A DNA stretch of 64,000 bases, taken from positions 1 to 64,000 of the forward strand of contig NZ_BONX01000003.1 of the NCBI RefSeq assembly GCF_016862935.1. Reading direction: 5' to 3'. This document shows, piece by piece, positions 1-64,000 of this stretch (within the stretch, counting starts at the first letter, position 1; every line of letters starts with the position of its first letter). This stretch comes from Plantactinospora mayteni. Lineage in GTDB: Bacteria > Actinomycetota > Actinomycetes > Mycobacteriales > Micromonosporaceae. The notes beneath the pieces are model-generated. The model saw only the letters and a program-made list of their open reading frames with translations. It did not search any database and was not told the DNA's origin. Position numbers and translations under genes: made by a program.

Positions 1-13
1 GGGGGGGGGGGGG
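1..13. other. Poly-G run at window edge
   Basis: Thirteen consecutive G bases open the window. They fall inside the reading frame of the leftmost glycosyltransferase (minus strand), where they would encode consecutive prolines just after a normal donor-domain sequence. Homologues would have ordinary helix residues at this point. I infer a contig end with a low-complexity sequencing or assembly tail rather than real coding sequence. Confidence 0.55.
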
Positions 14-831
14 AGCCGGCGGGCGGCGTCCTCCTCCGTACCGGAGCCGACCAGGACCAGGTCGACCCGGTCCGAGGCCGCGTACGCCGCTCGGATCGCC
101 GTCTCGACCCGCTGGAACGGGCCGATGTTGCCGGCGAACATGACGGTGCAGCGGTCCCCCCGGCGGCCGAGCGCGGCCCGGGCAGCCTCGGTCACCGGCA
201 CCGGGCGGAACAGCCGCTCGTCGGTCCAGTTCCACACCACCCGGACCCGGTCCGGATCGGCGCCCCGCTCGATCACCAGCTCGGCCATTGACGGCGAGAT
301 GACGGCAATCGTGTCGGCGCTCCGGTACAGCCGGCGCATCGTCGCGGCCAGGGTGCGGTCGATCGCCCGGCCGAGGCCGCCGCTCGGGCTCATCGCCGAG
401 GCCGTGACCGACTCCGGCCACATGTCCTGCACGTGCAGCAACACCGGGGCACGCCGGACCAGCCGGGCCACCGCCGCCGCGCTGAACGCGGTCGCGGGCG
501 GGTGGTAGACGTACAGCGCGTCGACGCCGTTCAGGTAGCCGGGCGCCGCCAGCGAGCTGGTCGCGGCGAAGCTGACGAAGTTGGCGATCCGGCCGAGCGT
601 GGACGAGTCGTGGCTCGGATGGACCGGCACCCGGCGTACGGTGAGGTTGCCGGTGCTGCTCTGCTCCCGCCAGCGCTGACGGTAACCGGGATAGACCCGC
701 CCGCCGGGATAGTTCGGGTAGGTGGTGAGCACCCGCACCTGATGTCCTCGGGAGTCGAGTTCCCGGACAAGTTCACCGGTGACGAAGGCCGGCTCCGGCG
801 GGTACCACTGGGTGACGACGCCGATCCTCAC
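1..831 (-). CDS. Glycosyltransferase family 4, WbuB-like (partial, C-terminus off window)
   Basis: Starts at a GTG at 831 and reads off the left edge, so about 270 codons are visible and the rest of the donor-binding domain is missing. The N-terminus (MRIGVVTQWYPPEPAFVTGE) is the start of a GT-B first domain. The segment LLHVQDMWPESV is typical of WbuB-type transferases, and VMFAGNIGPFQRVETAI marks the entry to the second Rossmann domain. The GTG overlaps the capF stop as GTGA, so translation is probably coupled in a capE-capF-GT operon. In enteric O-antigen loci wbuB sits beside the FucNAc synthesis genes (fnlABC), so transfer of N-acetyl-L-fucosamine is a reasonable inference. The last few codons are affected by the poly-G run. 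Confidence 0.85.
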   Translation of the reverse strand, partial: MRIGVVTQWYPPEPAFVTGELVRELDSRGHQVRVLTTYPNYPGGRVYPGYRQRWREQSSTGNLTVRRVPVHPSHDSSTLGRIANFVSFAATSSLAAPGYLNGVDALYVYHPPATAFSAAAVARLVRRAPVLLHVQDMWPESVTASAMSPSGGLGRAIDRTLAATMRRLYRSADTIAVISPSMAELVIERGADPDRVRVVWNWTDERLFRPVPVTEAARAALGRRGDRCTVMFAGNIGPFQRVETAIRAAYAASDRVDLVLVGSGTEEDAARRLPPPP

Positions 832-1967
832 CCGACCACCGCCGGGGCCGCTGGCCGGGCGGCGGCACCCCGCACCGGCTCCGGGTAGGTGTCCGGGTAG
901 GCCGGGTCGAAGAGTTCGTTCGCCCAGAACAGGGTCAGCAGTTCGCCGTCGCCGGTGTTGGTGATGTTGTGCGCCCACATCGTCGGCATGTCGACCACCA
1001 CCGGCTCGTCCCCGCCGACCCGGAACCGGACGATGTCCCGGTGCCCGACCCGGCGCAGCGCAATCTCGGCGGTGCCGCTCAGCACCGCGAACCGCTCCAC
1101 CTTGGCGAGGTGGAAGTGCTCACCTCGGGTGATTCCCGGCCCGCTGGTCGAGGCGAACGTCTGCCCGGCCCCGCCGTGCGCCTTGACCACCTCTACCAGC
1201 GCGCCGCGCCGATCCGCGTGCCGGACCAGCGGCAGTGGACAGTGCCCCGGGAAGCAGTGCGACCGGTACGTGTTGAACAGCCGTACGTCGTGCCGGTCCG
1301 CCAGCGCCGGGATCTCCCCTCGGCGGTACACCCGGGCGAATCCGGTCAGCCGGTCGGCCAGGGCGCGTACTCCGAGCCGCACCGCCGGCATGGCGCCGTC
1401 CCAGGGTCCGGCCGGTGGCGCGTCGAGCAGCCGGGCGGCGGCGTCGAGCGCGTGCACCAGGGTCAGTTCCCGGTCGTCGCGCACCTCGGGTGCCGCGCCG
1501 TCGGCGAGCTGCCGGCAGAAGGTCGCCACCACCGAGTTGTAGTGCGGCCTGCCGTGCTCGCCGTACAGGTTGGGTAGCAACACGTCGTCGAATCCGGGAC
1601 CGCCGCCGGTCGCGCCGGCCAACGTCGCGGCGGCGGCCTGTTTGGAGTCCCCGTACGGCGTGCCGTTGCCGGCCTGCACCGAGTTGGCGAAGACCACCGT
1701 CTTCGGCGGTACCGGGCACTGCCGGAGTCCCCGGGCGAGCGCGGCGGCCAACTCCACGTTGCCGGCCGCCACCTCGGCCGGGTCGCCCCGGTTCACCCCG
1801 GCCAGGTGCAGCAGTCGGTCGGCACCGGAGACCACGGCCGCAACGGCGACCGGATCGGCCAGGTCGGCCCGGGTCAGCGTGACCGGTTCGGGCCAGCCGA
1901 GGGCACGGACCAGCACCCGTACGTGCCAGCCGAGGAACCCGCCGGCACCGGTGAGCACCAATTTCAC
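828..1967 (-). CDS. capF: UDP-sugar C-4 reductase with C-terminal cupin (CapF/WbjC/FnlB)
   Basis: This is the second enzyme of UDP-N-acetyl-L-fucosamine synthesis, acting on the CapE product to give the 6-deoxy-talose intermediate in known systems. The 379-residue length is normal. The N-terminal SDR domain shows the TGAGGFLG nucleotide-binding loop at about residues 7-14 and a YGDSK active-site motif near residue 130. The C-terminal third is the CapF cupin, recognised by GEHFHLAKVERF and by LLTLFWANELFDP near the end. The start is a GTG that overlaps the capE stop as GTGA, and the stop in turn overlaps the next start. No CapG/FnlC 2-epimerase sits beside it within the window; it may lie left of the edge. 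Confidence 0.92.
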   Translation of the reverse strand: MKLVLTGAGGFLGWHVRVLVRALGWPEPVTLTRADLADPVAVAAVVSGADRLLHLAGVNRGDPAEVAAGNVELAAALARGLRQCPVPPKTVVFANSVQAGNGTPYGDSKQAAAATLAGATGGGPGFDDVLLPNLYGEHGRPHYNSVVATFCRQLADGAAPEVRDDRELTLVHALDAAARLLDAPPAGPWDGAMPAVRLGVRALADRLTGFARVYRRGEIPALADRHDVRLFNTYRSHCFPGHCPLPLVRHADRRGALVEVVKAHGGAGQTFASTSGPGITRGEHFHLAKVERFAVLSGTAEIALRRVGHRDIVRFRVGGDEPVVVDMPTMWAHNITNTGDGELLTLFWANELFDPAYPDTYPEPVRGAAARPAAPAVVG

Positions 1968-3004
1968 GGCGCCGTCGCCAGGTCTCGGGCGGCCAGCTCG
2001 GCCCGGATCTCCGGCAGGGTGAGGAGCAGCTCCACTATCTCGGGTACGTCGAGCCGGGGCGCGTTGGCGGAGTTGAAGTCCTGGCCGACCGCGCCGGTCG
2101 GGTCGCCCTCGGAGACGTACAGCGCGTAGTTCAGGTCGCGGGCGTCCAGGGGTACCCGGAAGAACTCGCCGAAGTCCTCGGCCTGGGCCACCTCCTCCCG
2201 GCTGGCCAGCGTCTCGTCCAGCTTCTCGCCGTGCCGTACCCCGATCAGGTCGAGCTTGGCCGGCACGTCGAAGAGCTGGCAGAGCGCGGTGGCCAGGTCG
2301 CCGACGGTGCAGGCGCTGGCCTTGCGGATGAAGATGTCACCGGGCCGGGCGTGCAGGAAGGCGTGCTCGACCAGTTCCACCGACTCGGTCAGCGACATCA
2401 GGAACCGGGTCATCGCCGGGTTGGTCACCGTCGGGGCCCGGCCGGCCCGGATCTGCTCGACGAAGAGCGGGATGACCGAGCCCCGGGAGAACATCACGTT
2501 GCCGTACCGCACGCAGGAGACCGTGGTCCGGCCGTTCGGGTGGTGCCGGGCGTGCGCCTGGACCACCTTCTCCATCAGGGCCTTGCTCATGCCCATCGCG
2601 TTGACCGGGTAGACCGCCTTGTCCGTGCTGAGCACGACCACCGATGCGACGCCGTTGCGTTCGGCCGCATCGAGGACGTTGCCGCTGCCGAGCACGTTGG
2701 TCCGAACGGCCTCCAGCGGGAAGAACTCGCAGGACGGCACCTGCTTGAGCGCCGCGGCGTGGAAGACGAAGTCGACGCCCCGGGTCGCCCGCAGCATGGT
2801 GTCGTAGTCGCGGACGTCCCCGACGTGGTAGTGGACCCGGTCGTCGCCGAGCCGGTGTCGCATCAGGTCCTGCTTGGCCTCGTCCCGGCTGAGCACCCGT
2901 ACCTCGCCGACGTCTCGGTCGAGCAGCCGGCGCACCATCGTCTGGCCGAAGGAACCGGTGCCGCCCGTGATCAGCACCCGGCGTCCGGTGCAAGGAAAAG
3001 TCAA
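1964..3004 (-). CDS. capE: UDP-GlcNAc 4,6-dehydratase/5-epimerase (CapE/WbjB/FnlA)
   Basis: First step of UDP-FucNAc synthesis from UDP-GlcNAc, cytoplasmic. The SDR glycine loop is VLITGGTGSFG at residues 10-20. STDKAVYPVNAMGMSKALM carries the active-site region with Met where most SDRs have the Tyr of YxxxK; as I recall this is also the case in characterised CapE enzymes. The frame is open up to a TTG at 3037, but the TTG at 3004 is preceded by GAGGGAG at a good distance and leaves the usual short lead into the glycine loop, so I place the start there (346 aa). It is the first gene of a three-gene minus-strand operon and is divergent from the aminotransferase operon at 3260. Confidence 0.9.
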   Translation of the reverse strand: MTFPCTGRRVLITGGTGSFGQTMVRRLLDRDVGEVRVLSRDEAKQDLMRHRLGDDRVHYHVGDVRDYDTMLRATRGVDFVFHAAALKQVPSCEFFPLEAVRTNVLGSGNVLDAAERNGVASVVVLSTDKAVYPVNAMGMSKALMEKVVQAHARHHPNGRTTVSCVRYGNVMFSRGSVIPLFVEQIRAGRAPTVTNPAMTRFLMSLTESVELVEHAFLHARPGDIFIRKASACTVGDLATALCQLFDVPAKLDLIGVRHGEKLDETLASREEVAQAEDFGEFFRVPLDARDLNYALYVSEGDPTGAVGQDFNSANAPRLDVPEIVELLLTLPEIRAELAARDLATAP

Positions 3005-3259
3005 CGTCGCTCCCTCGTCGTCACTACTTGGTGGCAAGCAACGTTCACCTGGATGGACATGCCGGCCGCCACATCACGGGCAACGAGCAACAGTCCAGCT
3101 AGAAACGCTCGAAGTACGGCGATACAACATTAGGACTACTCGATAGGGGGCAAGGCGCTCTTACCTATCGCCAGTTATGTGAAACCCCTGAGGTCATCAT
3201 CAGTCACCTGATAGAACGCTTTCGGCAACTTTAGCCACTCAGCACCGGAGGCCCGACCC
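3005..3259. promoter_or_regulatory. Divergent promoter region with inverted repeat
   Basis: This 255-bp gap separates capE (minus) and the aminotransferase operon (plus) and is clearly richer in A+T than its surroundings, as expected for promoters. It contains a perfect 7-bp inverted repeat, CGATAGG at 3141-3147 and CCTATCG at 3164-3170, which could be an operator or hairpin. No convincing paired -35/-10 boxes were found. AGCACCGGAG just before 3260 supplies a weak ribosome site for the plus-strand gene. Confidence 0.45.
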
Positions 3260-4405
3260 GTGGAAGTTCTCAACCCGAGCGGCCGAATCCACCTCTCCGC
3301 GCCGGACATCGGGCCGCTGGAGGAGTCGTACCTGCTCCGGGCGGTACGGTCGGGTTGGGTCGCACCCGTCGGACCGGAGATCGACTCCTTTGAGCGCGAG
3401 ATCGCCGAGCGAGTCGGTACGGCGTACGCGGTGGCGGTCAGCTCGGGCACCGCGGCTCTGCACCTGGCCCTGCTCGCCCTCGGCGCCAGACCCGGCCAGG
3501 TCGTGATCGTGCCCACTCTGACGTTCGTGGCAACCGCCAACGCGGTGGTCTACACCGGCGCCGAGCCGGTCTTCGTCGACTGTGAGCCGGCGACCGGGAA
3601 CATCGATCCGGCCCTGCTGACGGACCTGCTCCGCGAGTTGCGCGCCGCCGGCCGCACCGTCGCGGCCGTGCTGCCGGTGGACATGTTCGGCTCCTGCGCC
3701 AGCTACCCGGAGATCCTGCCGGTCTGCGCGGCGGCCGGGGTGCCGGTCATCGAGGACGCGGCGGAGGCGCTGGGCGCCGTTCGGGACGGCCGACCCGCCG
3801 GATCCTTCGGCCGGGCCGGCGTGCTCTCGTTCAACGGCAACAAGATCATAACTACCTCGGGCGGCGGCATGGTGGTCTCCGACGACGCCGAGCTGATCGA
3901 CCGGTGCCGCTACCTGTCCACCCAGGCCCGCCAGCCGGTCGCGCACTACGAGCACACCGACGTCGGCTACAACTACCGACTCAGTAACCTGCTGGCCGCC
4001 CTCGGGCGGGCTCAGCTCCGCCGGCTGGACGCCATGATCGCCCGCCGCCGGCGACTGCGAGGGCGGTACGCGAAACTCTTCGCCGCGGTCCCCGGGGTAC
4101 GTCTGCTCGCCGACGCCGACCCCGGCACCAACTGCTGGCTCACCACGATCACCGTCGACCCGGCCCAGGCCGGCTGGCACGCCAGCGACCTGGCATCCCA
4201 CCTCGGCAGGCAGGACATCGAGACCCGACCGGTGTGGAAGCCGATGCACCTGCAACCGGTCTTCGGCACCGCGCGAGCCAGCCTCACCGGCGCCGCGCAG
4301 CGGCTCTTCGATACCGGTCTGACCCTGCCCAGCGGTTCGGCGCTGACCGAACCCCAGGTCACCCGCGTACTTGGCGCGATCGAACGCTTTCTGGAACGCG
4401 GATGA
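3260..4405 (+). CDS. DegT/DnrJ/EryC1/StrS sugar aminotransferase (PglE-like)
   Basis: PLP-dependent aminotransferase that installs an amino group on a nucleotide-bound keto-sugar. Length 381 aa, normal for the family. SSGTAALHLALLALGA is the cofactor-phosphate region, VIEDAAEALGAV holds the ring-stacking Asp, and the Schiff-base Lys is K195 in FNGNKIITTSGGGM. The opening SGRIHLSAPDIGPLEESY resembles PglE-type enzymes that make UDP-4-amino-4,6-dideoxy-GlcNAc. The GTG start has GGAG nine bases upstream. It is the first gene of a plus-strand operon that includes a PglC-like phosphoglycosyl transferase. With the membrane 4,6-dehydratase at 19.0 kb it suggests a bacillosamine-like 4-amino sugar. 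That substrate is inferred. Confidence 0.88.
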   Translation: MEVLNPSGRIHLSAPDIGPLEESYLLRAVRSGWVAPVGPEIDSFEREIAERVGTAYAVAVSSGTAALHLALLALGARPGQVVIVPTLTFVATANAVVYTGAEPVFVDCEPATGNIDPALLTDLLRELRAAGRTVAAVLPVDMFGSCASYPEILPVCAAAGVPVIEDAAEALGAVRDGRPAGSFGRAGVLSFNGNKIITTSGGGMVVSDDAELIDRCRYLSTQARQPVAHYEHTDVGYNYRLSNLLAALGRAQLRRLDAMIARRRRLRGRYAKLFAAVPGVRLLADADPGTNCWLTTITVDPAQAGWHASDLASHLGRQDIETRPVWKPMHLQPVFGTARASLTGAAQRLFDTGLTLPSGSALTEPQVTRVLGAIERFLERG

Positions 4406-4509
4406 CGGACGCGCTGGTCCCACTCGGACGAGCGGGTCGACCCGAACCTCGCCCGGCGCCGTACGGCTCGGCGGACCGCGAGCCGCCCGCCTCGACATGA
4501 GAGACAGAG

Positions 4510-5370
4510 ATGAATCTGCTGACATCGGGAAAGCGGTCTGTCCGACGCGTGGGTCTCTACCTGTTCGCCCACCTGAACCCGGGAGACATCACCATCCGGC
4601 ACCACTACACGCGGGACCCCATGCGGCTGCACTCGTTCCGGCACAAGGGCTACTGGTTCCACGGCCGGCGGCGGGAGCAGTCGTCGATGGCCACCTTCCG
4701 CCATCTCGTCCGGCCCGGTGACCGCGTACTGGAAGTCGGCGGCCACGTCGGCTACATCGCACTGTACTTCGCCCGGTTGGTCGGGCCGACCGGCACGGTC
4801 CACGTCTTCGAACCCGGCTCGAACAACCTGCCCTATCTCCGGGCCAACGCGGCCGGCAAGCCCGGCATCCGGGTAATCGCCAAGGCCGTCGGCGCCGAGC
4901 CGGGCGAACTGGTCCTCTTCGAGGAGGACCTGACCGGCCAGAACAACTCGCTCGTCCCGCGCTTCGCAGGGCTCGCCGCCACCCAGGCCAATGCCATTCC
5001 GGCGCACGTCGTCGGGCGCCGGGTCGAGGTCACCACCATCGACGCGTACGTGGCGGAGGCCGGGGCCGCCCCGGACTTCGTCAAGGTCGACGTCGAGGGC
5101 TACGAGTGGGAGGTGCTGCTCGGCGCCCGGGAGACCATCCGGCGTACCCGCCCGGCGCTGATGGTCGAGGTGCAGACCCGCCACCGCGAGATTCGCGACC
5201 TCCTGCACGGCGCGGGCTATCGCCTCTTCACTCCGCTGGGCTCGCCGCTCTCCTCGATACCGCCCGGCGCGAGCAACGTGTTCGGTCTGCCGGCCGACCG
5301 CCAACCCCCGGACGGCTGGCCGCCGGAGAGCCTGGCGGCGGCCGAACCAGCCGGTTCCCGGAACGACTGA
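4510..5370 (+). CDS. FkbM-family SAM-dependent methyltransferase
   Basis: Probably O-methylates a sugar residue or precursor. The 286-aa protein has a class I SAM motif VLEVGGHVGYIALYFARLVG (about residues 75-94), the acidic strand VHVFEPGSNN, and the FkbM signature FVKVDVEGYEWEVLLGA (about 191-207). The first 60 residues are basic and aromatic-rich, without a clear signal peptide. It lies about 100 bp after the aminotransferase and 19 bp before the FemAB-like gene on the same strand. The acceptor cannot be read from the sequence. Confidence 0.85.
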   Translation: MNLLTSGKRSVRRVGLYLFAHLNPGDITIRHHYTRDPMRLHSFRHKGYWFHGRRREQSSMATFRHLVRPGDRVLEVGGHVGYIALYFARLVGPTGTVHVFEPGSNNLPYLRANAAGKPGIRVIAKAVGAEPGELVLFEEDLTGQNNSLVPRFAGLAATQANAIPAHVVGRRVEVTTIDAYVAEAGAAPDFVKVDVEGYEWEVLLGARETIRRTRPALMVEVQTRHREIRDLLHGAGYRLFTPLGSPLSSIPPGASNVFGLPADRQPPDGWPPESLAAAEPAGSRND

Positions 5371-5389
5371 ACCGGTTACCGGAGCGACG

Positions 5390-6439
5390 ATGAGCACGCG
5401 GCTCGGCATCCTCGACCCCACGGGCGCGGCGGATCGGCTCGACCCGGTCTGCCCGGACGTCTACTTCACCGCCGGCTACGGCGCTGCGGCGGCCACCCCG
5501 GAGGGGGGAGTCTGGCGCACCCTGCACTGGCGCGACACCATCATGGTCCCGTACGTCCTGCGCCGCATCGACGACCAGCTTTTCGACACGGTCAGCCCGT
5601 ACGGCTACGCCGGGGTGTACCGCTCCGCCGACTGTCCCGCCGAGGACCTCACCCGATTCTGGTCCCTCGCGGTCGAGTACTGGCGGGACACCCGGGTGGT
5701 CAGCCTGTTCCTCCGGTTCTCCCCCCTCGACCCGTCCTCCGTCGACGCGGCGCTTGGACTGGGCGCGATCGGGATGACCCGTCGGGCGGACACCATCACC
5801 GTCACCGTGGACGGTGGACCGGACCGGATCTGGGCCGGGATGTCGAGCACCTGCCGCAACAAGGTACGCAAGGCACGTAACGCCGGCCTGACCGGCGATA
5901 TCCGGCCCGCGACCTCGGACGACATGGCCCACGGCTCGGCGTTCCGCCGGCTGTACGAGGAGACCATGGTGCGGGTCGGCGGCGCACCCGAGTACTTCTT
6001 CCCGGACGCCTACTACCACCGGCTCGCCCACGGGGTGGGAAAGAACCTGCTGGTCGCCGAGGTACGTACCGCCGAGGGTGCCGTGGTGGCCGCGTCGCTG
6101 GTGCTCCGGCACGGCACCCGGGCGCACTACCACCTCGCCGGCTCGACCCCCGAAGGGTTCCGCCAGGGCGGCAACAACCTGCTGTTGTGGACGATCCTGG
6201 ACTGGGCCTCGGCCACCGGGTGCGGCGTCGTCCACCTCGGTGGCGGGGTGCGCCCGGACGACGGGCTCTTCCAGTTCAAGCGCTCTTTCGGGGGGCGCCG
6301 CACACCGTTCTGGACCGGCGCCGTCGTCATCGACCCCGCCCGGTACGACGCCCTGCTGCGGGCGCACGCCGCCGCCACCTCGCGGACGGTTCCGGACATC
6401 GTCCGGTCGGGCTACTTCCCTGGATATCGACTGAGGTAA
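5390..6439 (+). CDS. FemAB/GNAT-fold acyltransferase (Acetyltransf_6 type)
   Basis: A 349-aa protein of the GNAT/FemAB-like group often found in polysaccharide clusters. The central region WAGMSSTCRNKVRKARNAG and the downstream VAASLVLRHGTRAHYHLAGS, FRQGGNNLLLWTILDWA and VHLGGGVRPDDGLFQFKRSF match this family's substrate and cofactor elements. Relatives use either acyl-CoA or aminoacyl-tRNA, so the reaction could be N-acylation of an amino sugar or attachment of an amino acid. It starts with ATG after GGAGCGACG, and its stop overlaps the ribosome site of the next gene (TGAGG), so it is part of the operon. Confidence 0.8.
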   Translation: MSTRLGILDPTGAADRLDPVCPDVYFTAGYGAAAATPEGGVWRTLHWRDTIMVPYVLRRIDDQLFDTVSPYGYAGVYRSADCPAEDLTRFWSLAVEYWRDTRVVSLFLRFSPLDPSSVDAALGLGAIGMTRRADTITVTVDGGPDRIWAGMSSTCRNKVRKARNAGLTGDIRPATSDDMAHGSAFRRLYEETMVRVGGAPEYFFPDAYYHRLAHGVGKNLLVAEVRTAEGAVVAASLVLRHGTRAHYHLAGSTPEGFRQGGNNLLLWTILDWASATGCGVVHLGGGVRPDDGLFQFKRSFGGRRTPFWTGAVVIDPARYDALLRAHAAATSRTVPDIVRSGYFPGYRLR

Positions 6440-6446
6440 CTGACTT

Positions 6447-7085
6447 ATGTTCTCGCTCCCCGCCCAGCGGGCCACGAAACGCGTCCTCGACCTCGTGGTG
6501 GCCGTACTGATGCTGGTCGCCACCGCCCCGGTGCTGGGCGTCGCCGCCCTCCTGGTACGGATCCGGCTCGGCTCACCGGTCTTCTTCGTACAGGAACGCA
6601 CCGGCAGGTCGCTCCGGCGCTTCCGGATCTACAAGCTCCGCACCATGACCGCGGAACGGGATCGGCACGGACGGCTGCTCAGCGACGGCGAGCGGTGCGG
6701 TGGGCTGGGTCGGGTGCTGCGCCGGTTCAGCATCGACGAACTGCCCCAACTGGTGAACATCATCCGCGGCGACCTGAGTCTTGTCGGGCCACGCCCCCTA
6801 CTCCCCCGGTACGACCCCTGGTACACCGACCGCGAGCTGCGCCGCTTCTCCGTACGGCCGGGCATCACCGGACTCGCCCAGGTCAGTGGCCGCAACGGCG
6901 TCGCCTGGGACGAACGGCTGGAACTCGACGTCCGGTACGTCACCGACTGGACGCTCCGGCTCGACCTGTGGATCCTGCTCCGCACCACCGGGAAGGTGCT
7001 GGGCGGCTCGGGGGTGGCCACCGATCCCTCCGCCCGGATGCTAGACCTCGACAAGGAGCGGGAGCTGTCGTGCCTGCCCTCGTGA
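6447..7085 (+). CDS. Initiating phosphoglycosyl transferase (PglC/bacterial sugar transferase type)
   Basis: Transfers a sugar-1-phosphate from a UDP-sugar to undecaprenyl phosphate, the committed step for building a lipid-linked repeat unit on the inner face of the membrane. At 212 aa it is the minimal monotopic form without the extra N-terminal membrane domain of WbaP. A hydrophobic re-entrant segment (RVLDLVVAVLMLVATAPVLG, about residues 12-31) precedes the catalytic domain. The catalytic Asp-Glu pair is D97-E98 in FSIDELPQLVNIIRGD, followed by LSLVGPRPLLPRY. The ATG follows GAGG formed by the preceding stop region, and the 3' end overlaps the GNAT gene. This is the clearest initiating transferase in the window. 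Confidence 0.92.
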   Translation: MFSLPAQRATKRVLDLVVAVLMLVATAPVLGVAALLVRIRLGSPVFFVQERTGRSLRRFRIYKLRTMTAERDRHGRLLSDGERCGGLGRVLRRFSIDELPQLVNIIRGDLSLVGPRPLLPRYDPWYTDRELRRFSVRPGITGLAQVSGRNGVAWDERLELDVRYVTDWTLRLDLWILLRTTGKVLGGSGVATDPSARMLDLDKERELSCLPS

Positions 7086-7858
7086 GCCCGACCCAGGTCG
7101 AGGACGTACGCCGGCTCGACGCCCGTACCGGTGCCGAGGTGGTAGCGCTGCTCGCCAGCTCCGTACCCCCGACCTGTGCCGGCCTGGTCCCGTACCACGC
7201 GGCCGGCTACGCCGGGTTCCTCGCCGCCGCCGTCGCGCCACCCACCGCGCTCCGGACGGTCCGGTTGCGAGCGATCCGGGTCGCAACGGCCGTCATCGCC
7301 GTCGCGGACTGGCGGCTGCTGGACTCGCAACTCTTCCTGAACGGCCTCGCGGTCCGGGACGACCACCGGGGCCGGGGGTACGGTTCGGCCCTGCTCACCG
7401 ACGGCCTCCGGCTGGCCGCCGACCTCGGCCTGGCCACGCTCGGGCTCGACGTCGTGACGGACAACGCGCCCGCCCGGTCCCTCTACCGACGATTCGGCTT
7501 CCGCGACCTCGACTACGCGGTCTGGACGGACATACCGGCGGCGGATCTCGAGCGGTCCGGTGATGCCGGGCAGGTCGGCGTGCTCGACTGGCCGGCGTTC
7601 ACCGCGCACCACGCGGCGTACGGCTTCGGCGACCTCTCGGTACGCCGCGGTGACAACCGGGTGGGCCGGATCCGGCTGGTCGGCACCGCCCTGCGGACCG
7701 AGCCCGGACCTGCCGGCGCCGCGCTCGCCGGTGCGCTTCGGCGCCTCGTCCAGCCGAGCCGGAGCTACTCGATCCGGCCTGCCGGTACCGGTTCCGGGGA
7801 CGACGGCTTCGCCCACGTCGCCCGGATGCGGCTGTCGGGTGCGACAGCTTTGCGATAG
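7070..7858 (+). CDS. GNAT-family N-acetyltransferase
   Basis: The 262-aa protein carries a GNAT core in its first half: FLNGLAVRDDHRGRGYGSAL is the acetyl-CoA loop (RxxGxG form), and LDVVTDNAPARSLYRRFGF is the later motif. The remaining ~110 residues are not recognised. The GTG at 7070 has GGAG a few bases upstream and overlaps the previous gene by 16 bp. A second GTG at 7082 would make a GTGA overlap but lacks a spaced ribosome site. Context suggests N-acylation of the 4-amino sugar made in this operon. Its last 94 bp overlap the convergent flippase gene, which is unusually long. Confidence 0.75.
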   Translation: MPALVSPTQVEDVRRLDARTGAEVVALLASSVPPTCAGLVPYHAAGYAGFLAAAVAPPTALRTVRLRAIRVATAVIAVADWRLLDSQLFLNGLAVRDDHRGRGYGSALLTDGLRLAADLGLATLGLDVVTDNAPARSLYRRFGFRDLDYAVWTDIPAADLERSGDAGQVGVLDWPAFTAHHAAYGFGDLSVRRGDNRVGRIRLVGTALRTEPGPAGAALAGALRRLVQPSRSYSIRPAGTGSGDDGFAHVARMRLSGATALR

Positions 7859-9228
7859 CCGTACAGGGCCGCGGGAAGGACCGTCAGGCCGTAGATCGCG
7901 ACACCGATGTACGGGACGGCGGTGACCCCGAGGTGCCCCAGGCCGTACCACTTCGTGACGACCGACAGCACGAGGTAGAGCGTCCAGCCGAGCAACTGTG
8001 GCCAGACGACACCGGCCGCGTTCTGGACCATGAACCTCGGTGAGATGGCCGCGAGCAGCATCCACCACGCGGCGAGGCCGACGAACAACCAGCGATCCGC
8101 TCCTACCGACACGCCACGGATCCCGAACGAGACGAGTATGGGGCCGCCGCAGACCAGCAGGACGGACGCGAGGAAGACCGAGAGCGCGGACAGGATCGTC
8201 AGCCGTCGCGTGGTCCGCCGTATCCAGTCGAGGTGCCCCTGGGTGAGGGCATCGCCGCTGGCCGGCCACATCGGCACGTTGAGCAACGACACGAGAAGCC
8301 CGAGCACGGCGCAGACCCTCGCCGGCACCGCGTAAGCCGTGACGCTGTGCAGGTCGAGGGCGTGCGCCACGATCAACATGTCGGCATTGGTGGCCAGCGA
8401 CATCACGATGGTCAACGCCAGGAACAGACCACTCAGCCGGAACAGCTCCCGGGCGGCACCCGGCTCGACGTACCGGATCCGCGGCGCGAGTTCCGGCATC
8501 CGCACGGCGTAGATCCAGATGCTGTTGACCACGTTGACCACTACCGGACCGGCGACGGTGCCGGCGACGACCGCGATCGGGGACAGTTCGGCGGTCGTCG
8601 CGCCCAGCACCAACGGCACCGACAGGGCACTCCCGGCCGCCTGCCAGAGGTTGCTCTGCGTCACCTGCTGGTACGCGTACTGCACCCGGATCACCAGCGA
8701 CAGGGGCACGTTGAGGATGAACGCGGTCAGGCAGACCAGCGTGATGTGCCGGGCGTCGGACGGCGTGGCGGAGCCGGTCACGTTGAACACCGACGGCCAC
8801 GGGACGAGCGCGGACAGCGGCCAGAGCAGGCCGCAGAGACCGACCGCTATCGCGGTCAACAGGACGTACGCGTTCGAGATGTAGCAGCGGGCCCGCTCCG
8901 GATCCCCGATCGAACAGCAGGCGGCGAGCTTCGTCATCAACCCGTTGCCGAGCCCCAGGTCCGCGAAGGCGACCATTCCGGTTAGCGCCGTCACCACCAT
9001 CCACAAGCCGAAGAGATCGGCACCGAGGTACGACAACGTGATCGGTATGAGCATGAGCGGCACTAGGACGCTGACACCCCGGCTCAACGCGGTGGTGACG
9101 ATTCCGGACGCCAGTCGCCTACTGCGATCGGGACCCCGGTCCGCGCCACGGCCCGGCGCCGGGGCGGCCGACGAGTCGTCGGACCGATGCCGGTGGTGCT
9201 TGATCGTCTCCGGTCGGGGGGATCGCAT
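7765..9228 (-). CDS. Wzx-like oligosaccharide flippase (polysaccharide export membrane protein)
   Basis: Moves lipid-linked repeat units across the membrane. The 487-aa protein has a ~45-residue charged cytoplasmic lead, then about 12-14 hydrophobic segments starting with VSVLVPLMLIPITLSYLG. FGLWMVVTALTGMVAFADLGLGNGL is the characteristic first conserved block of the MATE/Wzx fold. I use the ATG at 9228, 7 bp after the upstream glycosyltransferase stop; the frame is open further upstream but that would intrude into the previous gene. The 3' end overlaps the convergent GNAT gene by 94 bp. It is presumed to work with the PglC-like transferase and the Wzy-like polymerase at 11.3 kb. Confidence 0.88.
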   Translation of the reverse strand: MRSPRPETIKHHRHRSDDSSAAPAPGRGADRGPDRSRRLASGIVTTALSRGVSVLVPLMLIPITLSYLGADLFGLWMVVTALTGMVAFADLGLGNGLMTKLAACCSIGDPERARCYISNAYVLLTAIAVGLCGLLWPLSALVPWPSVFNVTGSATPSDARHITLVCLTAFILNVPLSLVIRVQYAYQQVTQSNLWQAAGSALSVPLVLGATTAELSPIAVVAGTVAGPVVVNVVNSIWIYAVRMPELAPRIRYVEPGAARELFRLSGLFLALTIVMSLATNADMLIVAHALDLHSVTAYAVPARVCAVLGLLVSLLNVPMWPASGDALTQGHLDWIRRTTRRLTILSALSVFLASVLLVCGGPILVSFGIRGVSVGADRWLFVGLAAWWMLLAAISPRFMVQNAAGVVWPQLLGWTLYLVLSVVTKWYGLGHLGVTAVPYIGVAIYGLTVLPAALYGYRKAVAPDSRIRATWAKPSSPEPVPAGRIE

Positions 9229-9235
9229 CGCCGGC

Positions 9236-10573
9236 CTAGACGACGCCGACGGATGTCCGCGACCTGGCGGGTCGCCTGTTCGTCCGGGCGAGTTCCCGAA
9301 TGAACGCCGCGAGCTTCGTACCCTGTGCCCGGACACCACGGGTTTCGCCGATGAAGGCCGCCGCCGCGACGCCGAACTCGGCGGCCTCCCCCGGCCGCCA
9401 ACTGAGCACGGAACGGATCGCCGCCGCGAGTCCCTCGGCGGTGTCCGACTCGGCGAAGACCACCCGGCCCCGGTAATCGCCGGGTATCCCCGGCAGCCGG
9501 GTGGTCACCACCGGAACGCCAACCGACAGGTATTCGATCAGCTTCGACGGAAACGAGTACCGCACGAAGTCCTGGTCAACGGGCCGAGGATTGACCAGCA
9601 GGTCCGCCGAGGCGAGGCGGTGCAGGAGTTCGTCGCGACCGAGCAGTCGCGGGTGACGGATCCGGGAGTCGGCGGCGGCCTGCTCCGCGATCCAGGGCTC
9701 CAACTCACCCCGACCGAAGATGCTCAGCCGGAGGCTCGGCTGGTCGATCTGGCGGACCGCCTCGACGAGCCGGTCCACGCCGTACGTCCGGGTCAGGCTG
9801 CCGGCATAGGCGATCTCGTACGTCTCCCGCCGCCGGCTCGACCGGATCGAGGTCGACCGGATCGAGCCAGCCGACTCCGGACGCGCCGGGCTGTAGATTC
9901 CCTCCAGCACCAGATGTCGTCGTCCCGGCGCGAAATCCTCGGCGAGCGCGGCGGTGAGTGCTATCACCCCGTCGCACCGCCGGAGCGCGGCTCTGACGAG
10001 CCAGGCGTCCAATCCGCGCAGCAGTCTGGTCGGTCTTCCCTCTCCAGGGCCGACGAGCGTGGGGGGATCGGTGAGCACCGGGACGACCAACGTCCCCCGG
10101 ATCGCCGCCAGCAACACCCCGAACCAGAGGAAGGGAGTGTGTATCCCGTGGATGAGCAGGACCTGCGTACCCCACCGGCCGGTGGCTCGCCAGCCGACGA
10201 GCAACACGGCCAGGAACCGGGTGGCGTGTTTCGCCCCGAGGAGGTTGAGGAAACCCAGTAGTCGCCCCTGCACCCCGTCCGCATCGAACCGGCGCCCGCG
10301 GAAACGAATCCGAGGATGCCGCGGGTATGTCGAGACCGGCATCGCGGACAGCAGTGTCACGTGACATCCCCCGGCGATCAGGGCCCGTACCAGACCCCAG
10401 GCAAAGGTGTGCGTCTGGACCGGCATCGCGGCATCCCGGGCCAGGATCTCTTCGATCGCCTCGTCCGGAACGGTGAATCCAAGCAGGGTCACCGGGATGC
10501 TCACCCCGGTCACCGGGCACTCGCCGAGGATCACGGAGGAATCATCCGCGTCCGGGCCACGACGGGCCAACAT
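9236..10573 (-). CDS. Glycosyltransferase family 4
   Basis: Cytoplasmic GT-B transferase of 445 aa. The first domain contains QTHTFAWGLVRALIAGGCHV. The second has YAGSLTRTYGVDRLVEAV and the donor site FVRYSFPSKLIEYLSVGVPVV, a SPSKLFEY-type motif seen in capsule transferases. The ATG at 10573 has GGAGG ten bases upstream. An in-frame TTG at 10582 is open but sits directly against that site. The gene is followed by the flippase on the same strand. Donor and acceptor are unknown. Confidence 0.85.
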   Translation of the reverse strand: MLARRGPDADDSSVILGECPVTGVSIPVTLLGFTVPDEAIEEILARDAAMPVQTHTFAWGLVRALIAGGCHVTLLSAMPVSTYPRHPRIRFRGRRFDADGVQGRLLGFLNLLGAKHATRFLAVLLVGWRATGRWGTQVLLIHGIHTPFLWFGVLLAAIRGTLVVPVLTDPPTLVGPGEGRPTRLLRGLDAWLVRAALRRCDGVIALTAALAEDFAPGRRHLVLEGIYSPARPESAGSIRSTSIRSSRRRETYEIAYAGSLTRTYGVDRLVEAVRQIDQPSLRLSIFGRGELEPWIAEQAAADSRIRHPRLLGRDELLHRLASADLLVNPRPVDQDFVRYSFPSKLIEYLSVGVPVVTTRLPGIPGDYRGRVVFAESDTAEGLAAAIRSVLSWRPGEAAEFGVAAAAFIGETRGVRAQGTKLAAFIRELARTNRRPARSRTSVGVV

Positions 10574-11170
10574 ATGCAGCAAACCTCCATCGCCAGATCG
10601 GGGAAAGGGCGGCGGTCCGGCCGCGAACAGCCGGTTGACATCGGCCCCCGGCCCTCGCGATCAGGCCCGGTCGACGTACCCGCTGGTCCTGGCCTGGCCA
10701 TCGGTCCAACGCAGAATCGGGCGTGGGGTTACGACGATCGGGCGTGGGGTTACGACGATGGGTTCCCGACGCCTCGACGCGCAGCGTGTCCGGGCACCCG
10801 GTCCGGCACCAAAGTCACCGAGAACGGGATGGCGGACTCAAAACTTCCGGTACGCTGCGACTGGCCGAAATTGCACTGGTCAATGTCGAGAAGGCGATGC
10901 CCAGGTTCCCGTCTGAAACAGTTTCGGAGCACGCACGGTCACCGGTGGATGCCATCTCCCCGACGAAACCGGTCACGGTAATCGTCTGGCGGCGAGCCGA
11001 CCGGACACGCGCGAAAGAGGTTCCAGACGTGCACGGCACAGGTCAGCGTGACCCGATCGCCCCCGCGGCCGAATGGGCGAATGGTCGGCGGTGGGACCGT
11101 TCCCCGACCCGGCCCGGGGAACGGCGGGGCAGCGCCTCGAACACGGGCATCATCCCGGTCACGGACCGGG
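10574..11170. other. Long intergenic region upstream of the polymerase
   Basis: About 600 bp between the divergent glycosyltransferase and polymerase genes (the 92-bp repeat follows). The plus frame is open from 10723 into the polymerase, but its composition and lack of recognisable motifs argue against coding. It contains a short tandem duplication at 10716-10757. Local A+T rises around 10830-10930, which may hold promoters for both neighbours. No confident -35/-10 pair was seen. Confidence 0.4.
10716..10757. repeat. Tandem direct repeat, 2 x 21 bp
   Basis: Two adjacent identical 21-bp units, 10716-10736 and 10737-10757, each beginning ATCGGGCGTGGGG. They lie in the non-coding stretch upstream of the polymerase. 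This looks like a recent slippage duplication; a regulatory function is not evident. Confidence 0.8.
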
Positions 11171-11262
11171 TGAACCTTTTTCAACCTGAACCGCGCGGCG
11201 GCTGCGCCCCGACTTCCACCCGCGGCCACCACGGACCGCAGGGGGGGGTTGAAAAAGGTTCA
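11171..11262 (+). repeat. 92-bp element with 16-bp terminal inverted repeats (copy 1)
   Basis: The ends are TGAACCTTTTTCAACC (11171-11186) and its exact reverse complement (11247-11262). The first 30 bp and the last ~14 bp match copy 2 at 25704-25795 when that copy is reversed, while the middle differs. No target-site duplication or coding capacity was found, so it resembles a MITE or REP-type palindromic element. The right arm ends directly at the GTG of the polymerase and contributes the AAAAAGG ribosome site. In RNA the two arms could pair and hide that site. Confidence 0.85.
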
Positions 11263-12468
11263 GTGAGCGGGCCCAGCGTCGCCCTGTTGTGCGTCGTCGC
11301 CTTCCTGGCCGCCTGGGCACGCCACCAGCAACTGATCGGCATCTGCCTGGCCATCGCGATCGTCCTCAGCGGCCGGATGCCTCGGCTGCGGGTGCCGGAG
11401 GTCCTGGCGCTGGCTCTCGGCTTCTGGGCCTACGCGACACTGTGGTGGACCGACAGCTTTGACATCACGCTGAGTTCCGCATACCGCTACGCCGGTGCCT
11501 GTCTACTGTTCGTGGCGGCACGCCACCTGTGCACCACCCGAAGGAACATGTTGCTCGTCGGGTACTCCTATCTGGCCGCCTGCGTGCTGCGAGCTTTCCA
11601 GGTGATCCTCGAGTCTTTGGCGGAGGGCGCACCCACCCGCAGCGAGGCCTTCGACCTGAGCGTCCGGTTCGGCATCACCGAGACGAACATCAACTTCACC
11701 GCGTACTCCTTCGTCACCGCCGCCGTGCTCTCGGTGCTGCTGCTCAGCGTGCCCGGCCAGCCCCGGGTCGCCCGGTTCGGCCTGTACGCGGTCCTGCCGG
11801 TACTGGCCTACGCGGTCCTGCTCACGGGCACGAAGGGGGCACTGATCGCCCTGGCGCTCGGTGCCGGGTATTTGGTGCTGAGCCGGCTGTCGGCGCGGGT
11901 GATGTGGATTCTCGCCGCGGTGATCGTTCCCGTCCTGCTCGTCCTGGTCCCGCTCGGCCTCGGAAGCGACCGGCTGATCTGGCTGGACGTCTCGTTCGGC
12001 GACCGGTCGACCGGCGACATGTCCGGCCGGCTGGTGATCTGGCCATACGCGGCATCCTCCTGGTGGGACGCGTTCCTGCTCGGGCAGGGTGCGGGCACGT
12101 TCCCGGTGACGAACCCGCTTGGCGTCGGAGCGCACACCCTGCTGCTGACCGTCGGCAACGACCTGGGTCTGTTCGGCCTGCTGCTCTTCGCCGCCGTCTT
12201 CGCCGCCGCGCTCCGGAGGCCCGCCTCCCGGTCCACGCCGCAGGGGCGGCGGCTCGCGGGTTTCCTCCTGACGAGTCTGTTGCCGATCTGGCTGACCGGA
12301 CACTGGGAGACCGCCCTGGGCGTGTGGCTCACCCTCGGACTGTTGTCGGTGTGGCCAGCGGCGTCCACCGGGTCACCGCGCACCCCTGCCGGGATCGGCG
12401 CAGCGCCGGGCCGGGCCGGAGCGGCACGGCCGCTAACGGGTCCGGCCCGGGGGGCGTGGCGCCGGTAG
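11263..12468 (+). CDS. O-antigen polymerase/ligase-like membrane protein (Wzy type)
   Basis: The 401-aa protein has about ten hydrophobic segments. A Wzy_C-type loop falls at about residues 240-290, with FGDRSTGDMSGRLVIWPYA and LLGQGAGTFPV. Proteins of this class join lipid-linked repeat units (polymerase) or transfer the chain to an acceptor (ligase); position beside the flippase favours polymerase. The GTG at 11263 follows AAAAAGG supplied by the inverted-repeat element, and the hydrophobic protein begins at once (GPSVALLCVVAFLAAW). The frame extends upstream through the repeat but that part has no protein-like features. The last 36 bp overlap the convergent glycosyltransferase. Confidence 0.85.
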   Translation: MSGPSVALLCVVAFLAAWARHQQLIGICLAIAIVLSGRMPRLRVPEVLALALGFWAYATLWWTDSFDITLSSAYRYAGACLLFVAARHLCTTRRNMLLVGYSYLAACVLRAFQVILESLAEGAPTRSEAFDLSVRFGITETNINFTAYSFVTAAVLSVLLLSVPGQPRVARFGLYAVLPVLAYAVLLTGTKGALIALALGAGYLVLSRLSARVMWILAAVIVPVLLVLVPLGLGSDRLIWLDVSFGDRSTGDMSGRLVIWPYAASSWWDAFLLGQGAGTFPVTNPLGVGAHTLLLTVGNDLGLFGLLLFAAVFAAALRRPASRSTPQGRRLAGFLLTSLLPIWLTGHWETALGVWLTLGLLSVWPAASTGSPRTPAGIGAAPGRAGAARPLTGPARGAWRR

Positions 12469-13674
12469 AGCGGTCGGATGAGGCGAGGACGCGGAGACGA
12501 CCTCGTGCCAGAGGGCGACATGCCGATCGAAGACCCTGTCGAGGGAGTACTCCCGCGTGGCCTTGGCCCGTGCGTGGTCGCCCAACTCCCGGCGCCGGGC
12601 CGGGTCGTTCATGAGCGTGGCGAGAGCCGGGGCCAACAGGGCCGGGCGAGCGGGGGGAACGACGACGCCGCAGTCGTCCGCCAGCATCTCGGCTACCGCC
12701 CCGACATCCGTGGAGACGATCGCCCGGCCCAGGGCCATCGCCTCCACGACCACGTTGGGGAACCCTTCGGTGTGGCTCGGCAGCACGAACAGGTCGCACT
12801 CCGCCATCAGCTCCCAAGCCCGCGAGTGCGGTTGTTCGCCGAGGAACGAGACCGAGTCCAGTGCCCCGAACGTGCGCCTGAGAGACCGTAGGTACGCCTC
12901 GTCACAGGGACCGACCACGAGCAGCCTCCACTCCGGGCTGCCCACCTCGATCCACGCGGCGAGGAGGTCCTCGATGCCCTTGGGCCGCAGGACCCAGCCG
13001 ACGAAGAGGGCCGTACGCGGACCGCCCCGGTCCGGCCTGGGCATCGGCAACTCGGCCAGGTCGACGCCGTTGGGCATCCGTCCGACGCGTGCCCCGGGGA
13101 GGTGCCGGGCGATCGCCGCCTCGGTGTGTCGGTCGAGCACGACGACCTTCGCCCGGCGGATGACCCGCGTCATGAGCCTCCACTCCAGGCTGTTGGCCTC
13201 GGCGATCTGCGGAACCCGACCGAAGTGGAGCTGGTAGACGACCGGAAGGCGCGCGCTCCTGGCGATGATCAGCAGAACGAGGTCCCGGACGACCCCGAGC
13301 CCACCCGAGGTCTTGACGTGTACGACGTCCGTCTTCCCACCCGCCACCGTCCGCAACAGGGCCCAGGCGCCGGCTGTCAACTGCCGAGCGCCGTCTATGG
13401 CCCGCTTGACCAGCGAAAAGTCGTGTACGGCCCGCCACCGGACCGCGATGTCGATGACCTCCAACTCCACACCGGGGTGTCGCAGGGCCTGTCGCCTGAT
13501 CATGTGCATGCCTCGGGCAATGCCACCCATCGGCGGCGGCAGTGGCCCGACCACGCAGACCCGCACCGGCTCCTGCGGCTCCTCGGTGCGCTCGTCGTCA
13601 TGACCGGGTCGGCCGAGCTGGCCGATGCCCTCGTTCCACTGGGTCATGACACCCGCCTCACTCCGCTCGGTCAT
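12433..13674 (-). CDS. Glycosyltransferase family 4
   Basis: A 413-aa GT-B enzyme. The first domain begins VRVCVVGPLPPPMGGIARGM, a loop typical of GT4. The second contains TALFVGWVLRPKGIEDLLAAW and the E-x7-E donor region HTEGFPNVVVEAMALGRAIV. The ATG at 13674 overlaps the upstream stop as ATGA, which supports coupling; a second in-frame ATG lies nine codons on. It is the last gene of a minus-strand group with two further transferases and an O-acyltransferase. Confidence 0.88.
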   Translation of the reverse strand: MTERSEAGVMTQWNEGIGQLGRPGHDDERTEEPQEPVRVCVVGPLPPPMGGIARGMHMIRRQALRHPGVELEVIDIAVRWRAVHDFSLVKRAIDGARQLTAGAWALLRTVAGGKTDVVHVKTSGGLGVVRDLVLLIIARSARLPVVYQLHFGRVPQIAEANSLEWRLMTRVIRRAKVVVLDRHTEAAIARHLPGARVGRMPNGVDLAELPMPRPDRGGPRTALFVGWVLRPKGIEDLLAAWIEVGSPEWRLLVVGPCDEAYLRSLRRTFGALDSVSFLGEQPHSRAWELMAECDLFVLPSHTEGFPNVVVEAMALGRAIVSTDVGAVAEMLADDCGVVVPPARPALLAPALATLMNDPARRRELGDHARAKATREYSLDRVFDRHVALWHEVVSASSPHPTALPAPRPPGRTR

Positions 13675-14861
13675 GCCCGCACCTCTTCCAGGAACCCGCT
13701 GAGCGACGTCGCGTACGTGCGGAAGTCGAACGACTCCAGCGCCCGCTCGCGCGCTGCCTTACGCATCACGGTGCGCTCCTCCGCACTCAGCCGCAGCGCC
13801 CGACCCAGCGCCACGGCCAGCGCCTCCGCCGAGTGGTCGACGCAGACGATGCCTTCGACGCCGTCGTTCAGATATCGCCCGAGGTCGCTGGTGAGGTTGG
13901 CGATCACCGGAATCCCGTTCGCGAGGCTCTCGCAGAACTTGGTGGGAAAGCCGGCCTGGGCAAACCGCGCCGGTCTCCGAAGCAGAACGCTGAAATCCGC
14001 CTGCCGCAACACGTTCGAGACGTCGGGTTGAGGCAACCTCCCCAGGACCCGTACGGAGCTTGGCGGCGGCGCCCCGAGCAACCGCCGTACCTCCGCCGGC
14101 GACGGCCCGACGACGTGGAGCCGCACGTCGCCGCCCGCCCGAGCGACCCGGTCCACCCCGTGGATGACGTTCGCCAGCAGGTCCTTCCGGCCCGGCGTGC
14201 CCGCGTACACGACTGTGAGGCCGGACCGGTCCGGTACGCCCGGCGGCGCGTTGACGGGCAGTCCCAGGACGTCGAGTGTCGGCGGTACCCGGATCGCCCG
14301 ACAGCCGCGCTCCCGATAATGCCCTTCGAGGAAGGAACTGATCGCGATGACTCCGTCGCAGCGGGGATAGTGGTAACGCAAGGCGATCTTGGCGCCGATA
14401 TGGATCGGCCCGAACAGACCGCCGATCAACTGTCGAGGGCTGTGCCACTCGACGACGTCGGCGATCAGCGGAACCCGATTGCCGCGACACCACCGCCGAA
14501 GGCGGACCATGTATTGTGTCCCGCCGCCATAGACGATGACGTGGGAAGGCTTGGTAGCCTGCGCATCCAGCCAGGCGAGGGTTGTTCGACCGGACCAGAG
14601 AATGACCTGCGCCGACTTGGACAGCAGGTTGTCGCCGACCGAGGGCAGCTCCCCGAGGCCGAGATGGGAGACCGATCCCGGCCCGTCGACCTCCGCCAGC
14701 CTGCTCGGCGCGGCCGGGCCCTCCTCTCCACTGGCCACCACCACGTCGTAGCCGCCCGCGGCGAGCGAGGAGGCGATGCCGTGGACCCTGCGGGAGCATG
14801 CCTGGCCCCACGGAAAGCGAAAAGGACCAACGTACGCCACCCATTCCCTTACGCCAGGCAT
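13671..14861 (-). CDS. Glycosyltransferase family 4
   Basis: A 396-aa GT-B enzyme from the ATG at 14861, where MPGVREWVAYVGPFRFPWGQ begins the conserved first domain. ARKD-type features follow: LTVVYAGTPGRKDLLANVIHG starts the donor domain, and FAQAGFPTKFCESLANGIPV is a SPTKFxE donor motif. The frame is open to 15017 with an alternative ATG at 14918, so the true start is uncertain. It is coupled to the next gene by a 4-bp overlap. The sugar transferred is unknown. Confidence 0.83.
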   Translation of the reverse strand: MPGVREWVAYVGPFRFPWGQACSRRVHGIASSLAAGGYDVVVASGEEGPAAPSRLAEVDGPGSVSHLGLGELPSVGDNLLSKSAQVILWSGRTTLAWLDAQATKPSHVIVYGGGTQYMVRLRRWCRGNRVPLIADVVEWHSPRQLIGGLFGPIHIGAKIALRYHYPRCDGVIAISSFLEGHYRERGCRAIRVPPTLDVLGLPVNAPPGVPDRSGLTVVYAGTPGRKDLLANVIHGVDRVARAGGDVRLHVVGPSPAEVRRLLGAPPPSSVRVLGRLPQPDVSNVLRQADFSVLLRRPARFAQAGFPTKFCESLANGIPVIANLTSDLGRYLNDGVEGIVCVDHSAEALAVALGRALRLSAEERTVMRKAARERALESFDFRTYATSLSGFLEEVRA

Positions 14862-15076
14862 GTGGATCCGGACGTCGCCCCGGCCCGTGCACCGCTCGCT
14901 GACGTGGCGCCGTGGCATTCCACCACGCGGTTCCGGAACTGCTCTGGCATGCCGAATCCCTCTCGCCCGAACCAATAGGTATCGACTATCGACAATGCAT
15001 CTGCCCACCGCTGTCAACGCCGATATTACCGCTCACGTCGCCCGGGGGTTCGCCGAAACCCGACCGGATGCAACTT

Positions 15077-16324
15077 CTACCGAAGTCTTCGCCGGCCCCC
15101 ATCTATGCGGACGCGGGTTCTTGTACCCGACCGAACCAAGGGAAGACGATTCGCATTCGGACCGTGGAGGTAATCCGCCCGCCCCGGCCCACCGAACGAA
15201 TCGGGTCGAGACGAGTAGCGCTTGAGGCGGAGCGCGGGCTTCTCCACGAAATGCCAGGAAAACAGGGCACAGACGATCGTCAGGGCGATTACCAGCAGGA
15301 TCAGAGGTGTGCCACGCAGTGGGCCCTCGATCGCGCCGAGCCAGATCAGCAGGTTGACGACCGGCATGTGCCAGATGTAGGTGCCAAAACTCAGGTCGCC
15401 CAGCCGGTCCGTTGCCCGCCGCAGGACCCGCGGCCCTCGATGGCCGACCCAGAACACCAGGTACGACAGGGGCAGGCCGGCGATCAGGGCCACCGCCACC
15501 CCCATCCCTGGGCCGACGGAGTGCCGCCACATCGCGCAGCCCAGATACAGGACGAGGGCGACCACCGCCAGCGCGCCGGACTGCGGGACCCGGTGCCACA
15601 CCCGGCGCCACCACATGCCCAGGAGGAAGAATCCGAGCCACGGGAGGAGCGACGCGGCCAGAAGCTTGGCCAGGAGACTCTCGCTCCCGGATCCACCGGC
15701 CAGGCCGTACAACGCGGCACCCATGGTCCCGATGGTCGCGGTGAGCAGCATCATCGTGCCGAACGACCGACGAGCCGCCAGCAGCACCAGGCCGGGGACG
15801 ACCAGGTAGTAACTCACCTCGGCGGGAATGGTCCACAGGCTGCCGTTGAGCACGCCGACACCGAACCCCTGGAAGGCGGCGGGATGGTAGACCGGCATGA
15901 AGAGCAGGCCACTCGCGAGCCAGGCGAGCACGTGCGGGTCGGCCAGGGCGGAGAAGCTGACGATCCCCGCGGTGAGCAGAAACAGCAGCGCCACCGCGGT
16001 GTAGACGTACAGCGCGGGAGCGATCCGGAGAAGACGGTTCCGCAGGTAGTCGCGCCACGGCCGGCCATCCTGGTGGCAGCGCTCGGCGGAGGCGTACACC
16101 ATGGCACCGCTGATGACGAAGAACATCGCCACGCCGTCGCCGAACCAGAGGCCGTTGTCGGCGCGGTACCACAGGAAGCTGGTGTCCAGGTGGGCCACCG
16201 CGTGCTGGACGACCACGCAGAGCGCCGCCATCAGCCGGAGGAAGTCGAAGCAGTTCGCCTCCCGCCCCTGCCCCGCCGCAGGCCGGTGGCCTTCGCCGTC
16301 CGCCCGGCGATCCGTCACCGTCAC
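15077..16324 (-). CDS. Acyltransferase family 3 (membrane O-acetyltransferase)
   Basis: A 415-aa integral membrane protein, likely to O-acetylate the polysaccharide or its lipid-linked unit. FDFLRLMAALCVVVQHAVAH carries the family's essential His in the first membrane helix, and RDYLRNRLLRIAPALYVYTA is the conserved Arg-rich motif before the next helices. About ten hydrophobic segments follow. The tail after about residue 345 is hydrophilic. Its GTG start overlaps the upstream glycosyltransferase stop as GTGA. Confidence 0.9.
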   Translation of the reverse strand: MTVTDRRADGEGHRPAAGQGREANCFDFLRLMAALCVVVQHAVAHLDTSFLWYRADNGLWFGDGVAMFFVISGAMVYASAERCHQDGRPWRDYLRNRLLRIAPALYVYTAVALLFLLTAGIVSFSALADPHVLAWLASGLLFMPVYHPAAFQGFGVGVLNGSLWTIPAEVSYYLVVPGLVLLAARRSFGTMMLLTATIGTMGAALYGLAGGSGSESLLAKLLAASLLPWLGFFLLGMWWRRVWHRVPQSGALAVVALVLYLGCAMWRHSVGPGMGVAVALIAGLPLSYLVFWVGHRGPRVLRRATDRLGDLSFGTYIWHMPVVNLLIWLGAIEGPLRGTPLILLVIALTIVCALFSWHFVEKPALRLKRYSSRPDSFGGPGRADYLHGPNANRLPLVRSGTRTRVRIDGGRRRLR

Positions 16325-17679
16325 CGCGCCGCCCCCACCCGTACGCCTCGGGGTCCTCCTCGTGCCGCCGTCATCGACCGCAGGTAACCGGCGAACCTCG
16401 CGGCTACCTCTTCCTTCCGGTGGTGCTGCCGCGCGTAGGCGTACCCGTTGCGCGCCAGGCGACGACGCAACGCCGCATCACCGCACAGCTCCGCCAACCG
16501 GGTCGCGAGCAACGCATGGTCGTCGACCCCCACGACGATCCCGGCCTCCGCCGCCCGGATGTGCAGCATCGACGCCAACTCGCCGGGGCCGTACCCGAGA
16601 ACGGGACGCCCGGCCGCGAGGTACTGCGGAAGCTTGGTAGACAGGGAAAAGCGGGTGTACTGCTGGATCTCGGCACGGAACGACTCGATGTGGACCAGTA
16701 CGTCCGCCCGGGCGAGGATCCCCGGAACCTCATGGCCGCGCAGCGACCGGGCCAGTCGGACCGCCGAGCAGCCGGCGAAGGAGTCCCGGTACCGGTCGAG
16801 GTCCGCCTCCGGCGCGTGGATGGTGAGCAGCGGCGCGTCCGTGCTGCCGAGTGACTCCAGGGCCACTCCAAGCTGGCGCAGGGATCGCCACCGGTCCAGG
16901 TGCAACCCGCCCACGTAGACCAGATCCAGCCCGGACGAGGCACGGCTGGCCCGCGACGGGCTGTCCGGGTCGGCGAAGGCGGCGGCGTCGACACAGTTCA
17001 CGAAGGCGGCGAATGGTCGGCCGTACCGCCGTTCGTACTCGTCGGCCATCGGCCGGCTGATGCAGATCCCGCCCTCGGACAGCCGGATGACCGTACGCAG
17101 ACTGGACCGGACGGCGCCGCGAGCCCGCCCGAGCAACTCACCGGTCGAGTAGAGGGTGCTGGGCCAGTCGTCCATGAAGTGCGGAACCAGCGGTACGCCG
17201 CACCGCTGGGCGAGCCGACCGGCCAGCCTCATGATCCGGACGCTGCCGAGCGGAGAGTAGACCAGGTCGGGGTGGAAGTCCCGGACCCACTCCCGGAGGC
17301 GTCCGGAAACCCGGAACAGGCTGAGGTCGGCAACGGCACGCAGTTCGGCGTGTAGTCCGGCGCGTGGCGATCGCCGCCCGCCCGGCGACGGGACCGCGGC
17401 GATCGGCGGGGCACCCCGGAGCAGCGCCCGGTCACCCCCGCTGAGCAGGCGTCTCGCGACGTGGTCGATCGGGGCGCTCCGGGGGTCGACCTGGAACTGA
17501 CGCCCGCAGGCGTCGGCCGGCGGCACGACGTCCATCGTGTAGACCTGAGCGAGACGGTCCCTCGGCCAGCCCTCGAACAGGTTGCCGAGGGTGATGCCGG
17601 TGCCCGTCGCCGCGCCGATCGGCGCCGCGCCGACCACCAGCACCCGGGGGAAGTCCACGTCCTCCGTCCGGTGACTCAA
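16321..17679 (-). CDS. Glycosyltransferase (GT-B fold)
   Basis: A 452-aa protein beginning RVLVVGAAPIGAATGTGITL, the nucleotide-type first loop. It continues with LVPHFMDDWPSTLYSTGELL, then a donor domain with LDLVYVGGLHLDRWRSLRQL and FSLSTKLPQYLAAGRPVLGYG. The likely start is a TTG at 17679 preceded by GGAGGAGG; an in-frame GTG seven codons later is an alternative. It belongs to the minus-strand run 12.4-18.7 kb. Specificity is unknown. Confidence 0.8.
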   Translation of the reverse strand: MSHRTEDVDFPRVLVVGAAPIGAATGTGITLGNLFEGWPRDRLAQVYTMDVVPPADACGRQFQVDPRSAPIDHVARRLLSGGDRALLRGAPPIAAVPSPGGRRSPRAGLHAELRAVADLSLFRVSGRLREWVRDFHPDLVYSPLGSVRIMRLAGRLAQRCGVPLVPHFMDDWPSTLYSTGELLGRARGAVRSSLRTVIRLSEGGICISRPMADEYERRYGRPFAAFVNCVDAAAFADPDSPSRASRASSGLDLVYVGGLHLDRWRSLRQLGVALESLGSTDAPLLTIHAPEADLDRYRDSFAGCSAVRLARSLRGHEVPGILARADVLVHIESFRAEIQQYTRFSLSTKLPQYLAAGRPVLGYGPGELASMLHIRAAEAGIVVGVDDHALLATRLAELCGDAALRRRLARNGYAYARQHHRKEEVAARFAGYLRSMTAARGGPRGVRVGAAR

Positions 17680-17794
17680 TCGATGCCCTCCTCCGGCGTC
17701 GACCCCCGAGCAGGGCGCTCCGGGCGGTGTCCCACCACGCTGCCAGTCGTCGTCCGGGCCCGGCGTAGCAGGGCATGACCTGGTAAGACACGGC

Positions 17795-18739
17795 CTAGCG
17801 TGCCGCCGGGACGTGGTCGGACATCCAGGCGACCGTGACCTCCAGGCCGGCCCGCAGCGGGTACGGGCGGACGCCCGGGAACAGCGACCGCAGCACCGTG
17901 CAGTCGGCCTGCGAGTCCCGGGCGTCTCCCGGGCGGGCCGCCTCGTACGTCACCTCGAGCCGCCGACCGAGGACTGCCTCCAACTCCCCCACGAGGACAC
18001 CCAGCGAGGTCCTCGTCCCGAAGGCGAGGTTCACCGCGTCCGGCGCCGACACCCGGCGGCGAACGGCGTCGACGATCACCGAGGCGACGCTGCCGACGAA
18101 GGTGAAGTCCCGGGTCTGCCGTCCGTCGCCGAACACCCGCAGGGGGCGCCCGTCGAGCGCGGCCGAGACGAAGGCGGGCACCACCGCCGCGTAGGCGTGG
18201 TTCGCCGCCTGGCCGGGACCGAAGACGTTGAAGAAGCGGAACGGCAGCACCGAGAGGCCGAAGCAGGAGGCGTAGGCGATGGCGTACGCCTCGGTCGCCA
18301 GCTTCGACACCGCGTACGGGCTCAGTGGCATCGCGCGCAGCGTCTCCCGCTTCGGCAGGGCGAGGTTGCCCCCGTAGACGGACGACGAGGAGGCGAGGAC
18401 GACCTGTGGCACGCCGTGCCGGCGGACCGCCTCAAGCACCAGCAGCGTCCCGGTCGCGTTGGCCTGGTGACTGCGGTACGGATCGTGAATGGATCTCGGC
18501 ACCGATGGAATCGCCGCGAGGTGTACGACACTCGCCGCGCCCGCGAACGCCTCGTCGAGGAGCGCTCCGTCGAGAATCGTACCGGTCAGCAACCGCGCGG
18601 GAAGCTCCCGGATATTGTCGAGCGATCCGGTCGAAAGGTCGTCGAGGATCACGATCTCGTCGACTTCCGGGACGGCAGCAAGAGCGCGTACCACATTGGA
18701 GCCGATAAATCCGGCTCCCCCCGTAACGACGATCTTCAC
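17795..18739 (-). CDS. NAD-dependent epimerase/dehydratase (UDP-hexose 4-epimerase-like SDR)
   Basis: A 314-aa extended SDR. KIVVTGGAGFIGSNVV is the cofactor loop at the N-terminus, ASSSSVYG the Ser region, and SPYAVSKLATEAYA the YxxxK catalytic motif. RFFNVFGPGQ and DFTFVGSVA follow as in UDP-glucose or UDP-GlcNAc 4-epimerases. The GTG at 18739 has GGGAGAGGG just upstream; the frame is open for another 67 codons of low-quality sequence that I exclude. It probably supplies a galacto-configured precursor. The exact substrate cannot be told from the sequence. Confidence 0.87.
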   Translation of the reverse strand: MKIVVTGGAGFIGSNVVRALAAVPEVDEIVILDDLSTGSLDNIRELPARLLTGTILDGALLDEAFAGAASVVHLAAIPSVPRSIHDPYRSHQANATGTLLVLEAVRRHGVPQVVLASSSSVYGGNLALPKRETLRAMPLSPYAVSKLATEAYAIAYASCFGLSVLPFRFFNVFGPGQAANHAYAAVVPAFVSAALDGRPLRVFGDGRQTRDFTFVGSVASVIVDAVRRRVSAPDAVNLAFGTRTSLGVLVGELEAVLGRRLEVTYEAARPGDARDSQADCTVLRSLFPGVRPYPLRAGLEVTVAWMSDHVPAAR

Positions 18740-19039
18740 TACCCTCTCCCGCCACCCCGGATATTCACGACCTCTCAACGAACGGACGCCCGGCGGGTAA
18801 CGGCGGAAGGATCGACGACGCCGCGAATCGGGGCGGCGCCGAGCTGAGAAAGATTCGGGCCGTACGGCCAGGTCAACCAGGAAACGCCTGCGCGGTGACA
18901 CAGAAATGGATGGTCGGCCCAAAAATCCCCAAAGGCGCACCCGGAGCTGCGGCAGTGGTTAAAAGTTGACTGCTGAGAAATTTGCCCGCCCGGAGACGCT
19001 CGGGACGCGGCGCCGCCGGACGTGCACGAGGAGTCGTAC
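18740..19039. promoter_or_regulatory. Divergent promoter region
   Basis: This 300-bp gap separates the SDR epimerase (minus) from the membrane dehydratase (plus). It has A+T-rich patches around 18895-18990, including a TTGACT at 18966-18971 that could be a -35 box for the plus gene, but no good -10 follows at the right distance. The gene at 19040 has GAGGAG seven bases upstream of its ATG. Confidence 0.35.
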
Positions 19040-20938
19040 ATGCAGCTCGCCGAGGCCACACCCGGGACGACCGTCACGGCGCGGCGGCGCCCGGATCCGT
19101 ACCGCCGCGCGGCGGCACTGCTCGCCACCGACACGCTCGCCTGGATCGTCGGCTTCGTCAGCGCGGCGTGGACACGGTACGAGTTCGACCTCACCACCGG
19201 CCGGCTGACCCAGGTGGTCGGCGCCGGCCTGCTGGCCACCTCGGCGTACGGCGCCCTGTCCTGGCTGCACCGCCGGTACTGGGCGCGGCATCCGCTCGGC
19301 AGTCTCCAGGAGGCCCGGTGCCTGACCGTCACGGTCACCTGCGCCGCGGCGATCGTGCTCGGCTCCGTGCTGTCCACCGCGGATCGACCTGTGCCGGCCA
19401 GCACTCCGGTGGTGGGCGGGGCGGTGGCCCTGCTGCTGATGCTGTCCGTCCGGGCGGTGCAACGGCATCGGATCGACCGCTCACTGCGGCCCCACGCCGG
19501 CTCCGCCACCCCGGTGCTGCTGTTCGGAGCCGGGTCGGCCGGCGAGGGTCTGCTCCGGGCGCTGGTCAGCGATCCGCAGGGCCGGTACCTCCCGGTCGGG
19601 CTGCTCGACGACGACCCGGACAAGCGGCACCTGCGCATCGACGACGTACGGATGCTCGGGGGCCAGAGGGAGATCCGCGAGGCGGTTGCCCAGACCGGTG
19701 CGACCACTGTCATCTTCTCGGTCGCGAACGCGGACGCCGATCTGATCCGGGCGGTCCGGACCGCTACCCTCCAGGCCGGTGCCGAGTTCAAGGTGCTGCC
19801 CTCGGTACGCGAGTTGGTCGACCACCGGATCAGCGTCGCCGACGTACGGGACGTGGGGATCGACGATCTGCTGGGCCGGCGCCAACTCGTCGCCGACCTG
19901 GTCACCGCGGACTCCACGCTGGCCGGCCAGCGGGTGCTGGTCACCGGCGCCGGTGGCTCCATCGGCTCCGAGCTGTGCCGGCAGATCCTCCGGGCGGATC
20001 CGGGCGAGCTGATGATGCTCGACCGGGACGAGTCGGCTCTGCACGGCCTGCAACTGTCGCTGTCCGGCCAGGCGCTGCTGGACGGGCCCGAACTGATCCT
20101 CGCCGACCTGCGCGACACCGAGGGCATCGCGCGGACGATCCGGGCCCGCCGTCCGGACGTCATCTTCCACGCCGCCGCGCTGAAGCACCTCACTCTGTTG
20201 CAGCGGCACCCCCGAGAGGCGGTCAAGACCAACGTCTGGGGCACGCTGTCGGTGCTGAACGCGGCTCGCGACGTGGCCAGGTTCGTGAACATCTCCACCG
20301 ACAAGGCGGCGAACCCGATCAGCGTGCTCGGCTACTCCAAACGGATCACCGAGCGGCTGACCGCGTACGCCGCCGCCCAGTCCCCGGGCACCTTCCTCAG
20401 CGTACGGTTCGGCAACGTGTTGAGCAGCCGCGGATCCGTGGTGACCGCCTTCCAGACGCAGATCGAGGCCGGGTTGCCGGTCACCGTCACCCATCCCGAC
20501 GTCACGCGTTACCTGATGACCGTGCAGGAGGCGGTGCACCTGGTACTCCAGGCGACCGCGATCGGGCAGGACGGCGAGGCGCTGGTGCTCGACATGGGCC
20601 GGCCGGTACGAATCGTGGACCTGGCCCGGCAGCTCGCCAACCAGGCGCCGGGCTCGCCTCGGATCGTCTACACCGGACTGCGGCCCGGCGAGAAACTGCA
20701 CGAGGACCTGTTCGGTTCCGGCGAGGTCGACGTACGGCCGCTGCATCCACTGATCTCCCATGTCCCGGTCCCGCCGCTGGCCCCGACAGAGGTGACCGCA
20801 CTGGACCCGTTCGACGAGCCGGAAAAGGTGATCGAGCGCCTCGCCTGGCTCTGCGGTCAGCCGCACCAGGATGCGGGGAACGTCGCCCTGGTGCCGAACA
20901 CGCGAAATAGTTTTCCGTCCCCGTTCCGGTCGAATTGA
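19040..20938 (+). CDS. Membrane-bound UDP-GlcNAc 4,6-dehydratase (PglF/CapD-like)
   Basis: Makes the UDP-4-keto-6-deoxy sugar used by PglE-type aminotransferases. The N-terminus carries four hydrophobic segments (about residues 20-145). A nucleotide-binding middle domain follows (VLLFGAGSAGEGLLRALVSD). The SDR dehydratase domain begins at about residue 300 with VLVTGAGGSIGSELCRQIL. Further motifs are FHAAALKHLTLLQ, NISTDKAANPISVLGYSKR and SVRFGNVLSSRGSVV. Length is 632 aa from the ATG at 19040 (GAGGAG upstream); a GTG at 19022 is also in frame. It begins a plus-strand group with the Gfo/Idh oxidoreductase and a second aminotransferase. Confidence 0.9.
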   Translation: MQLAEATPGTTVTARRRPDPYRRAAALLATDTLAWIVGFVSAAWTRYEFDLTTGRLTQVVGAGLLATSAYGALSWLHRRYWARHPLGSLQEARCLTVTVTCAAAIVLGSVLSTADRPVPASTPVVGGAVALLLMLSVRAVQRHRIDRSLRPHAGSATPVLLFGAGSAGEGLLRALVSDPQGRYLPVGLLDDDPDKRHLRIDDVRMLGGQREIREAVAQTGATTVIFSVANADADLIRAVRTATLQAGAEFKVLPSVRELVDHRISVADVRDVGIDDLLGRRQLVADLVTADSTLAGQRVLVTGAGGSIGSELCRQILRADPGELMMLDRDESALHGLQLSLSGQALLDGPELILADLRDTEGIARTIRARRPDVIFHAAALKHLTLLQRHPREAVKTNVWGTLSVLNAARDVARFVNISTDKAANPISVLGYSKRITERLTAYAAAQSPGTFLSVRFGNVLSSRGSVVTAFQTQIEAGLPVTVTHPDVTRYLMTVQEAVHLVLQATAIGQDGEALVLDMGRPVRIVDLARQLANQAPGSPRIVYTGLRPGEKLHEDLFGSGEVDVRPLHPLISHVPVPPLAPTEVTALDPFDEPEKVIERLAWLCGQPHQDAGNVALVPNTRNSFPSPFRSN

Positions 20939-21201
20939 CAAGCTCGGAAAGCCAGGCGACGGGTCGGAAAGCGGACAGCCCGCTGGCGGGTCGCGGGACG
21001 GCCGTAGCAGGATTTCCCGAGAATAGCCGCAGGATCATTCCGATCCGTCCGGCACCCCGCCGATTGTCGGCCGCGGTACCGGAAACAAGAGTCGAGTTTC
21101 TATTCGCGCCCGGGCGCCCGATGTCACGTGTCCGATCGACTCACACAGCCAATCCCGAAATTCCACGACCCCACAACCGCCCGATCCGCTGGAGGCGACA
21201 C

Positions 21202-22302
21202 GTGACCGGAATGTTGGCCCTGATCGGTTTTGGTTACTGGGGCACCAACCTCGCCCGGAACCTCGACAAGCTGGCCCCGGTGCGGTGGCGCTACCTGGTG
21301 GATTCCAGCCCGGAGCGACGGCACGCCGCCACCGAGCGGTACCCCCAGGTCCGCGCGACCGGCGACCTCGACGCGGTGCTGGCCAACGACGAGGTCCGGG
21401 CCGTCCTGATCGCCACCCCGGCGCCGAGCCACGCCCCGCTGGCCCGCCGGGCGCTGGCCGCCGGCAAGCACGTCTTCGTCGAGAAGCCGCTGGCGATGTC
21501 GGTCGCCGACGCGGTCGCGCTGGCCGAGACCGCCGACCGGTCCGGCCTGGTGCTGATGGTCGGGCACACCTTCGAGTACGTCCCGGCGGTCGAGCGGATG
21601 CGCGACTACATCCGGTCCGGCGAGATCGGAGACGTCCTCTACCTGCACTCCCAGCGGCTCAACCTCGGCCGGATCCAGAACGACCTGCACACCTTCTGGT
21701 CGATCGGGCCGCACGACGTCTCGATCGCCAACTACCTGCTCGACGCCGAGCCGCGCTGGGTCGCCGCCCAGGGCGGTCGCTACCTGCACGACGGCGTCGA
21801 GGACGTCACGTTCGTCACCGTCGGCTATCCCGGGGACGTGGTAGCACACATGCACGTGAGCTGGCTCGACCCGGCGAAGACCCGGCGTACCACCGTGGTC
21901 GGCACCCGGCGGATGCTGGTCTACGACGACCTGAACACCAACGCCCGGCTCACCGTGCACGACAAGGGGGCGGAACCGCTGGAGCCGGCCGGGGACGGCG
22001 TGCGGCGCTACCGGCTGCGCGACGACGCGGTGCACGTACCCGTGCTCTCCCCGGCGGAACCGCTCGGCCTGGAGTTGCGGCACTTCCTCGACTGCGTGCG
22101 GACCGGGGCACGCCCCCGGACGGACGGCTGGAACGGCGCCCGGGTGGTGGCGGTGCTGGAGGCCGCCGACGCGTCGCTGCGGGCCGGCGGCGCGACGGTG
22201 CCGGTGCCTGCCGTCCCCGGCCCGGTCGACGCCACCGGGACGCACCGCGGGCGCCCGCACCCGGACGGCCCGCACCCCGACCTGACCACCGCCGCGCGCT
22301 GA
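21202..22302 (+). CDS. Gfo/Idh/MocA oxidoreductase (WbpB/WlbA-like)
   Basis: NAD(P)-dependent sugar oxidoreductase of 366 aa. LALIGFGYWGTNLARNL is the dinucleotide fold, VFVEKPLAMSVADAVALAET the EKP motif, and GPHDVSIANYLLD contains the catalytic His-Asp. The GTG has GGAGG six bases upstream; longer open frame before it is not protein-like. With the adjacent DegT aminotransferase it forms the pair (oxidise C3, then aminate) used to make UDP-2-acetamido-3-amino-uronic acids. That would fit the WbpD-like acetyltransferase and 6-dehydrogenases further right. Substrate assignment is inferred. Confidence 0.83.
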   Translation: MTGMLALIGFGYWGTNLARNLDKLAPVRWRYLVDSSPERRHAATERYPQVRATGDLDAVLANDEVRAVLIATPAPSHAPLARRALAAGKHVFVEKPLAMSVADAVALAETADRSGLVLMVGHTFEYVPAVERMRDYIRSGEIGDVLYLHSQRLNLGRIQNDLHTFWSIGPHDVSIANYLLDAEPRWVAAQGGRYLHDGVEDVTFVTVGYPGDVVAHMHVSWLDPAKTRRTTVVGTRRMLVYDDLNTNARLTVHDKGAEPLEPAGDGVRRYRLRDDAVHVPVLSPAEPLGLELRHFLDCVRTGARPRTDGWNGARVVAVLEAADASLRAGGATVPVPAVPGPVDATGTHRGRPHPDGPHPDLTTAAR

Positions 22303-22408
22303 GCCCTCGGCGCCGCGCAGCGAGCGGCGCCGCGACGACGCGACGAGCGCGACGACGCGCACCGGGCAGCGCCGCGACCGAGCAGCACCGAGCACACAGG
22401 AGCGTGAC

Positions 22409-23533
22409 ATGGCCCGAATCCCCCTGGTCGACCTGGCCGCCGCCTACGACCGGCACCGGGACGCGATCGACGCGGCGATCCGCGCGGTCGTCGAGGAGAC
22501 CCGGTTCATCCTGGGCCGCGAGGTCGGCGAGTTCGAGTCGGAGTTCGCCGCCTTCTGCGGCACCACCCACGCGATCGGGGTCGCCTCCGGCACCGCCGCG
22601 ATCCACCTGAGCCTGGCCGCGCTCGGGGTCGGGCCCGGCGACGAGGTGGCGGTGCCGGCGCACACCTTCGTCGCCACCGCCGAACCGGTGAGCTGGCTGG
22701 GGGCCAGGCCGCGCTTCGTCGAGGTGGACGCCGAGACCGGCGGGATGGACCCGGACGCGCTGAAGTCGGTGCTCGACCGGGTCCGGGCGGTGCTGCCGGT
22801 GCACCTCTACGGCCTGCCGGTCGACCTGACCGCGATCGGCGCGCTCGCCTCGGCCGCCGGGGTGCCGCTGATCGAGGACTCCGCCCAGGCGCACGGCGCC
22901 GAGTACGTCCGGGACGACGGTTCGGTGGTCCGGGCCGGGGCGTACGGCCGGATCGGCTGCTTCTCGTTCTATCCCGGCAAGAACCTCGGGGCGTTCGGCG
23001 ACGCGGGCGCGGTCACCACCTCCGACCCGGCCCTCGCCGAACGGATCCGGCGGCTCTCCGACCACGGCCGCACCAGCAAGTACGAGCACCTCACCGTCGG
23101 CTACGCGGCCCGGCTGGACACGGTGCAGGCGGCCGTACTCGCGGTCAAGCTGGGCACGCTGGCCGAGGGCAACCGGCGGCGGCGGGAGTTGGCGGCGGCG
23201 TACCGGTCCCGGCTCGACGGGGTCGGCGACCTGGTGCTGCCGGCCGAGCCGCCGAACCGGCGCGGCGTCTACCACCTCTTCGTGCTCCGGACCCGCTATC
23301 GGGACGGGTTGCTGGCCCACCTGCGCGAAGCCGGCATCGGCGCCGGGGTGCACTATCCGATCCCGCTGCACCTGCAACCGGCGTACGCCGCGCTCGGATA
23401 CAAGCCCGGCGACCTGCCGGTCACCGAGGCGTGGGCCCGGGAGTGCCTCTCCCTGCCGATCTATCCGGAACTCACCGAGGAGCAGGTGGAGACCGTCGTC
23501 GCCGAGGTACGCGGCTACTTCGAGCGGGTGTGA
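22409..23533 (+). CDS. DegT/DnrJ/EryC1/StrS aminotransferase (WbpE/WlbC-like)
   Basis: A 374-aa PLP enzyme. The opening IPLVDLAAAYDRHRDAIDAA is characteristic of the WbpE/WlbC/FdtB subgroup. ASGTAAIHLSLAALGVGPGD binds cofactor phosphate, and VPLIEDSAQAHGAE has the Asp. The internal aldimine Lys is K191 in SFYPGKNLGAFGDAGAV. It follows the Gfo/Idh gene after a 106-bp repetitive GC-rich gap and starts at ATG with AGGAG upstream. The likely role is amination of a 3-keto uronic sugar, downstream of the 21.2-kb oxidoreductase. A perfect palindrome follows its stop. Confidence 0.88.
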   Translation: MARIPLVDLAAAYDRHRDAIDAAIRAVVEETRFILGREVGEFESEFAAFCGTTHAIGVASGTAAIHLSLAALGVGPGDEVAVPAHTFVATAEPVSWLGARPRFVEVDAETGGMDPDALKSVLDRVRAVLPVHLYGLPVDLTAIGALASAAGVPLIEDSAQAHGAEYVRDDGSVVRAGAYGRIGCFSFYPGKNLGAFGDAGAVTTSDPALAERIRRLSDHGRTSKYEHLTVGYAARLDTVQAAVLAVKLGTLAEGNRRRRELAAAYRSRLDGVGDLVLPAEPPNRRGVYHLFVLRTRYRDGLLAHLREAGIGAGVHYPIPLHLQPAYAALGYKPGDLPVTEAWARECLSLPIYPELTEEQVETVVAEVRGYFERV

Positions 23534-23537
23534 CGAC

Positions 23538-23569
23538 GACGGGCTCCCTGGACGTCCAGGGAGCCCGTC
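23538..23569. terminator. Perfect 32-bp palindrome, likely bidirectional terminator
   Basis: GACGGGCTCCCTGGAC (23538-23553) is followed immediately by its exact reverse complement (23554-23569). It sits between convergent genes, 5 bp after the aminotransferase stop and 12 bp before the GDPD stop. There is no T-tract on either side, which is common for actinobacterial terminators. A dimeric-protein site is a less likely alternative. Confidence 0.75.
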
Positions 23570-23580
23570 TCGCGGTCAGG

Positions 23581-25635
23581 TCAGCGCAGGCCGTTGCGGA
23601 TCGCCACCGCCACCAGCCGCTCGGGATAGTCGGTGATGATGCCGTCCACCCCGAGGTCGATCACCCGCTGCATCACCGCCGGATCGTCCACCGTGTACGG
23701 CACTACCTTCAGCCCGGACCGCCGTTGCAGGTCGGCGACCGTCGGCCCGTGGAAGTACGCCGGGTCCTGCCGCAGATACCAGTCGGCCGACGGCACCGTG
23801 CCCTGGGCCGGGTCGTGCACCTGCCAGTTGGCCGAGACCGTGCCGGCGCCGGACGCCCGGACCAGCTTGCCGAGGTCCCGGTACCGCCACCAGTCCAGCC
23901 CGGCCGTCCACGGGCTGCGTACCGAGCGGTCGCCGTAGACCGCCTGGAGCGAGCACTCGTCGGCGAGGCTGGCGCACTCGGCCGGGCCGTACTGCCAGAC
24001 CAGGGCGACGGTCTCGATCCGCCGGTTGAGGTCCCGGGCGTAGGTGATGGTCCGCCAGTCGAACGACTGGATCGTCACCCGGTCCACGAAGCCGGCCCGC
24101 TCGACCGCCCGGACCAGCTTCGCGGTGAAGCTCCGGTACGGCTCGGTGTCCGCCACCAGCGGGCTCAGCTTGGTCTCGATGTTCAGCCGTACGTCCCGCC
24201 GGCCGCTGCGCCCTACCAGGTCGAAGACCTCGTCCAGGGTCGGGATCCGGGCACCCGGCACGGCCACCTGCTCCGGCAGCTCCGGCAGGGTCTTCGAGCC
24301 GCAGTCGATGGTCCGGAGCTGCGCCAGCGTCAGGTCGTGCACCCGCTTGCCGACGTACGGGAACGCCGGGTCACCCGGCCGGACCGGCGCGGTGTCCTCG
24401 CAGTGGCTGCCGTTGACGGTGCGGTCGTGCAGCACCACCAGGTGGCCGTCCCGGGTCACCCCGGTGTCCAGCTCCAGCGTGGAGATGGCCGGGTTGCCGA
24501 GCGCGTTGGCGAAGGCCGGCAGGGTGTTCTCCGGCCTCGTGGCCCGGCCACCCCGGTGCGCCTGGATGTCGAACGGCGCGGCGTACCCCTTCGGCAGCGC
24601 GATCCGGCGCTCCGCCAGCAGCGCACGCAGCCGGTCCGGGTAGTCGGTGATGATGCCGTCCACCCCGTCGTCGAGCAGCTTCGCCATCGTCGGCACGTCG
24701 TCGATCGTCCACGGCACCACCTTGATGCCGTTGCGGTGCGCGTGCGCGACCATCTCCTTCGTCACGTACGGCCGGTAGCCCGGGTCGGTGACCGTACCGT
24801 TCTGCGGGAACCCGTGCACCGGCGAGAAGGCGGTGGCGCCGAAGGTCTTGATCGCCTTGATCGGGTCGCCGCCGAAGTCGTCGATGTCGAGGCCGCCGAG
24901 CCAGGGCGAGGCGCCCGGCTGCCCGGTCTGGAGGAAGTCGTAGTTCGTCAGCGCGACCAGCGGCAGCCGGGGCTCGACCTGACGCATCCGCATCAGCGCG
25001 CCCCAGTCGAAGCTCTGGATGGTGACCTGCCTCAGCAGCCCGGCGGCCCGGATCTCGGCCGCGGTGAGCTGCACGAACTGCTCCCGGGGAGCGGTCTCGG
25101 TCGGCGCGCCGGCCTCCACCTTGGTCTCCACGTTGAGCATGACGTCGTCCGCCCGGTAGCGGTTGACGAGCGCGAGGACCTCGCGCAGCAACGGCATCGG
25201 AGCCCCGGGTACGGCGAGCTGGCCCGGCTTGTCGGCCAGCGTCTTCGTACCGCAGTCGAGGGTACGCACCTGGGCCAGGGTCAGCGTGTTGACGTACTTG
25301 CCGACGTACGGGAACTCGGGGTCGTTCGGGGTGGCCGGGGCGGTGTCGACACACTTCGTACCGGTGACCCGGCGGTCGTGGGTCACCACCACCTGCCGGT
25401 CCTCGGTCACCTGCACGTCCAGTTCGAGGGTGCTGACCCCGAGCTGGAGCGCGTTGCCGAACGAGGCGAGGGTGTTCTCCACCCGCAGGCCGAGCCCGCC
25501 CCGGTGGGCCTGTAGGTCGAAACTCCGCCGGGACTCCGGTCGGTGGCGCTCGCCCGCCTGGACGCCGGTGGGCATCCCGGCCAGTACGGCCGCCGTCACC
25601 AGCAGCGCGCCGATCAGTTGGCGCCGTCGGGACAT
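23581..25635 (-). CDS. Secreted glycerophosphodiester phosphodiesterase with two tandem GDPD domains
   Basis: The 684-aa protein has a signal peptide (MSRRRQLIGALLVTAAVLAG; likely cleaved after VQA, residue 27) and two complete GDPD-like TIM-barrel domains, about residues 38-335 and 350-684. Each begins with an AHRGG motif (H44 in the first), has an ENT metal site, a LELD...HDR segment, and ends with VDGIITDYP. Known relatives hydrolyse glycerophosphodiesters or teichoic-acid glycerol phosphate outside the cell. The two halves also share a family-atypical insert (PYVGK...LTLAQ...LDCGTKTL / IDCGSKTL), which points to internal duplication. The start has AGGTGAT upstream, and the 92-bp repeat lies 68 bp further out. 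The gene may recycle glycerol phosphate from membrane or wall polymers. Confidence 0.9.
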   Translation of the reverse strand: MSRRRQLIGALLVTAAVLAGMPTGVQAGERHRPESRRSFDLQAHRGGLGLRVENTLASFGNALQLGVSTLELDVQVTEDRQVVVTHDRRVTGTKCVDTAPATPNDPEFPYVGKYVNTLTLAQVRTLDCGTKTLADKPGQLAVPGAPMPLLREVLALVNRYRADDVMLNVETKVEAGAPTETAPREQFVQLTAAEIRAAGLLRQVTIQSFDWGALMRMRQVEPRLPLVALTNYDFLQTGQPGASPWLGGLDIDDFGGDPIKAIKTFGATAFSPVHGFPQNGTVTDPGYRPYVTKEMVAHAHRNGIKVVPWTIDDVPTMAKLLDDGVDGIITDYPDRLRALLAERRIALPKGYAAPFDIQAHRGGRATRPENTLPAFANALGNPAISTLELDTGVTRDGHLVVLHDRTVNGSHCEDTAPVRPGDPAFPYVGKRVHDLTLAQLRTIDCGSKTLPELPEQVAVPGARIPTLDEVFDLVGRSGRRDVRLNIETKLSPLVADTEPYRSFTAKLVRAVERAGFVDRVTIQSFDWRTITYARDLNRRIETVALVWQYGPAECASLADECSLQAVYGDRSVRSPWTAGLDWWRYRDLGKLVRASGAGTVSANWQVHDPAQGTVPSADWYLRQDPAYFHGPTVADLQRRSGLKVVPYTVDDPAVMQRVIDLGVDGIITDYPERLVAVAIRNGLR

Positions 25636-25703
25636 CGGTAATCACCTGTTCCAATGTGGTGCCTCGGAGCCCGAGTCGGCCGGGCCTCCGGTGCGGTGTC
25701 GAC

Positions 25704-25795
25704 TGAACCTTTTTCCACCTCCCCTTGCGCTCCGTCGGAGCGCAAGGTCGGACGCGGTGGGTGAGCGCCGCGCGGTTCAGGTTGAAAAAGGTTCA
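25704..25795 (-). repeat. 92-bp element with terminal inverted repeats (copy 2)
   Basis: Same length as copy 1 (11171-11262) and in the opposite orientation. Its right end GGTTGAAAAAGGTTCA (25780-25795) is identical to the terminal repeat of copy 1. Its left end TGAACCTTTTTCCACC has one mismatch. Read on the minus strand, the first 30 bp are identical to copy 1, whereas the interior differs and carries its own hairpin (CCTTGCGCTCC, 3-bp loop, exact complement, 25723-25747). It lies 68 bp upstream of the GDPD start, in the same orientation relative to that gene as copy 1 has to the polymerase. Confidence 0.85.
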
Positions 25796-26104
25796 CTGGT
25801 CGCGCCGGGTCCGGCCCGGCGATCGGGGCACAGCATCACCACGGCCGACGGCCGGAAGGCGTGCACCGGGCGACATCGGGGTGAACCGGGGTCGACGGCC
25901 GGCGAGGGATCGGGCGAACCGGTGGGGATGTCCGGACGGGTCGGCCCCCCTTGGGCCGTCCGGCGCCGAAAAATGCCGCACACCGCAGCGCACACTGTCC
26001 ACTTCGCGATCCACCACGTCCGATTTGACAACGAGTCGCTTGTCGTGATTCAGCTACAATCAGGCGCGACCACGTCACCCAACCATCCACGGGGAGGGGC
26101 TGCG
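25796..26104. promoter_or_regulatory. Leader region upstream of the type VII secretion genes
   Basis: About 310 bp without a convincing gene, between the divergent GDPD and WXG100-like genes. The last 90 bp are A+T-richer and include TTGACA (26025-26030) and TACAAT (26055-26060). These are 24 bp apart, too far for one standard promoter, though each could belong to a separate one. GGGGAGGGG precedes the ATG at 26105. Confidence 0.4.
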
Positions 26105-26581
26105 ATGAGCCCGGTTGGTCCATCGGTGGGCGCGGCGGCCGGCGCGATCGGCGCGGCAGCCGCGGCGGTCATCGGCCAGATCAATGTCGAGATCGACGGC
26201 CTGGCGAGCGCCGCGGCGGCGATGCGCGACGAACTCAAGGAGGGCTACCGCACCCAGGTACCGCCGGTGCACGACGCCATGGAGCCGGGCGCCACCATCG
26301 GCGACCGACTCGAGGGCGACGACTGGCTGCACCTTCAGGAGCGCTACGACGAGTGCATCCGCAAGAGCCTGGAGGCACTGGTCAACCTGGACAAGGGCAC
26401 CCAGGCGGTGGCACAGGCGGCCGAGCAGATCGCCGCCAACTACCGCGGCTCCGACGCGTTCGCGCACGCCACCGTGAACGACGTGCACGAAGTCCTGCCG
26501 CCGACCGAGCAGACCAGGCCGGAATCCCACCCGAATCCGGGTGCGCCGGCCACCGGGACGGGAGGCGACGGCAATGGCTGA
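26105..26581 (+). CDS. WXG100-like type VII secretion-associated protein
   Basis: A 158-aa protein with an alanine-rich helical first half (VGAAAGAIGAAAAAVIGQ), a predicted helix-turn-helix hairpin around DDWLHLQERYDECIRKSLEA, and a disordered acidic/proline tail. This is the general layout of WXG100/EspC-like substrates, although a strict W-x-G is not present. Its ATG has GGGGAGGGG upstream, and its end overlaps the next gene by 8 bp. Association with the mycosin two genes downstream supports type VII secretion. The detailed family is not identified. Confidence 0.6.
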   Translation: MSPVGPSVGAAAGAIGAAAAAVIGQINVEIDGLASAAAAMRDELKEGYRTQVPPVHDAMEPGATIGDRLEGDDWLHLQERYDECIRKSLEALVNLDKGTQAVAQAAEQIAANYRGSDAFAHATVNDVHEVLPPTEQTRPESHPNPGAPATGTGGDGNG

Positions 26582-28043
26582 GGAATACATCCCGCACCTG
26601 TGGCGGCTGGTCGAGGCGGCACAGCAGAAGCTCCAGCCGAGCCGGGACCAGGTGGCGGCCTGGGAGCGGGCGTCCAGCATGCTGGGCGGGCACGCCACCA
26701 GGTTGCAGGACTGCCGTGACCAGCTCGCCGCGCTGTGGCCGCCGGAGCAGAACGCGGCCTCGGCCGCGTACATGGTCGAACTGGACCGGCTGATCGAGGC
26801 GAGCCGGCAGACGTCGACCTCGGCCCAGAACAACGCCACGCACATCGGGCACGTGGCGGACGCCATCGAGCAGGCGCGGACCAAGCTGGAGCCGATCTAC
26901 AAGGAATACCTGGAAAACCAGCGGAAGCTGGCCGATTACCAGCGGCAGGTCGAGCTGGCCGGCGACATCGGGGGGACGGCCGGCGGGGTCGCCGGGTCGC
27001 GCTTCGGCCTGACCGCGCTGGGTCAGAAGGCCGGGGACTTCCTCGGCGAGGGCGCGATGACGCTCCTCACCGACCCGCCGGTGAGCGACGCCCAGCAGGC
27101 GGCGCTGGTCGCCCGGGCCCGCGCGGTACAGGTGGAGGTGGACGGCTCGGCCCGGGACGGTGGCGGCCGGATCCAGCCGCCACCGGAATACGTCCCCCCG
27201 TTGATCAACAGGGAGGGCACCCCGGAGCCAATCGACGACGACTCAGACGGAACGGTCCGCCCGCCCATCGTCAATCCGCCGCCGCGCCGTCGCGGCGAGG
27301 AGGAGGAGTCCCGCCCCGGCTTCATCGAGGGGACTCTGCCGCCGAACATCGGGACCGAACTGACTCCCGAGCCGGTCAGCCCGCCCACCTCTCCGTTGGA
27401 GGACGGCCCGACCCTGACCGGCGTCGTCCCGCCCCCCACCGCACCGCCGCCCGTCGCACCGCCGCCCAGCCCGCCGGTCGGGCCGCCGCCTCCGGTATCG
27501 CCGGTCGTCCCGCCGACCATCGGCGTGCCGACGCCCGGCCCCGGCCGACCGCCGGGCATCGGCCCGGGACTCGGCGCCGGGCCGCGCGGTGGCCCCGGCG
27601 TACCGGGCAAGGTCGGTCCGCTCGGTTCGGGGCCGACCGGTATACCGCCGGGTGGCGTGATCGGTGCCCGCCCCGGCGGAGGCGCCGGCGTACCACCGGG
27701 CGGCGTCGGCGCACCCCGCTCGGGCGGCGTACCCAAGGGGGTGAACCCGGTGGGCGGCGTCATCGGGCAGCAGGGTGGCGGCCGTCCCGGCGCGGCTGGC
27801 GGGGCCGGGGCCGGCCCGGCCGGCGCCAGGTCGGGTACCCGCCGGCCCGGCGCGAGCGGTGCGACCGGGGCCGGCGCGACCGGCGGTGCCCGTGGCCGTC
27901 GCGACCAGGACGACCCCGACCAGAAGCAGTGGGACCCCGACAACCCGTGGGAGGTCGAGCAGGGCGTCGCCCCCGAGATCGAGCCGAACCGGGACGTCAG
28001 CCGACACGAGGCCGGTGGCGGCATCCTCGGGAAGGACCGGTGA
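26574..28043 (+). CDS. PPE/EspB-like protein with long proline/glycine-rich domain
   Basis: A 489-aa protein. Residues 1-170 are helical (IPHLWRLVEAAQQKLQPSRD, WERASSMLGGHATRLQDCRD), the size of a WXG100/PPE helical bundle. From about 195 to 440 it is low-complexity Pro and Gly (PPPVAPPPSPPVGPPPP and repeats such as GIPPGGVIGARPGGG). The end is a hydrophilic WDPDNPWEVEQGVAPEIEPN segment. The likely role is secreted substrate or partner of a type VII system. The ATG at 26574 has GGAGG eight bases upstream. It overlaps the WXG100-like gene by 8 bp and the mycosin start by 4 bp, so the three are one translation-coupled unit. Confidence 0.7.
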   Translation: MAEEYIPHLWRLVEAAQQKLQPSRDQVAAWERASSMLGGHATRLQDCRDQLAALWPPEQNAASAAYMVELDRLIEASRQTSTSAQNNATHIGHVADAIEQARTKLEPIYKEYLENQRKLADYQRQVELAGDIGGTAGGVAGSRFGLTALGQKAGDFLGEGAMTLLTDPPVSDAQQAALVARARAVQVEVDGSARDGGGRIQPPPEYVPPLINREGTPEPIDDDSDGTVRPPIVNPPPRRRGEEEESRPGFIEGTLPPNIGTELTPEPVSPPTSPLEDGPTLTGVVPPPTAPPPVAPPPSPPVGPPPPVSPVVPPTIGVPTPGPGRPPGIGPGLGAGPRGGPGVPGKVGPLGSGPTGIPPGGVIGARPGGGAGVPPGGVGAPRSGGVPKGVNPVGGVIGQQGGGRPGAAGGAGAGPAGARSGTRRPGASGATGAGATGGARGRRDQDDPDQKQWDPDNPWEVEQGVAPEIEPNRDVSRHEAGGGILGKDR

Positions 28044-29425
28044 CGAGAGCCACCCGGTTCCACGCACGGCTGCCGCGCTGGTGCGCGGCAGCCGTCTGCG
28101 GTCTGCTCGCGATACCACTCAGCGCGCCACCGGCGCTGGCGGACACGGTCCGGGACCGGCAGTGGCACCTGCGGGCGCTCGGCGTCGCCGAGGCACACCG
28201 GGTCACCCAGGGGGCCGGTGTCGTGGTGGCGGTGATCGACACCGGGGTACGGGCCGACCACAAGGACCTGACCGGCAACATCCTGCCCGGCGTCGACGTG
28301 ACCGGCGCGGACACCGACGGCCGGCAGGACACCGACGGACACGGCACCGCGATGGCGGGACTCATCGCCGGGCACGGGCACGGTCCGGGTAACGCCGACG
28401 GCGTTCTCGGGATCGCCCCCAAGGCCAAGATCCTGCCGATCCGCAGCTCGCGGACCAAGGTCGGTGCCGGCGACGACCTGCCGCCGGCGGTCCGGGAGGC
28501 GGTTCGCCGCAAGGCGGGCGTGATGTCGCTGTCGCTGACCGCCGGTGCCAGCGAAAGCCTGCGGCAAGCCGTCCAGGACGCCCTGGCCGCCGACATCGTC
28601 GTGGTGGCCGCCACCGGAAACCGGCCGGACGACGCATTCATGGGTTGGCCGGCCGCCTACCCGGGCGTACTCGCCGTCGGCGCCACCGGACGGGACGGGA
28701 AACTCGCCCCGATCAGCGTCACCGGCAAAGCGGTCGGACTTGTCGCACCCGGGGTGGACATCGCCTCCACCAGCCGCACCGGGGCGTACCAGGCCGCCAG
28801 CGGGACAAGCGACTCCACCGCGATCGTGGCCGGGGCCGCCGCGCTGGTCCGGGCGAAGTATCCGGACCTCACCGCACCCGAGGTGGTGCACCGGCTCACC
28901 GCGACCGCCACCGACCGGGGCGCCCGGGGCCGGGATCCCGAGTACGGCCACGGCGTGCTCAACCTCGTCGAGGCGCTCACCGCCGACGTCGACCCGGCCG
29001 GGGCACAGCCCACCCCGTCCACCGAACCGACTCCAACGGCGGACACGATGTCACCAGCCGTCGCCGCACCAGCGCCCGGCGGGTCGGCCGACATCCGGCT
29101 CAGCCCCGCCGCGTACGTGGTCGGCGGGCTCTGCCTGCTGGTGGTACTGGCCGGTGCCGGCGTACTCGGCTGGGTGCTGGTACGCGCCCGACGCCGTCGA
29201 CGGACCACCGGCGGGCCACCCGGTCCCGGGCACCCGTTGCCGGCTCATCCCGCCCCGACCGCGCGCTATCCGGGACCGCCGGGAGCACCGTCGCCCGGAT
29301 ATCCGGCAGCACCACCCCAGCAGTCCGGATATCCCGCGCCGCCGGGCGGCTATCCGTCCGGCTACGGCCCACCCGGGCAGTCCCGCCCACCCGGGAATCC
29401 CGGCGCCCCTCCGTACGGCGGATAG
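28040..29425 (+). CDS. mycP: Type VII secretion-associated serine protease, mycosin
   Basis: Membrane-anchored subtilisin-like protease of 461 aa. The N-terminal signal segment (CAAAVCGLLAIPLSAPPALA, about 15-34) is followed by the protease domain. The catalytic triad is D67 (VIDTGV), H101 (DGHGT) and S257 (GTS), with N194 in AATGN as the oxyanion residue. A membrane helix lies at about 357-380 (VVGGLCLLVVLAGAGVLGWV), then RARRRRR and a Pro/Gly/Tyr-rich tail of about 75 residues that would face the cytoplasm. After the catalytic Ser the sequence is GTSDSTAIVAG, lacking the Pro of the usual GTSxAxP. The GTG overlaps the preceding stop as GTGA. No EccB/C/D/E core gene is present in the window. 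Confidence 0.9.
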   Translation: MTRATRFHARLPRWCAAAVCGLLAIPLSAPPALADTVRDRQWHLRALGVAEAHRVTQGAGVVVAVIDTGVRADHKDLTGNILPGVDVTGADTDGRQDTDGHGTAMAGLIAGHGHGPGNADGVLGIAPKAKILPIRSSRTKVGAGDDLPPAVREAVRRKAGVMSLSLTAGASESLRQAVQDALAADIVVVAATGNRPDDAFMGWPAAYPGVLAVGATGRDGKLAPISVTGKAVGLVAPGVDIASTSRTGAYQAASGTSDSTAIVAGAAALVRAKYPDLTAPEVVHRLTATATDRGARGRDPEYGHGVLNLVEALTADVDPAGAQPTPSTEPTPTADTMSPAVAAPAPGGSADIRLSPAAYVVGGLCLLVVLAGAGVLGWVLVRARRRRRTTGGPPGPGHPLPAHPAPTARYPGPPGAPSPGYPAAPPQQSGYPAPPGGYPSGYGPPGQSRPPGNPGAPPYGG

Positions 29426-29473
29426 CCGGGCTCGGCCGGCGCCGACGATCGCGGTGGGCGTACCGTCCGACAG

Positions 29474-29935
29474 ATGCGACAGGACGGGTCCGGTGACTGG
29501 GCGGGGCAACGACGGCAGGCGGTCGCCGCCCGGGCACTGGCCGACCAGCACCGTCGGGACGCGGAGCACGAACAGGCCCGGCAACTCGTCGCGGCGTTCG
29601 CCGCACAGGCCCGGGAGCGGGGACTGCGGCAGACCAGGCTGACCGCGCTCGCCTACAACGGCCGTACCCGCTACCGCACCAACCTCACCGGCTGGTATCT
29701 GGACCTCGCCCGGATCCACGCGGTGGACGCCGCCGGGAACTTCTACCTGCTGACGGTGCCGACCAGCCTGCGTACCCGGTTGACCGGTGCGACTCCCCGG
29801 CCGCAACCGGCAAAGCTGATCATCGGTGAGGGCGGACCGGACGGCCAGTCGATGCCGCTGGCCGCGCTGCTGCGCAGACGGCTCGACGCCGGCGACCGGT
29901 GGCCGGAGACCGGGGCACCGCCGGTACGGGACTGA
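29474..29935 (+). CDS. Hypothetical protein, small, type VII locus
   Basis: A 153-aa soluble protein of unknown function. The first 50 residues are charged and helical (Arg, Gln, Ala, Glu-rich). The C-terminal half contains RTRYRTNLTGWYLDLARIHAV and FYLLTVPTSLRTRL, which look like a small beta-rich fold. No signal peptide or membrane segment was seen. It lies 48 bp after the mycosin on the same strand, so it may be co-transcribed. The function is not recognised. Confidence 0.6.
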   Translation: MRQDGSGDWAGQRRQAVAARALADQHRRDAEHEQARQLVAAFAAQARERGLRQTRLTALAYNGRTRYRTNLTGWYLDLARIHAVDAAGNFYLLTVPTSLRTRLTGATPRPQPAKLIIGEGGPDGQSMPLAALLRRRLDAGDRWPETGAPPVRD

Positions 29936-29969
29936 CCCGGCCGGCGGCACACCCCTCGGGCCGGCCTGG

Positions 29970-29971
<2 letters not shown>
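29934..29971. terminator. Inverted repeat between convergent genes
   Basis: GACCCGGCCGGC (29934-29945) pairs, with one mismatch, with the complementary GCCGGCCTGGTC (29960-29971) across a short spacer. It spans the whole gap between the hypothetical gene and pgm and includes bases of both stop codons. It is a plausible bidirectional terminator. Confidence 0.55.
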
Positions 29972-31616
<1,645 letters not shown>

Positions 31617-31713
31617 GTGGCCTCCTTCTGACGGGGCGGATCCGCACCGTCCCCGACCTGAGCTGGCACGGGTGTGGGCACGGGGAACCGGCGCGGTCGT
31701 GGTGGTCGACGGG

Positions 31714-32946
31714 TCAGGGCTCGACGCGCTGCCCCTTGCCGACGACCACGATCCCACGGTCGGAGACCGTGTACCGCTCGCGGTCGCGGTCCAGGTCGAC
31801 GCCGATCTCCGCGCCCTCCGGCACCACCACGTTCTTGTCGAGGATGGCGTTGCGGACGACGGCGTGCCGGCCGATCTCCACTCCCTCCATCACCACCGAG
31901 CCTTCCACGTGGGCCCAGGAGTGCACCCGGACATTCGGCGAGACGACCGAGTTCTCCACCAGGGCGCCCGAGATCACCACCCCCGGCGAGATCATCGACT
32001 CCACCGCCCGGCCGACCCGTTCCTCCAGCCCGTGCACGAACTTCGCCGGCGGCCACGGCGGGTGGTCGGTGTAGATCGGCCACTCGTAGTTGTAGAGGTT
32101 GAAGACCGGGTGTACGGCGATCAGGTCCATGTGCGCCTCGTAGAACGAGTCCAGCGTCCCCACGTCCCGCCAGTACGCCCGGTCCCGGTCGGTACTGCCC
32201 GGCACCTCGTTGTCCCGGAAGTCGTAGACGTTCGCCTCGCCCCGCTCGACCAGCATCGGGATGATGCTGCCGCCCATGTCGTGCTTGCTGGCCTTGTCGG
32301 CCGCGTCGGTCTCCACCGTCTCGCAGAGCACCTTGGTGGTGAAGACGTAGTTGCCCATCGACGCGTAGATCTCGTCGGGCGCGTCCGGCAGGCCCTTCGC
32401 GTCGGTCGGCTTCTCCCGGAACGCCTGGATCCGCCGGCCGTCCGACCCGACCTCGATCACGCCGAACTGGTCGGCCGAGGAGAGCGGCTGGCGGATGCCG
32501 GCGACGGTCACCCCGGCGCCGGAGGAGATGTGCTGCTCCAGCATCTGCCGGGGATCCATCCGGTAGATGTGGTCGGCGCCGAACACGATGACGTAGTCCG
32601 GCTGCTCGTCGTTGATCAGGTTGAAGCTCTGGTAGATCGCGTCGGCGGAGCCGGCGAACCACCACGGTCCGCGGCGCTGCTGCGCCGGTACCGGCGTCAC
32701 GTAGTTGCCGAGCAGGTTCGACATCCGCCAGGTCTTGGTGACGTGCCGGTCCAGCGAGTGCGACTTGTACTGCGTCAACACGACGATCTTGAGGAACCCG
32801 CCATTGGCCAGGTTGGACAGCACAAAATCGATCATGCGGTACATGCCGCCGAACGGGACGGCCGGTTTGGCCCGGTCGGCGGTGAGGGGCATCAGTCGCT
32901 TGCCCTCTCCCCCGGCCAGGACGATCGCGAGGACCTTGGCTGGCAT
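31714..32946 (-). CDS. glgC: Glucose-1-phosphate adenylyltransferase (ADP-glucose pyrophosphorylase)
   Basis: Makes ADP-glucose, the donor for alpha-glucan synthesis. The 410-aa protein has the nucleotidyltransferase signature [20 protein letters not shown] at the N-terminus, [11 protein letters not shown] in the active site, [19 protein letters not shown] (sugar-phosphate Lys) and a left-handed beta-helix C-terminus ([20 protein letters not shown]). I use the ATG giving [13 protein letters not shown]; the frame is open ten codons further. Divergent in layout from glgA/glgE/glgB, which lie 2 kb away on the other strand with the argP-lysE pair between. Confidence 0.96.
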
Positions 32947-33099
32947 GTCCCGACGGTAACGGAGCCGGCAGCCCACCGCACGGGGCTCGTCGGCTTCGTC
33001 CCGTCAAGATCTTCAACACCCCGATTCGCCCCACTCCCCACCACCACCCACCGCTGACCGAGCCCCCGGCCGCCGCCACCCGTCGGGGACCCGGGACGG

Positions 33100-33990
33100 C
33101 TACCCGTCGAGGGCGTCGGCGGCTGCGGCGGCGATGCTGTCGGCCAGTACGCCGAGGAGCCGGGAGTCGAGCCGCCACTGCTGCCAGTAGAGCGGCACCT
33201 CCACCACCGCCGCCGGGTCGATCGGCACCAGGCTGCCGGCCGGATAGCGGTCGCTCTGCTGGGGCGGCAGCATCCCCCAGCCGAGCCCGAGCCGGATCGC
33301 CTCCGGAAAGTCGCCGGAGGACTGCACGTAGCTGCGCGGCGGGTTCCAGGCCCGGCGGGACCTCCGCCGGAGATAGCGCTCCTGGAGGTCGTCCCGGCGG
33401 TCGACGAGAACCATCGGGGCGCGGGCCAGGGCTCCGAGCGTCGGGCCGTCCGGCAGCCAGGTCCGGACGTACTCGGGACTGGCCATCGGGCGGTAGCGCA
33501 TCCGGCCGAGCGGGCGTACCGCGCAGCCCTGCACCGGCCGGGACTCGGAGGTGATCGCCGCCATCGCCGTACCCTGGCGGAGCAGTTCGACCGAGTGGCC
33601 CTGGTCCTCGCGGTAGACGTCGACACAGATCCGCTCGCGGGCCGCCAGCGCCAGCGCCGGGAGTACCCAGGTGTTCAACGAGTCGCCGTTGACCACGATC
33701 GGGATCCGGCTGAACTCCGCCGGCTCGGCCGAGTCCTGCCCCAGCTCCTCGAGCGCGTCGGTGGCGAGCAGCGCGACCTGGCGGGCCAGCCGGAGCACCA
33801 CCTGCCCCGAGGGCGTCGGGCGGGCCGGCTTGCCGCGCTCGACCAGCACCCGGCCGACGGTGCTCTCCAGCGCCTTCATCCGCTGGCTGACCGCTGACGG
33901 GGTGACGTGCAGCCGCCGGGCCGCCGCCTCGAACGAGCCGTCGTCGACCACGGCGACGAAGGTACGGAGCTGCTCGAACTGGAGGTCCAT
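33100..33990 (-). CDS. argP: LysR-type regulator, ArgP/LysG family
   Basis: A 296-aa transcription factor with an N-terminal winged helix (FEQLRTFVAVVDDGSFEAAA, RRLHVTPSAVSQRMKALES) and a C-terminal effector domain. It is divergent from a LysE-type exporter gene across 72 bp, the arrangement of lysG-lysE in Corynebacterium, where LysG with lysine, arginine or histidine switches on lysE. The family is also called ArgP/IciA. The ATG at 33990 gives MDLQFEQLRTF, the usual start. It probably senses basic amino acids. Confidence 0.9.
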   Translation of the reverse strand: MDLQFEQLRTFVAVVDDGSFEAAARRLHVTPSAVSQRMKALESTVGRVLVERGKPARPTPSGQVVLRLARQVALLATDALEELGQDSAEPAEFSRIPIVVNGDSLNTWVLPALALAARERICVDVYREDQGHSVELLRQGTAMAAITSESRPVQGCAVRPLGRMRYRPMASPEYVRTWLPDGPTLGALARAPMVLVDRRDDLQERYLRRRSRRAWNPPRSYVQSSGDFPEAIRLGLGWGMLPPQQSDRYPAGSLVPIDPAAVVEVPLYWQQWRLDSRLLGVLADSIAAAAADALDG

Positions 33991-34001
33991 GTTAAGCAAG
34001 C

Positions 34002-34025
34002 CTAATGAATCGTAAGAATGATTAG
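34002..34025. promoter_or_regulatory. Candidate LysR-type operator between argP and lysE
   Basis: CTAAT (34002-34006) and ATTAG (34021-34025) form an inverted repeat in the A+T-rich centre of the argP/lysE gap, in the T-N11-A-like form expected for LysR-family sites. TAAGAAT within it (34013-34019) could be a -10 box for lysE. The assignment rests on position and symmetry only. Confidence 0.45.
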
Positions 34026-34062
34026 CTGGAGTGGTCCGGCCGACTTCCCTAGGGTCGGGCCC

Positions 34063-34704
34063 GTGATCCTCTCCTCCACCGCCGCCGCGACCGACTTGGT
34101 GCCGGTGCTCGTCGCCGGGTTCGGCGTCGGCCTCTCCCTGATCGTGGCGATCGGCGCCCAGAACGCGTACGTGCTCCGCCAGGGCGTACGCGCCGAACAC
34201 GTGCTGCCGATCGTGGCGATCTGCGCCGTCTCGGATGCCGTGCTGATCCTGGCCGGCGTCACCGGGATCGGGGCGGTGGTCGAACGCGCCCCGGTCGTGC
34301 TCACCGTGCTCCGCTGGGCCGGCGCCGCCTTCCTGGTCGGCTACGGCCTGCTCGCCGCCCGCCGGGTCTTCGGCACCCAGAGCCTCCGGGCCGGCAACGG
34401 TGGCGGCGGCTCGACGCTGCGCACGGCCGTACTCACCGTGCTGGCGATGACCTGGCTCAACCCGCACGTCTACCTGGACACCGTGCTGCTGGTCGGCTCG
34501 ATCGCCAACACCCACGGCCGGTCCGGCCGGTGGTCGTTCGGGGCCGGAGCCGCGCTCGCCAGCTTCGTCTGGTTCGCCGCCCTCGGCTACGGCGCCCGCT
34601 TGCTCACCCGCCCCTTCGCCCACCCCCACGCCTGGCGCCTCCTCGACGCCCTGATCGCCCTAACAATGATCACCATCGCCGTCACCCTCGTGCTGAACGG
34701 TTGA
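34063..34704 (+). CDS. lysE: LysE/ArgO-family amino-acid exporter
   Basis: Integral membrane exporter of lysine and arginine, 213 aa from the GTG at 34063. Six hydrophobic segments are visible. FGVGLSLIVAIGAQNAYVLRQG is the family signature, and TWLNPHVYLDTVLLVGSIA is the second conserved block. An ATG at 34018 is also in frame but falls inside the putative operator, so I prefer the GTG, which has AGGG upstream. Divergent from its probable activator. Confidence 0.9.
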   Translation: MILSSTAAATDLVPVLVAGFGVGLSLIVAIGAQNAYVLRQGVRAEHVLPIVAICAVSDAVLILAGVTGIGAVVERAPVVLTVLRWAGAAFLVGYGLLAARRVFGTQSLRAGNGGGGSTLRTAVLTVLAMTWLNPHVYLDTVLLVGSIANTHGRSGRWSFGAGAALASFVWFAALGYGARLLTRPFAHPHAWRLLDALIALTMITIAVTLVLNG

Positions 34705-34807
34705 CCTCCCCACTACTTCCCGGAAGGAGTGCCCACCGCCCGCGACCGAGGCCACTACTCCAGTGAAGTAGCGCGATCTTCGCCCTTGTCGCGCGACGCG
34801 ACGGAGC

Positions 34808-34875
34808 GGGGCGGGGTGGGGCGGGGCGGGGCGGGGTGGGGCGGGGCGGGGTGGGGCGGGGCGGGGTGGGGGCGG
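34808..34875. repeat. G-rich pentamer repeat (GGGGC/GGGGT)
   Basis: About thirteen consecutive 5-bp units of GGGGC or GGGGT run from 34808 to 34875, 45 bp before the glgA start and inside the lysE-glgA gap. Such a run can form G-quadruplexes on the plus strand and is prone to slippage. It would lie in the promoter or 5' leader of glgA. A small inverted repeat (CTACT...AGTAG, around 34754-34770) upstream could end lysE transcription. Confidence 0.85.
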
Positions 34876-34919
34876 CGCTTCTCGGGCGGATTCGAGGGGG
34901 CTGGGCTAGGGTGCCGGCT

Positions 34920-36152
34920 GTGACGGAATCGGTGCCGAAGGACCGGCGGCTCCGGGTCGACCTGCTGACCCGGGAGTACCCCCCGGAGGTGTACGGCGGG
35001 GCGGGAGTGCACGTCGAGTACCTCGCCCGCGAACTGCGTACCCGCGCCGACACCCGGGTGCACTGCTTCGGCGCACCCCGCCAGCCCCCGTACGCCGAGC
35101 CGGGCGTCACCGCGTATCCGGAGCCGGCCGAGCTGGCGCGCGCGAACGCCGCGCTCCGCACCATGGGGGTGGACCTGGCGATGGCGGCCGGTACGGTCGG
35201 CACGGACGTGGTGCACAGCCACACCTGGTACGCCAACCTCGCCGGCCACGTCGCAAAGCTGCTGCACGGGGTACCGCACGTGGTGACCGTGCACAGCCTG
35301 GAACCGCTGCGGCCGTGGAAGGCGGAGCAGCTCGGCGGGGGCTACGCGCTCTCGTCGTGGTGCGAGCGGACCGCGCTGGAGGCCGCCGACGCGGTGATCG
35401 CGGTCTCCGCCGGGATGATGCACGACCTGCTGGCCGCCTATCCGACGGTCTCGCCGGACCGGGTCCGGGTGGTACACAACGGCATCGACACCCACCAGTA
35501 CGCCCCGGATTCCGGCACCGACGTGCTGGCGCGGCTCGGCGTCGACCCCGACCGGCCCAGCGTGACGTACGTCGGCCGGATCACCCGGCAGAAGGGCCTG
35601 CCGTACCTGCTCCGGGCGGCCCGCCGGCTGCCGCCCGAGGCCCAGCTCGTGCTGCTGGCCGGTGCCCCGGACACCGCCGAGATCGCCGCCGAGGTGGAGG
35701 AGTTGGTCACCGAGCTGCGGGCCAGCCGGGCGGGGGTGGTCTGGGTGGCCGAGATGCTGCCCAAGCCCGAGGTGATCCAGGTCCTCAGCCACAGCACCGT
35801 CTTCGTCTGCCCGTCCGTCTACGAACCGATGGGCATCGTCAACCTGGAGGCGATGGCCTGCGAGACCGCGGTGGTGGCGACCGCCACCGGCGGCATCCCG
35901 GAGGTGGTCGCGGACGGCTCGACCGGTCTGCTGGTGCCGATCGCCCAGGCCAGCGACGGCACGGGCACCCCGCTCGACCCGGAGCGCTTCGTCGCCGACC
36001 TGGCGGACGCGATCACCGAACTGCTCGACGATCCGAGACGGGCCGTCGAGCTGGGCCGGGCCGGCCGGCGCCGGGCGGTCGAACACTTCTCCTGGGACGC
36101 CATCGCCGACCGCACCATGGCGGTCTACCGCTCCACTCTCGACGCCACCTAG
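34920..36152 (+). CDS. glgA: Actinobacterial glycogen synthase / maltose-1-phosphate synthase (GlgA/GlgM)
   Basis: GT4-type enzyme of 410 aa. RVDLLTREYPPEVYGGAGVH is the N-terminal glucan-synthase motif, VHSHTWYANLAGHV and TYVGRITRQKGLPYLLRA follow, and PSVYEPMGIVNLEAMACETA is the E-x7-E donor site. The actinobacterial form is the orthologue of mycobacterial GlgM, which joins ADP-glucose to glucose-1-phosphate to give maltose-1-phosphate, the GlgE substrate. That function fits because glgE is the next gene (77 bp). Start taken at the GTG at 34920 (MTESVPKDRR); the upstream open frame runs through the pentamer repeat and is unlikely to be coding. Confidence 0.93.
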   Translation: MTESVPKDRRLRVDLLTREYPPEVYGGAGVHVEYLARELRTRADTRVHCFGAPRQPPYAEPGVTAYPEPAELARANAALRTMGVDLAMAAGTVGTDVVHSHTWYANLAGHVAKLLHGVPHVVTVHSLEPLRPWKAEQLGGGYALSSWCERTALEAADAVIAVSAGMMHDLLAAYPTVSPDRVRVVHNGIDTHQYAPDSGTDVLARLGVDPDRPSVTYVGRITRQKGLPYLLRAARRLPPEAQLVLLAGAPDTAEIAAEVEELVTELRASRAGVVWVAEMLPKPEVIQVLSHSTVFVCPSVYEPMGIVNLEAMACETAVVATATGGIPEVVADGSTGLLVPIAQASDGTGTPLDPERFVADLADAITELLDDPRRAVELGRAGRRRAVEHFSWDAIADRTMAVYRSTLDAT

Positions 36153-36229
36153 CCGGGTCACGACACGACACCTATCCGGCGGAGGCGTCCAGCGGGCGGG
36201 GGTCGATCAATGCCAGTAGGTTGGGCAGG

Positions 36230-38305
36230 GTGAGTGGACGGATCCCGATCGAGGACGTGACGCCGTCCGTGGCCTGTGGCCGGTACCCGGCCAAGGCGGT
36301 GGTCGGCGAACTGGTCCCGGTGACCGCGCGGTCGTACCGGGAGGGGCATGCGGCGATGGGCTGCCAGGTCGCCTGGCGCGGCCCGGACGGCGCGTCGCGG
36401 CCGGTGGTCCGGATGCGCCCCGGCCCGCATTTCGACGACCGGTGGCACGGCACCATCCGGCCGGACGCGGTGGGCGAGTGGAGCTTCACCGTGCAGGCGT
36501 TCGAGGATCCCTACCTGACCTGGCGGGACGCCGTCGGAAAGAAGATCGATGCCGGGCAGGGGCCGGCCGAGTTGGCCAACGACCTGGCCGAGGGCGCCGA
36601 CCTGCTGGACCGGGCCGCCGACGGCGTACCGGTGCGGGAGCGGGACCGGGTCCGGGCCGCCGCCGCCGCGTTGCGGGACGGTGACCGGCCGCTGCCGGAG
36701 CGGGTCTCCCCCGCACTGGACCTGGCCGACCTGCTCTGGGCGCATCCGGTCCGGACGCTGCTGACCAGCGCCCCCACCCAGCCGATCTGGGTGGACCGGT
36801 CCAGGGCGCTCTTCTCCGCCTGGTACGAGTTCTTCCCGCGCTCCGAGGGAGCGGTGCTGGCCACCGACGGGCGGGCGGCCCGGTCCGGGACCTTCCGCAC
36901 CGCCGCCGAGCGGCTGCCCGGGGTGGCCGCGATGGGCTTCGACGTGCTCTACCTGCCGCCGATCCACCCGATCGGCCGGATCAACCGGAAGGGCCGGAAC
37001 AACACCCTGGTCGCCGGCCCGGACGACGTCGGCTCACCGTGGGCGATCGGCGCGGCCGAGGGCGGGCACGACGCGATCCACCCCGACCTGGGCACACTCG
37101 ACGACTTCCGGGCGTTCGTCGCCGCCGCCGGGCAGGTCGGCCTGGAGGTGGCGATGGACCTGGCGCTCCAGGCCGCGCCGGACCACCCGTGGGTGACCGC
37201 CCATCCGGAGTGGTTCACCAGCCGGGCGGACGGGTCGATCGCGTACGCGGAGAATCCGCCGAAGAAATACCAGGACATCTATCCGGTCAACTTCGACGAC
37301 GATCCGGAGGGGATCCGGGCCGAGGTGCTGCGGGTGGTGCGGCACTGGGTCGACCAGGGCGTCCGGATCTTCCGGGTGGACAACCCGCACACCAAGCCGT
37401 TCGACTTCTGGCACTGGCTGATCTGGGAGGTCAAGCGGTACGACCCCGAGGTGCTCTTCCTGGCCGAGGCGTTCACCCGACCGGCGGTGATGCACGGGCT
37501 CGGCAAGATCGGCTTCACCCAGTCGTACACCTACTTCGCCTGGCGGACCAGCACGGCCGAGCTGCGGGAATACTGCACCGAGCTGGTGGCGGCGGCGGAC
37601 TACATGCGGCCGAACTTCTGGCCGAACACCCCGGACATCCTGCCGGAGCACCTCCAGCACTGCGGGCCGCCGATGTTCAAGATCCGTGCGGTGCTGGCCA
37701 GCCTGCTCTCGCCCTCCTGGGGGATCTACGCCGGCTACGAACTCTTCGAGCATGTTGCCCGGCCGGGCGCCGAGGAATACCTCGACAACGAGAAGTTCGA
37801 GCTGCGTCCCCGGGACTGGGCGGCGGCCGAGGCGGAGGGGCGGTCGCTGGCACCGTTCCTGGCCCGGCTCAACGCGGTCCGGCGGGACAACCCGGCGCTG
37901 CACTGGCTCCGCAACCTGGTCTTCCACGAGATCGACAACCCGGCGCTGCTCTGCTGGTCGAAACGGGACGAGCAGACCGGCAACACCGTGCTGGTGGTCT
38001 GCTCGGTCGACCCCGGGCAGGTGCAGTGGGGCAACACCGTGCTGGAGATGCCGGCGCTCGGCTTCGACTGGCACGAGCGGTTCACCGTGCACGACGAGCT
38101 GACCGGTGCCCGCTACGACTGGGGGCAGCGCAACGTCGTCCGGCTCGACCCGTTCGTCTGCCCCGCACACGTCTTCACCGTGCACCCGCAGGACGGCTTC
38201 ACCGTGCACCGGCAGGACGGCCGGCCGGGCGACGAGACCGGGGCAACGGCCGGGGACCGCACCGACAACCCCGCCGGACCGGAAGGCCAGGGATGGACGA
38301 GCTGA
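36230..38305 (+). CDS. glgE: Alpha-1,4-glucan:maltose-1-phosphate maltosyltransferase
   Basis: GH13_3 enzyme that elongates alpha-1,4-glucans with maltosyl units. The 691-aa length is typical. The N-terminal domain begins [20 protein letters not shown]. In the barrel, [20 protein letters not shown] is the GlgE signature, the nucleophile is D384 in [12 protein letters not shown], and the acid/base is E413 in [23 protein letters not shown] is also characteristic. The GTG at 36230 has only a weak site (AGTAGG). The coding end overlaps glgB by 13 bp. A ~35-residue hydrophilic tail after the last beta domain is extra. Confidence 0.95.
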
Positions 38306-40398
38306 TCGCGGGTACCGCACACGACCCGCACGCCCTGCTCGGTACGCACCCCGACGGCGACCGGACGGTGATCCGTACGCTGCGCCGGGGCGCCGGCACG
38401 GTGGAGGTGCTGGTCGGCGAGGAACGCCAGCCGATGCGCCGGGTACACGACGAGGGGATCTTCGAGGCCACGGTCCCCGGCACGGTGCTCGACTACCGGG
38501 TGGTGGTGGACGGGGCGGTGCGTGACGACCCGTACCGCTTCCCGCCGACCGTCGGGGAACTCGACCTGCACCTGATCGCGGAGGGCCGGCACGAGCGGCT
38601 CTGGACGGCGCTCGGCGCCCGGCCCGCCGTCGGCGGCGGGGTCTCCTTCGCGGTCTGGGCGCCGAACGCCCTGGGCGTGCGGGTGGTCGGCGACTTCACC
38701 GGCTGGGGCGCGCACGAGGGCTGGCCGATGCGCTCGTTGGGCGGCAGCGGGGTCTGGGAGATCTTCGTGCCGGAGGCGGCGGCCGGGCAGCGGTACAAAT
38801 ACCGGATCCTGTCCCGGGACGGGCGGTGGCGGGACAAGGCGGATCCGCTGGCCCGGCGTACCGAGGTGCCGCCGAGCACCGCCTCGGTGGTATTCGAGTC
38901 CGGCTACGCGTGGTCCGATGCCGACTGGCTGGACCGGCGGGCCCGGCGGCAGCCGCACCAGGAGCCGGTCAGCGTCTACGAGGTGCACCTCGGCTCGTGG
39001 CGGCCGGGTCTGTCCTATCGGGAACTGGCCGAGCAGCTCACCGCGTACGTGCTGGACCTGGGCTTCACGCACGTGGAGTTCCTGCCGGTGATGGAGCACC
39101 CGTTCGGCGGCTCTTGGGGCTACCAGGTGACCGGCTACTACGCCCCGACCGCGCGCTTCGGCGACCCCGACGACTTCCGCTATCTGGTCGACCGGCTGCA
39201 CGGCGCCGGGATCGGGGTACTGCTGGACTGGGTGCCGGCGCACTTCCCCCGGGACGAGTGGGCACTGGCCCGGTTCGACGGCACCCCGCTCTACGAGCAC
39301 CCCGACCCGCGCCGGGGCGAGCACCCGGACTGGGGCACGTACGTCTTCGACTACGGCCGGCCGGAGGTCCGCAACTTCCTGGTGGCGAACGCGCTCTACT
39401 GGTGCGAAGAGTTCCATGTGGACGGTCTGCGGGTGGACGCGGTCGCCTCGATGCTCTATCTGGACTACTCCCGCAACGAGGGCGAGTGGCTGCCGAACCA
39501 GCACGGCGGCCGGGAGAACCTGGAGGCGATCGCGCTGCTCCAGGAGGTCGACGCGACCGTCTATCGCGCGCATCCGGGCGTGCTGATGGTGGCCGAGGAG
39601 TCGACGGCCTGGCCGGGGGTGACCCGGTCGACCGACTCCGGCGGGCTGGGTTTCGGCTTCAAGTGGAACATGGGCTGGATGCACGACACCCTCAGCTACC
39701 TCGGCAAGGACCCGATCTATCGGCAGCACCACCACAACGAGCTGACCTTCTCCCTGGTGTACGCCTGGAGCGAGAACTACGTGCTGCCGATCAGCCACGA
39801 CGAGGTGGTGCACGGCAAGGGGTCGCTGCTCGGCAAGATGCCCGGTGACCAGTGGCGCAAACTGGCCGGGGTACGCGCGCTGCTGGCGTACATGTGGGCG
39901 CATCCGGGCAAGCAACTGCTCTTCATGGGCTGCGAGCTGGGCGACGACCGGGAGTGGAGCGAGACCCGAGGACTGGACTGGCACCTGGTCGACGATCCCG
40001 GCCGGGCCGGGGTGCAGCGGCTGCTCCGGGACCTGAACCGCGGCTACCGGGACAATTCGGCGCTCTGGTCCCAGGACACCGTACCGGCCGGCTTCCGGTG
40101 GATCGTCTCGGACGACTCCGCCAACAACACCCTGGCCTTCGTCCGGATCGCCGCCGACGGCTCGCCGCTGGTCTGCGTGGCGAACTTCGCCGCGCTGCCG
40201 CACGAGGGTTACCGGATCGGGCTGCCGCTGGCCGGGCGCTGGTCCGAGATCCTGAACACCGACGCGGACTGCTACGGCGGTTCCGGGGTCGGCAACTTGG
40301 GCGCGGTCACCGCCGACGACCAGCCGTGGCACGGCCTGCCCGCCTCGGTGACACTGCGGGTGCCGCCGCTCGGCGTACTCTGGCTCCGCCCGGGCTGA
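38293..40398 (+). CDS. glgB: 1,4-alpha-glucan branching enzyme
   Basis: Creates alpha-1,6 branches. The 701-aa protein has an N-terminal CBM48-like domain ([20 protein letters not shown]), a second one ([20 protein letters not shown]), then the GH13_9 barrel. Catalytic residues are D382 in [10 protein letters not shown], the Glu in [11 protein letters not shown] and the Asp in [14 protein letters not shown]. The C-terminal beta domain ends with GVLWLRPG. It starts at an ATG inside the end of glgE, so the two are coupled. With glgC, glgA/M and glgE this completes a linear-then-branched glucan pathway. Confidence 0.96.
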
Positions 40399-40641
40399 GT
40401 ACGGTCGCCGCGCCGTCCGGCACCTGGGCTCGATCGGTCGAGCGGTGGCGCAGCTCCTGCGAATATTAGATAGACGTGTGACAATGTCTTTCGGTGGCTG
40501 GTCGGCTGGGTTCCCGTCCCGACCGGCGGCCGGCAGGTCCCGCCCACCGCGTGCGGGGCTCCGGCCGCCGCACCTGCGCCCGCCCCGCCATCGAGACAGG
40601 CACCGCCACCCGCACCGTCCGTCTACTCAGGAGGAACCGCC

Positions 40642-41163
40642 ATGCCGCGACCGATCCGCCGGTCGGCGGTCGTACTCGCCGCCGTCCTGCTCACCCTCAC
40701 CGCCCTGACCGGCCCCGCCCGGGCCGGCACCGACACCGACCTCGCCCCGCAACCGTTCGCCGCCGACAGCGGCGACAGCTGCCGGTACGGCGTCGCCGAA
40801 GGAACCCTCGAATTCATTCCGATCTCCGCACCTCCCGGGCTCGGCTCGGTGACCGTCATCGGCACCATCGCCGATCGCCCCCACGAGAGCGATCCCGGCC
40901 CGGTCTGCCGGGACGACGGGCTGTTCAGCTTCGTCACCTTCTACGCCTACGGCAGTGGCCGCCTCGTCGCCGAGGCCACGTCGAGGGTGGACAACGACAT
41001 CACCAAGTACACCCTCCAACTCGCCCCCCGAGAGCCGTCCACCGGTGTCGACACCCTGATCGTCCAGGTCTGTCGGGCCGCGACGGCGAACGCACCGACA
41101 CCACTGCCGATCCCTTCCGGCTACTGCGGAACACCCCAGGTCTACTCGTCGCACTGGAGCTGA
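40642..41163 (+). CDS. Secreted hypothetical protein with four cysteines
   Basis: A 173-aa protein with a clear signal peptide (RRSAVVLAAVLLTLTALTG, cleavage near ARA). The mature part has four Cys (DSCRYG, GPVCRD, VQVCRA, GYCGTP), consistent with two disulfides, and is probably beta-rich. AGGAGG lies 8 bases before the ATG. It stands alone between glgB and the cyclase gene, with an A+T-rich patch (around 40460-40490) upstream that may be its promoter. The function is not recognised. Confidence 0.7.
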   Translation: MPRPIRRSAVVLAAVLLTLTALTGPARAGTDTDLAPQPFAADSGDSCRYGVAEGTLEFIPISAPPGLGSVTVIGTIADRPHESDPGPVCRDDGLFSFVTFYAYGSGRLVAEATSRVDNDITKYTLQLAPREPSTGVDTLIVQVCRAATANAPTPLPIPSGYCGTPQVYSSHWS

Positions 41164-41352
41164 CCGATCGGCCGAACGCACCGGGAGGACGACGATGCCG
41201 CGTTCCACCCGCCCGGAGAGCACCGGCCGGTGCCGGCCCGTCCCGGTGGCGTCGTCCTCCTGGCCGGCGGCGCCCCCGGGGTGGCCGTTCCGCGCGTCGG
41301 GTTCGGCCGCCGGGCGGGGCGCTGCCGACCGATCGCGCGGGTCCCGATTCCC

Positions 41353-41372
41353 GGAAACTCCGGTAGGTTTCC
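41353..41372 (+). promoter_or_regulatory. Hairpin at the ribosome site of the cyclase gene
   Basis: GGAAAC (41353-41358) and GTTTCC (41367-41372) form a 6-bp inverted repeat three bases before the ATG at 41376. The loop holds GGTAGG, the only ribosome-site candidate. The structure could modulate translation or be chance. Confidence 0.4.
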
Positions 41373-41375
41373 GCC

Positions 41376-42137
41376 ATGACCGTGCTGCAAGATCTTGTTG
41401 CCGCGCTCGCCACCGGCCGGGTCGAGGTCGTGGACCTCACCGCCCCGCTCTCGGCGCAGACGCCGATCCTGACCCTCCCCGAGCCGTTCGGCCAGACCGT
41501 CCCGTTCGCGCTGAGCGAGATCAGCCGCTACGACGAGCGCGGCCCGGCCTGGTACTGGAACAACTTCACCACCGGCGAGCACACCGGCACGCACTTCGAC
41601 GCACCGGTGCACTGGGTCAGCGGCCAGCACGGCGACGACGTCTCCCAGGTGCCGCCGAGCCGGCTGATCGCCCCGGCGGTGGTGCTCGACCACACCGCCG
41701 AAGCCGCCGCCGACCCCGACTTCCTGCTGGAGGTCGAACACATCCGGGCCTGGGAGGCGGAGCACGGTCCGCTGCCGGCCGGCGGCTGGCTGCTCTACCG
41801 GACCGGCTGGGACGCGTACGGCGACGACGCGCAGCGGTACGCCAACGCCGGCCGTACTCCGGGGATCTCCCCCGGCTGCGCGAAGTGGCTCGCCGAGGAG
41901 GCCCCGGTGCAGGGCGTCGGAGTCGAGACGGTCGGCACCGACGCCGGGGCCGCGCACTCGTTCGACCCGCCGTTCCCGTGCCACTCCTTCCTGCTCGGCG
42001 CCGACAAGTACGGTCTCACCCAGCTCCGCAACCTGGCGCAGCTCCCGCCGACCGGTGCGGTGGTGGTCGCCGGACCGCTGCCGATCGTGCACGGCTCCGG
42101 CAGCCCGTGCCGGGTACTCGCCCTGGTCGAGCGGTAG
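41376..42137 (+). CDS. Cyclase-family metal hydrolase (kynurenine formamidase/isatin hydrolase fold)
   Basis: The 253-aa protein shows the family's metal motif H69-T-G-T-H73-F-D75-A-P-V-H79. It opens with VVDLTAPLSAQTPI and ends with ILPIVHGSG-like sequence (PLPIVHGSGSPCRVLALVE). These enzymes hydrolyse cyclic or formyl amides using Mn or Zn. It lies 37 bp before a TPP-dependent enzyme on the same strand, so the pair may act in sequence, for example opening a ring to a 2-keto acid that the TPP enzyme decarboxylates. The substrate is not known. Confidence 0.85.
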   Translation: MTVLQDLVAALATGRVEVVDLTAPLSAQTPILTLPEPFGQTVPFALSEISRYDERGPAWYWNNFTTGEHTGTHFDAPVHWVSGQHGDDVSQVPPSRLIAPAVVLDHTAEAAADPDFLLEVEHIRAWEAEHGPLPAGGWLLYRTGWDAYGDDAQRYANAGRTPGISPGCAKWLAEEAPVQGVGVETVGTDAGAAHSFDPPFPCHSFLLGADKYGLTQLRNLAQLPPTGAVVVAGPLPIVHGSGSPCRVLALVER

Positions 42138-42174
42138 GGACGGCCGAGGCGGGCGACGGGACGGGGGTGAGGGC

Positions 42175-43809
42175 ATGCGGGTCGCCGAGGTGGTCGGTCG
42201 GGTCCTCGCCGCGCACGGGGTGCGGCACGTCTTCGGAGTGGTCGGCAGCGGCAACTTCCAGGTCAGCAACGCGCTGGTCGCCGGCGGTGCCCGGTTCGTG
42301 GCCGCCGCGCACGAGGGCGGGGCGGCGAGCATGGCGGACGGCTACGCGCGTACGTCGGGGTCGGTCGGGGTGCTCTCGGTGCACCAGGGACCGGGGGTCA
42401 CCAACGCGTTGACCGGGATCGTCGAGGCGGCCAAGAGCCGGACCCCGATGCTGGTGCTGGCGCCGGAGGCGACCGAGGCACGGTCCAACTTCTTCATCGA
42501 CCTGCCACACACCGCGACCGCGCTCGACATCCACTATCAACGGGTACGCCCCGCGCACGTCGTGGTGGACGTCGACGCCGCGTACCGGCGGGCGGCTCAG
42601 GGTGAGACGGTACTGCTGGGACTGCCACTGGACGTGCTGGGCCGCAAGATCGCGCCCTGGACCGGCCCTCTTGATCCCTGGCCCGCCCAAACCGACTGGG
42701 TTCCCGACGTGGAGCCGCTGGTCAGCGCGTTGACCACCGCCCGGCGTCCGGTCTTCGTCGCCGGGCGGGGCGCCCGGGGTGCCCGGGAGCCGCTGACCCG
42801 GCTGGCCGACGAGTGTGCCGCGCTGCTGGCGGTCTCGGCCGCCGCCAAGGGACTCTTCGTCGGCGATCCGTGGTATCTCGACGTCTCGGGCGGGTTCGCC
42901 ACCCCGCTCGCCGCCGAACTGATCGCCGAGGCCGACCTGGTGGTCGCCTGGGGCAGCACGTTGAACATGTGGACCACCAGGCACGGTCGACTGATCTCCC
43001 CATCGGCGGTGGTGGTCCAGGTCGACGAGGCGCCGGACGGAGGGGTTCGGCATCCCCGGATCGACCGGTACGTCAGCGGCGACGTGGCCCGGGTCGCCCG
43101 CTACGCGCTGCGCTGGCTGGACCGGGAACCGGGCGTCGGCCGGCCGCCCGGCACCCAGCGCACCCCGGAACTGCGGCGGCGGATCGCCACCGAGGGACGC
43201 TGGCGGGACGTGTCCTATTCGGACGACAGCGGTAACGGACGGATCGATCCGCGTACCCTGACCATCGCGCTGGACGACCTGCTGCCGGCCGAGCGGACCG
43301 TGGTGGTCGACTCCGGCAACTTCATGGGCTACCCGTCGATGTTCCTCTCCGTACCGGACGTCGCCGGGTTCTGCTTCACCCAGGCGTTCCAGTCGATCGG
43401 GCTGGGGCTGGCCAGCGCACTCGGTGCCGCCGTGGCCCGACCGGACCGACTCACCGTGGCGGCGCTCGGCGACGGCGGGTTCCTGATGTCGGCGGCCGAA
43501 CTCGTCACCGCCAGCCGGCTCGGCCTGCCCCTGCTGGTGCTGGTCTACGACGACGCGGCGTACGGCGCCGAGGTGCACCACTTCGGCCCGGACGGCCACC
43601 CGCTGGACCTGGTCCGGTTCCCCGACACCGACCTCGCCTCGATCGCCCGTGGCTACGGCTGCGCCGCGCTGACCGTCCGTACCGTCGACGACCTCGCCCC
43701 GGTACGGGACTGGCTGACCGGCCCCCGCGACCGGCCGCTGGTGGTCGACGCCAAGATCACCAGCGAGCGCGGCGCCTGGTGGCTGGCGGAGGCGTTCCGC
43801 GGACACTGA
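42175..43809 (+). CDS. Thiamine-diphosphate-dependent enzyme (acetolactate synthase/benzoylformate decarboxylase-like)
   Basis: A 544-aa TPP enzyme with the three-domain layout. The N-terminal Pyr domain holds the catalytic Glu E47 (AAHEGGAASMADGYAR). The central domain spans about 185-320. The C-terminal PP domain has the Mg/TPP motif GDGGFLMSAAEL at 432-443, ending at YDDAAYGAEV. The sequence does not match IlvB in detail, so I treat it as an uncharacterised decarboxylase or ligase. ATG at 42175; GGGTGAGGG upstream is a possible ribosome site. It is likely co-transcribed with the cyclase-family gene. Confidence 0.85.
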   Translation: MRVAEVVGRVLAAHGVRHVFGVVGSGNFQVSNALVAGGARFVAAAHEGGAASMADGYARTSGSVGVLSVHQGPGVTNALTGIVEAAKSRTPMLVLAPEATEARSNFFIDLPHTATALDIHYQRVRPAHVVVDVDAAYRRAAQGETVLLGLPLDVLGRKIAPWTGPLDPWPAQTDWVPDVEPLVSALTTARRPVFVAGRGARGAREPLTRLADECAALLAVSAAAKGLFVGDPWYLDVSGGFATPLAAELIAEADLVVAWGSTLNMWTTRHGRLISPSAVVVQVDEAPDGGVRHPRIDRYVSGDVARVARYALRWLDREPGVGRPPGTQRTPELRRRIATEGRWRDVSYSDDSGNGRIDPRTLTIALDDLLPAERTVVVDSGNFMGYPSMFLSVPDVAGFCFTQAFQSIGLGLASALGAAVARPDRLTVAALGDGGFLMSAAELVTASRLGLPLLVLVYDDAAYGAEVHHFGPDGHPLDLVRFPDTDLASIARGYGCAALTVRTVDDLAPVRDWLTGPRDRPLVVDAKITSERGAWWLAEAFRGH

Positions 43810-43836
43810 CCCGACCCGCCGCACGGGGCGGCTCGG

Positions 43837-44691
43837 TCACCGGCCGGCCGGGTCGGGCAGCGTGACGGTGCCGTCGAGGTAGCGATGATAGCTGCCGCGT
43901 AGGCGTACCCGGTCGCCGTCGACCACGCAGTGCACCGTGCCGCCCCGAGCGGAGATCTGCCGGGCGGTCAGCGTCGTCCGGCCGAGCCGCTCCGCCCAGT
44001 ACGGCGCGATCTGGCTGTGCGCGGAGCCGGTCACCGGGTCCTCGAAGGCGCCCGCCCCGGCCCCGAACCACCGGCTGACGAAGTCGACGCCGTCGGTGTC
44101 GCCGGGGGCGGTGACGATCGCGCCGCGTACCGGCAGTCGGGCCAGGGTGGTGAAGTCCGCCGCGACGGCCCGGACCTCGGCGGCGCTGCGGACCGGGTAG
44201 ACCAGGTCGGTGTCCTGGAACCGGTGCTCCGGTTCGATGCCGAGCGCGGCCACGGCGGCGGCGGACACCTCGTCGCCGTCCGGCACCGCCCGCAGCCGCC
44301 CGGCCGGAAAGTCCAGTTCCAGTTCGCCGTCCCGGTCGGCCCGGCCCACCGGGAGCCAGCCGCTGCGGGTCCAGAACAGCAGCCGCCGCGCGTCCGGGTG
44401 TACGTCGTCGAAGAGTTGCCCGGCGGTGGCCAGGGTCGCGTGCCCGCAGAGGTCGACCTCGACCGCCGGGGTGAACCAGCGCAGGTGGTAGGCGGGATCG
44501 TCACCGGGCGGCGGGGCGGCGTCGGCCGGCAGTTCCGCCGTGTAGAAGGCGGTCTCGGAGAGGTTGTTCTCCTCGGCGACGGCCTGTAGGACGGCGTCGG
44601 GCAGCCAGCCGGGCAGGGGCATCACGGCCGCCGGGTTGCCCTGGAACACCCGGTCGGCGAAGGCGTCTATCTGGATCAGGCGGAGCCGCAT
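43837..44691 (-). CDS. PhzF-family isomerase-like protein
   Basis: A 284-aa two-domain protein of the PhzF/diaminopimelate-epimerase fold. RLIQIDAFADRVFQGNPAAV is the N-terminal signature, and ENNLSETAF contains the catalytic Glu (about residue 46). RWFTPAVEVDLCGHATLA and GAFEDPVTGSAHSQIAPYW complete the active site. Most family members have unknown substrates and no link to phenazine synthesis. Divergent from the ArsR gene, so the regulator could control it. Confidence 0.9.
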   Translation of the reverse strand: MRLRLIQIDAFADRVFQGNPAAVMPLPGWLPDAVLQAVAEENNLSETAFYTAELPADAAPPPGDDPAYHLRWFTPAVEVDLCGHATLATAGQLFDDVHPDARRLLFWTRSGWLPVGRADRDGELELDFPAGRLRAVPDGDEVSAAAVAALGIEPEHRFQDTDLVYPVRSAAEVRAVAADFTTLARLPVRGAIVTAPGDTDGVDFVSRWFGAGAGAFEDPVTGSAHSQIAPYWAERLGRTTLTARQISARGGTVHCVVDGDRVRLRGSYHRYLDGTVTLPDPAGR

Positions 44692-44807
44692 CGCCCCTGT
44701 CTACCAGCACCGGGCCACGCTGTCGGGGACCGGTGTCCGGCTCGACGCCGGTACCGGGCCGGTAGGGTCGTCCGAACCGATCTCCGGATCGGGGCGTTAG
44801 ACTTTGG

Positions 44808-44830
44808 TTATATAAGTGAGCGCTGAAAGG
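44808..44830 (+). promoter_or_regulatory. Promoter/operator candidate upstream of the ArsR gene
   Basis: The A+T-rich palindrome TTATATAA (44808-44815) followed by AGCGCT (44819-44824) and the ribosome site GAAAGG (44825-44830) lie directly before the GTG at 44839. TATATA may serve as a -10 box and, being symmetrical, as an ArsR binding site. No clear -35 box. Confidence 0.4.
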
Positions 44831-44838
44831 ATGGCGGC

Positions 44839-45192
44839 GTGCACGCGTTCGACGTTCTCGGCGATCCCGTCCGGCGGCGGATCCTGGAGCTGCTCGCCGA
44901 CGGCGAGCGGTCGGCCGGCGAGGTCAGCGCGGTAATCCAGGAGGAGTTCGGGATCTCCCAGCCGGGCGTCTCACAACACCTGCGGGTGCTCCGGGAGAAC
45001 GGGTTCACCACCGTACGCGCGGCCGGCACCCGGCGGCTCTACGCGGTGGATCCCGCCCCGCTCCAGGAGATCGACCGGTGGTTGGAGCGCTACCGGGGGT
45101 TCTGGACCCAGCGGCTGGACGCCCTCGGCACCGAGATCGCCCGGGGCAGACGCGAACGCCGCCGAGCCGAGGAATCGGCCCGGGAAAGCTGA
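44839..45192 (+). CDS. ArsR-family transcriptional regulator
   Basis: A 117-aa winged-helix regulator. FDVLGDPVRRRILELLADGE and FGISQPGVSQHLRVLRENGF (recognition helix) are typical. The C-terminal part is a charged helix without Cys, so metal sensing is unlikely. Related proteins often repress neighbouring genes such as START-domain or PhzF genes. The GTG start has GAAAGG eight bases upstream. Divergent from phzF and convergent with the App1-like gene. Confidence 0.88.
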   Translation: MHAFDVLGDPVRRRILELLADGERSAGEVSAVIQEEFGISQPGVSQHLRVLRENGFTTVRAAGTRRLYAVDPAPLQEIDRWLERYRGFWTQRLDALGTEIARGRRERRRAEESARES

Positions 45193-45217
45193 CCCGACGG
45201 CTCGGACCCGGCACGCC

Positions 45218-46273
45218 TCAGACGAGGTTCGCCTCGCGGAGCAGTCGCCAGAGTCCGGCGCCGTCCGGTGCGCAGAACCAGCGCTCGCCGAGCAGCCCGG
45301 CCGCCGGAGTACTGCCGTCGGCGCTGCCGGCCGGCGCCGGGAAACCACCGGCCAGTACCGCCTGGGTCGGGGAGAGCCGGCGGATCAGCACCCCGGCCAC
45401 GTTGTCCGGGTGCTCGGCGGCGAACTCGGCGTAGATCTCCTGGTCGTGCTGGCCGTCGTCGCCGATCAGCAGCCACCGGATCTCCGGGAACTCCCGGACC
45501 AGCCGGGCCAGGGTGGCCCGCTTGTGCTCCCGTCCGCTGCGGAACCACCTGTCCGCCGTCGGGCCCCAGTTCGTCAGTAGCAGCGGGCCGGCCGGATAGA
45601 GGTGCCGGGAGAGGAACCGGGTCAGGGCCGGCGCGACGTTCCAGGCACCGGTGGAGAGGTAGAGCACCGGGGCGCCGGGGTGCGCATTGACCAGGCGCTC
45701 GTAGAGCACCGCCATCCCGGGTACCGCCATCCGGGCGTGCTCGTCCAGCACGAAGGTGTTCCACGCGGCCAGCAGCGGCCGGGGCAGCGCGGTCACCATC
45801 ACGGTGTCGTCGATGTCGGAGAGGACCCCGATCCGCAGTTCCGGGTCGACGATCCGGACCGGCGCGTCGACCGGCTCGGCGCCGGGACTGGCCAGGCGTA
45901 CGCTCTGCCAGCCGGGTGCCAGGTCGGCCTCGACGACGAGGTCGATGAAGCCGCTCCGGTCGGCCCGCGCCTCGTGTCGGCGGCCACCCGCCTCGATCAC
46001 CACCGGCGCGTGCTGCACCGGCAGGGTGGCGAAGCTACGCCAGCCGCGTACCTTCTCCGGACGGCGGCGGGGACGGCGGCGAAGCCGGGTCAGCAGGACC
46101 CGACCCAGCACCCGGATCCACCCCGGCGCGCCATAGCCGGCGTACGGGATTATCGTGACATCCCACCCACCCTGCCCCAGGCGACGCTCGATGAACTGGT
46201 GCACCGCGTCCTCGATCCGGGCCGCTCGGTGCAGCCGGGGCGCGGACGCTGGACCGGCGGGTATCAGCGACAC
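45218..46273 (-). CDS. App1-family phosphatase (DUF2183)
   Basis: Contains the App1 catalytic domain in its second half: GVLSDIDDTVMVTALPRP is the DxDxT phosphatase motif. It is followed by YLSTGAWNVAPALTRFL, LLTNWGP and LLIGDDGQHDQEIYAEFA. Yeast App1 is a Mg-dependent phosphatidate phosphatase, so a lipid phosphate is the probable substrate class. The N-terminal 150 residues form the usual beta domain with a basic loop (LRRRPRRRPEKVRGW). The start is uncertain: I use a GTG at 46273 (351 aa); a TTG at 46321 is also in frame. Confidence 0.82.
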   Translation of the reverse strand: MSLIPAGPASAPRLHRAARIEDAVHQFIERRLGQGGWDVTIIPYAGYGAPGWIRVLGRVLLTRLRRRPRRRPEKVRGWRSFATLPVQHAPVVIEAGGRRHEARADRSGFIDLVVEADLAPGWQSVRLASPGAEPVDAPVRIVDPELRIGVLSDIDDTVMVTALPRPLLAAWNTFVLDEHARMAVPGMAVLYERLVNAHPGAPVLYLSTGAWNVAPALTRFLSRHLYPAGPLLLTNWGPTADRWFRSGREHKRATLARLVREFPEIRWLLIGDDGQHDQEIYAEFAAEHPDNVAGVLIRRLSPTQAVLAGGFPAPAGSADGSTPAAGLLGERWFCAPDGAGLWRLLREANLV

Positions 46274-46413
46274 CTTGACACCCTGCCACAGAGCATCCGG
46301 TCCGGCTACGAGACAGATCAACTAACCCGTCGGAACGCTCCCCCGGAGCGGGCTCCCGGACCGGGTGGAGCCGCTACGACCTGCGCCGATCCGGACCTGG
46401 GCCGCAGCACGCC

Positions 46414-48225
46414 GTGCGAGACTTCGAGGCGGGGCGGCGACGGGGGCGCGGGGGGGTGTCGGTGGCGGTGCCGCGCGGGGGGCGGCGGTTGCGAACACTC
46501 GACCGGCCGGGCGTACTGGCGCTCGGCCTCGGGCTGCTCGGCCTGGGCTACCGGCTGGCGCTGGTCCTGCTGACCGTACCCGGCTCGAACAGTGACGAGG
46601 CCACCTTCGGGCTCGTCGCGCTGCACATCGCCGACGGCCGTGAACTGCCGGTCTTCCTCTACGGCCAGCACTACATGGGTACCGTGCAGAGCTACCTCGC
46701 CGCGCCGCTCTTCCTGCTCTTCGGCGCCGGTTGGGTACCGCTGCGGATACCCCTGCTCTTCCTGTACGCCGCCTTCCTCTACCTGGCGTACCGGCTCACC
46801 CGGCGGCTCTACTCCCCCTGGCTGGCCACCTTCACGGTCGGGGTACTCGCGCTCGGCGGCGAACGGGTGGTCCGGGACCAGATCACCGCCGTCGGCGGCC
46901 GGCCGGAGGTCAAGCCCGCCGTACTGGGCCTGCTGCTGATCGCGCTCGCCCTCGGCCAGCGGCGAACCCGGCACCGGCGCCGGTACTGGGCGTTCGGGCT
47001 CTTCGGCCTGCTCACCGGGCTCTGCGTCTGGGACGACTGGCTGGTCCTGCCCTACCTGGTGGTCGCCTTCGGGGTGCTGCTGGTCGGCTGCTGGCGGGAC
47101 CTGCTCGGGCCGGCCGGCGCCGTACTGGTCGCCGGGTTCCTGCTCGGGGTCGCGCCGCTGATCGTGGACAACCTGACCGCGCCGCCCGGCCAGGACTCGC
47201 TCTCCGTACTGCAACAGGTCAGCGCGGGCGAGGGCGAGGCGACGTCGGGTACCGCCCGGCTGCACGGCGCGCTGCTGGTCGGCATCCCGCTCGCCACCGG
47301 GCTCTGCCGGCCGGAGGGCTGTGACCCCGTCGAGATGTCCTGGGGCGGGCTCTACCTGGCGCTGCTGCTCGCCGCCGGGATACTGGCGGTGGTCGGACTC
47401 GTCCGGGCCGGTCGACAGGCCCCGGTGCCGGGGAACGGCGCCGAGCCCTCCGGAACGCCAGAGAACGCCGTAGCCGGCGGAACACCGGAGAACGCGGTAG
47501 CCGGCGGCACGCCGGAGAACGCCGCGTCCGGCGGCACGGCCGGGACCGACCCGGCCGGTAGCGCGGTCCGGACCGCCCGGCTCGGGTACGCCACCCAACT
47601 CGCCCTGCTGCTCGGCGCCGCGCTCACCGTGGCGGCGTACGCCCGCAGTTCGCTCGCCGGCAGCGCGCCACTGGCCAGCGCCCGGTACCTGTCGATCCTC
47701 CAGATCTCGCTGCCGGCCGTACTCTGGCCGCTCTGGCTGGTCGCCCGCTGGTCGGGGCGGCTGGCCACCGGGCCGGTGACCCGGCTCGCCGGGGTACTCG
47801 CCAGCGCCGTGCTCGCCCTGCTGGTGGTGCTGATGGTCGGCGCCACCGGACAACTGGTCGGCGAGATCGGCACGATCCGGGCCGAGGAGCGCCAGCAGCG
47901 GCAGCTCGCCCGCACCCTGGAGCGGGCCGGGATCAGCGCGGTGTACGCCGAGTACTGGACCTGCAACCGGCTGGTGTTCGTCACCCGGGAACGGGTCGCC
48001 TGTGCGGTACTCGGCGCGAACCTGCGGCCGGGGCAGGACCGCTATTCGGCGTACCCGAGACGGGTCCGCGCCGCCGACCGGCCGGCCTTCGTCTTCGAGG
48101 CCGGCGCGCCCGCGGACACCGCGTTCCAGGCCCACCTGCGCCGCTCGGGCGTGCCGGCCCGGGTGACCCGGGTCGGCACGCACACGATCTACCTGCCGGA
48201 GTCGACCCTCCGTCCCCCTGGCTGA
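46414..48225 (+). CDS. GT-C fold membrane glycosyltransferase (GT39-like)
   Basis: A 603-aa polytopic membrane protein that probably transfers a polyprenyl-phosphate sugar on the outer face of the membrane. NSDEATFGLVALHIADGREL has the acidic pair of the first external loop, followed by FLYGQHYMGTVQSYLAAPLF. Around 10-12 membrane segments follow. A hydrophilic loop near residue 350 consists of three 9-residue repeats of the type GTPENAVAG, an unusual insertion. The last ~130 residues form a soluble domain with two Cys. The GTG at 46414 is the longest start; a GTG at 46456 in a G-rich stretch is a possible alternative. Confidence 0.75.
   Translation: MRDFEAGRRRGRGGVSVAVPRGGRRLRTLDRPGVLALGLGLLGLGYRLALVLLTVPGSNSDEATFGLVALHIADGRELPVFLYGQHYMGTVQSYLAAPLFLLFGAGWVPLRIPLLFLYAAFLYLAYRLTRRLYSPWLATFTVGVLALGGERVVRDQITAVGGRPEVKPAVLGLLLIALALGQRRTRHRRRYWAFGLFGLLTGLCVWDDWLVLPYLVVAFGVLLVGCWRDLLGPAGAVLVAGFLLGVAPLIVDNLTAPPGQDSLSVLQQVSAGEGEATSGTARLHGALLVGIPLATGLCRPEGCDPVEMSWGGLYLALLLAAGILAVVGLVRAGRQAPVPGNGAEPSGTPENAVAGGTPENAVAGGTPENAASGGTAGTDPAGSAVRTARLGYATQLALLLGAALTVAAYARSSLAGSAPLASARYLSILQISLPAVLWPLWLVARWSGRLATGPVTRLAGVLASAVLALLVVLMVGATGQLVGEIGTIRAEERQQRQLARTLERAGISAVYAEYWTCNRLVFVTRERVACAVLGANLRPGQDRYSAYPRRVRAADRPAFVFEAGAPADTAFQAHLRRSGVPARVTRVGTHTIYLPESTLRPPG
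47452..47532 (+). repeat. Three in-frame 27-bp tandem repeats inside the GT39-like gene
   Basis: Units at 47452-47478, 47479-47505 and 47506-47532 encode GTPENAVAG, GTPENAVAG and GTPENAASG. The DNA units differ at several third positions, so the array is not brand-new. Being a multiple of three, copy-number change would keep the frame and only lengthen a loop. Confidence 0.9.
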
Positions 48226-48258
48226 CCGGCCGGGCCGCTCGGCGTATCCTGCGAAGCC

Positions 48259-48828
48259 GTGACTCAAGCGATGAACGAGCCTCCCGCCCTCCCCGACACG
48301 GTCTTCGTGCACCCCTCGGCCGAGGTCGACGAGGGCGCGCGGATCGGCGACGGCAGCAAGGTCTGGCACCTCGCCCACGTCCGCTCCACCGCCCGGGTGG
48401 GCGCGAACTGCGTGATCGGCCGGAACGTCTACGTGGACGCGAACGTCGAGGTCGGCGACCTGGTGAAGATCCAGAACAACGTCTCCGTCTACCAGGGCGT
48501 GACGATCGAGGACGAGGTGTTCGTCGGCCCCTGCGCGGTCTTCACCAACGACCTCCGGCCGCGGGCCCAGAACCCGGACTGGCAGGTCACCCCGACCATG
48601 GTCCGCAGGGGCGCCTCGATCGGCGCGAACGCGACCATCGTCTGCGGCGTCGAGATCGGCGAGTACGCGATGATCGCCGCCGGCTCGGTGGTGACCAAGG
48701 ACGTCGCTCCGTACCAGTTGGTGGCCGGGAACCCGGCCCGGCCGAAGGGCTGGGTGGACGCCCGGGGCGAGGTCGTCTCGCGGGACCCGGAGCGCCCGCC
48801 GGCCCTGACCGACGCCGACGCCCGCTGA
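48259..48828 (+). CDS. Hexapeptide-repeat N-acetyltransferase (WbpD/WlbB-like)
   Basis: A 189-aa left-handed beta-helix acetyltransferase. Hexapeptide runs begin at VFVHPSAEVDEGARIGDGSK and continue to ASIGANATIVCGVEIGEYAM. WHLAHVRSTARVGANCVIGRNVYV, VKIQNNVSVYQGV and CAVFTNDLRPRAQNP match the WbpD/WlbB family that acetylates the 3-amino group of UDP-2-acetamido-3-amino-2,3-dideoxyglucuronate. The partner oxidoreductase and aminotransferase are at 21.2-23.5 kb. Starts at GTG 48259; an ATG four codons later is possible. Confidence 0.9.
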   Translation: MTQAMNEPPALPDTVFVHPSAEVDEGARIGDGSKVWHLAHVRSTARVGANCVIGRNVYVDANVEVGDLVKIQNNVSVYQGVTIEDEVFVGPCAVFTNDLRPRAQNPDWQVTPTMVRRGASIGANATIVCGVEIGEYAMIAAGSVVTKDVAPYQLVAGNPARPKGWVDARGEVVSRDPERPPALTDADAR

Positions 48829-48851
48829 CCGACCGGACGAGCCCTAACAGC

Positions 48852-48889
48852 CGAGCCCTGACCGTTCCTTCCGGAGCGGCCAGGGCTCG
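48852..48889. terminator. Stem-loop between convergent genes
   Basis: CGAGCCCTG (48852-48860) and CAGGGCTCG (48881-48889) form a perfect 9-bp stem with a further small CCG/CGG pairing inside the loop. It lies between the convergent acetyltransferase and nucleotide-sugar dehydrogenase genes and probably terminates both. Confidence 0.7.
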
Positions 48890-48920
48890 ACGCGTTTCGC
48901 GGGTACGGGCTGTCTCGGAC

Positions 48921-50204
48921 TCAGCCGCCGATGACCACCCGGCGGACGTCGGACCAGCGCGCCGGGTCGGTCACCCGACGGCCGTCGACCAGCACCTCGA
49001 CCCCGGGCAGGTCGGCGCTGCCGAGAGTGCGGTACTCGGCGTGGTCGGCCTGGATCACCGCGGCGGTCACCGACTCACCGGCGTACGCCGGCAGGCCGAG
49101 CGCGGTGAGTTCGTCGTCGGTGTACATCGGGTCCGAGACGTACGGCTTCGCACCCCGGCGGCGCAGTGCCTCGACGGTCGGGAAGACCCCCGAGAACGCG
49201 GTCTCCTTGACCCCGCCCCGGTAGGCGGCGCCGAGCACCAGCACCTCGACCCCGGTCAGGTCACCGACCGCCGCCGCGAGCAGGTCCACCGCGTATTCCG
49301 GCATCGCCGCGTTGGCCTCCCGGGCCGACCGTACGACGGTGGCCGCCGGGTCGTTCCACAGGTACATCCGGGGGTAGATCGGGATGCAGTGCCCGCCGAC
49401 CGCGATCCCCGGCGAGTGGATGTGGCTGTACGGCTGCGTGTTGCATGCCTCGATGACCTTGATGACGTCGACTCCGACGGTGTCGGCGAACCGGGCGAAC
49501 TGGTTCGCCAGACCGATGTTGACGTCCCGATAGGTCGTCTCGGCGAGCTTCGCCAGCTCCGACGCCTCGGCCGAGCCCAGATCCCACACCCCGTTCGGCC
49601 GGGTCAGGTCGGGACGGTCGTCGAAGTCCAGCACCGCCTCGTAGAACTCGACACCGCGCCGGGCCGACGCCTCGTCCACCCCGCCGACCAGCTTCGGGTA
49701 ACGCCGGAGGTCGGCGAAGACCCGGCCGGTGAGCACCCGCTCCGGGCTGAACACCAGGGTGAAGTCGCGGCCGACCGTGAGCCCGGAGCCCTCCTCCAGC
49801 ATCGGCGCCCAGCGGTTGCGGGTGGTGCCGACCGGCAGCGTGGTCTCGTAGCTGACCAGGGTGCCCGGCTTGAGCCCGGCCGCGATGGCCCGGGTCGCGT
49901 CGTCCATCCAGCCGAAGTCCGGCACGCCCTCGGCGTCCACGAAGAGCGGCACCACCACGACCACGGCCTCGGACTCGGCGACCGCCGCCGCGGTGTCGGT
50001 GGTGGCGGAGAGCCGGCCCGCCGCCACCGCCTCCTTGAGCTTGACGTCGAGGTCGGCCTCGCCCGGGAACGGCACGGCGCCGTCGTTGACCAGCTTCACG
50101 ACCCGCTCGGACACGTCGGCACCCACCACCGAGTGCCCCTTGTCGGCGAACTGCACGGCGAGCGGCAGGCCGATCTTTCCGAGAGCGACGACGCAGATTT
50201 TCAT
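48921..50204 (-). CDS. Nucleotide-sugar 6-dehydrogenase (UDP-ManNAc/UDP-GlcNAc dehydrogenase family)
   Basis: NAD-dependent four-electron oxidation of a UDP-hexosamine to the uronic acid. The 427-aa protein starts KICVVALGKIGLPLAVQFAD (cofactor fold). It has SYETTLPVGTTRNRW, LVFSPERVLTGRVFADL, and the catalytic Cys C273 in GIAVGGHCIPIYPRMYL. This NTQPYSHIHSPGIAVGG variant differs from the WbpA-type enzyme at 56.5 kb, so the two probably make different products. UDP-ManNAc to UDP-ManNAcA (WecC role) is likely given the 2-epimerase at 61.7 kb. The ATG is 10 bp after nothing but a short gap to the upstream glycosyltransferase stop (50210). Confidence 0.88.
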   Translation of the reverse strand: MKICVVALGKIGLPLAVQFADKGHSVVGADVSERVVKLVNDGAVPFPGEADLDVKLKEAVAAGRLSATTDTAAAVAESEAVVVVVPLFVDAEGVPDFGWMDDATRAIAAGLKPGTLVSYETTLPVGTTRNRWAPMLEEGSGLTVGRDFTLVFSPERVLTGRVFADLRRYPKLVGGVDEASARRGVEFYEAVLDFDDRPDLTRPNGVWDLGSAEASELAKLAETTYRDVNIGLANQFARFADTVGVDVIKVIEACNTQPYSHIHSPGIAVGGHCIPIYPRMYLWNDPAATVVRSAREANAAMPEYAVDLLAAAVGDLTGVEVLVLGAAYRGGVKETAFSGVFPTVEALRRRGAKPYVSDPMYTDDELTALGLPAYAGESVTAAVIQADHAEYRTLGSADLPGVEVLVDGRRVTDPARWSDVRRVVIGG

Positions 50205-50209
50205 GCCTA

Positions 50210-51781
50210 CTACTTTCCTCCCTGGGGCAACCTGCGCCGAAGTCGGGCCAGTACCCGACGGGGGGTGACAGGTGCGATGGCGATCACGAGTTGACCTCGG
50301 TGACTCGTTGTCGGGGTGATCACGAAGAACCGCATCCCCCGGCGGAACATCAAGCGTGACACGGTGGGCCGGGTCGGCGCCCGTACCGCCGCGGTGCCGA
50401 CCCCGCCGAAGGCGGTCAGCTGGGACCGGACGGAGAGCAGCGAACCGCCGGTTCCCGAGCCGGCGAGCAGCAGCCCCACCCGGAACTGGGCCCGGACGGT
50501 GCTGCCGGCGCCGTCCCGGCTGGTCTCCAGCGTGGTGCCGGTGACGTCGCCGGCGGTCAGCCCGATCGGGCCGGAGGTCAGCGACGCCAGGTCACGACGG
50601 GGCGTGCGGGCGGTGACGGCCAGCGCCCGCTCACCGTCGTCGCAGGTCTCCCAGGTGACGGCGACCGCCTCCAGCCTGGCGAGCCAGTCCGCGGCGTTGT
50701 CGGAGACGTCGAACCAACTGTCCGGCAGCTCCAGCCGGGGGTCCCGGAAGCCGGGATAGCCGGCGTACCAGCGGTCGCCGTCGACGACCGTCGGCGGTAC
50801 GCCCTCCTCGGCGTCCTGCCGGATCACCGCGAGGAGGTCGTCGACGGTGCCCCGCTGGGCGGTGCCGATCCGCAGCCGGGGTTCGATCTCCAGGCTGGCC
50901 CGGATCCGGTCGGTGAGGTAGCGGTCGGCGAGGTCCCGGACGCCCGCCAGCACCTGCTCCTGTACCGCCCGATCCAGCTGCAGGAAGTCGTCCTCGACCA
51001 GCCGGGCGACCTCCCAGGCGAAGTGTCGGACGAGTATCGCGTCGCGCCGCTCGCCCGGCTCGATCAGCCCGGCCACGAAATCCATGATCGACTTGACGCA
51101 GCCGAGCCGCTCGACGTGCCGGGACCGATAGGTGATGTTGTGCGCGTTGAGCCGGCGCACCGCGTGGTAGAAGTCGTAGTCCGCCAGTACCGAGATCCGC
51201 TTCGCCCGGAAGCACGCCTCCAGGGTGAACGGCTGGTCGCTGCCGACCGGCATGTCCTCCGGGTAGCGCAGGTGGTGGCGCTCGACCAGCTCCCTTCGGA
51301 ACAGCTTGGTGTTCGCCAGCGACCACGGTAGGGCGGAGTCGAAGAGGTCGATCTCCACCTCGTTGCGGGCGAAGACCGCCTGGTGGATGTTACGGCTGTT
51401 CACTCCGATCGCCTTGCCGAGCACGACGTCGGAGTCGTACTCGTCGGCCGCGTGTACCAGCCGCTCCAGCGCCTCCGGCCCCAGGTAGTCGTCGGCGCCG
51501 ATGAAGAAGACGTACCGGCCGGTGGCGACATCCAGGGCCCGGTTGCTCGGCGCGGCCGGGCCGCCGGAGTTGGCCTGGTGGATCACCTTGACCGTCTCCG
51601 GGTAGAGCCGGGCGAAGCGGTCCAGCTCCCGCCCGCTGCCGTCGGTGGAGCCGTCGTCGACCGCGACGACCTCGATCCGGTCCCGGCCGATGCTCTGCCG
51701 GACCAGCGAGTTCAGGCACTTGGTGAGGTAGGGCATGGTGTTGTAGACCGCCACCACCACGCTGACGTCGGGTTCCCTCAT
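50210..51781 (-). CDS. Glycosyltransferase family 2, TarS-like, with C-terminal beta-rich domain
   Basis: A 523-aa protein. The GT-A domain is in the first ~300 residues: VSVVVAVYNTMPYLTKCLNS, VVAVDDGSTDGSG, HQANSGGPAAPSNRALD and RYVFFIGADDYLG (the DxD-equivalent, ADD). These resemble TarS/TarP wall teichoic acid GlcNAc transferases, and NSGGPxxPSN is particularly like TarS. The remaining ~200 residues are predicted beta-rich, as in the Ig-like C-terminal domains of TarS. It ends in basic residues. The ATG overlaps the upstream stop as ATGA. The likely role is decoration of a wall polymer; donor unknown. Confidence 0.85.
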   Translation of the reverse strand: MREPDVSVVVAVYNTMPYLTKCLNSLVRQSIGRDRIEVVAVDDGSTDGSGRELDRFARLYPETVKVIHQANSGGPAAPSNRALDVATGRYVFFIGADDYLGPEALERLVHAADEYDSDVVLGKAIGVNSRNIHQAVFARNEVEIDLFDSALPWSLANTKLFRRELVERHHLRYPEDMPVGSDQPFTLEACFRAKRISVLADYDFYHAVRRLNAHNITYRSRHVERLGCVKSIMDFVAGLIEPGERRDAILVRHFAWEVARLVEDDFLQLDRAVQEQVLAGVRDLADRYLTDRIRASLEIEPRLRIGTAQRGTVDDLLAVIRQDAEEGVPPTVVDGDRWYAGYPGFRDPRLELPDSWFDVSDNAADWLARLEAVAVTWETCDDGERALAVTARTPRRDLASLTSGPIGLTAGDVTGTTLETSRDGAGSTVRAQFRVGLLLAGSGTGGSLLSVRSQLTAFGGVGTAAVRAPTRPTVSRLMFRRGMRFFVITPTTSHRGQLVIAIAPVTPRRVLARLRRRLPQGGK

Positions 51782-53448
51782 CTCGCGGTGGCCCCCGCGG
51801 CCGGCCGGCCGCTCGGTTCGACGGGCTCCGGACCGGGCACCCCGGACGCGGACGCCACCGGGCGGGCCGGTTCGGCGCCGGCCGCCGTCGGGTCGGCGCC
51901 GGCCAGCAGCCGCCGGTAGACCCCGGTCAGGATCTCCGCCTGGGCCGCCCAGGTCCAACCCTCCAGCAGCCCCGGCCGGTCGTACGCGGCCCGGTAGCGC
52001 TCCCGGTCCGCGAGTACCGCCCGGACCGCGCGGACGTAGTCGGCGACGTCCTCGGCCCGGAACACCTCACCCTGCCCGGTCGACCGGACCGTCCCGGCCA
52101 TCGTCTTCACATCGCTGACCACCAGCGGCAGCCGGGCGTGCGCGTACTCGAAGAACTTGGTGATCAACGCGATCTCGTGGTTGGGCCAGTGCTGGATCGG
52201 GATCACCCCGACGTCCGCACCGGAGAGGAACGGCACCACCTGCCAGTGCGCGACGTACGGCAGCACGTGCACCCGGTCCGGCACGCCGAGCGCCTCGGCC
52301 CGGGACAGCAGGTCCCGGACGTACGGGCCGTCGGGCTTGTTGACCACCAGGGCGACGTGCACCCCGGTCAACTGCGGCAACGCCTCGATCATCGTGCCGA
52401 GGCCGCGCTTGGGGGCGGCCACGCCGCTGTATACCAGCAGCGGCACCTCCGGACCGATGCCGCACCGAGCGCGCAGTTCCGGAGCCGGTGCGGCGTCCAC
52501 CGCCGGCTCGCCGGTCACGTCGGGTGCGTTGAGCACCACCGCCGGCAGCTCGGCGAGCCCGTGCTCCCGGCGCAGCAGCTCGGCGAGGCTCGCCGAGACG
52601 GTGATGGCGGCGTCGGCGTACGGCACGTACTCCCGCTCGTGTGCGCGGTGCGCGGGAAGCCACCGGGCGTTGTCCTGCCACGGCTGCACCCCGGGCAGGA
52701 ACTCGTGGGCGTCCCAGACCAGCTTGACGTCCCGGCCGGCCTCGGCGGCGCGGACCTTGGCCCGGGCGCCGACCCCGACCATCCGGAAGTCGTGCGCGTG
52801 GATCAGATCCGGTGCCAGCTCGTCGACCACCGGCCCGAAGGCCAGCTCGTAGTCCCACAGCCCTGGCTCCAGCCGGCGCCAGGCCCGGCCGCCCTGCACG
52901 GTCGACCAGAACCAGGTGTAGAGCCGGTCCCACGGGCCGGTCAGCTTGCGGCCCTTCCGGGCCCGGGTCAGCATCCAGTACCGGAGCGACACCCAGCGGC
53001 GGAGCAGGTGCGTGGCGTTCCGCTCGATCCGCAGCCGGCGCCGCCGCCGCTCCAGCCGGCGGCCGGCCAGCCCGGCCCGGACGGCCAGGGTCAGCTCCGC
53101 CTCGCGCTGCCGGATGTCCGTCTGCCAGGCCCGCACCCACTGGGCCCGGTGCGCGGCGATGCCACTCGGCGGGTACGCCAGCGGCCACCGCAGCCAGGCC
53201 CGCCGGAACTCGTGCCGGCGGCGGGCCAGCGGATCGGGCATCGGCAGCAGTCGCACCTCGGCGGGACCGAGCCGCCAGGTCTGCGCGGCTCCATGCGGCG
53301 ACCTGCCGAGCAGCGTCACGTCCCAGCCGGCCTCGGCGGCCGAGCGGGCGACCTTCTGCACCCGGGAGTCACCGTTGACGCCGTTGTCCACGAGCATCAC
53401 GATTCGACCGCGAGTGCCCGGTCTGTCGGCTGCGCCGTCGAACTCCAT
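51778..53448 (-). CDS. Glycosyltransferase family 4 (paralogue of the 57.9-kb gene)
   Basis: A 556-aa GT-B enzyme beginning RIVMLVDNGVNGDSRVQKVA. A long basic insert (about residues 95-200, rich in Arg and Trp) precedes LIHAHDFRMVGVGARAKVRA and KLVWDAHEFLPGV. The donor domain has LLVYSGVAAPKRGLGTMIEA and the C-terminal site WPNHEIALITKFFEYAHARL. It is clearly homologous along its length to the gene at 57868-59418. The ATG at 53448 has GGCGGAGA upstream; the longer open frame is excluded. About 40 C-terminal residues are Pro/Ala-rich and disordered. Confidence 0.87.
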   Translation of the reverse strand: MEFDGAADRPGTRGRIVMLVDNGVNGDSRVQKVARSAAEAGWDVTLLGRSPHGAAQTWRLGPAEVRLLPMPDPLARRRHEFRRAWLRWPLAYPPSGIAAHRAQWVRAWQTDIRQREAELTLAVRAGLAGRRLERRRRRLRIERNATHLLRRWVSLRYWMLTRARKGRKLTGPWDRLYTWFWSTVQGGRAWRRLEPGLWDYELAFGPVVDELAPDLIHAHDFRMVGVGARAKVRAAEAGRDVKLVWDAHEFLPGVQPWQDNARWLPAHRAHEREYVPYADAAITVSASLAELLRREHGLAELPAVVLNAPDVTGEPAVDAAPAPELRARCGIGPEVPLLVYSGVAAPKRGLGTMIEALPQLTGVHVALVVNKPDGPYVRDLLSRAEALGVPDRVHVLPYVAHWQVVPFLSGADVGVIPIQHWPNHEIALITKFFEYAHARLPLVVSDVKTMAGTVRSTGQGEVFRAEDVADYVRAVRAVLADRERYRAAYDRPGLLEGWTWAAQAEILTGVYRRLLAGADPTAAGAEPARPVASASGVPGPEPVEPSGRPAAGATAR

Positions 53449-53767
53449 TCTCCGCCTCTCCCGTGTGCCGCCCGGAGAGCGGCGCACACCCGCCGAACCA
53501 AGTCCCGGCGGGACGTCGGATCCCGCACACCCGCCGGGAAAGCGGGCGCGGATCCGTACCGTCCGTCGGTGGACCCCGGCGAGTGTACGGCACCCAGCCT
53601 GCCTGATCCCCGCTGCCAGCCGACCAGCCGGGGCTACGGTACGTGTTCTGCGCGACACCCGCAGTCAGCACATTTCCCGGCGCCCGAGCCCGCCGGCGAG
53701 AGGCGTCGGGCGTCTCGGGCGTCGTCGCGGTCGGCCTCTTCGGCGCTACCTGGACCCGTCGATCCGG
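53449..53767. other. Intergenic region between two minus-strand glycosyltransferases
   Basis: About 320 bp between the GT4 start (53448) and the end of the GtrB-like gene (53768). The minus frame of the GT4 gene is open through most of it, but without protein-like motifs. It probably contains the GT4 promoter and the end of the GtrB-like transcript. No terminator or clear promoter boxes were recognised. Confidence 0.35.
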
Positions 53768-54853
53768 TCAGACGGAGACCTCGACCGACCGCTGCTCCGG
53801 CTGCCGGAGCCGACCCGGGTCCGCACCGTCGGCCGCGACCCGCCGTCCCACCAGGCTCTCCCCGGCGACGATGCTGTCCTCGGCGATCAGGTATGCCGGA
53901 CGGCCCTGGATCGCGGTGTAGATCCGCCCGACGTACTCGCCGAGCAGCCCCAGGAAGAGCATCTGGACGGCACCGAAGAACAGGACGGCGACGAACACCG
54001 ACGCCCAACCGGGCACGGTCGCCCCGGCCAGGTAGCGGACGAACGCCATCACGATCAACACCGACGAGACGACCATGCCGGCGGCGCCGAACCAGGTGGC
54101 GATCCGCAACGGGGCGGCGGAAAAGCTGGTCACGCTGTCGGCGGCGAGCCGGACCATCCGGGAGAGCGGATACTTCGTCTCCCCGGCGACCCGCTCGGCG
54201 CGCAGGTAGCTGACCTCGCCGCTGGCGAAGCCGAGCCAGGGCACCACCACCCGGAGTACCGGGGTCCGCTCGGGCAGCTCCCGAAGCACCTCCACCACAT
54301 CCCGGCTGAGCAGCCGGAAGTCGCCCGCCTGTGCCGGTACGTGCCGGCCGGCGAGCTTGCGCATCAGCCGGTAGTAGGCGCTGGCCGTACCGCGCTTGAA
54401 GGCGGTGTCGGTGCTCCGGTCGCTGCGCACGCCGTACACGACGTGCAGGCCGTCCCGCTGGGCCAGCCGGAGCATCTCCGGGATCACCTCGGGCGGATCC
54501 TGTAGGTCCGCGTCGATGCTGACCAGATAGTCCCCGCTGGCCCGCATCAGGCCGGCGAGCAGGGCCGCCTGGTGCCCGCTGTTGCGCCGCAGGCTCACCA
54601 CCCGGAGTTCCGGCCAGTCGGCCCGCAACTCCCGCAGCACCTCGGCGGTCCGGTCCGCGCTGCCGTCGTCGACCGCCACCACCTCGTAGCGGTCGCCCAG
54701 CGCGTCGAGCACGCCCCGCAGCCGCCGGGACATGATCGGCAGCGCGGACTCCTCGTTGTACATTGGGATGACAACGGACAGCAGCGGGCCATCCCGCCCG
54801 TCGGCGCCCGGAGGCCAAGCGGTGGGTCGGGCCTCCGACGCTGGCTCGAACAC
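53768..54853 (-). CDS. Glycosyltransferase family 2, polyprenyl-phosphate sugar synthase (GtrB/DPM1-like)
   Basis: Transfers a hexose from a nucleotide sugar to polyprenyl phosphate, producing a donor for GT-C enzymes. The 361 aa contain LLSVVIPMYNEESALPIMSR, EVVAVDDGSADRTAEVLREL, SLRRNSGHQAALLAGL and YLVSIDADLQDPPEVIPEML (DxD-type). Two C-terminal membrane helices follow (IATWFGAAGMVVSSVLIVMA and WASVFVAVLFFGAVQMLFLG), as in GtrB. The frame is open to a GTG at 55087, adding 78 low-complexity residues. The GTG at 54853 has GGAGG seven bases upstream and gives a standard-length protein, so I place the start there. It likely supplies the GT-C proteins at 46.4 and 55.2 kb. Confidence 0.86.
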   Translation of the reverse strand: MFEPASEARPTAWPPGADGRDGPLLSVVIPMYNEESALPIMSRRLRGVLDALGDRYEVVAVDDGSADRTAEVLRELRADWPELRVVSLRRNSGHQAALLAGLMRASGDYLVSIDADLQDPPEVIPEMLRLAQRDGLHVVYGVRSDRSTDTAFKRGTASAYYRLMRKLAGRHVPAQAGDFRLLSRDVVEVLRELPERTPVLRVVVPWLGFASGEVSYLRAERVAGETKYPLSRMVRLAADSVTSFSAAPLRIATWFGAAGMVVSSVLIVMAFVRYLAGATVPGWASVFVAVLFFGAVQMLFLGLLGEYVGRIYTAIQGRPAYLIAEDSIVAGESLVGRRVAADGADPGRLRQPEQRSVEVSV

Positions 54854-55208
54854 GTGGATACCTCCGTTCCGGCGGCCGGGATCCGACCGTGGACCGCCCT
54901 TCGGCGATTGCTGGGGTGCGGGCGACACCGACGCCTCGGCCGGAGCCGTGCCGTGGATCGTCCGGTACGGCGCCGGGGGGACGACCGATGCCGCGGTGAC
55001 ACTGTTCGCTGCGGGTTCCATGGGGCGGTACGGCGGTGCGGTGCCGGTGGCGACGCCGACGCGCGGGGGGATCACGCCGCTCGGCACCGAGCGGGGGCCA
55101 CTCTAATACGTCAGGCGCCATTCGTGGCACCCTCGTGCGTCCGACGGACCGCAATCCTCCCGCCCGGTGGGGCCATTTCCGGCCGTTGGTGAGCTAAGGT
55201 CTTGCCCT
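54854..55208. promoter_or_regulatory. Divergent promoter region upstream of GtrB-like and PIG-V-like genes
   Basis: A 355-bp gap if the GtrB-like gene starts at 54853. The minus frame stays open to 55087, so part could encode an N-terminal extension. The sequence around 55098-55115 (CTCTAATACG) offers a TATTAG-like -10 on the minus strand. No clear motif on the plus strand besides AAGG ahead of the GTG at 55209. Confidence 0.35.
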
Positions 55209-56480
55209 GTGTCCGCCCCCGCCGCCACCCCTTCCGACGCTGACGCCGTACCCCCCGCCGCCGTCTCCACGGACGGTTCCCGGGACGCCGAGGACGGCTC
55301 CGGCACACCGGACCGCGACGCCCTGAAAGCACCGGGATCGGCCCCTGCGGCCGGCGGACGGCGCTGGCGCTGGCGGTGGCCGGACGCCACCCCGGCCCTG
55401 CTCGGGTACGCTCTGGTCCGCTTCGTCGGGCTGCTGATCCTGGTGGTCTTCGCCTGGCGGGCCGGGCCGGACCCGTGGTGGCTGCTGACCGGTCGGTTCG
55501 ACTCCGGCTGGTATCAACAGATCGCGGTGCAGGGCTACGACTCGGCGATCCCGCTGCAACCGGACGGGTCGTTCCGCTCCAGCAACCTGGCCTTCTTCCC
55601 CCTACTGCCGCTGCTGATCGACGTGCTGACCGCCGTCACCCCGCTCTCCCCGGCCGCCGCCGGCCTGATCGTCGCCTGGCTCGCCAGCCTCGCCGCCGCC
55701 TGGGGCCTGTACGCCGTCGGCCGGCACCTGCACTCCCGGGCGGTCGGCGTGCTGCTGGCCATGCTCTGGGGCGCGGTGCCACACGCGGTGGTGCAGAGCA
55801 TGGCGTACAGCGAGCCGTTGTTCGTCGCCTTCGCCGCCTGGAGCCTCTACGCGTTGCTCCGCCGCGAGTGGCTGCTCGCCGGGGCCCTCTGCCTGGTGGC
55901 CGGCCTGGCCCGCCCGACCGCGAGCGCGCTGATCGCGGCGGTGGGGCTGACCGCGCTGGTGGCGATCTTCCGCCGGCAGGACGGCTGGCGGCCGTGGGCG
56001 GCGGCGGCGCTGGCTCCGCTCGGCTACCTCGGTTACCTGACCTTCGTGGGGCTCCGGCTGGGCCGCCTCGACGGCTACTTCTATGTCCAGCGGGAGTCCT
56101 GGGGCAACACCTTCGACGGTGGCGCGGACACGATCTCGGCCATGAACGAGGTGTTGACCAAGCCGCAACTGCTGGCCTTCTACATGGTCACCCTGCTGAT
56201 CGGCATCGCGATCATGTTGACCGTGCTGCTCCTGCTGGACCGGTACCCGCTGCCGGTGCTGGCCTTCTCGGTGGTCTCGGTCGCCTTCGTGTTGGGCACG
56301 GCCGGGGCCTACTACGGAAAGGGCCGCTACCTGATGCCGGTGTTCACCCTGTTGCTGCCCGTGGCAACGGCTCTCGCCGCGGCCCGTCGGCGGACGCAGG
56401 TCGTGGTCCTGACGTTCCTGGTGCTCACCTCCGGCTGGTATGCGGCATACCTGACGCTGGACTGGCGCTGGTCGCCGTAA
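55209..56480 (+). CDS. Polytopic mannosyltransferase-family protein (PIG-V/GPI18-like GT-C)
   Basis: A 423-aa membrane protein. About 55 disordered Ala/Pro/Asp-rich residues come first, then RWRWRWPDATPALLGYALVR leading into the first membrane helix. FDSGWYQQIAVQGYDS is the first external loop motif of this family, and SSNLAFFPLLPLLIDVL is the next. About nine further membrane segments follow. It probably uses polyprenyl-phosphate mannose or another hexose made by a GtrB/DPM1-like enzyme, such as its divergent neighbour. The GTG at 55209 is preferred over upstream in-frame codons; AAGG is 11 bases away. Confidence 0.83.
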   Translation: MSAPAATPSDADAVPPAAVSTDGSRDAEDGSGTPDRDALKAPGSAPAAGGRRWRWRWPDATPALLGYALVRFVGLLILVVFAWRAGPDPWWLLTGRFDSGWYQQIAVQGYDSAIPLQPDGSFRSSNLAFFPLLPLLIDVLTAVTPLSPAAAGLIVAWLASLAAAWGLYAVGRHLHSRAVGVLLAMLWGAVPHAVVQSMAYSEPLFVAFAAWSLYALLRREWLLAGALCLVAGLARPTASALIAAVGLTALVAIFRRQDGWRPWAAAALAPLGYLGYLTFVGLRLGRLDGYFYVQRESWGNTFDGGADTISAMNEVLTKPQLLAFYMVTLLIGIAIMLTVLLLLDRYPLPVLAFSVVSVAFVLGTAGAYYGKGRYLMPVFTLLLPVATALAAARRRTQVVVLTFLVLTSGWYAAYLTLDWRWSP

Positions 56481-56493
56481 CCAAATGCAGGAA

Positions 56494-56535
56494 GCATCTC
56501 GGGCGGGACGCCAGCAGACGTCACGCCCGAGATGC
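56494..56535. terminator. Stem-loop between convergent genes
   Basis: GCATCTCGGGCG (56494-56505) and CGCCCGAGATGC (56524-56535) form a perfect 12-bp stem with partial GAC/GTC pairing in the loop. It sits between the convergent PIG-V-like and dehydrogenase genes and is a likely bidirectional terminator. Confidence 0.75.
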
Positions 56536-56543
56536 GTGGTGGC

Positions 56544-57800
56544 TCAGAGCCGGTACGACTCGGTGCCCGTGGTCACGCCACGGGTGTCGAAGAACCGCCG
56601 GGCCAGCCCGGCCAGTTTCTCCGCGTCGTACGCGCGGTGGTTCTGCACCAGGATGACCAGATCCGCCTCGGCGACGGCGGTCTCCGCGTCTTCCACCCGC
56701 CGGACGTCGACTCCGGACGCGTGCCAGTTCCGCACGTACGGGTCGTGGTAGCTCAACTTGGCGCCGAGGCCGGTCAGCAGCCGGGCCAGGGGCACCGCCG
56801 GCGATTCCCGCTGATCCGCGATGTCGGGCTTGTACGTCACACCCAACAGCAGGATGTTCGCGCCGTTGGTGGCCATGCCCGCCTCGTTGAGGATGTTCTG
56901 CGCGCGCCGCGCCACGTAACTGGGCATCGTCGCGTTGATCTCCTGGGCCAGCTCCACGAACCGGAACGGGTAGCCCAGCTTCATCCGCACGTTGTGGCTC
57001 AGGTAGTTCGGGTCGATCGGGATGCAGTGGCCGCCGACGCCCGGCCCCGGGTAGAACGGCTGGAACCCGAACGGCTTGCTGCTCGCCGCCCTGATCACGT
57101 CCCACAGGTCGATGTCGAGTTCGTGGCAGAACCGGGCCATCTCGTTGACCAGTGCGATGTTGACGTGCCGATAGGTGTTCTCCAGCAGCTTCGCGGTCTC
57201 CGCCTCGCGGGTCCCCCGGGTCCGCACGATCCGCTCGACGAACCGGCCGTAGAACTCGGCGGCGCGCTCGGTACAGGCCGGTGTGTGGCCACCCACGACC
57301 TTTGGCGTGTTGCGCGGCCCGAAGTCCTTGTTGCCCGGGTCGATCCGCTCCGGGGAGAAGGCGAGGTGGAAGTCGACCCCGGCGGTGAGCCCGGATTCCT
57401 CCAGGATCGGCCGGACGATCTCGTCGGTCGTACCGGGATAGGTCGTCGACTCAAGGATCACCAGCATGCCGGGCCGGAGGTTCCGCGACACCGCACGCGC
57501 GGCGGACTCGACCGCGGTCAGATCCGGACCGCCGTCCTCGGCGAGCGGGGTGGGCACACAGATCAGCGCGGTCGACGCCGAGGCGATCCGGGTCTCGTCC
57601 GTGGTGGCCTGGAAGCCGCCGTCGATCATCTCGGCGATGTCGGCGTCGGAAAGGTCGTCGACGTGCGAAACCCCCGCGTTGAGGCCGTCGACGACGCGCG
57701 CGCTGACGTCGAATCCGAGCACCGACGCCCCGGAACGCGCCGCCTCCCGGGCCAGCGGGAGGCCCACGTACCCGAGCCCAAGAATCACCACGTCTGCCAT
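56544..57800 (-). CDS. wbpA: UDP-N-acetylglucosamine 6-dehydrogenase (WbpA-like)
   Basis: A 418-aa UDP-sugar dehydrogenase. VVILGLGYVGLPLAREAARS is the N-terminal cofactor fold, ILESTTYPGTTDEIV and FHLAFSPERIDPGNKDFG follow, and the catalytic Cys is C259 in FYPGPGVGGHCIPIDPNYL. FGFQPFYPGPG is the hallmark of WbpA-type UDP-GlcNAc dehydrogenases, distinguishing it from UDP-glucose enzymes and from the second dehydrogenase at 48.9 kb. It would provide UDP-GlcNAcA, the substrate for the Gfo/Idh oxidoreductase at 21.2 kb. Confidence 0.87.
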   Translation of the reverse strand: MADVVILGLGYVGLPLAREAARSGASVLGFDVSARVVDGLNAGVSHVDDLSDADIAEMIDGGFQATTDETRIASASTALICVPTPLAEDGGPDLTAVESAARAVSRNLRPGMLVILESTTYPGTTDEIVRPILEESGLTAGVDFHLAFSPERIDPGNKDFGPRNTPKVVGGHTPACTERAAEFYGRFVERIVRTRGTREAETAKLLENTYRHVNIALVNEMARFCHELDIDLWDVIRAASSKPFGFQPFYPGPGVGGHCIPIDPNYLSHNVRMKLGYPFRFVELAQEINATMPSYVARRAQNILNEAGMATNGANILLLGVTYKPDIADQRESPAVPLARLLTGLGAKLSYHDPYVRNWHASGVDVRRVEDAETAVAEADLVILVQNHRAYDAEKLAGLARRFFDTRGVTTGTESYRL

Positions 57801-57867
57801 TACCCGTCCCTCACGCTGGGTGGATCTACCGATCTCCGGCTACGACAACCTGCGAATGCTATCCCCG

Positions 57868-59418
57868 TCAGGCCCGGCCGGGAATCCGGTCCGGCGCCAG
57901 CCGACGGTAGAGCCCGGCCTGCACCTCCGCCTGGACCTCCCAGGTCCAGGCCGCGAGATCGATGGACTTGTACGCCGCCCGGTACCGGTCGGGGTCGGCG
58001 ATCACCGCCTTGGCGGCCCGGACGTACCCCTCGACGTCGTCCACCCGGAACACCTCGCCCTGCTCGTTCTCCCGGACCGTCGCGGCCATCGTCTCGACGT
58101 CGCTCACCAGGATCGGCAGCCGCGCGTGCGAGTACTCGAAGAACTTCGTGATGAGCTGGATCTCGTGGTTGAGCCAGTGGTGGATCGGGATCACGCCCGC
58201 GGTCGCCGTGGAGAGGAAGCCGACCACCTCGTGGTGCGCGACGTACGGCAGCACGTGCAACCGGTCCGCCGCTCCGAGTTCCTTCGCCCTCGCCACCAGG
58301 CTGTTCAGGTATGCGCTCTGCGGATCGTTGACGACGAACGCGACGTGCGCCTCCGGCAGGTGGGGCATCGCCTCCACCATGACCCCCATGCCACGGTGGG
58401 CCGCCGCCGCCCCGCTGTAGACCAGCAGCGGCGTCTCCGGGCCGAGCCCGATCCGGTTACGCAGGTTCGGGGCGCCCTCGTCCCACTCGACATCGGCCAC
58501 GTTCGGCGTGTTGAGGACGACGGACGGCAGCAGCGGGAGCGAGTGGTCGCGCTTCAACAACTCGGCCAGTTGGGCCGACACCGTGATGACCGCGTCGGCG
58601 TACGGCGAGAACTCGTGCTCGTGCGCCTGGTTGGCCGTCATCCACCGGGCGTTGTTGGACCTCGGCTTCACCCCGGGCAGGTACTCGTGCACGTCCCAGA
58701 TGAGCTTGATCTGCCGGCCCTTGGTCCGGGCCCGGATCTTCGCCCGCGCACCGACGCCGAGCATCCGGAAGTCGTTCGCGTAGATGACGTCGGGCCGCAA
58801 CTGGTCGACGGTCGGGCCGTAGGCCAGCTCGTAGTCCCACAGTTGCGGCTCCAGCCGGCGCCACGACCGGACGCCGAGCAGCCGCCGCCAGAACCAGGTG
58901 TACGCACGGTCCCAGGGGCTGCGCAACGAGCCGCGCAGCCGTTGGGCGGTGGTGAGCTGCCAGTACCGGAACGAGACCCAGCGCTTGAGAACCTTGGCCG
59001 CCACCTCCTGGACCCGCAGCGATCCGCGCTTCAGGACCGATCCGCCGGACCGGCCACCGGAGGCCAGCAACGCCCGCTTGATCACCAGGTCCGCCTGCCA
59101 TGCCTTGACCACCTGGGCGCGCTGCGCGGCGATTCCGGTCGGCGGGTACGCGAGCGGCCCGATGAACCAGCGCCGGCGGTACTCGTGTCGCCGCTGCCGC
59201 AACGGGCTGGGCATGCGTACCAGCCGGACCTGGGCGTCACCGAGTTTCCAGCTCTGCGGCTGACCGTTAGGTGAACGGCCGAGCAGGATCACGTCCCAGC
59301 CGGCGTCAGCGGCCGACCTCGCGGTCTTCTGCACCCGCGAGTCGCCGTTCACCCCGTTGTCGACGAGTATCACGATGCGGGCGGGCGCCGTCGGCTCGTT
59401 CGTCCCCGTCGCGACCAT
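57868..59418 (-). CDS. Glycosyltransferase family 4 (paralogue of the 51.8-kb gene)
   Basis: A 516-aa GT-B enzyme with the same architecture as the gene at 51778-53448. It begins RIVILVDNGVNGDSRVQKTA, has a basic Trp-rich insert (RSPWDRAYTWFWRRLLG) and VIYANDFRMLGVGARAKIRA. The donor domain carries LLVYSGAAAAHRGMGVMVEA and WLNHEIQLITKFFEYSHARL. The ATG at 59418 has GAGGAGAGG upstream. The pair brackets the GtrB-like, PIG-V-like and WbpA-like genes. It probably arose by duplication followed by divergence in acceptor choice. Confidence 0.87.
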   Translation of the reverse strand: MVATGTNEPTAPARIVILVDNGVNGDSRVQKTARSAADAGWDVILLGRSPNGQPQSWKLGDAQVRLVRMPSPLRQRRHEYRRRWFIGPLAYPPTGIAAQRAQVVKAWQADLVIKRALLASGGRSGGSVLKRGSLRVQEVAAKVLKRWVSFRYWQLTTAQRLRGSLRSPWDRAYTWFWRRLLGVRSWRRLEPQLWDYELAYGPTVDQLRPDVIYANDFRMLGVGARAKIRARTKGRQIKLIWDVHEYLPGVKPRSNNARWMTANQAHEHEFSPYADAVITVSAQLAELLKRDHSLPLLPSVVLNTPNVADVEWDEGAPNLRNRIGLGPETPLLVYSGAAAAHRGMGVMVEAMPHLPEAHVAFVVNDPQSAYLNSLVARAKELGAADRLHVLPYVAHHEVVGFLSTATAGVIPIHHWLNHEIQLITKFFEYSHARLPILVSDVETMAATVRENEQGEVFRVDDVEGYVRAAKAVIADPDRYRAAYKSIDLAAWTWEVQAEVQAGLYRRLAPDRIPGRA

Positions 59419-59517
59419 TGGTCCTCTCCTCTTCATAGAGGTCGGCCGCCCACCGCTGGGTGGACCGCGCACGACCTCGTACGCCCACGCTGTGCATAAA
59501 GAAAGTTGGCTGACGCG

Positions 59518-61230
59518 CTATTTCGCGCTGCTCGGGCCTCCACCCGGCGCCGCGACGGCCATACCGTACACGACCTCATCGAACTGATGTTTGACGATCT
59601 CCCAGTCCCAGGTGGCGACGGCGTGCGTCGCGGCGGCTTCGCCGGCCTCCCGCCACACCTCCTCGGTGGCGGTCAGCGAACGGATCCGCTCGGCGGCCTC
59701 CGCCGGAGAGTCGACCACCCAGTCGGCCGGGAACAAACTGCGCGCGCTCGCCGCCCAGCCGGCGAAGAACGGCCAGTCCCGGACCACTGGTACCGCCCCG
59801 CTGGCGGCACCCTCCACGAGGGCACAGTGGAAGCTCTCCCGGACCGAACTGCTCACGATGACCCCGACCTCCCGGAACGCCTCCGGCATGTCGTCGGTCT
59901 GGCCCATCCGGACCACCGCACCTGCCGCCTCGAGGTCGGCGATCTCCGCCAGCAGTTCGTCCCAGAACCGTCGGGCGTCCGGGCTCGCATCCGCGTTGAG
60001 GTCGTGGCCGTACAGGGCCAGCCGGTATCGGTCGTCGTACGCCCGCAGGTGCCGGAGGACCTGCACCGCCCAGCCCGGGTCCTTGGCAACGGCCTTGATC
60101 CCCACGACCGCCAGGGTGAACCGCGCGTCCGGGTGCTTGGCACGCCGGTACGAGGAGAGGTCCATCGCGTTGCTGATCGCGTGCAGCCGGGATCCCGCCG
60201 ACGTCAACGCCGGGATCGCGGCGACGGAGAGATCCCGCAGATGGTCGGAGACGAAGATGACGTCGTCCACCCGCGAGAAGTCGACCAGATGGGGCCAGTG
60301 GGCGAACGCCTCGAAGCTGTGCAGCCGGACGACGACCCGGGTCGACCCGGGGTCCACCATCGTGAACAGCACCGCCAGCGCCGCGCACCAGTCGACGAAG
60401 ACGACGTCGGCCCACTCCACCTGCGGGCCGAGCCACTCCTCGACCCGGTCGCCGAAGGTCGACCGACCGGACAGGATGTGCTCGATCATCGCCCGGCTGT
60501 TGTTCAGCAGTGGGACGTGGATGCCGTCCTCGCCCGGATCCAGGAAACGCACCTCGACGTCCGGCAACTGCTCGAAGTGTCGCCGGATGAGGTTGAGGAA
60601 GCCGTGGTTTCCGTACGTGGCGATCAGTAGCCGCAGCGGCCGGCCGCTCGGCGCGGGTCCCGCGACGCCGCTCCGACCCCTGGGCGCCGACAGCGCCTTG
60701 ACGGTGGCACTCGCGTGCCACTGCGCGAGAAAACCCGCCGCGTCGTCGGCCAGCGGCGACGACATGCGGTCGAACTGGAGCCGCCGATGGAACAACTGCC
60801 GGTGAACCGTCTGCACGGAGTTGGCCGCCGCCCGGACGTTGCCCTTCGCCAGCAGGCTGTCGGCGAACGCCAGTTCGGCGGAGACCGCGGCGGGCAGCGT
60901 GGGCGGTGTGCCGGCCTCCAGTTCGGCACCGACCTGGCGCATCAGCAGGTCGGCCCGGAGCCGGCGGTTGCCGATCCGGCGCAGCGCGGACCGCGAGGCC
61001 CGAACGGCCTGGTCCGGCCGGCCCGCCCGCAACAGACTCGCGTGTACCTGGTCCGCGAGCCGGACCCGGGCGCGCTCGGGGATGCCAGGGGTGGAAAGCA
61101 CCGCTCCCCACAATCCGGACCCCACCCGGGAGCGCACGACCGCCGGCGATGCCGTCCAGCGCAGTCCGACCTTTGCCGAGCGGGCCGCCGTCCGGCGAAC
61201 CGATCGGACCATGGTGCGTCCCAGACTCAT
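59518..61230 (-). CDS. Glycosyltransferase with long helical N-terminal region
   Basis: A 570-aa protein. Residues 1-185 are basic to helical with no recognised domain (ADQVHASLLRAGRPDQAVRA, like a TPR-type segment). From about 195 a GT-B fold begins with LRLLIATYGNHGFLNLIRRH. FTLAVVGIKAVAKDPGWAVQ starts the donor domain, and SSSVRESFHCALVEGAASGA is the E-x7-E-type site. ATG at 61230. It is upstream of the GT4 paralogue on the same strand. The specificity is unknown, and the N-terminal region may mediate protein contacts. Confidence 0.8.
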   Translation of the reverse strand: MSLGRTMVRSVRRTAARSAKVGLRWTASPAVVRSRVGSGLWGAVLSTPGIPERARVRLADQVHASLLRAGRPDQAVRASRSALRRIGNRRLRADLLMRQVGAELEAGTPPTLPAAVSAELAFADSLLAKGNVRAAANSVQTVHRQLFHRRLQFDRMSSPLADDAAGFLAQWHASATVKALSAPRGRSGVAGPAPSGRPLRLLIATYGNHGFLNLIRRHFEQLPDVEVRFLDPGEDGIHVPLLNNSRAMIEHILSGRSTFGDRVEEWLGPQVEWADVVFVDWCAALAVLFTMVDPGSTRVVVRLHSFEAFAHWPHLVDFSRVDDVIFVSDHLRDLSVAAIPALTSAGSRLHAISNAMDLSSYRRAKHPDARFTLAVVGIKAVAKDPGWAVQVLRHLRAYDDRYRLALYGHDLNADASPDARRFWDELLAEIADLEAAGAVVRMGQTDDMPEAFREVGVIVSSSVRESFHCALVEGAASGAVPVVRDWPFFAGWAASARSLFPADWVVDSPAEAAERIRSLTATEEVWREAGEAAATHAVATWDWEIVKHQFDEVVYGMAVAAPGGGPSSAK

Positions 61231-61748
61231 CGCCCGACCCCGAACCAGGTCACCCGCGCCGGCGGAGGATCAAGGATCATTGTGGCAAGGCCCCCTGGAT
61301 ACTGGCGTTCGACGGCTATCCCTTGGCGACGAGCGCGTCGCAGTCTGCCACAGCGAGCAAAGCACCGGCAAACCGTCGAGGCGGCATCCAGAGCAGCCGT
61401 GTGACCAGGCACTCACGGACAGTTCGGGTGCATGGGTGGGAACTCCGGACAGTCGCACCGGTATCGGCTCCCGGAATTCGGCGGGTGGCACCGGTCAATA
61501 CCGTCGACAGGCGCCTTGACCAGCCGTAACACGACGCCGGGGACGATCTCCCCGGATCCCACCGAAAAAGCCGGACCCGGTCGCGATCAGGACTCCGCAC
61601 CCCGTTCGCGTACCATGCGCCGAGACCCCGCCGCCCCACCGATCCACACAGGGGCGCGACTAGACTTTCAACCGCCACCACAGGCGGTGGGGTTCGCCGG
61701 CACAGCCGGTCGCCCGCGTCTCCCGTAGACAACCTGGAGTATCACCAC
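61231..61748. promoter_or_regulatory. Divergent intergenic region upstream of the 2-epimerase
   Basis: About 520 bp between the glycosyltransferase (minus) and the UDP-GlcNAc 2-epimerase (plus). Short open frames cross it but none has recognisable protein features. Moderate A+T patches around 61255-61345 and 61540-61570 may hold promoters. CTGGAG lies nine bases before the GTG at 61749. Nothing else was recognised. Confidence 0.35.
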
Positions 61749-62837
61749 GTGAAGGTTGTAAGTATCGTCGGGGCCCGACCCCAACTGGTGAAGCTGGCAC
61801 CGGTAGCCGGTGCCTTCGCGCGAACCGAGCACCGCCACGTCATCGTGCACACCGGCCAACACTACGACGCAGACCTCTCCGACGTGTTCTTCTCCGGACT
61901 CGGCATCCCGCAACCGGACGTACACCTCGGCATCGGATCAGGCACGCACGGCGTACAGACCGGCCGAACCCTCGCCGCGCTCGACCCGGTACTCGAGGCC
62001 GAGCGACCGGACTGGGTGCTGGTCTACGGGGACACCAACTCGACCCTCGCCGGTGCGCTCAGCGCGGTGAAGCTGCACCTGCCGGTGGCGCACCTGGAGG
62101 CCGGACTGCGGTCGTTCAACCGGGTGATGCCGGAGGAGCACAACCGGGTGCTCACCGACCACGCCGCCGACCTGCTGCTCGCGCCGACCGAGGAGGCGAT
62201 GCGGCACCTGGCCGCCGAGGGGTTGGCCGAGCGCTCGATCCTGGTCGGCGACGTCATGGTCGATGTCTGCCAGAGTGTCCGCGACTCGATACTCTCCGGG
62301 GAGCAGCGTCCGGCCGCGCTGCCGGACGGCATCGACGCCCGCCACCCGTACCTGCTCGCCACCGTGCACCGCGCCGAGAACACCGACGATCCCGCGCGCC
62401 TCGCCACGCTGGTGGACGCGCTGGCCACCCTGCCACTGCCGGTGGCCCTGCTCGCCCACCCGCGACTCGTCGCGCGCGCCGACGAATACGGCGTGAAGCT
62501 GGCCCGGGGCGCGATCCGGATCGGGCGCCCCCTGCCGTACGCGGACATGGTGAGCGTGGTCCTCGGCTCGGCGGGAGTCGTCACCGACTCGGGTGGCCTT
62601 CAGAAGGAGGCCTACCTGCTCGGTCGCCCGTGCACCACGCTGCGCCCGGAGACCGAGTGGCCGGAGACCCTCGACGGGGACTGGAACCGACTCGTCCCGC
62701 ATCCGCTGGAGCTGCCGTCCGACGCCTGGGTGGAGATCGCCACCCGCCCCATGCCCACCGCCGCCCGCAACGCGCCGTACGGCGACGGGCAGGCGGCCCG
62801 GCGGGTGGTGGAGGCACTCACCGGCACGCCGATCTGA
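61749..62837 (+). CDS. wecB: UDP-N-acetylglucosamine 2-epimerase, non-hydrolysing (WecB/WbpI family)
   Basis: A 362-aa GT-B-fold epimerase. VVSIVGARPQLVKLAPVAGA is the N-terminal signature, HVIVHTGQHYDADLSDVFF the active-site loop, and VYGDTNSTLAGALSAVKLHL and HLEAGLRSFNRVMPEEHNRV carry catalytic residues. SGGLQKEAYLLGRPCTTLR and ETEWPET close the UDP site. The normal reaction is UDP-GlcNAc to UDP-ManNAc. A WbpI role on UDP-GlcNAc(3NAc)A is equally compatible because the two are hard to tell apart. The GTG start is followed directly by the fold. It may share a transcript with the next glycosyltransferase. Confidence 0.92.
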   Translation: MKVVSIVGARPQLVKLAPVAGAFARTEHRHVIVHTGQHYDADLSDVFFSGLGIPQPDVHLGIGSGTHGVQTGRTLAALDPVLEAERPDWVLVYGDTNSTLAGALSAVKLHLPVAHLEAGLRSFNRVMPEEHNRVLTDHAADLLLAPTEEAMRHLAAEGLAERSILVGDVMVDVCQSVRDSILSGEQRPAALPDGIDARHPYLLATVHRAENTDDPARLATLVDALATLPLPVALLAHPRLVARADEYGVKLARGAIRIGRPLPYADMVSVVLGSAGVVTDSGGLQKEAYLLGRPCTTLRPETEWPETLDGDWNRLVPHPLELPSDAWVEIATRPMPTAARNAPYGDGQAARRVVEALTGTPI

Positions 62838-62910
62838 TCGGCCCAGCACAGGCCCCTCGACCAGCCCGTCCCCGGAAAGACCCGTCCCCGGAAAGATCGG
62901 CAATAGCGCG

Positions 62911-64000
62911 ATGCCAAACCCGATACCGTCCTCGCTCAGTCAACTGACCCGCGCCGTCCGTTCCCGGCCACGCCGTGGTGCCCGGCCACACGTGATCTAC
63001 CTGGCGATCGGGTTTCCACCCGCGGCGAAGAGTTCGGCGTACCGACTGCGCGAGACCGCCAACCAGTTCTGCGCGATCGGCTGGGACGTCACCGTCATCA
63101 CCATCTGCGAAGAGGCGTGGGAGCGGGAGTACGGGCTGGACCACACCCTCTCCGAGGGGGTCGACCCACGGATCAAGGTGGTCGAGCTGCCGCTCATGCG
63201 CGCGGACCTGGAAACCGACATCCGCAACTTCTCCGAGGCGAGAGCGCTCCGCCCGCGCGAGTGGATCGAGCGGCAGCGCAAACAGGAACTCAAGGTCTTC
63301 CCGGAGCCGGCCTTCGGCGGCTGGCGGTACGCCCTGGAGAAGGCGGTCGTACGGGAACACCGGGCACACGCCGCCGACCTGCTCATGACGACCTGCGCAC
63401 CGTACGTCAACCTCGCCGCGACGTGGCAACTGTGGCAGGAGCACCGGGTGCCGTACGTGGTGGACTTCCGGGACGGCTGGTCGGTCGACGTGATCAGCGG
63501 TGAGACGGCGTTCACCGAGAAGTCCCCCGCCGGTCAGTGGGAGAAACGGGTACTCGAACAGGCCCAGGCGGTCTGGTGCGTCAACGAACCGATCGCGCGG
63601 TTCTACCGCGACCGTTATCCGGTGGTGGCCGACCGGGTCCGGGTGGTCCGCAACGGCTTCGACAGCGACTCCATCCCGTCCGTGCCGCACCGGCCGGATC
63701 CCGCCGCCGGACTCACCTTCGGCTACCTGGGCTCGATCAACTTCGCTCCCGCGCTGCTGGACTCGGTGCTCACCGCCTGGCGGATGGCCCGGCGCACGGA
63801 CCCGGTGCTCGCCCGCAGCCGGTTCGAGGTGCGCGGGCACATCGGCGCGGGTGCGCTGCGCGAGGCGAACGCGCACAGCGAACTGCTGGGCGCGGCGGCC
63901 CGGGACGACGTGGAGTTCGGCGGGCCGGTGCCGAAGGCCGAGGTCGTCGACGTCTTCGGGCGTTGGGACGCTCTGGTCCTGATGCTGGTCGGCGGGCAGT
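62911..64000 (+). CDS. Glycosyltransferase (GT4-like), partial at right edge
   Basis: Begins at an ATG at 62911 and remains open to the end of the window (363 codons), so the C-terminus is missing. VIYLAIGFPPAAKSSAYRLR is the first-domain loop, YVVDFRDGWSVDVISGE the acceptor-side motif typical of capsule GT4 enzymes, and RVRVVRNGFDSDS leads into the donor domain (LTFGYLGSINFAPALLDSVL). It is 73 bp after the 2-epimerase on the same strand. A GTG at 62992 is an alternative start. Confidence 0.82.
   Translation, partial: MPNPIPSSLSQLTRAVRSRPRRGARPHVIYLAIGFPPAAKSSAYRLRETANQFCAIGWDVTVITICEEAWEREYGLDHTLSEGVDPRIKVVELPLMRADLETDIRNFSEARALRPREWIERQRKQELKVFPEPAFGGWRYALEKAVVREHRAHAADLLMTTCAPYVNLAATWQLWQEHRVPYVVDFRDGWSVDVISGETAFTEKSPAGQWEKRVLEQAQAVWCVNEPIARFYRDRYPVVADRVRVVRNGFDSDSIPSVPHRPDPAAGLTFGYLGSINFAPALLDSVLTAWRMARRTDPVLARSRFEVRGHIGAGALREANAHSELLGAAARDDVEFGGPVPKAEVVDVFGRWDALVLMLVGGQ

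Follow-up and report, generated by a model that had tools for sequence, protein, structure and literature searches.

Two short palindromes in a 64,000-nucleotide stretch of Plantactinospora mayteni DNA (the window) are copies of a family of MITEs that duplicates a single target base, N in the middle of a CANTG-like site. Members of the family are mostly intergenic and often lie precisely on start or stop codons. The explanation that we regard as probable is that these elements are moved in trans by an IS5-type transposase, that N alone is duplicated and that copies survive where insertion is compatible with the surrounding codons. On this model each palindrome would be a cut-and-paste transposon that is not autonomous, and the enzyme acting on its ends would probably be the DDE_Tnp_4 transposase of an insertion sequence (IS) of ~918 bp with similar ends. 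A preliminary description of the window had suggested either a MITE or a mobile regulatory palindrome. It is the MITE that is borne out, by a repeat family of about a hundred copies with conserved terminal inverted repeats (TIRs), by the junctions of these copies, by empty sites in relatives and by the likeness of the ends to those of the IS.

The window copies and their family

Both palindromes are, as first described, exactly 92 bp long and oppositely oriented, and their left ends are identical for 30 bp from the tip; the 16-bp arms are of the form TGAACCTTTTTCAACC, with one mismatch in the arm at 25704 (Table 1). The span between the arms is just 58–60 bp and there is therefore no transposase inside either copy. 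Four arm matches are found in the window against 0.05 expected, with none of 100 shuffled sequences containing four or more. The preliminary description went astray in denying a target duplication: the same base flanks each copy on both sides (G at copy 1, C at copy 2), as it does in most members of the family. Were translation to begin instead at the in-frame GTG of the left junction of copy 1 (11170), the Wzy_C-type protein would be longer by 31 amino acids.

Table 1. Features of the two MITE copies and adjoining genes in the window
Feature	Position	Strand	Remark
MITE copy 1, core type B-like, 92 bp	11171..11262	+	left end = 11171
Copy 1 left TIR	11171..11186	+	leading TGA is a stop in one frame
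Copy 1 right TIR	11247..11262	-	
Copy 1, left duplicated target base, N = G	11170	.	family-wide N rule
Copy 1, right N (G), first base of GTG	11263..11265	+	possible start codon of Wzy_C-type gene
Wzy_C (O-antigen ligase-type) gene	11263..12468	+	directly downstream of copy 1
MITE copy 2, core type A, 92 bp	25704..25795	-	left end = 25795
Copy 2 left TIR	25780..25795	-	
Copy 2 right TIR, one mismatch, TGAACCTTTTTCCACC	25704..25719	+	
Copy 2, duplicated target base, N = C, one side	25703	.	
Copy 2, duplicated target base, N = C, other side	25796	.	
GDPD-family phosphodiesterase gene	23581..25635	-	downstream of copy 2; start 25635, 68 bp from element

In the host genome the left end is matched 110 times (55 + 55), with no matches to a reversed-pattern control, and 90 of the 110 were fetched for mapping. 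Of 300 genomes sampled from the bacterial family, 26 carry the exact TIR, and the host is one of these. Further copies, for which the preliminary description had advised a search, are many in the host, where they avoid gene interiors, and are also found in other genomes of the family. Neither of the outcomes that it named as refuting its reading, a lack of more copies or a scatter of copies within genes, was therefore seen. Complete elements run TGAACCTTTTTCAACC...GGTTGAAAAAGGTTCA and are exactly 92 bp long in 88 of the 103 cases from all genomes fetched by that count; they have 16-bp TIRs and no capacity to encode a transposase. Relatives differ in presence and absence at two loci with two-sided empty sites (L051 and L015, below), whilst old insertions are common to the locus pairs L005/L102 and L094/L106. 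Cores from other genera were taken from 20 + 20 hand-picked regions. Those of the host and of genus g30 bear no recognisable relationship to one another and fold differently, and a gain of 93 bp per insertion has been kept in both lineages. In literature searches, no title amongst those listed referred to this element or to MITEs from this bacterial family, an absence that weighs little.

Target site and one-base duplication

Of 47 copies with perfect inner TIRs, 41 are flanked by one and the same N at either end and six are not, and the T and A adjoining GAACC and GGTTC are present in 47 and 46 copies, respectively. A duplication of 3 or 5 bp was considered first but was dropped on the junction and empty-site data. 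Identity over 3 bp across the junctions holds in 32 of the 47 copies and fails in 15, in nine of which N alone agrees. At L051, the empty ortholog in G004 (93% identity, both flanks) reads CGCTGA without the element: the G at −2 pre-existed in the target, the A at the right is the element's own and only the C has been doubled. That this empty site departs from the standard target, with G at −2 already there, shows that N alone was duplicated. G002 (93%) bears this out across the left flank and for a further 16 bp. A second empty site with both flanks is provided by G004 at L015 (83%), and at L014 the end of the gene and its TGA are the same in G004 and G006 (95%), the alignment stopping 5 bp beyond the junction. 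From the junctions and one two-sided empty site, the target is a loosely palindromic CANTG, more exactly S-R-N-Y-S.

Position relative to genes

For the site test, each element was removed and its flanks rejoined, and 282 CANTG sites from the same loci served as controls; sites within 200 bp of any element were excluded, so that the very gene ends adjoining elements are unrepresented amongst these controls. The rejoined site runs through a gene at one of 90 elements, compared with 88 of the 282 controls (p = 2e-11). Stop codons are found at the site of 11 elements but only one control (p = 1e-6), and starts at the site of nine elements and eight controls (p = 0.008).

Gene positions come from simple purpose-written gene finders rather than curated annotation. 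A first, cruder finder placed 12 of the 90 copies inside genes, as against 68% of random placements; a second placed three there, as against 86% of random midpoints, the three being an undercount, since the finder sees two genes where an element splits one (both L013 and L015 are inside genes yet are absent from these three). On the gene-finder map of the 90 copies, 22 ends fall on a stop codon and 11 lie directly before a start, and, when the closest gene edge within 50 bp is taken, 53 ends have a stop and 26 a start. In genera g30 and g32, eight of 22 copies sit exactly on a start or stop. The earlier statement that each palindrome lies in a gene leader is therefore right for both window copies but does not extend to the family. 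Likewise, the right end does point towards the gene when copies lie directly before start codons (right to left, 10:1), but the bias is weaker within 150 bp (32:17).

Coding outcomes of insertion

Each insertion lengthens the sequence by 93 bp, and the element itself opens with TGA and closes with CA; on translation, one frame meets the TGA immediately, whilst the NTG frame is open for all 93 bp (31 codons). Three coding outcomes would follow from these properties for an insertion between N and TG. Where N is codon position 3, the TGA would act as a stop and could substitute for the gene's own TGA. Where N is codon position 1, either of an NTG start or of a CTG, GTG, TTG or ATG within a gene, the frame would stay open for 31 codons, and the protein might then be extended at its N-terminus, be restarted from the right-hand NTG or gain residues in frame. 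The remaining frame would run into stops. Such outcomes would allow copies to persist between genes, on stops, on starts, where the two overlap in NTGA and, now and then, in frame; the positions themselves are observed, and from them we infer selection against other insertions.

The coding frames around the elements can be set beside this scheme. Of 21 frames running up to an element, 18 meet its TGA in frame; in 12 of these the TGA coincides with the original stop, and in the other six the target held no stop, so those insertions altered the end of the gene. Frames running out of an element start in the NTG frame in 13 of 17 cases. A LUD-domain protein at L015 carries an in-frame insert, its G004 ortholog being without the 31 amino acids, and so does a zinc alcohol dehydrogenase at L082, in which the ADH_zinc_N match is split into two stretches; three of four genus orthologs of the latter are shorter by exactly 31 residues and the fourth by 25. 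Segments of 31 residues have been added to enzymes that still look intact. Copies are no more open over the 31-codon frame than random substitution predicts, and selection on read-through is therefore not shown by these data.

Most mobile elements persist by avoiding genes, but this MITE also persists on codon boundaries, its ends doubling as a stop or an open frame and its length keeping the frame. One practical consequence is that start-codon calls adjoining these repeats need checking. A bolder proposal, which we make tentatively and regard as less likely than not, is that selection has shaped the NTG-centred target, the 1-bp duplication, the TGA and open ends and the 93-bp gain so as to preserve stops, starts and frames. 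If so, the element would supply this bacterial family with new protein segments of 31 residues (NLFQP...VEKGS), with longer N-termini and with spacers for its operons, and would be a clear case of a transposon adapted for landing in gene-dense bacterial genomes.

A candidate mobiliser

The ~918-bp IS5-type insertion sequence has the TIR TGAGCCTTTTTCAACC, similar to the MITE ends. The unit at L157 is 918 bp long (cacag/TGAGCCTTTTTCAACCTGATCT...GGCTCA/gtcag) and encodes a 285-amino acid transposase that scores 107.2 bits against Pfam DDE_Tnp_4 (cut-off 24.8), placing it amongst IS5-type DDE enzymes; the best NCBIfam model, IS5_4, falls below its own cut-off (128.5 versus 140). Counted manually, 19 of 22 bases at its left end match the MITE left end, so that the two are similar but not identical. 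Across 33 IS units, the A that the MITE carries at position 4 is replaced by G at 64 of 66 ends, and TGAACC is found at one end of a single unit (L190). N agrees in 17 of the 33 units, and in 14 of the 20 with no more than five end mismatches.

The transposase profile is found in 20 of 26 genomes with the exact 16-mer end and in 19 of 26 without it, where genomes with diverged ends would be scored as lacking the 16-mer; with the two frequencies all but equal, presence and absence lend no support to this mobiliser. In the host assembly, no IS with matching ends was seen at five DDE_Tnp_4 hits (2.5–3.5 kb read around each). An autonomous element was sought there too, at three exact 16-mers in which the next base was not T and in six ~10-kb regions with ends that were unpaired or odd, but these proved to contain complete or decayed MITEs. 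Two lone ends in G221 (L111 and L112) were also considered as parts of an autonomous element and rejected, the neighbouring ORFs not being transposases as judged by eye.

Alternative explanations

Could the elements instead be mobile regulatory palindromes or structured RNAs in gene leaders (riboswitches, attenuators or terminator-like elements) kept for their effect on expression? Each window copy lies ahead of a gene, the folding of both surpasses that of shuffled sequences by a wide margin (z = −4.6 and −6.3), and the orientation bias before start codons points the same way. Yet such folding is what inverted repeats give anyway. In type A cores, the outer arm has slightly fewer breaks than shuffled columns give (58 versus a mean of 61.6, with 23 of 300 shuffles as low) and has five compensatory cells against 1.9, but the other arm is broken as often as when shuffled (38 versus 39.0; 78 of 300), and when types A and B are pooled under the type A structure neither arm differs (85 versus 86.8 and 191 versus 190.2). 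With no clear covariation in the core, with host and g30 cores folding differently and with gene edges that are more often stops than starts, and so not promoter-specific, we consider a regulatory role very unlikely to account for the family. Target choice has a stronger claim to the start and stop positions: with NTG in the target, and NTGA common at stops and at stop/start overlaps, they might arise with little selection, and eight of the 282 control sites are indeed start-like. Against this, the controls run through genes far more often than the elements do and almost never fall on a stop, and we judge target choice alone an unlikely explanation.

Movement by other enzymes has also to be weighed. 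REP/RAYT elements are not known to make a target duplication or to carry long terminal inverted repeats. Being short, palindromic, mostly extragenic and present in many copies, the family could pass for REP/BIME-type DNA mobilised by a RAYT (Y1 HUH) transposase, but the near-perfect 16-bp TIRs, the fixed 92-bp spacing, the duplicated base and the existence of a DDE-type IS with similar ends all speak against it, and we give this origin almost no credence. A conservative tyrosine or serine recombinase, acting via a circle with a CANTG joint in place of an IS5-type enzyme, would fit the 1-bp same-base junction and the TG...CA ends equally, through crossover at N between circle joint and target. 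However, the genes of the ~918-bp units scanned (L127 and L157) match DDE and HTH transposase models only, and N varies freely amongst copies, which would be unexpected for a homology-dependent crossover; a recombinase thus seems highly improbable, and transposition by an IS5-type enzyme remains the preferred reading.

Comparison with known systems

Rickettsia palindromic elements, described in an overview as inserting frequently in coding genes (PMC10969869), resemble the present family as small mobile palindromes able to insert in frame into proteins. The 92-bp element does so exceptionally, however (one of 90 sites through a gene; three of 90 by gene finder, an undercount), and its ends are similar to those of a DDE-type IS. 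The same source, in its passages on bacterial MITEs of IS origin, gives them as <500 bp and typically AT-rich, with TIRs of 4–30 bp, type II MITEs sharing only their ends with an IS (PMC10969869). By this account our family is like type II MITEs in its length below 500 bp, its TIRs, its want of a transposase, and its many, mostly intergenic copies, and its ends are similar, though not identical, to those of an IS. It is unlike the MITEs portrayed there in duplicating one base, in its GC-rich core, in the constancy of its length despite two unrelated-looking cores and in its frequent location on start and stop codons. The IS5 family belongs with the PHIS superfamily, of which Pangu and bacterial IS5 are reported to make a 3-bp ANT duplication and Spy none (PMC4482050). 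The DDE_Tnp_4 transposase of the ~918-bp partner IS and the palindromic target centred on N are shared with this group, but 15 of 47 copies break the 3-bp identity expected of ANT duplication and the L051 empty site shows N only. The family points to an IS5-type system with a one-base rather than the reported three-base duplication, which bears on how this group of transposases cuts its target.

Features of the 92-bp element and of the candidate mobiliser
Feature	Position	Length	Ends or bordering bases	Remarks
Copy 1	window, 11171-11262 (+)	92 bp	G/G	immediately precedes GTG 11263 of Wzy_C-type gene; from the alternative GTG at 11170, reading passes through the element
Copy 2	window, 25704-25795 (-)	92 bp	C/C	GDPD gene 68 bp beyond; subtilase gene farther out on opposite side
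L048	G000:C4:287103-290123			two MITE copies near each other; neighbour with degenerate right end
L057	G000:C23:484299-487319			decayed second MITE remnant in right flank, shortly past first copy
L017	G000:C22			shortened by internal deletion; left end and last part of right end retained
IS unit, G125		918 bp	CAT, then TGAGCCTTTTTCATCC...GGTTGGAAAAGGCTCA, then TTA	DDE_Tnp_4 gene
IS, L157 (Micromonospora matsumotoense)		918 bp	cacag then TGAGCCTTTTTCAACCTGATCT; GGCTCA then gtcag	285-aa transposase

The element family and its distribution

The 92-bp element is a MITE of the ordinary kind; what is unusual about it is its fit to the genetic code and its one-base target duplication. The preliminary description of the window's pair holds as to sequence: both are 92 bp, in opposite orientation, with 16-bp arms and an identical 30-bp left end. 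It also stated that there is no target duplication, and this has to be revised: the same base borders both ends of each copy. Arm matches in the window number four, against 0.05 expected.

A search of the host genome (G000; 9.84 Mb, 123 contigs) with the 22-base left end, allowing up to three mismatches, gave 110 matches, with none for the reversed control, and 90 of these loci were fetched for analysis. Length is exactly 92 bp in 88 of 103 complete elements pooled from the genomes fetched by then. Host copies fall into two related core types, A and B (77% core identity). The exact 16-mer end is present, with the host counted, in 3/7 genomes of the genus, in 26/300 genomes and 5/44 genera of the family, and in 2/394 genomes of a class sample. 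Copies from a second genus, Actinoplanes (identified by 100% protein identity between L127 and L152 of Actinoplanes aureus), have the host's ends and are mostly 92 bp too, with a different core: three consensus sequences show identities of 0.35-0.45 to the host core types against shuffled 99% points of 0.45-0.48, a single pair (B and G221) just attaining that point. Judged by shared flanks, L005/L102 are common to the host and its congener G002, and L094/L106 to the host and G004, another congener; some copies are therefore older than the species split.

Insertion junctions

Most copies are bordered by C/G A/G N on the left and by N T/C G/C on the right. Among 47 copies with perfect inner 14-bp repeats at both ends, N is equal on both sides in 41, the T and A adjoining GAACC/GGTTC are nearly invariant (47/47 and 46/47); the outer A is present in 37 and the outer T in 44. 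Identity of the 3-bp ANT is broken in 15, nine of which still have equal N. The L051 copy reads CCGC, element, CTGAAC, whilst the empty site in G004 reads CGCTGA across both flanks (93%), and G002 agrees with this empty site along the left flank and for 16 bp past it. It follows that the G at -2 was pre-existing, that the right-end A is the element's own and that C alone was doubled. For L015 the G004 ortholog is likewise empty, with both flanks aligned (83%); at L014 six members of the genus share the gene end ...CTAC TGA, with 95% in G004 and G006, where the alignment stops 5 bp beyond the junction. N is unequal in six of the 47, one possible cause being recombination between copies. Unequal flanking N was noted in the young-looking copies L121, L122, L124, L125, L037 and L054.

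The element might instead be read as a regulatory RNA, and both window copies fold much better than their shuffles, but a good fold is a necessary result of inverted repeats. Over 63 distinct host copies the terminal stem is conserved, with 34 broken cells where shuffles give 42.7 (0/300 as low). The core arms are not clearly conserved, either in type A (38 against 39.0 in one arm; in the outer arm 58 against 61.6, 23/300 as low) or when type B copies are added (85 against 86.8; 191 against 190.2), which makes the regulatory-RNA reading weak.

Position relative to genes

The firmest test of position excised each element, rejoined its flanks and took as controls those CANTG sites of the same loci that lie over 200 bp away from an element. 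The site runs through a gene for 1/90 elements against 88/282 controls, has a stop at it for 11/90 against 1/282 and a start for 9/90 against 8/282; 70/90 elements and 186/282 controls were intergenic or unscorable. A codon-usage gene finder placed 3/90 copies within called genes, an undercount because element-split genes are called as two, against 3298/3829 random midpoints; an earlier, cruder finder gave 12/90 against 68%. By the codon-usage finder, 22 element ends coincide with stop codons at an offset of -3 or -4, 13 of them left ends and 9 right ends. Eleven ends, 10 of them right ends and one a left end (p 0.012), are followed immediately by a start codon. Copies from Actinoplanes (g30) and from genus g32 gave 0/22 within genes and 8/22 on a start or stop.

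The element's TGA is in frame for 18 of 21 coding frames entering an element, the target already having its own stop in 12 of these, and 13 of 17 frames leaving elements use the NTG frame. L030 and L018 retain both the upstream gene's stop and the downstream ORF's start.

Reading frames through the element

Translation on both strands covered four consensus sequences, those of the two host types, of G221 and of G257. In all four, N at codon position 3 leads immediately to TGA, N at position 1 leaves all 93 bp open, and the third frame contains stops. Net gain is divisible by 3 in 77/90 host copies, all of which descend from one form. At L015 a LUD-domain protein, presumably LutC-like, carries 31 additional residues that the G004 ortholog lacks. 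At L082 the element's residues lie in a zinc alcohol dehydrogenase whose ADH_zinc_N match falls in two stretches; by hand arithmetic the orthologs of G001, G003 and G004 each fall short of it by exactly 31 residues, that of G002 by 25. From host sequence, L013 and L025, open through ahead of a condensation domain and a HerA-like domain, are candidate in-frame cases. The copies are no more open than random substitution predicts, so selection on read-through lacks support.

By eye, a purine-rich SD-like stretch is retained before the left NTG in several copies at start codons (L010, L030, L074 and L090), which makes an N-terminal extension as possible as a restart. Start codons of the neighbouring genes are ambiguous at L010, L035, L060, L074 and L090; use of the left NTG, which in some cases follows an SD-like stretch, gives a protein 31 aa longer.

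A candidate mobiliser and known systems

The proposed mobiliser is an IS5-type insertion sequence. When distant paired ends were sought in seven genomes, the matches listed included one 918-bp unit, in G125, with its transposase gene split across two frames; genome_contigs contains 65 relatives of its protein, one of them at L157. The L157 transposase scores 107.2 bits with Pfam DDE_Tnp_4 and 128.5 bits with NCBIfam IS5_4, the latter under the cut-off of 140. Counted by hand, 19/22 bases are alike between MITE and IS left ends. Thirty-three IS units have paired ends spaced 900-930 bp; N is equal in 17 of these, including 14 of the 20 whose ends have at most five mismatches. The L170 unit (CGA...ATG), where the base at -2 is G, follows the one-base rule. 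Three results count against the link: no IS with matching ends was found in the host assembly, G replaces the MITE's A at 64/66 IS ends (TGAACC being seen at one end of a single unit, L190, of the 33), and the transposase is not commoner with the exact MITE end (20/26 genomes with it, 19/26 without). Related IS5-type transposase genes at L235 and L245 are bordered by a different end type, TGAGGTGATCTCAGCG, and may have MITEs of their own.

Among the titles that literature searches listed, none described this 92-bp family. PMC4482050 reports ANT as the duplication made by bacterial IS5 transposons and none for the eukaryotic Spy group related to them; in the MITE, by contrast with IS5, a single base is doubled, and ANT differs in 15 of the 47 copies. 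Its closest analogues are IS-derived MITEs and also Rickettsia palindromic elements (PMC10969869).
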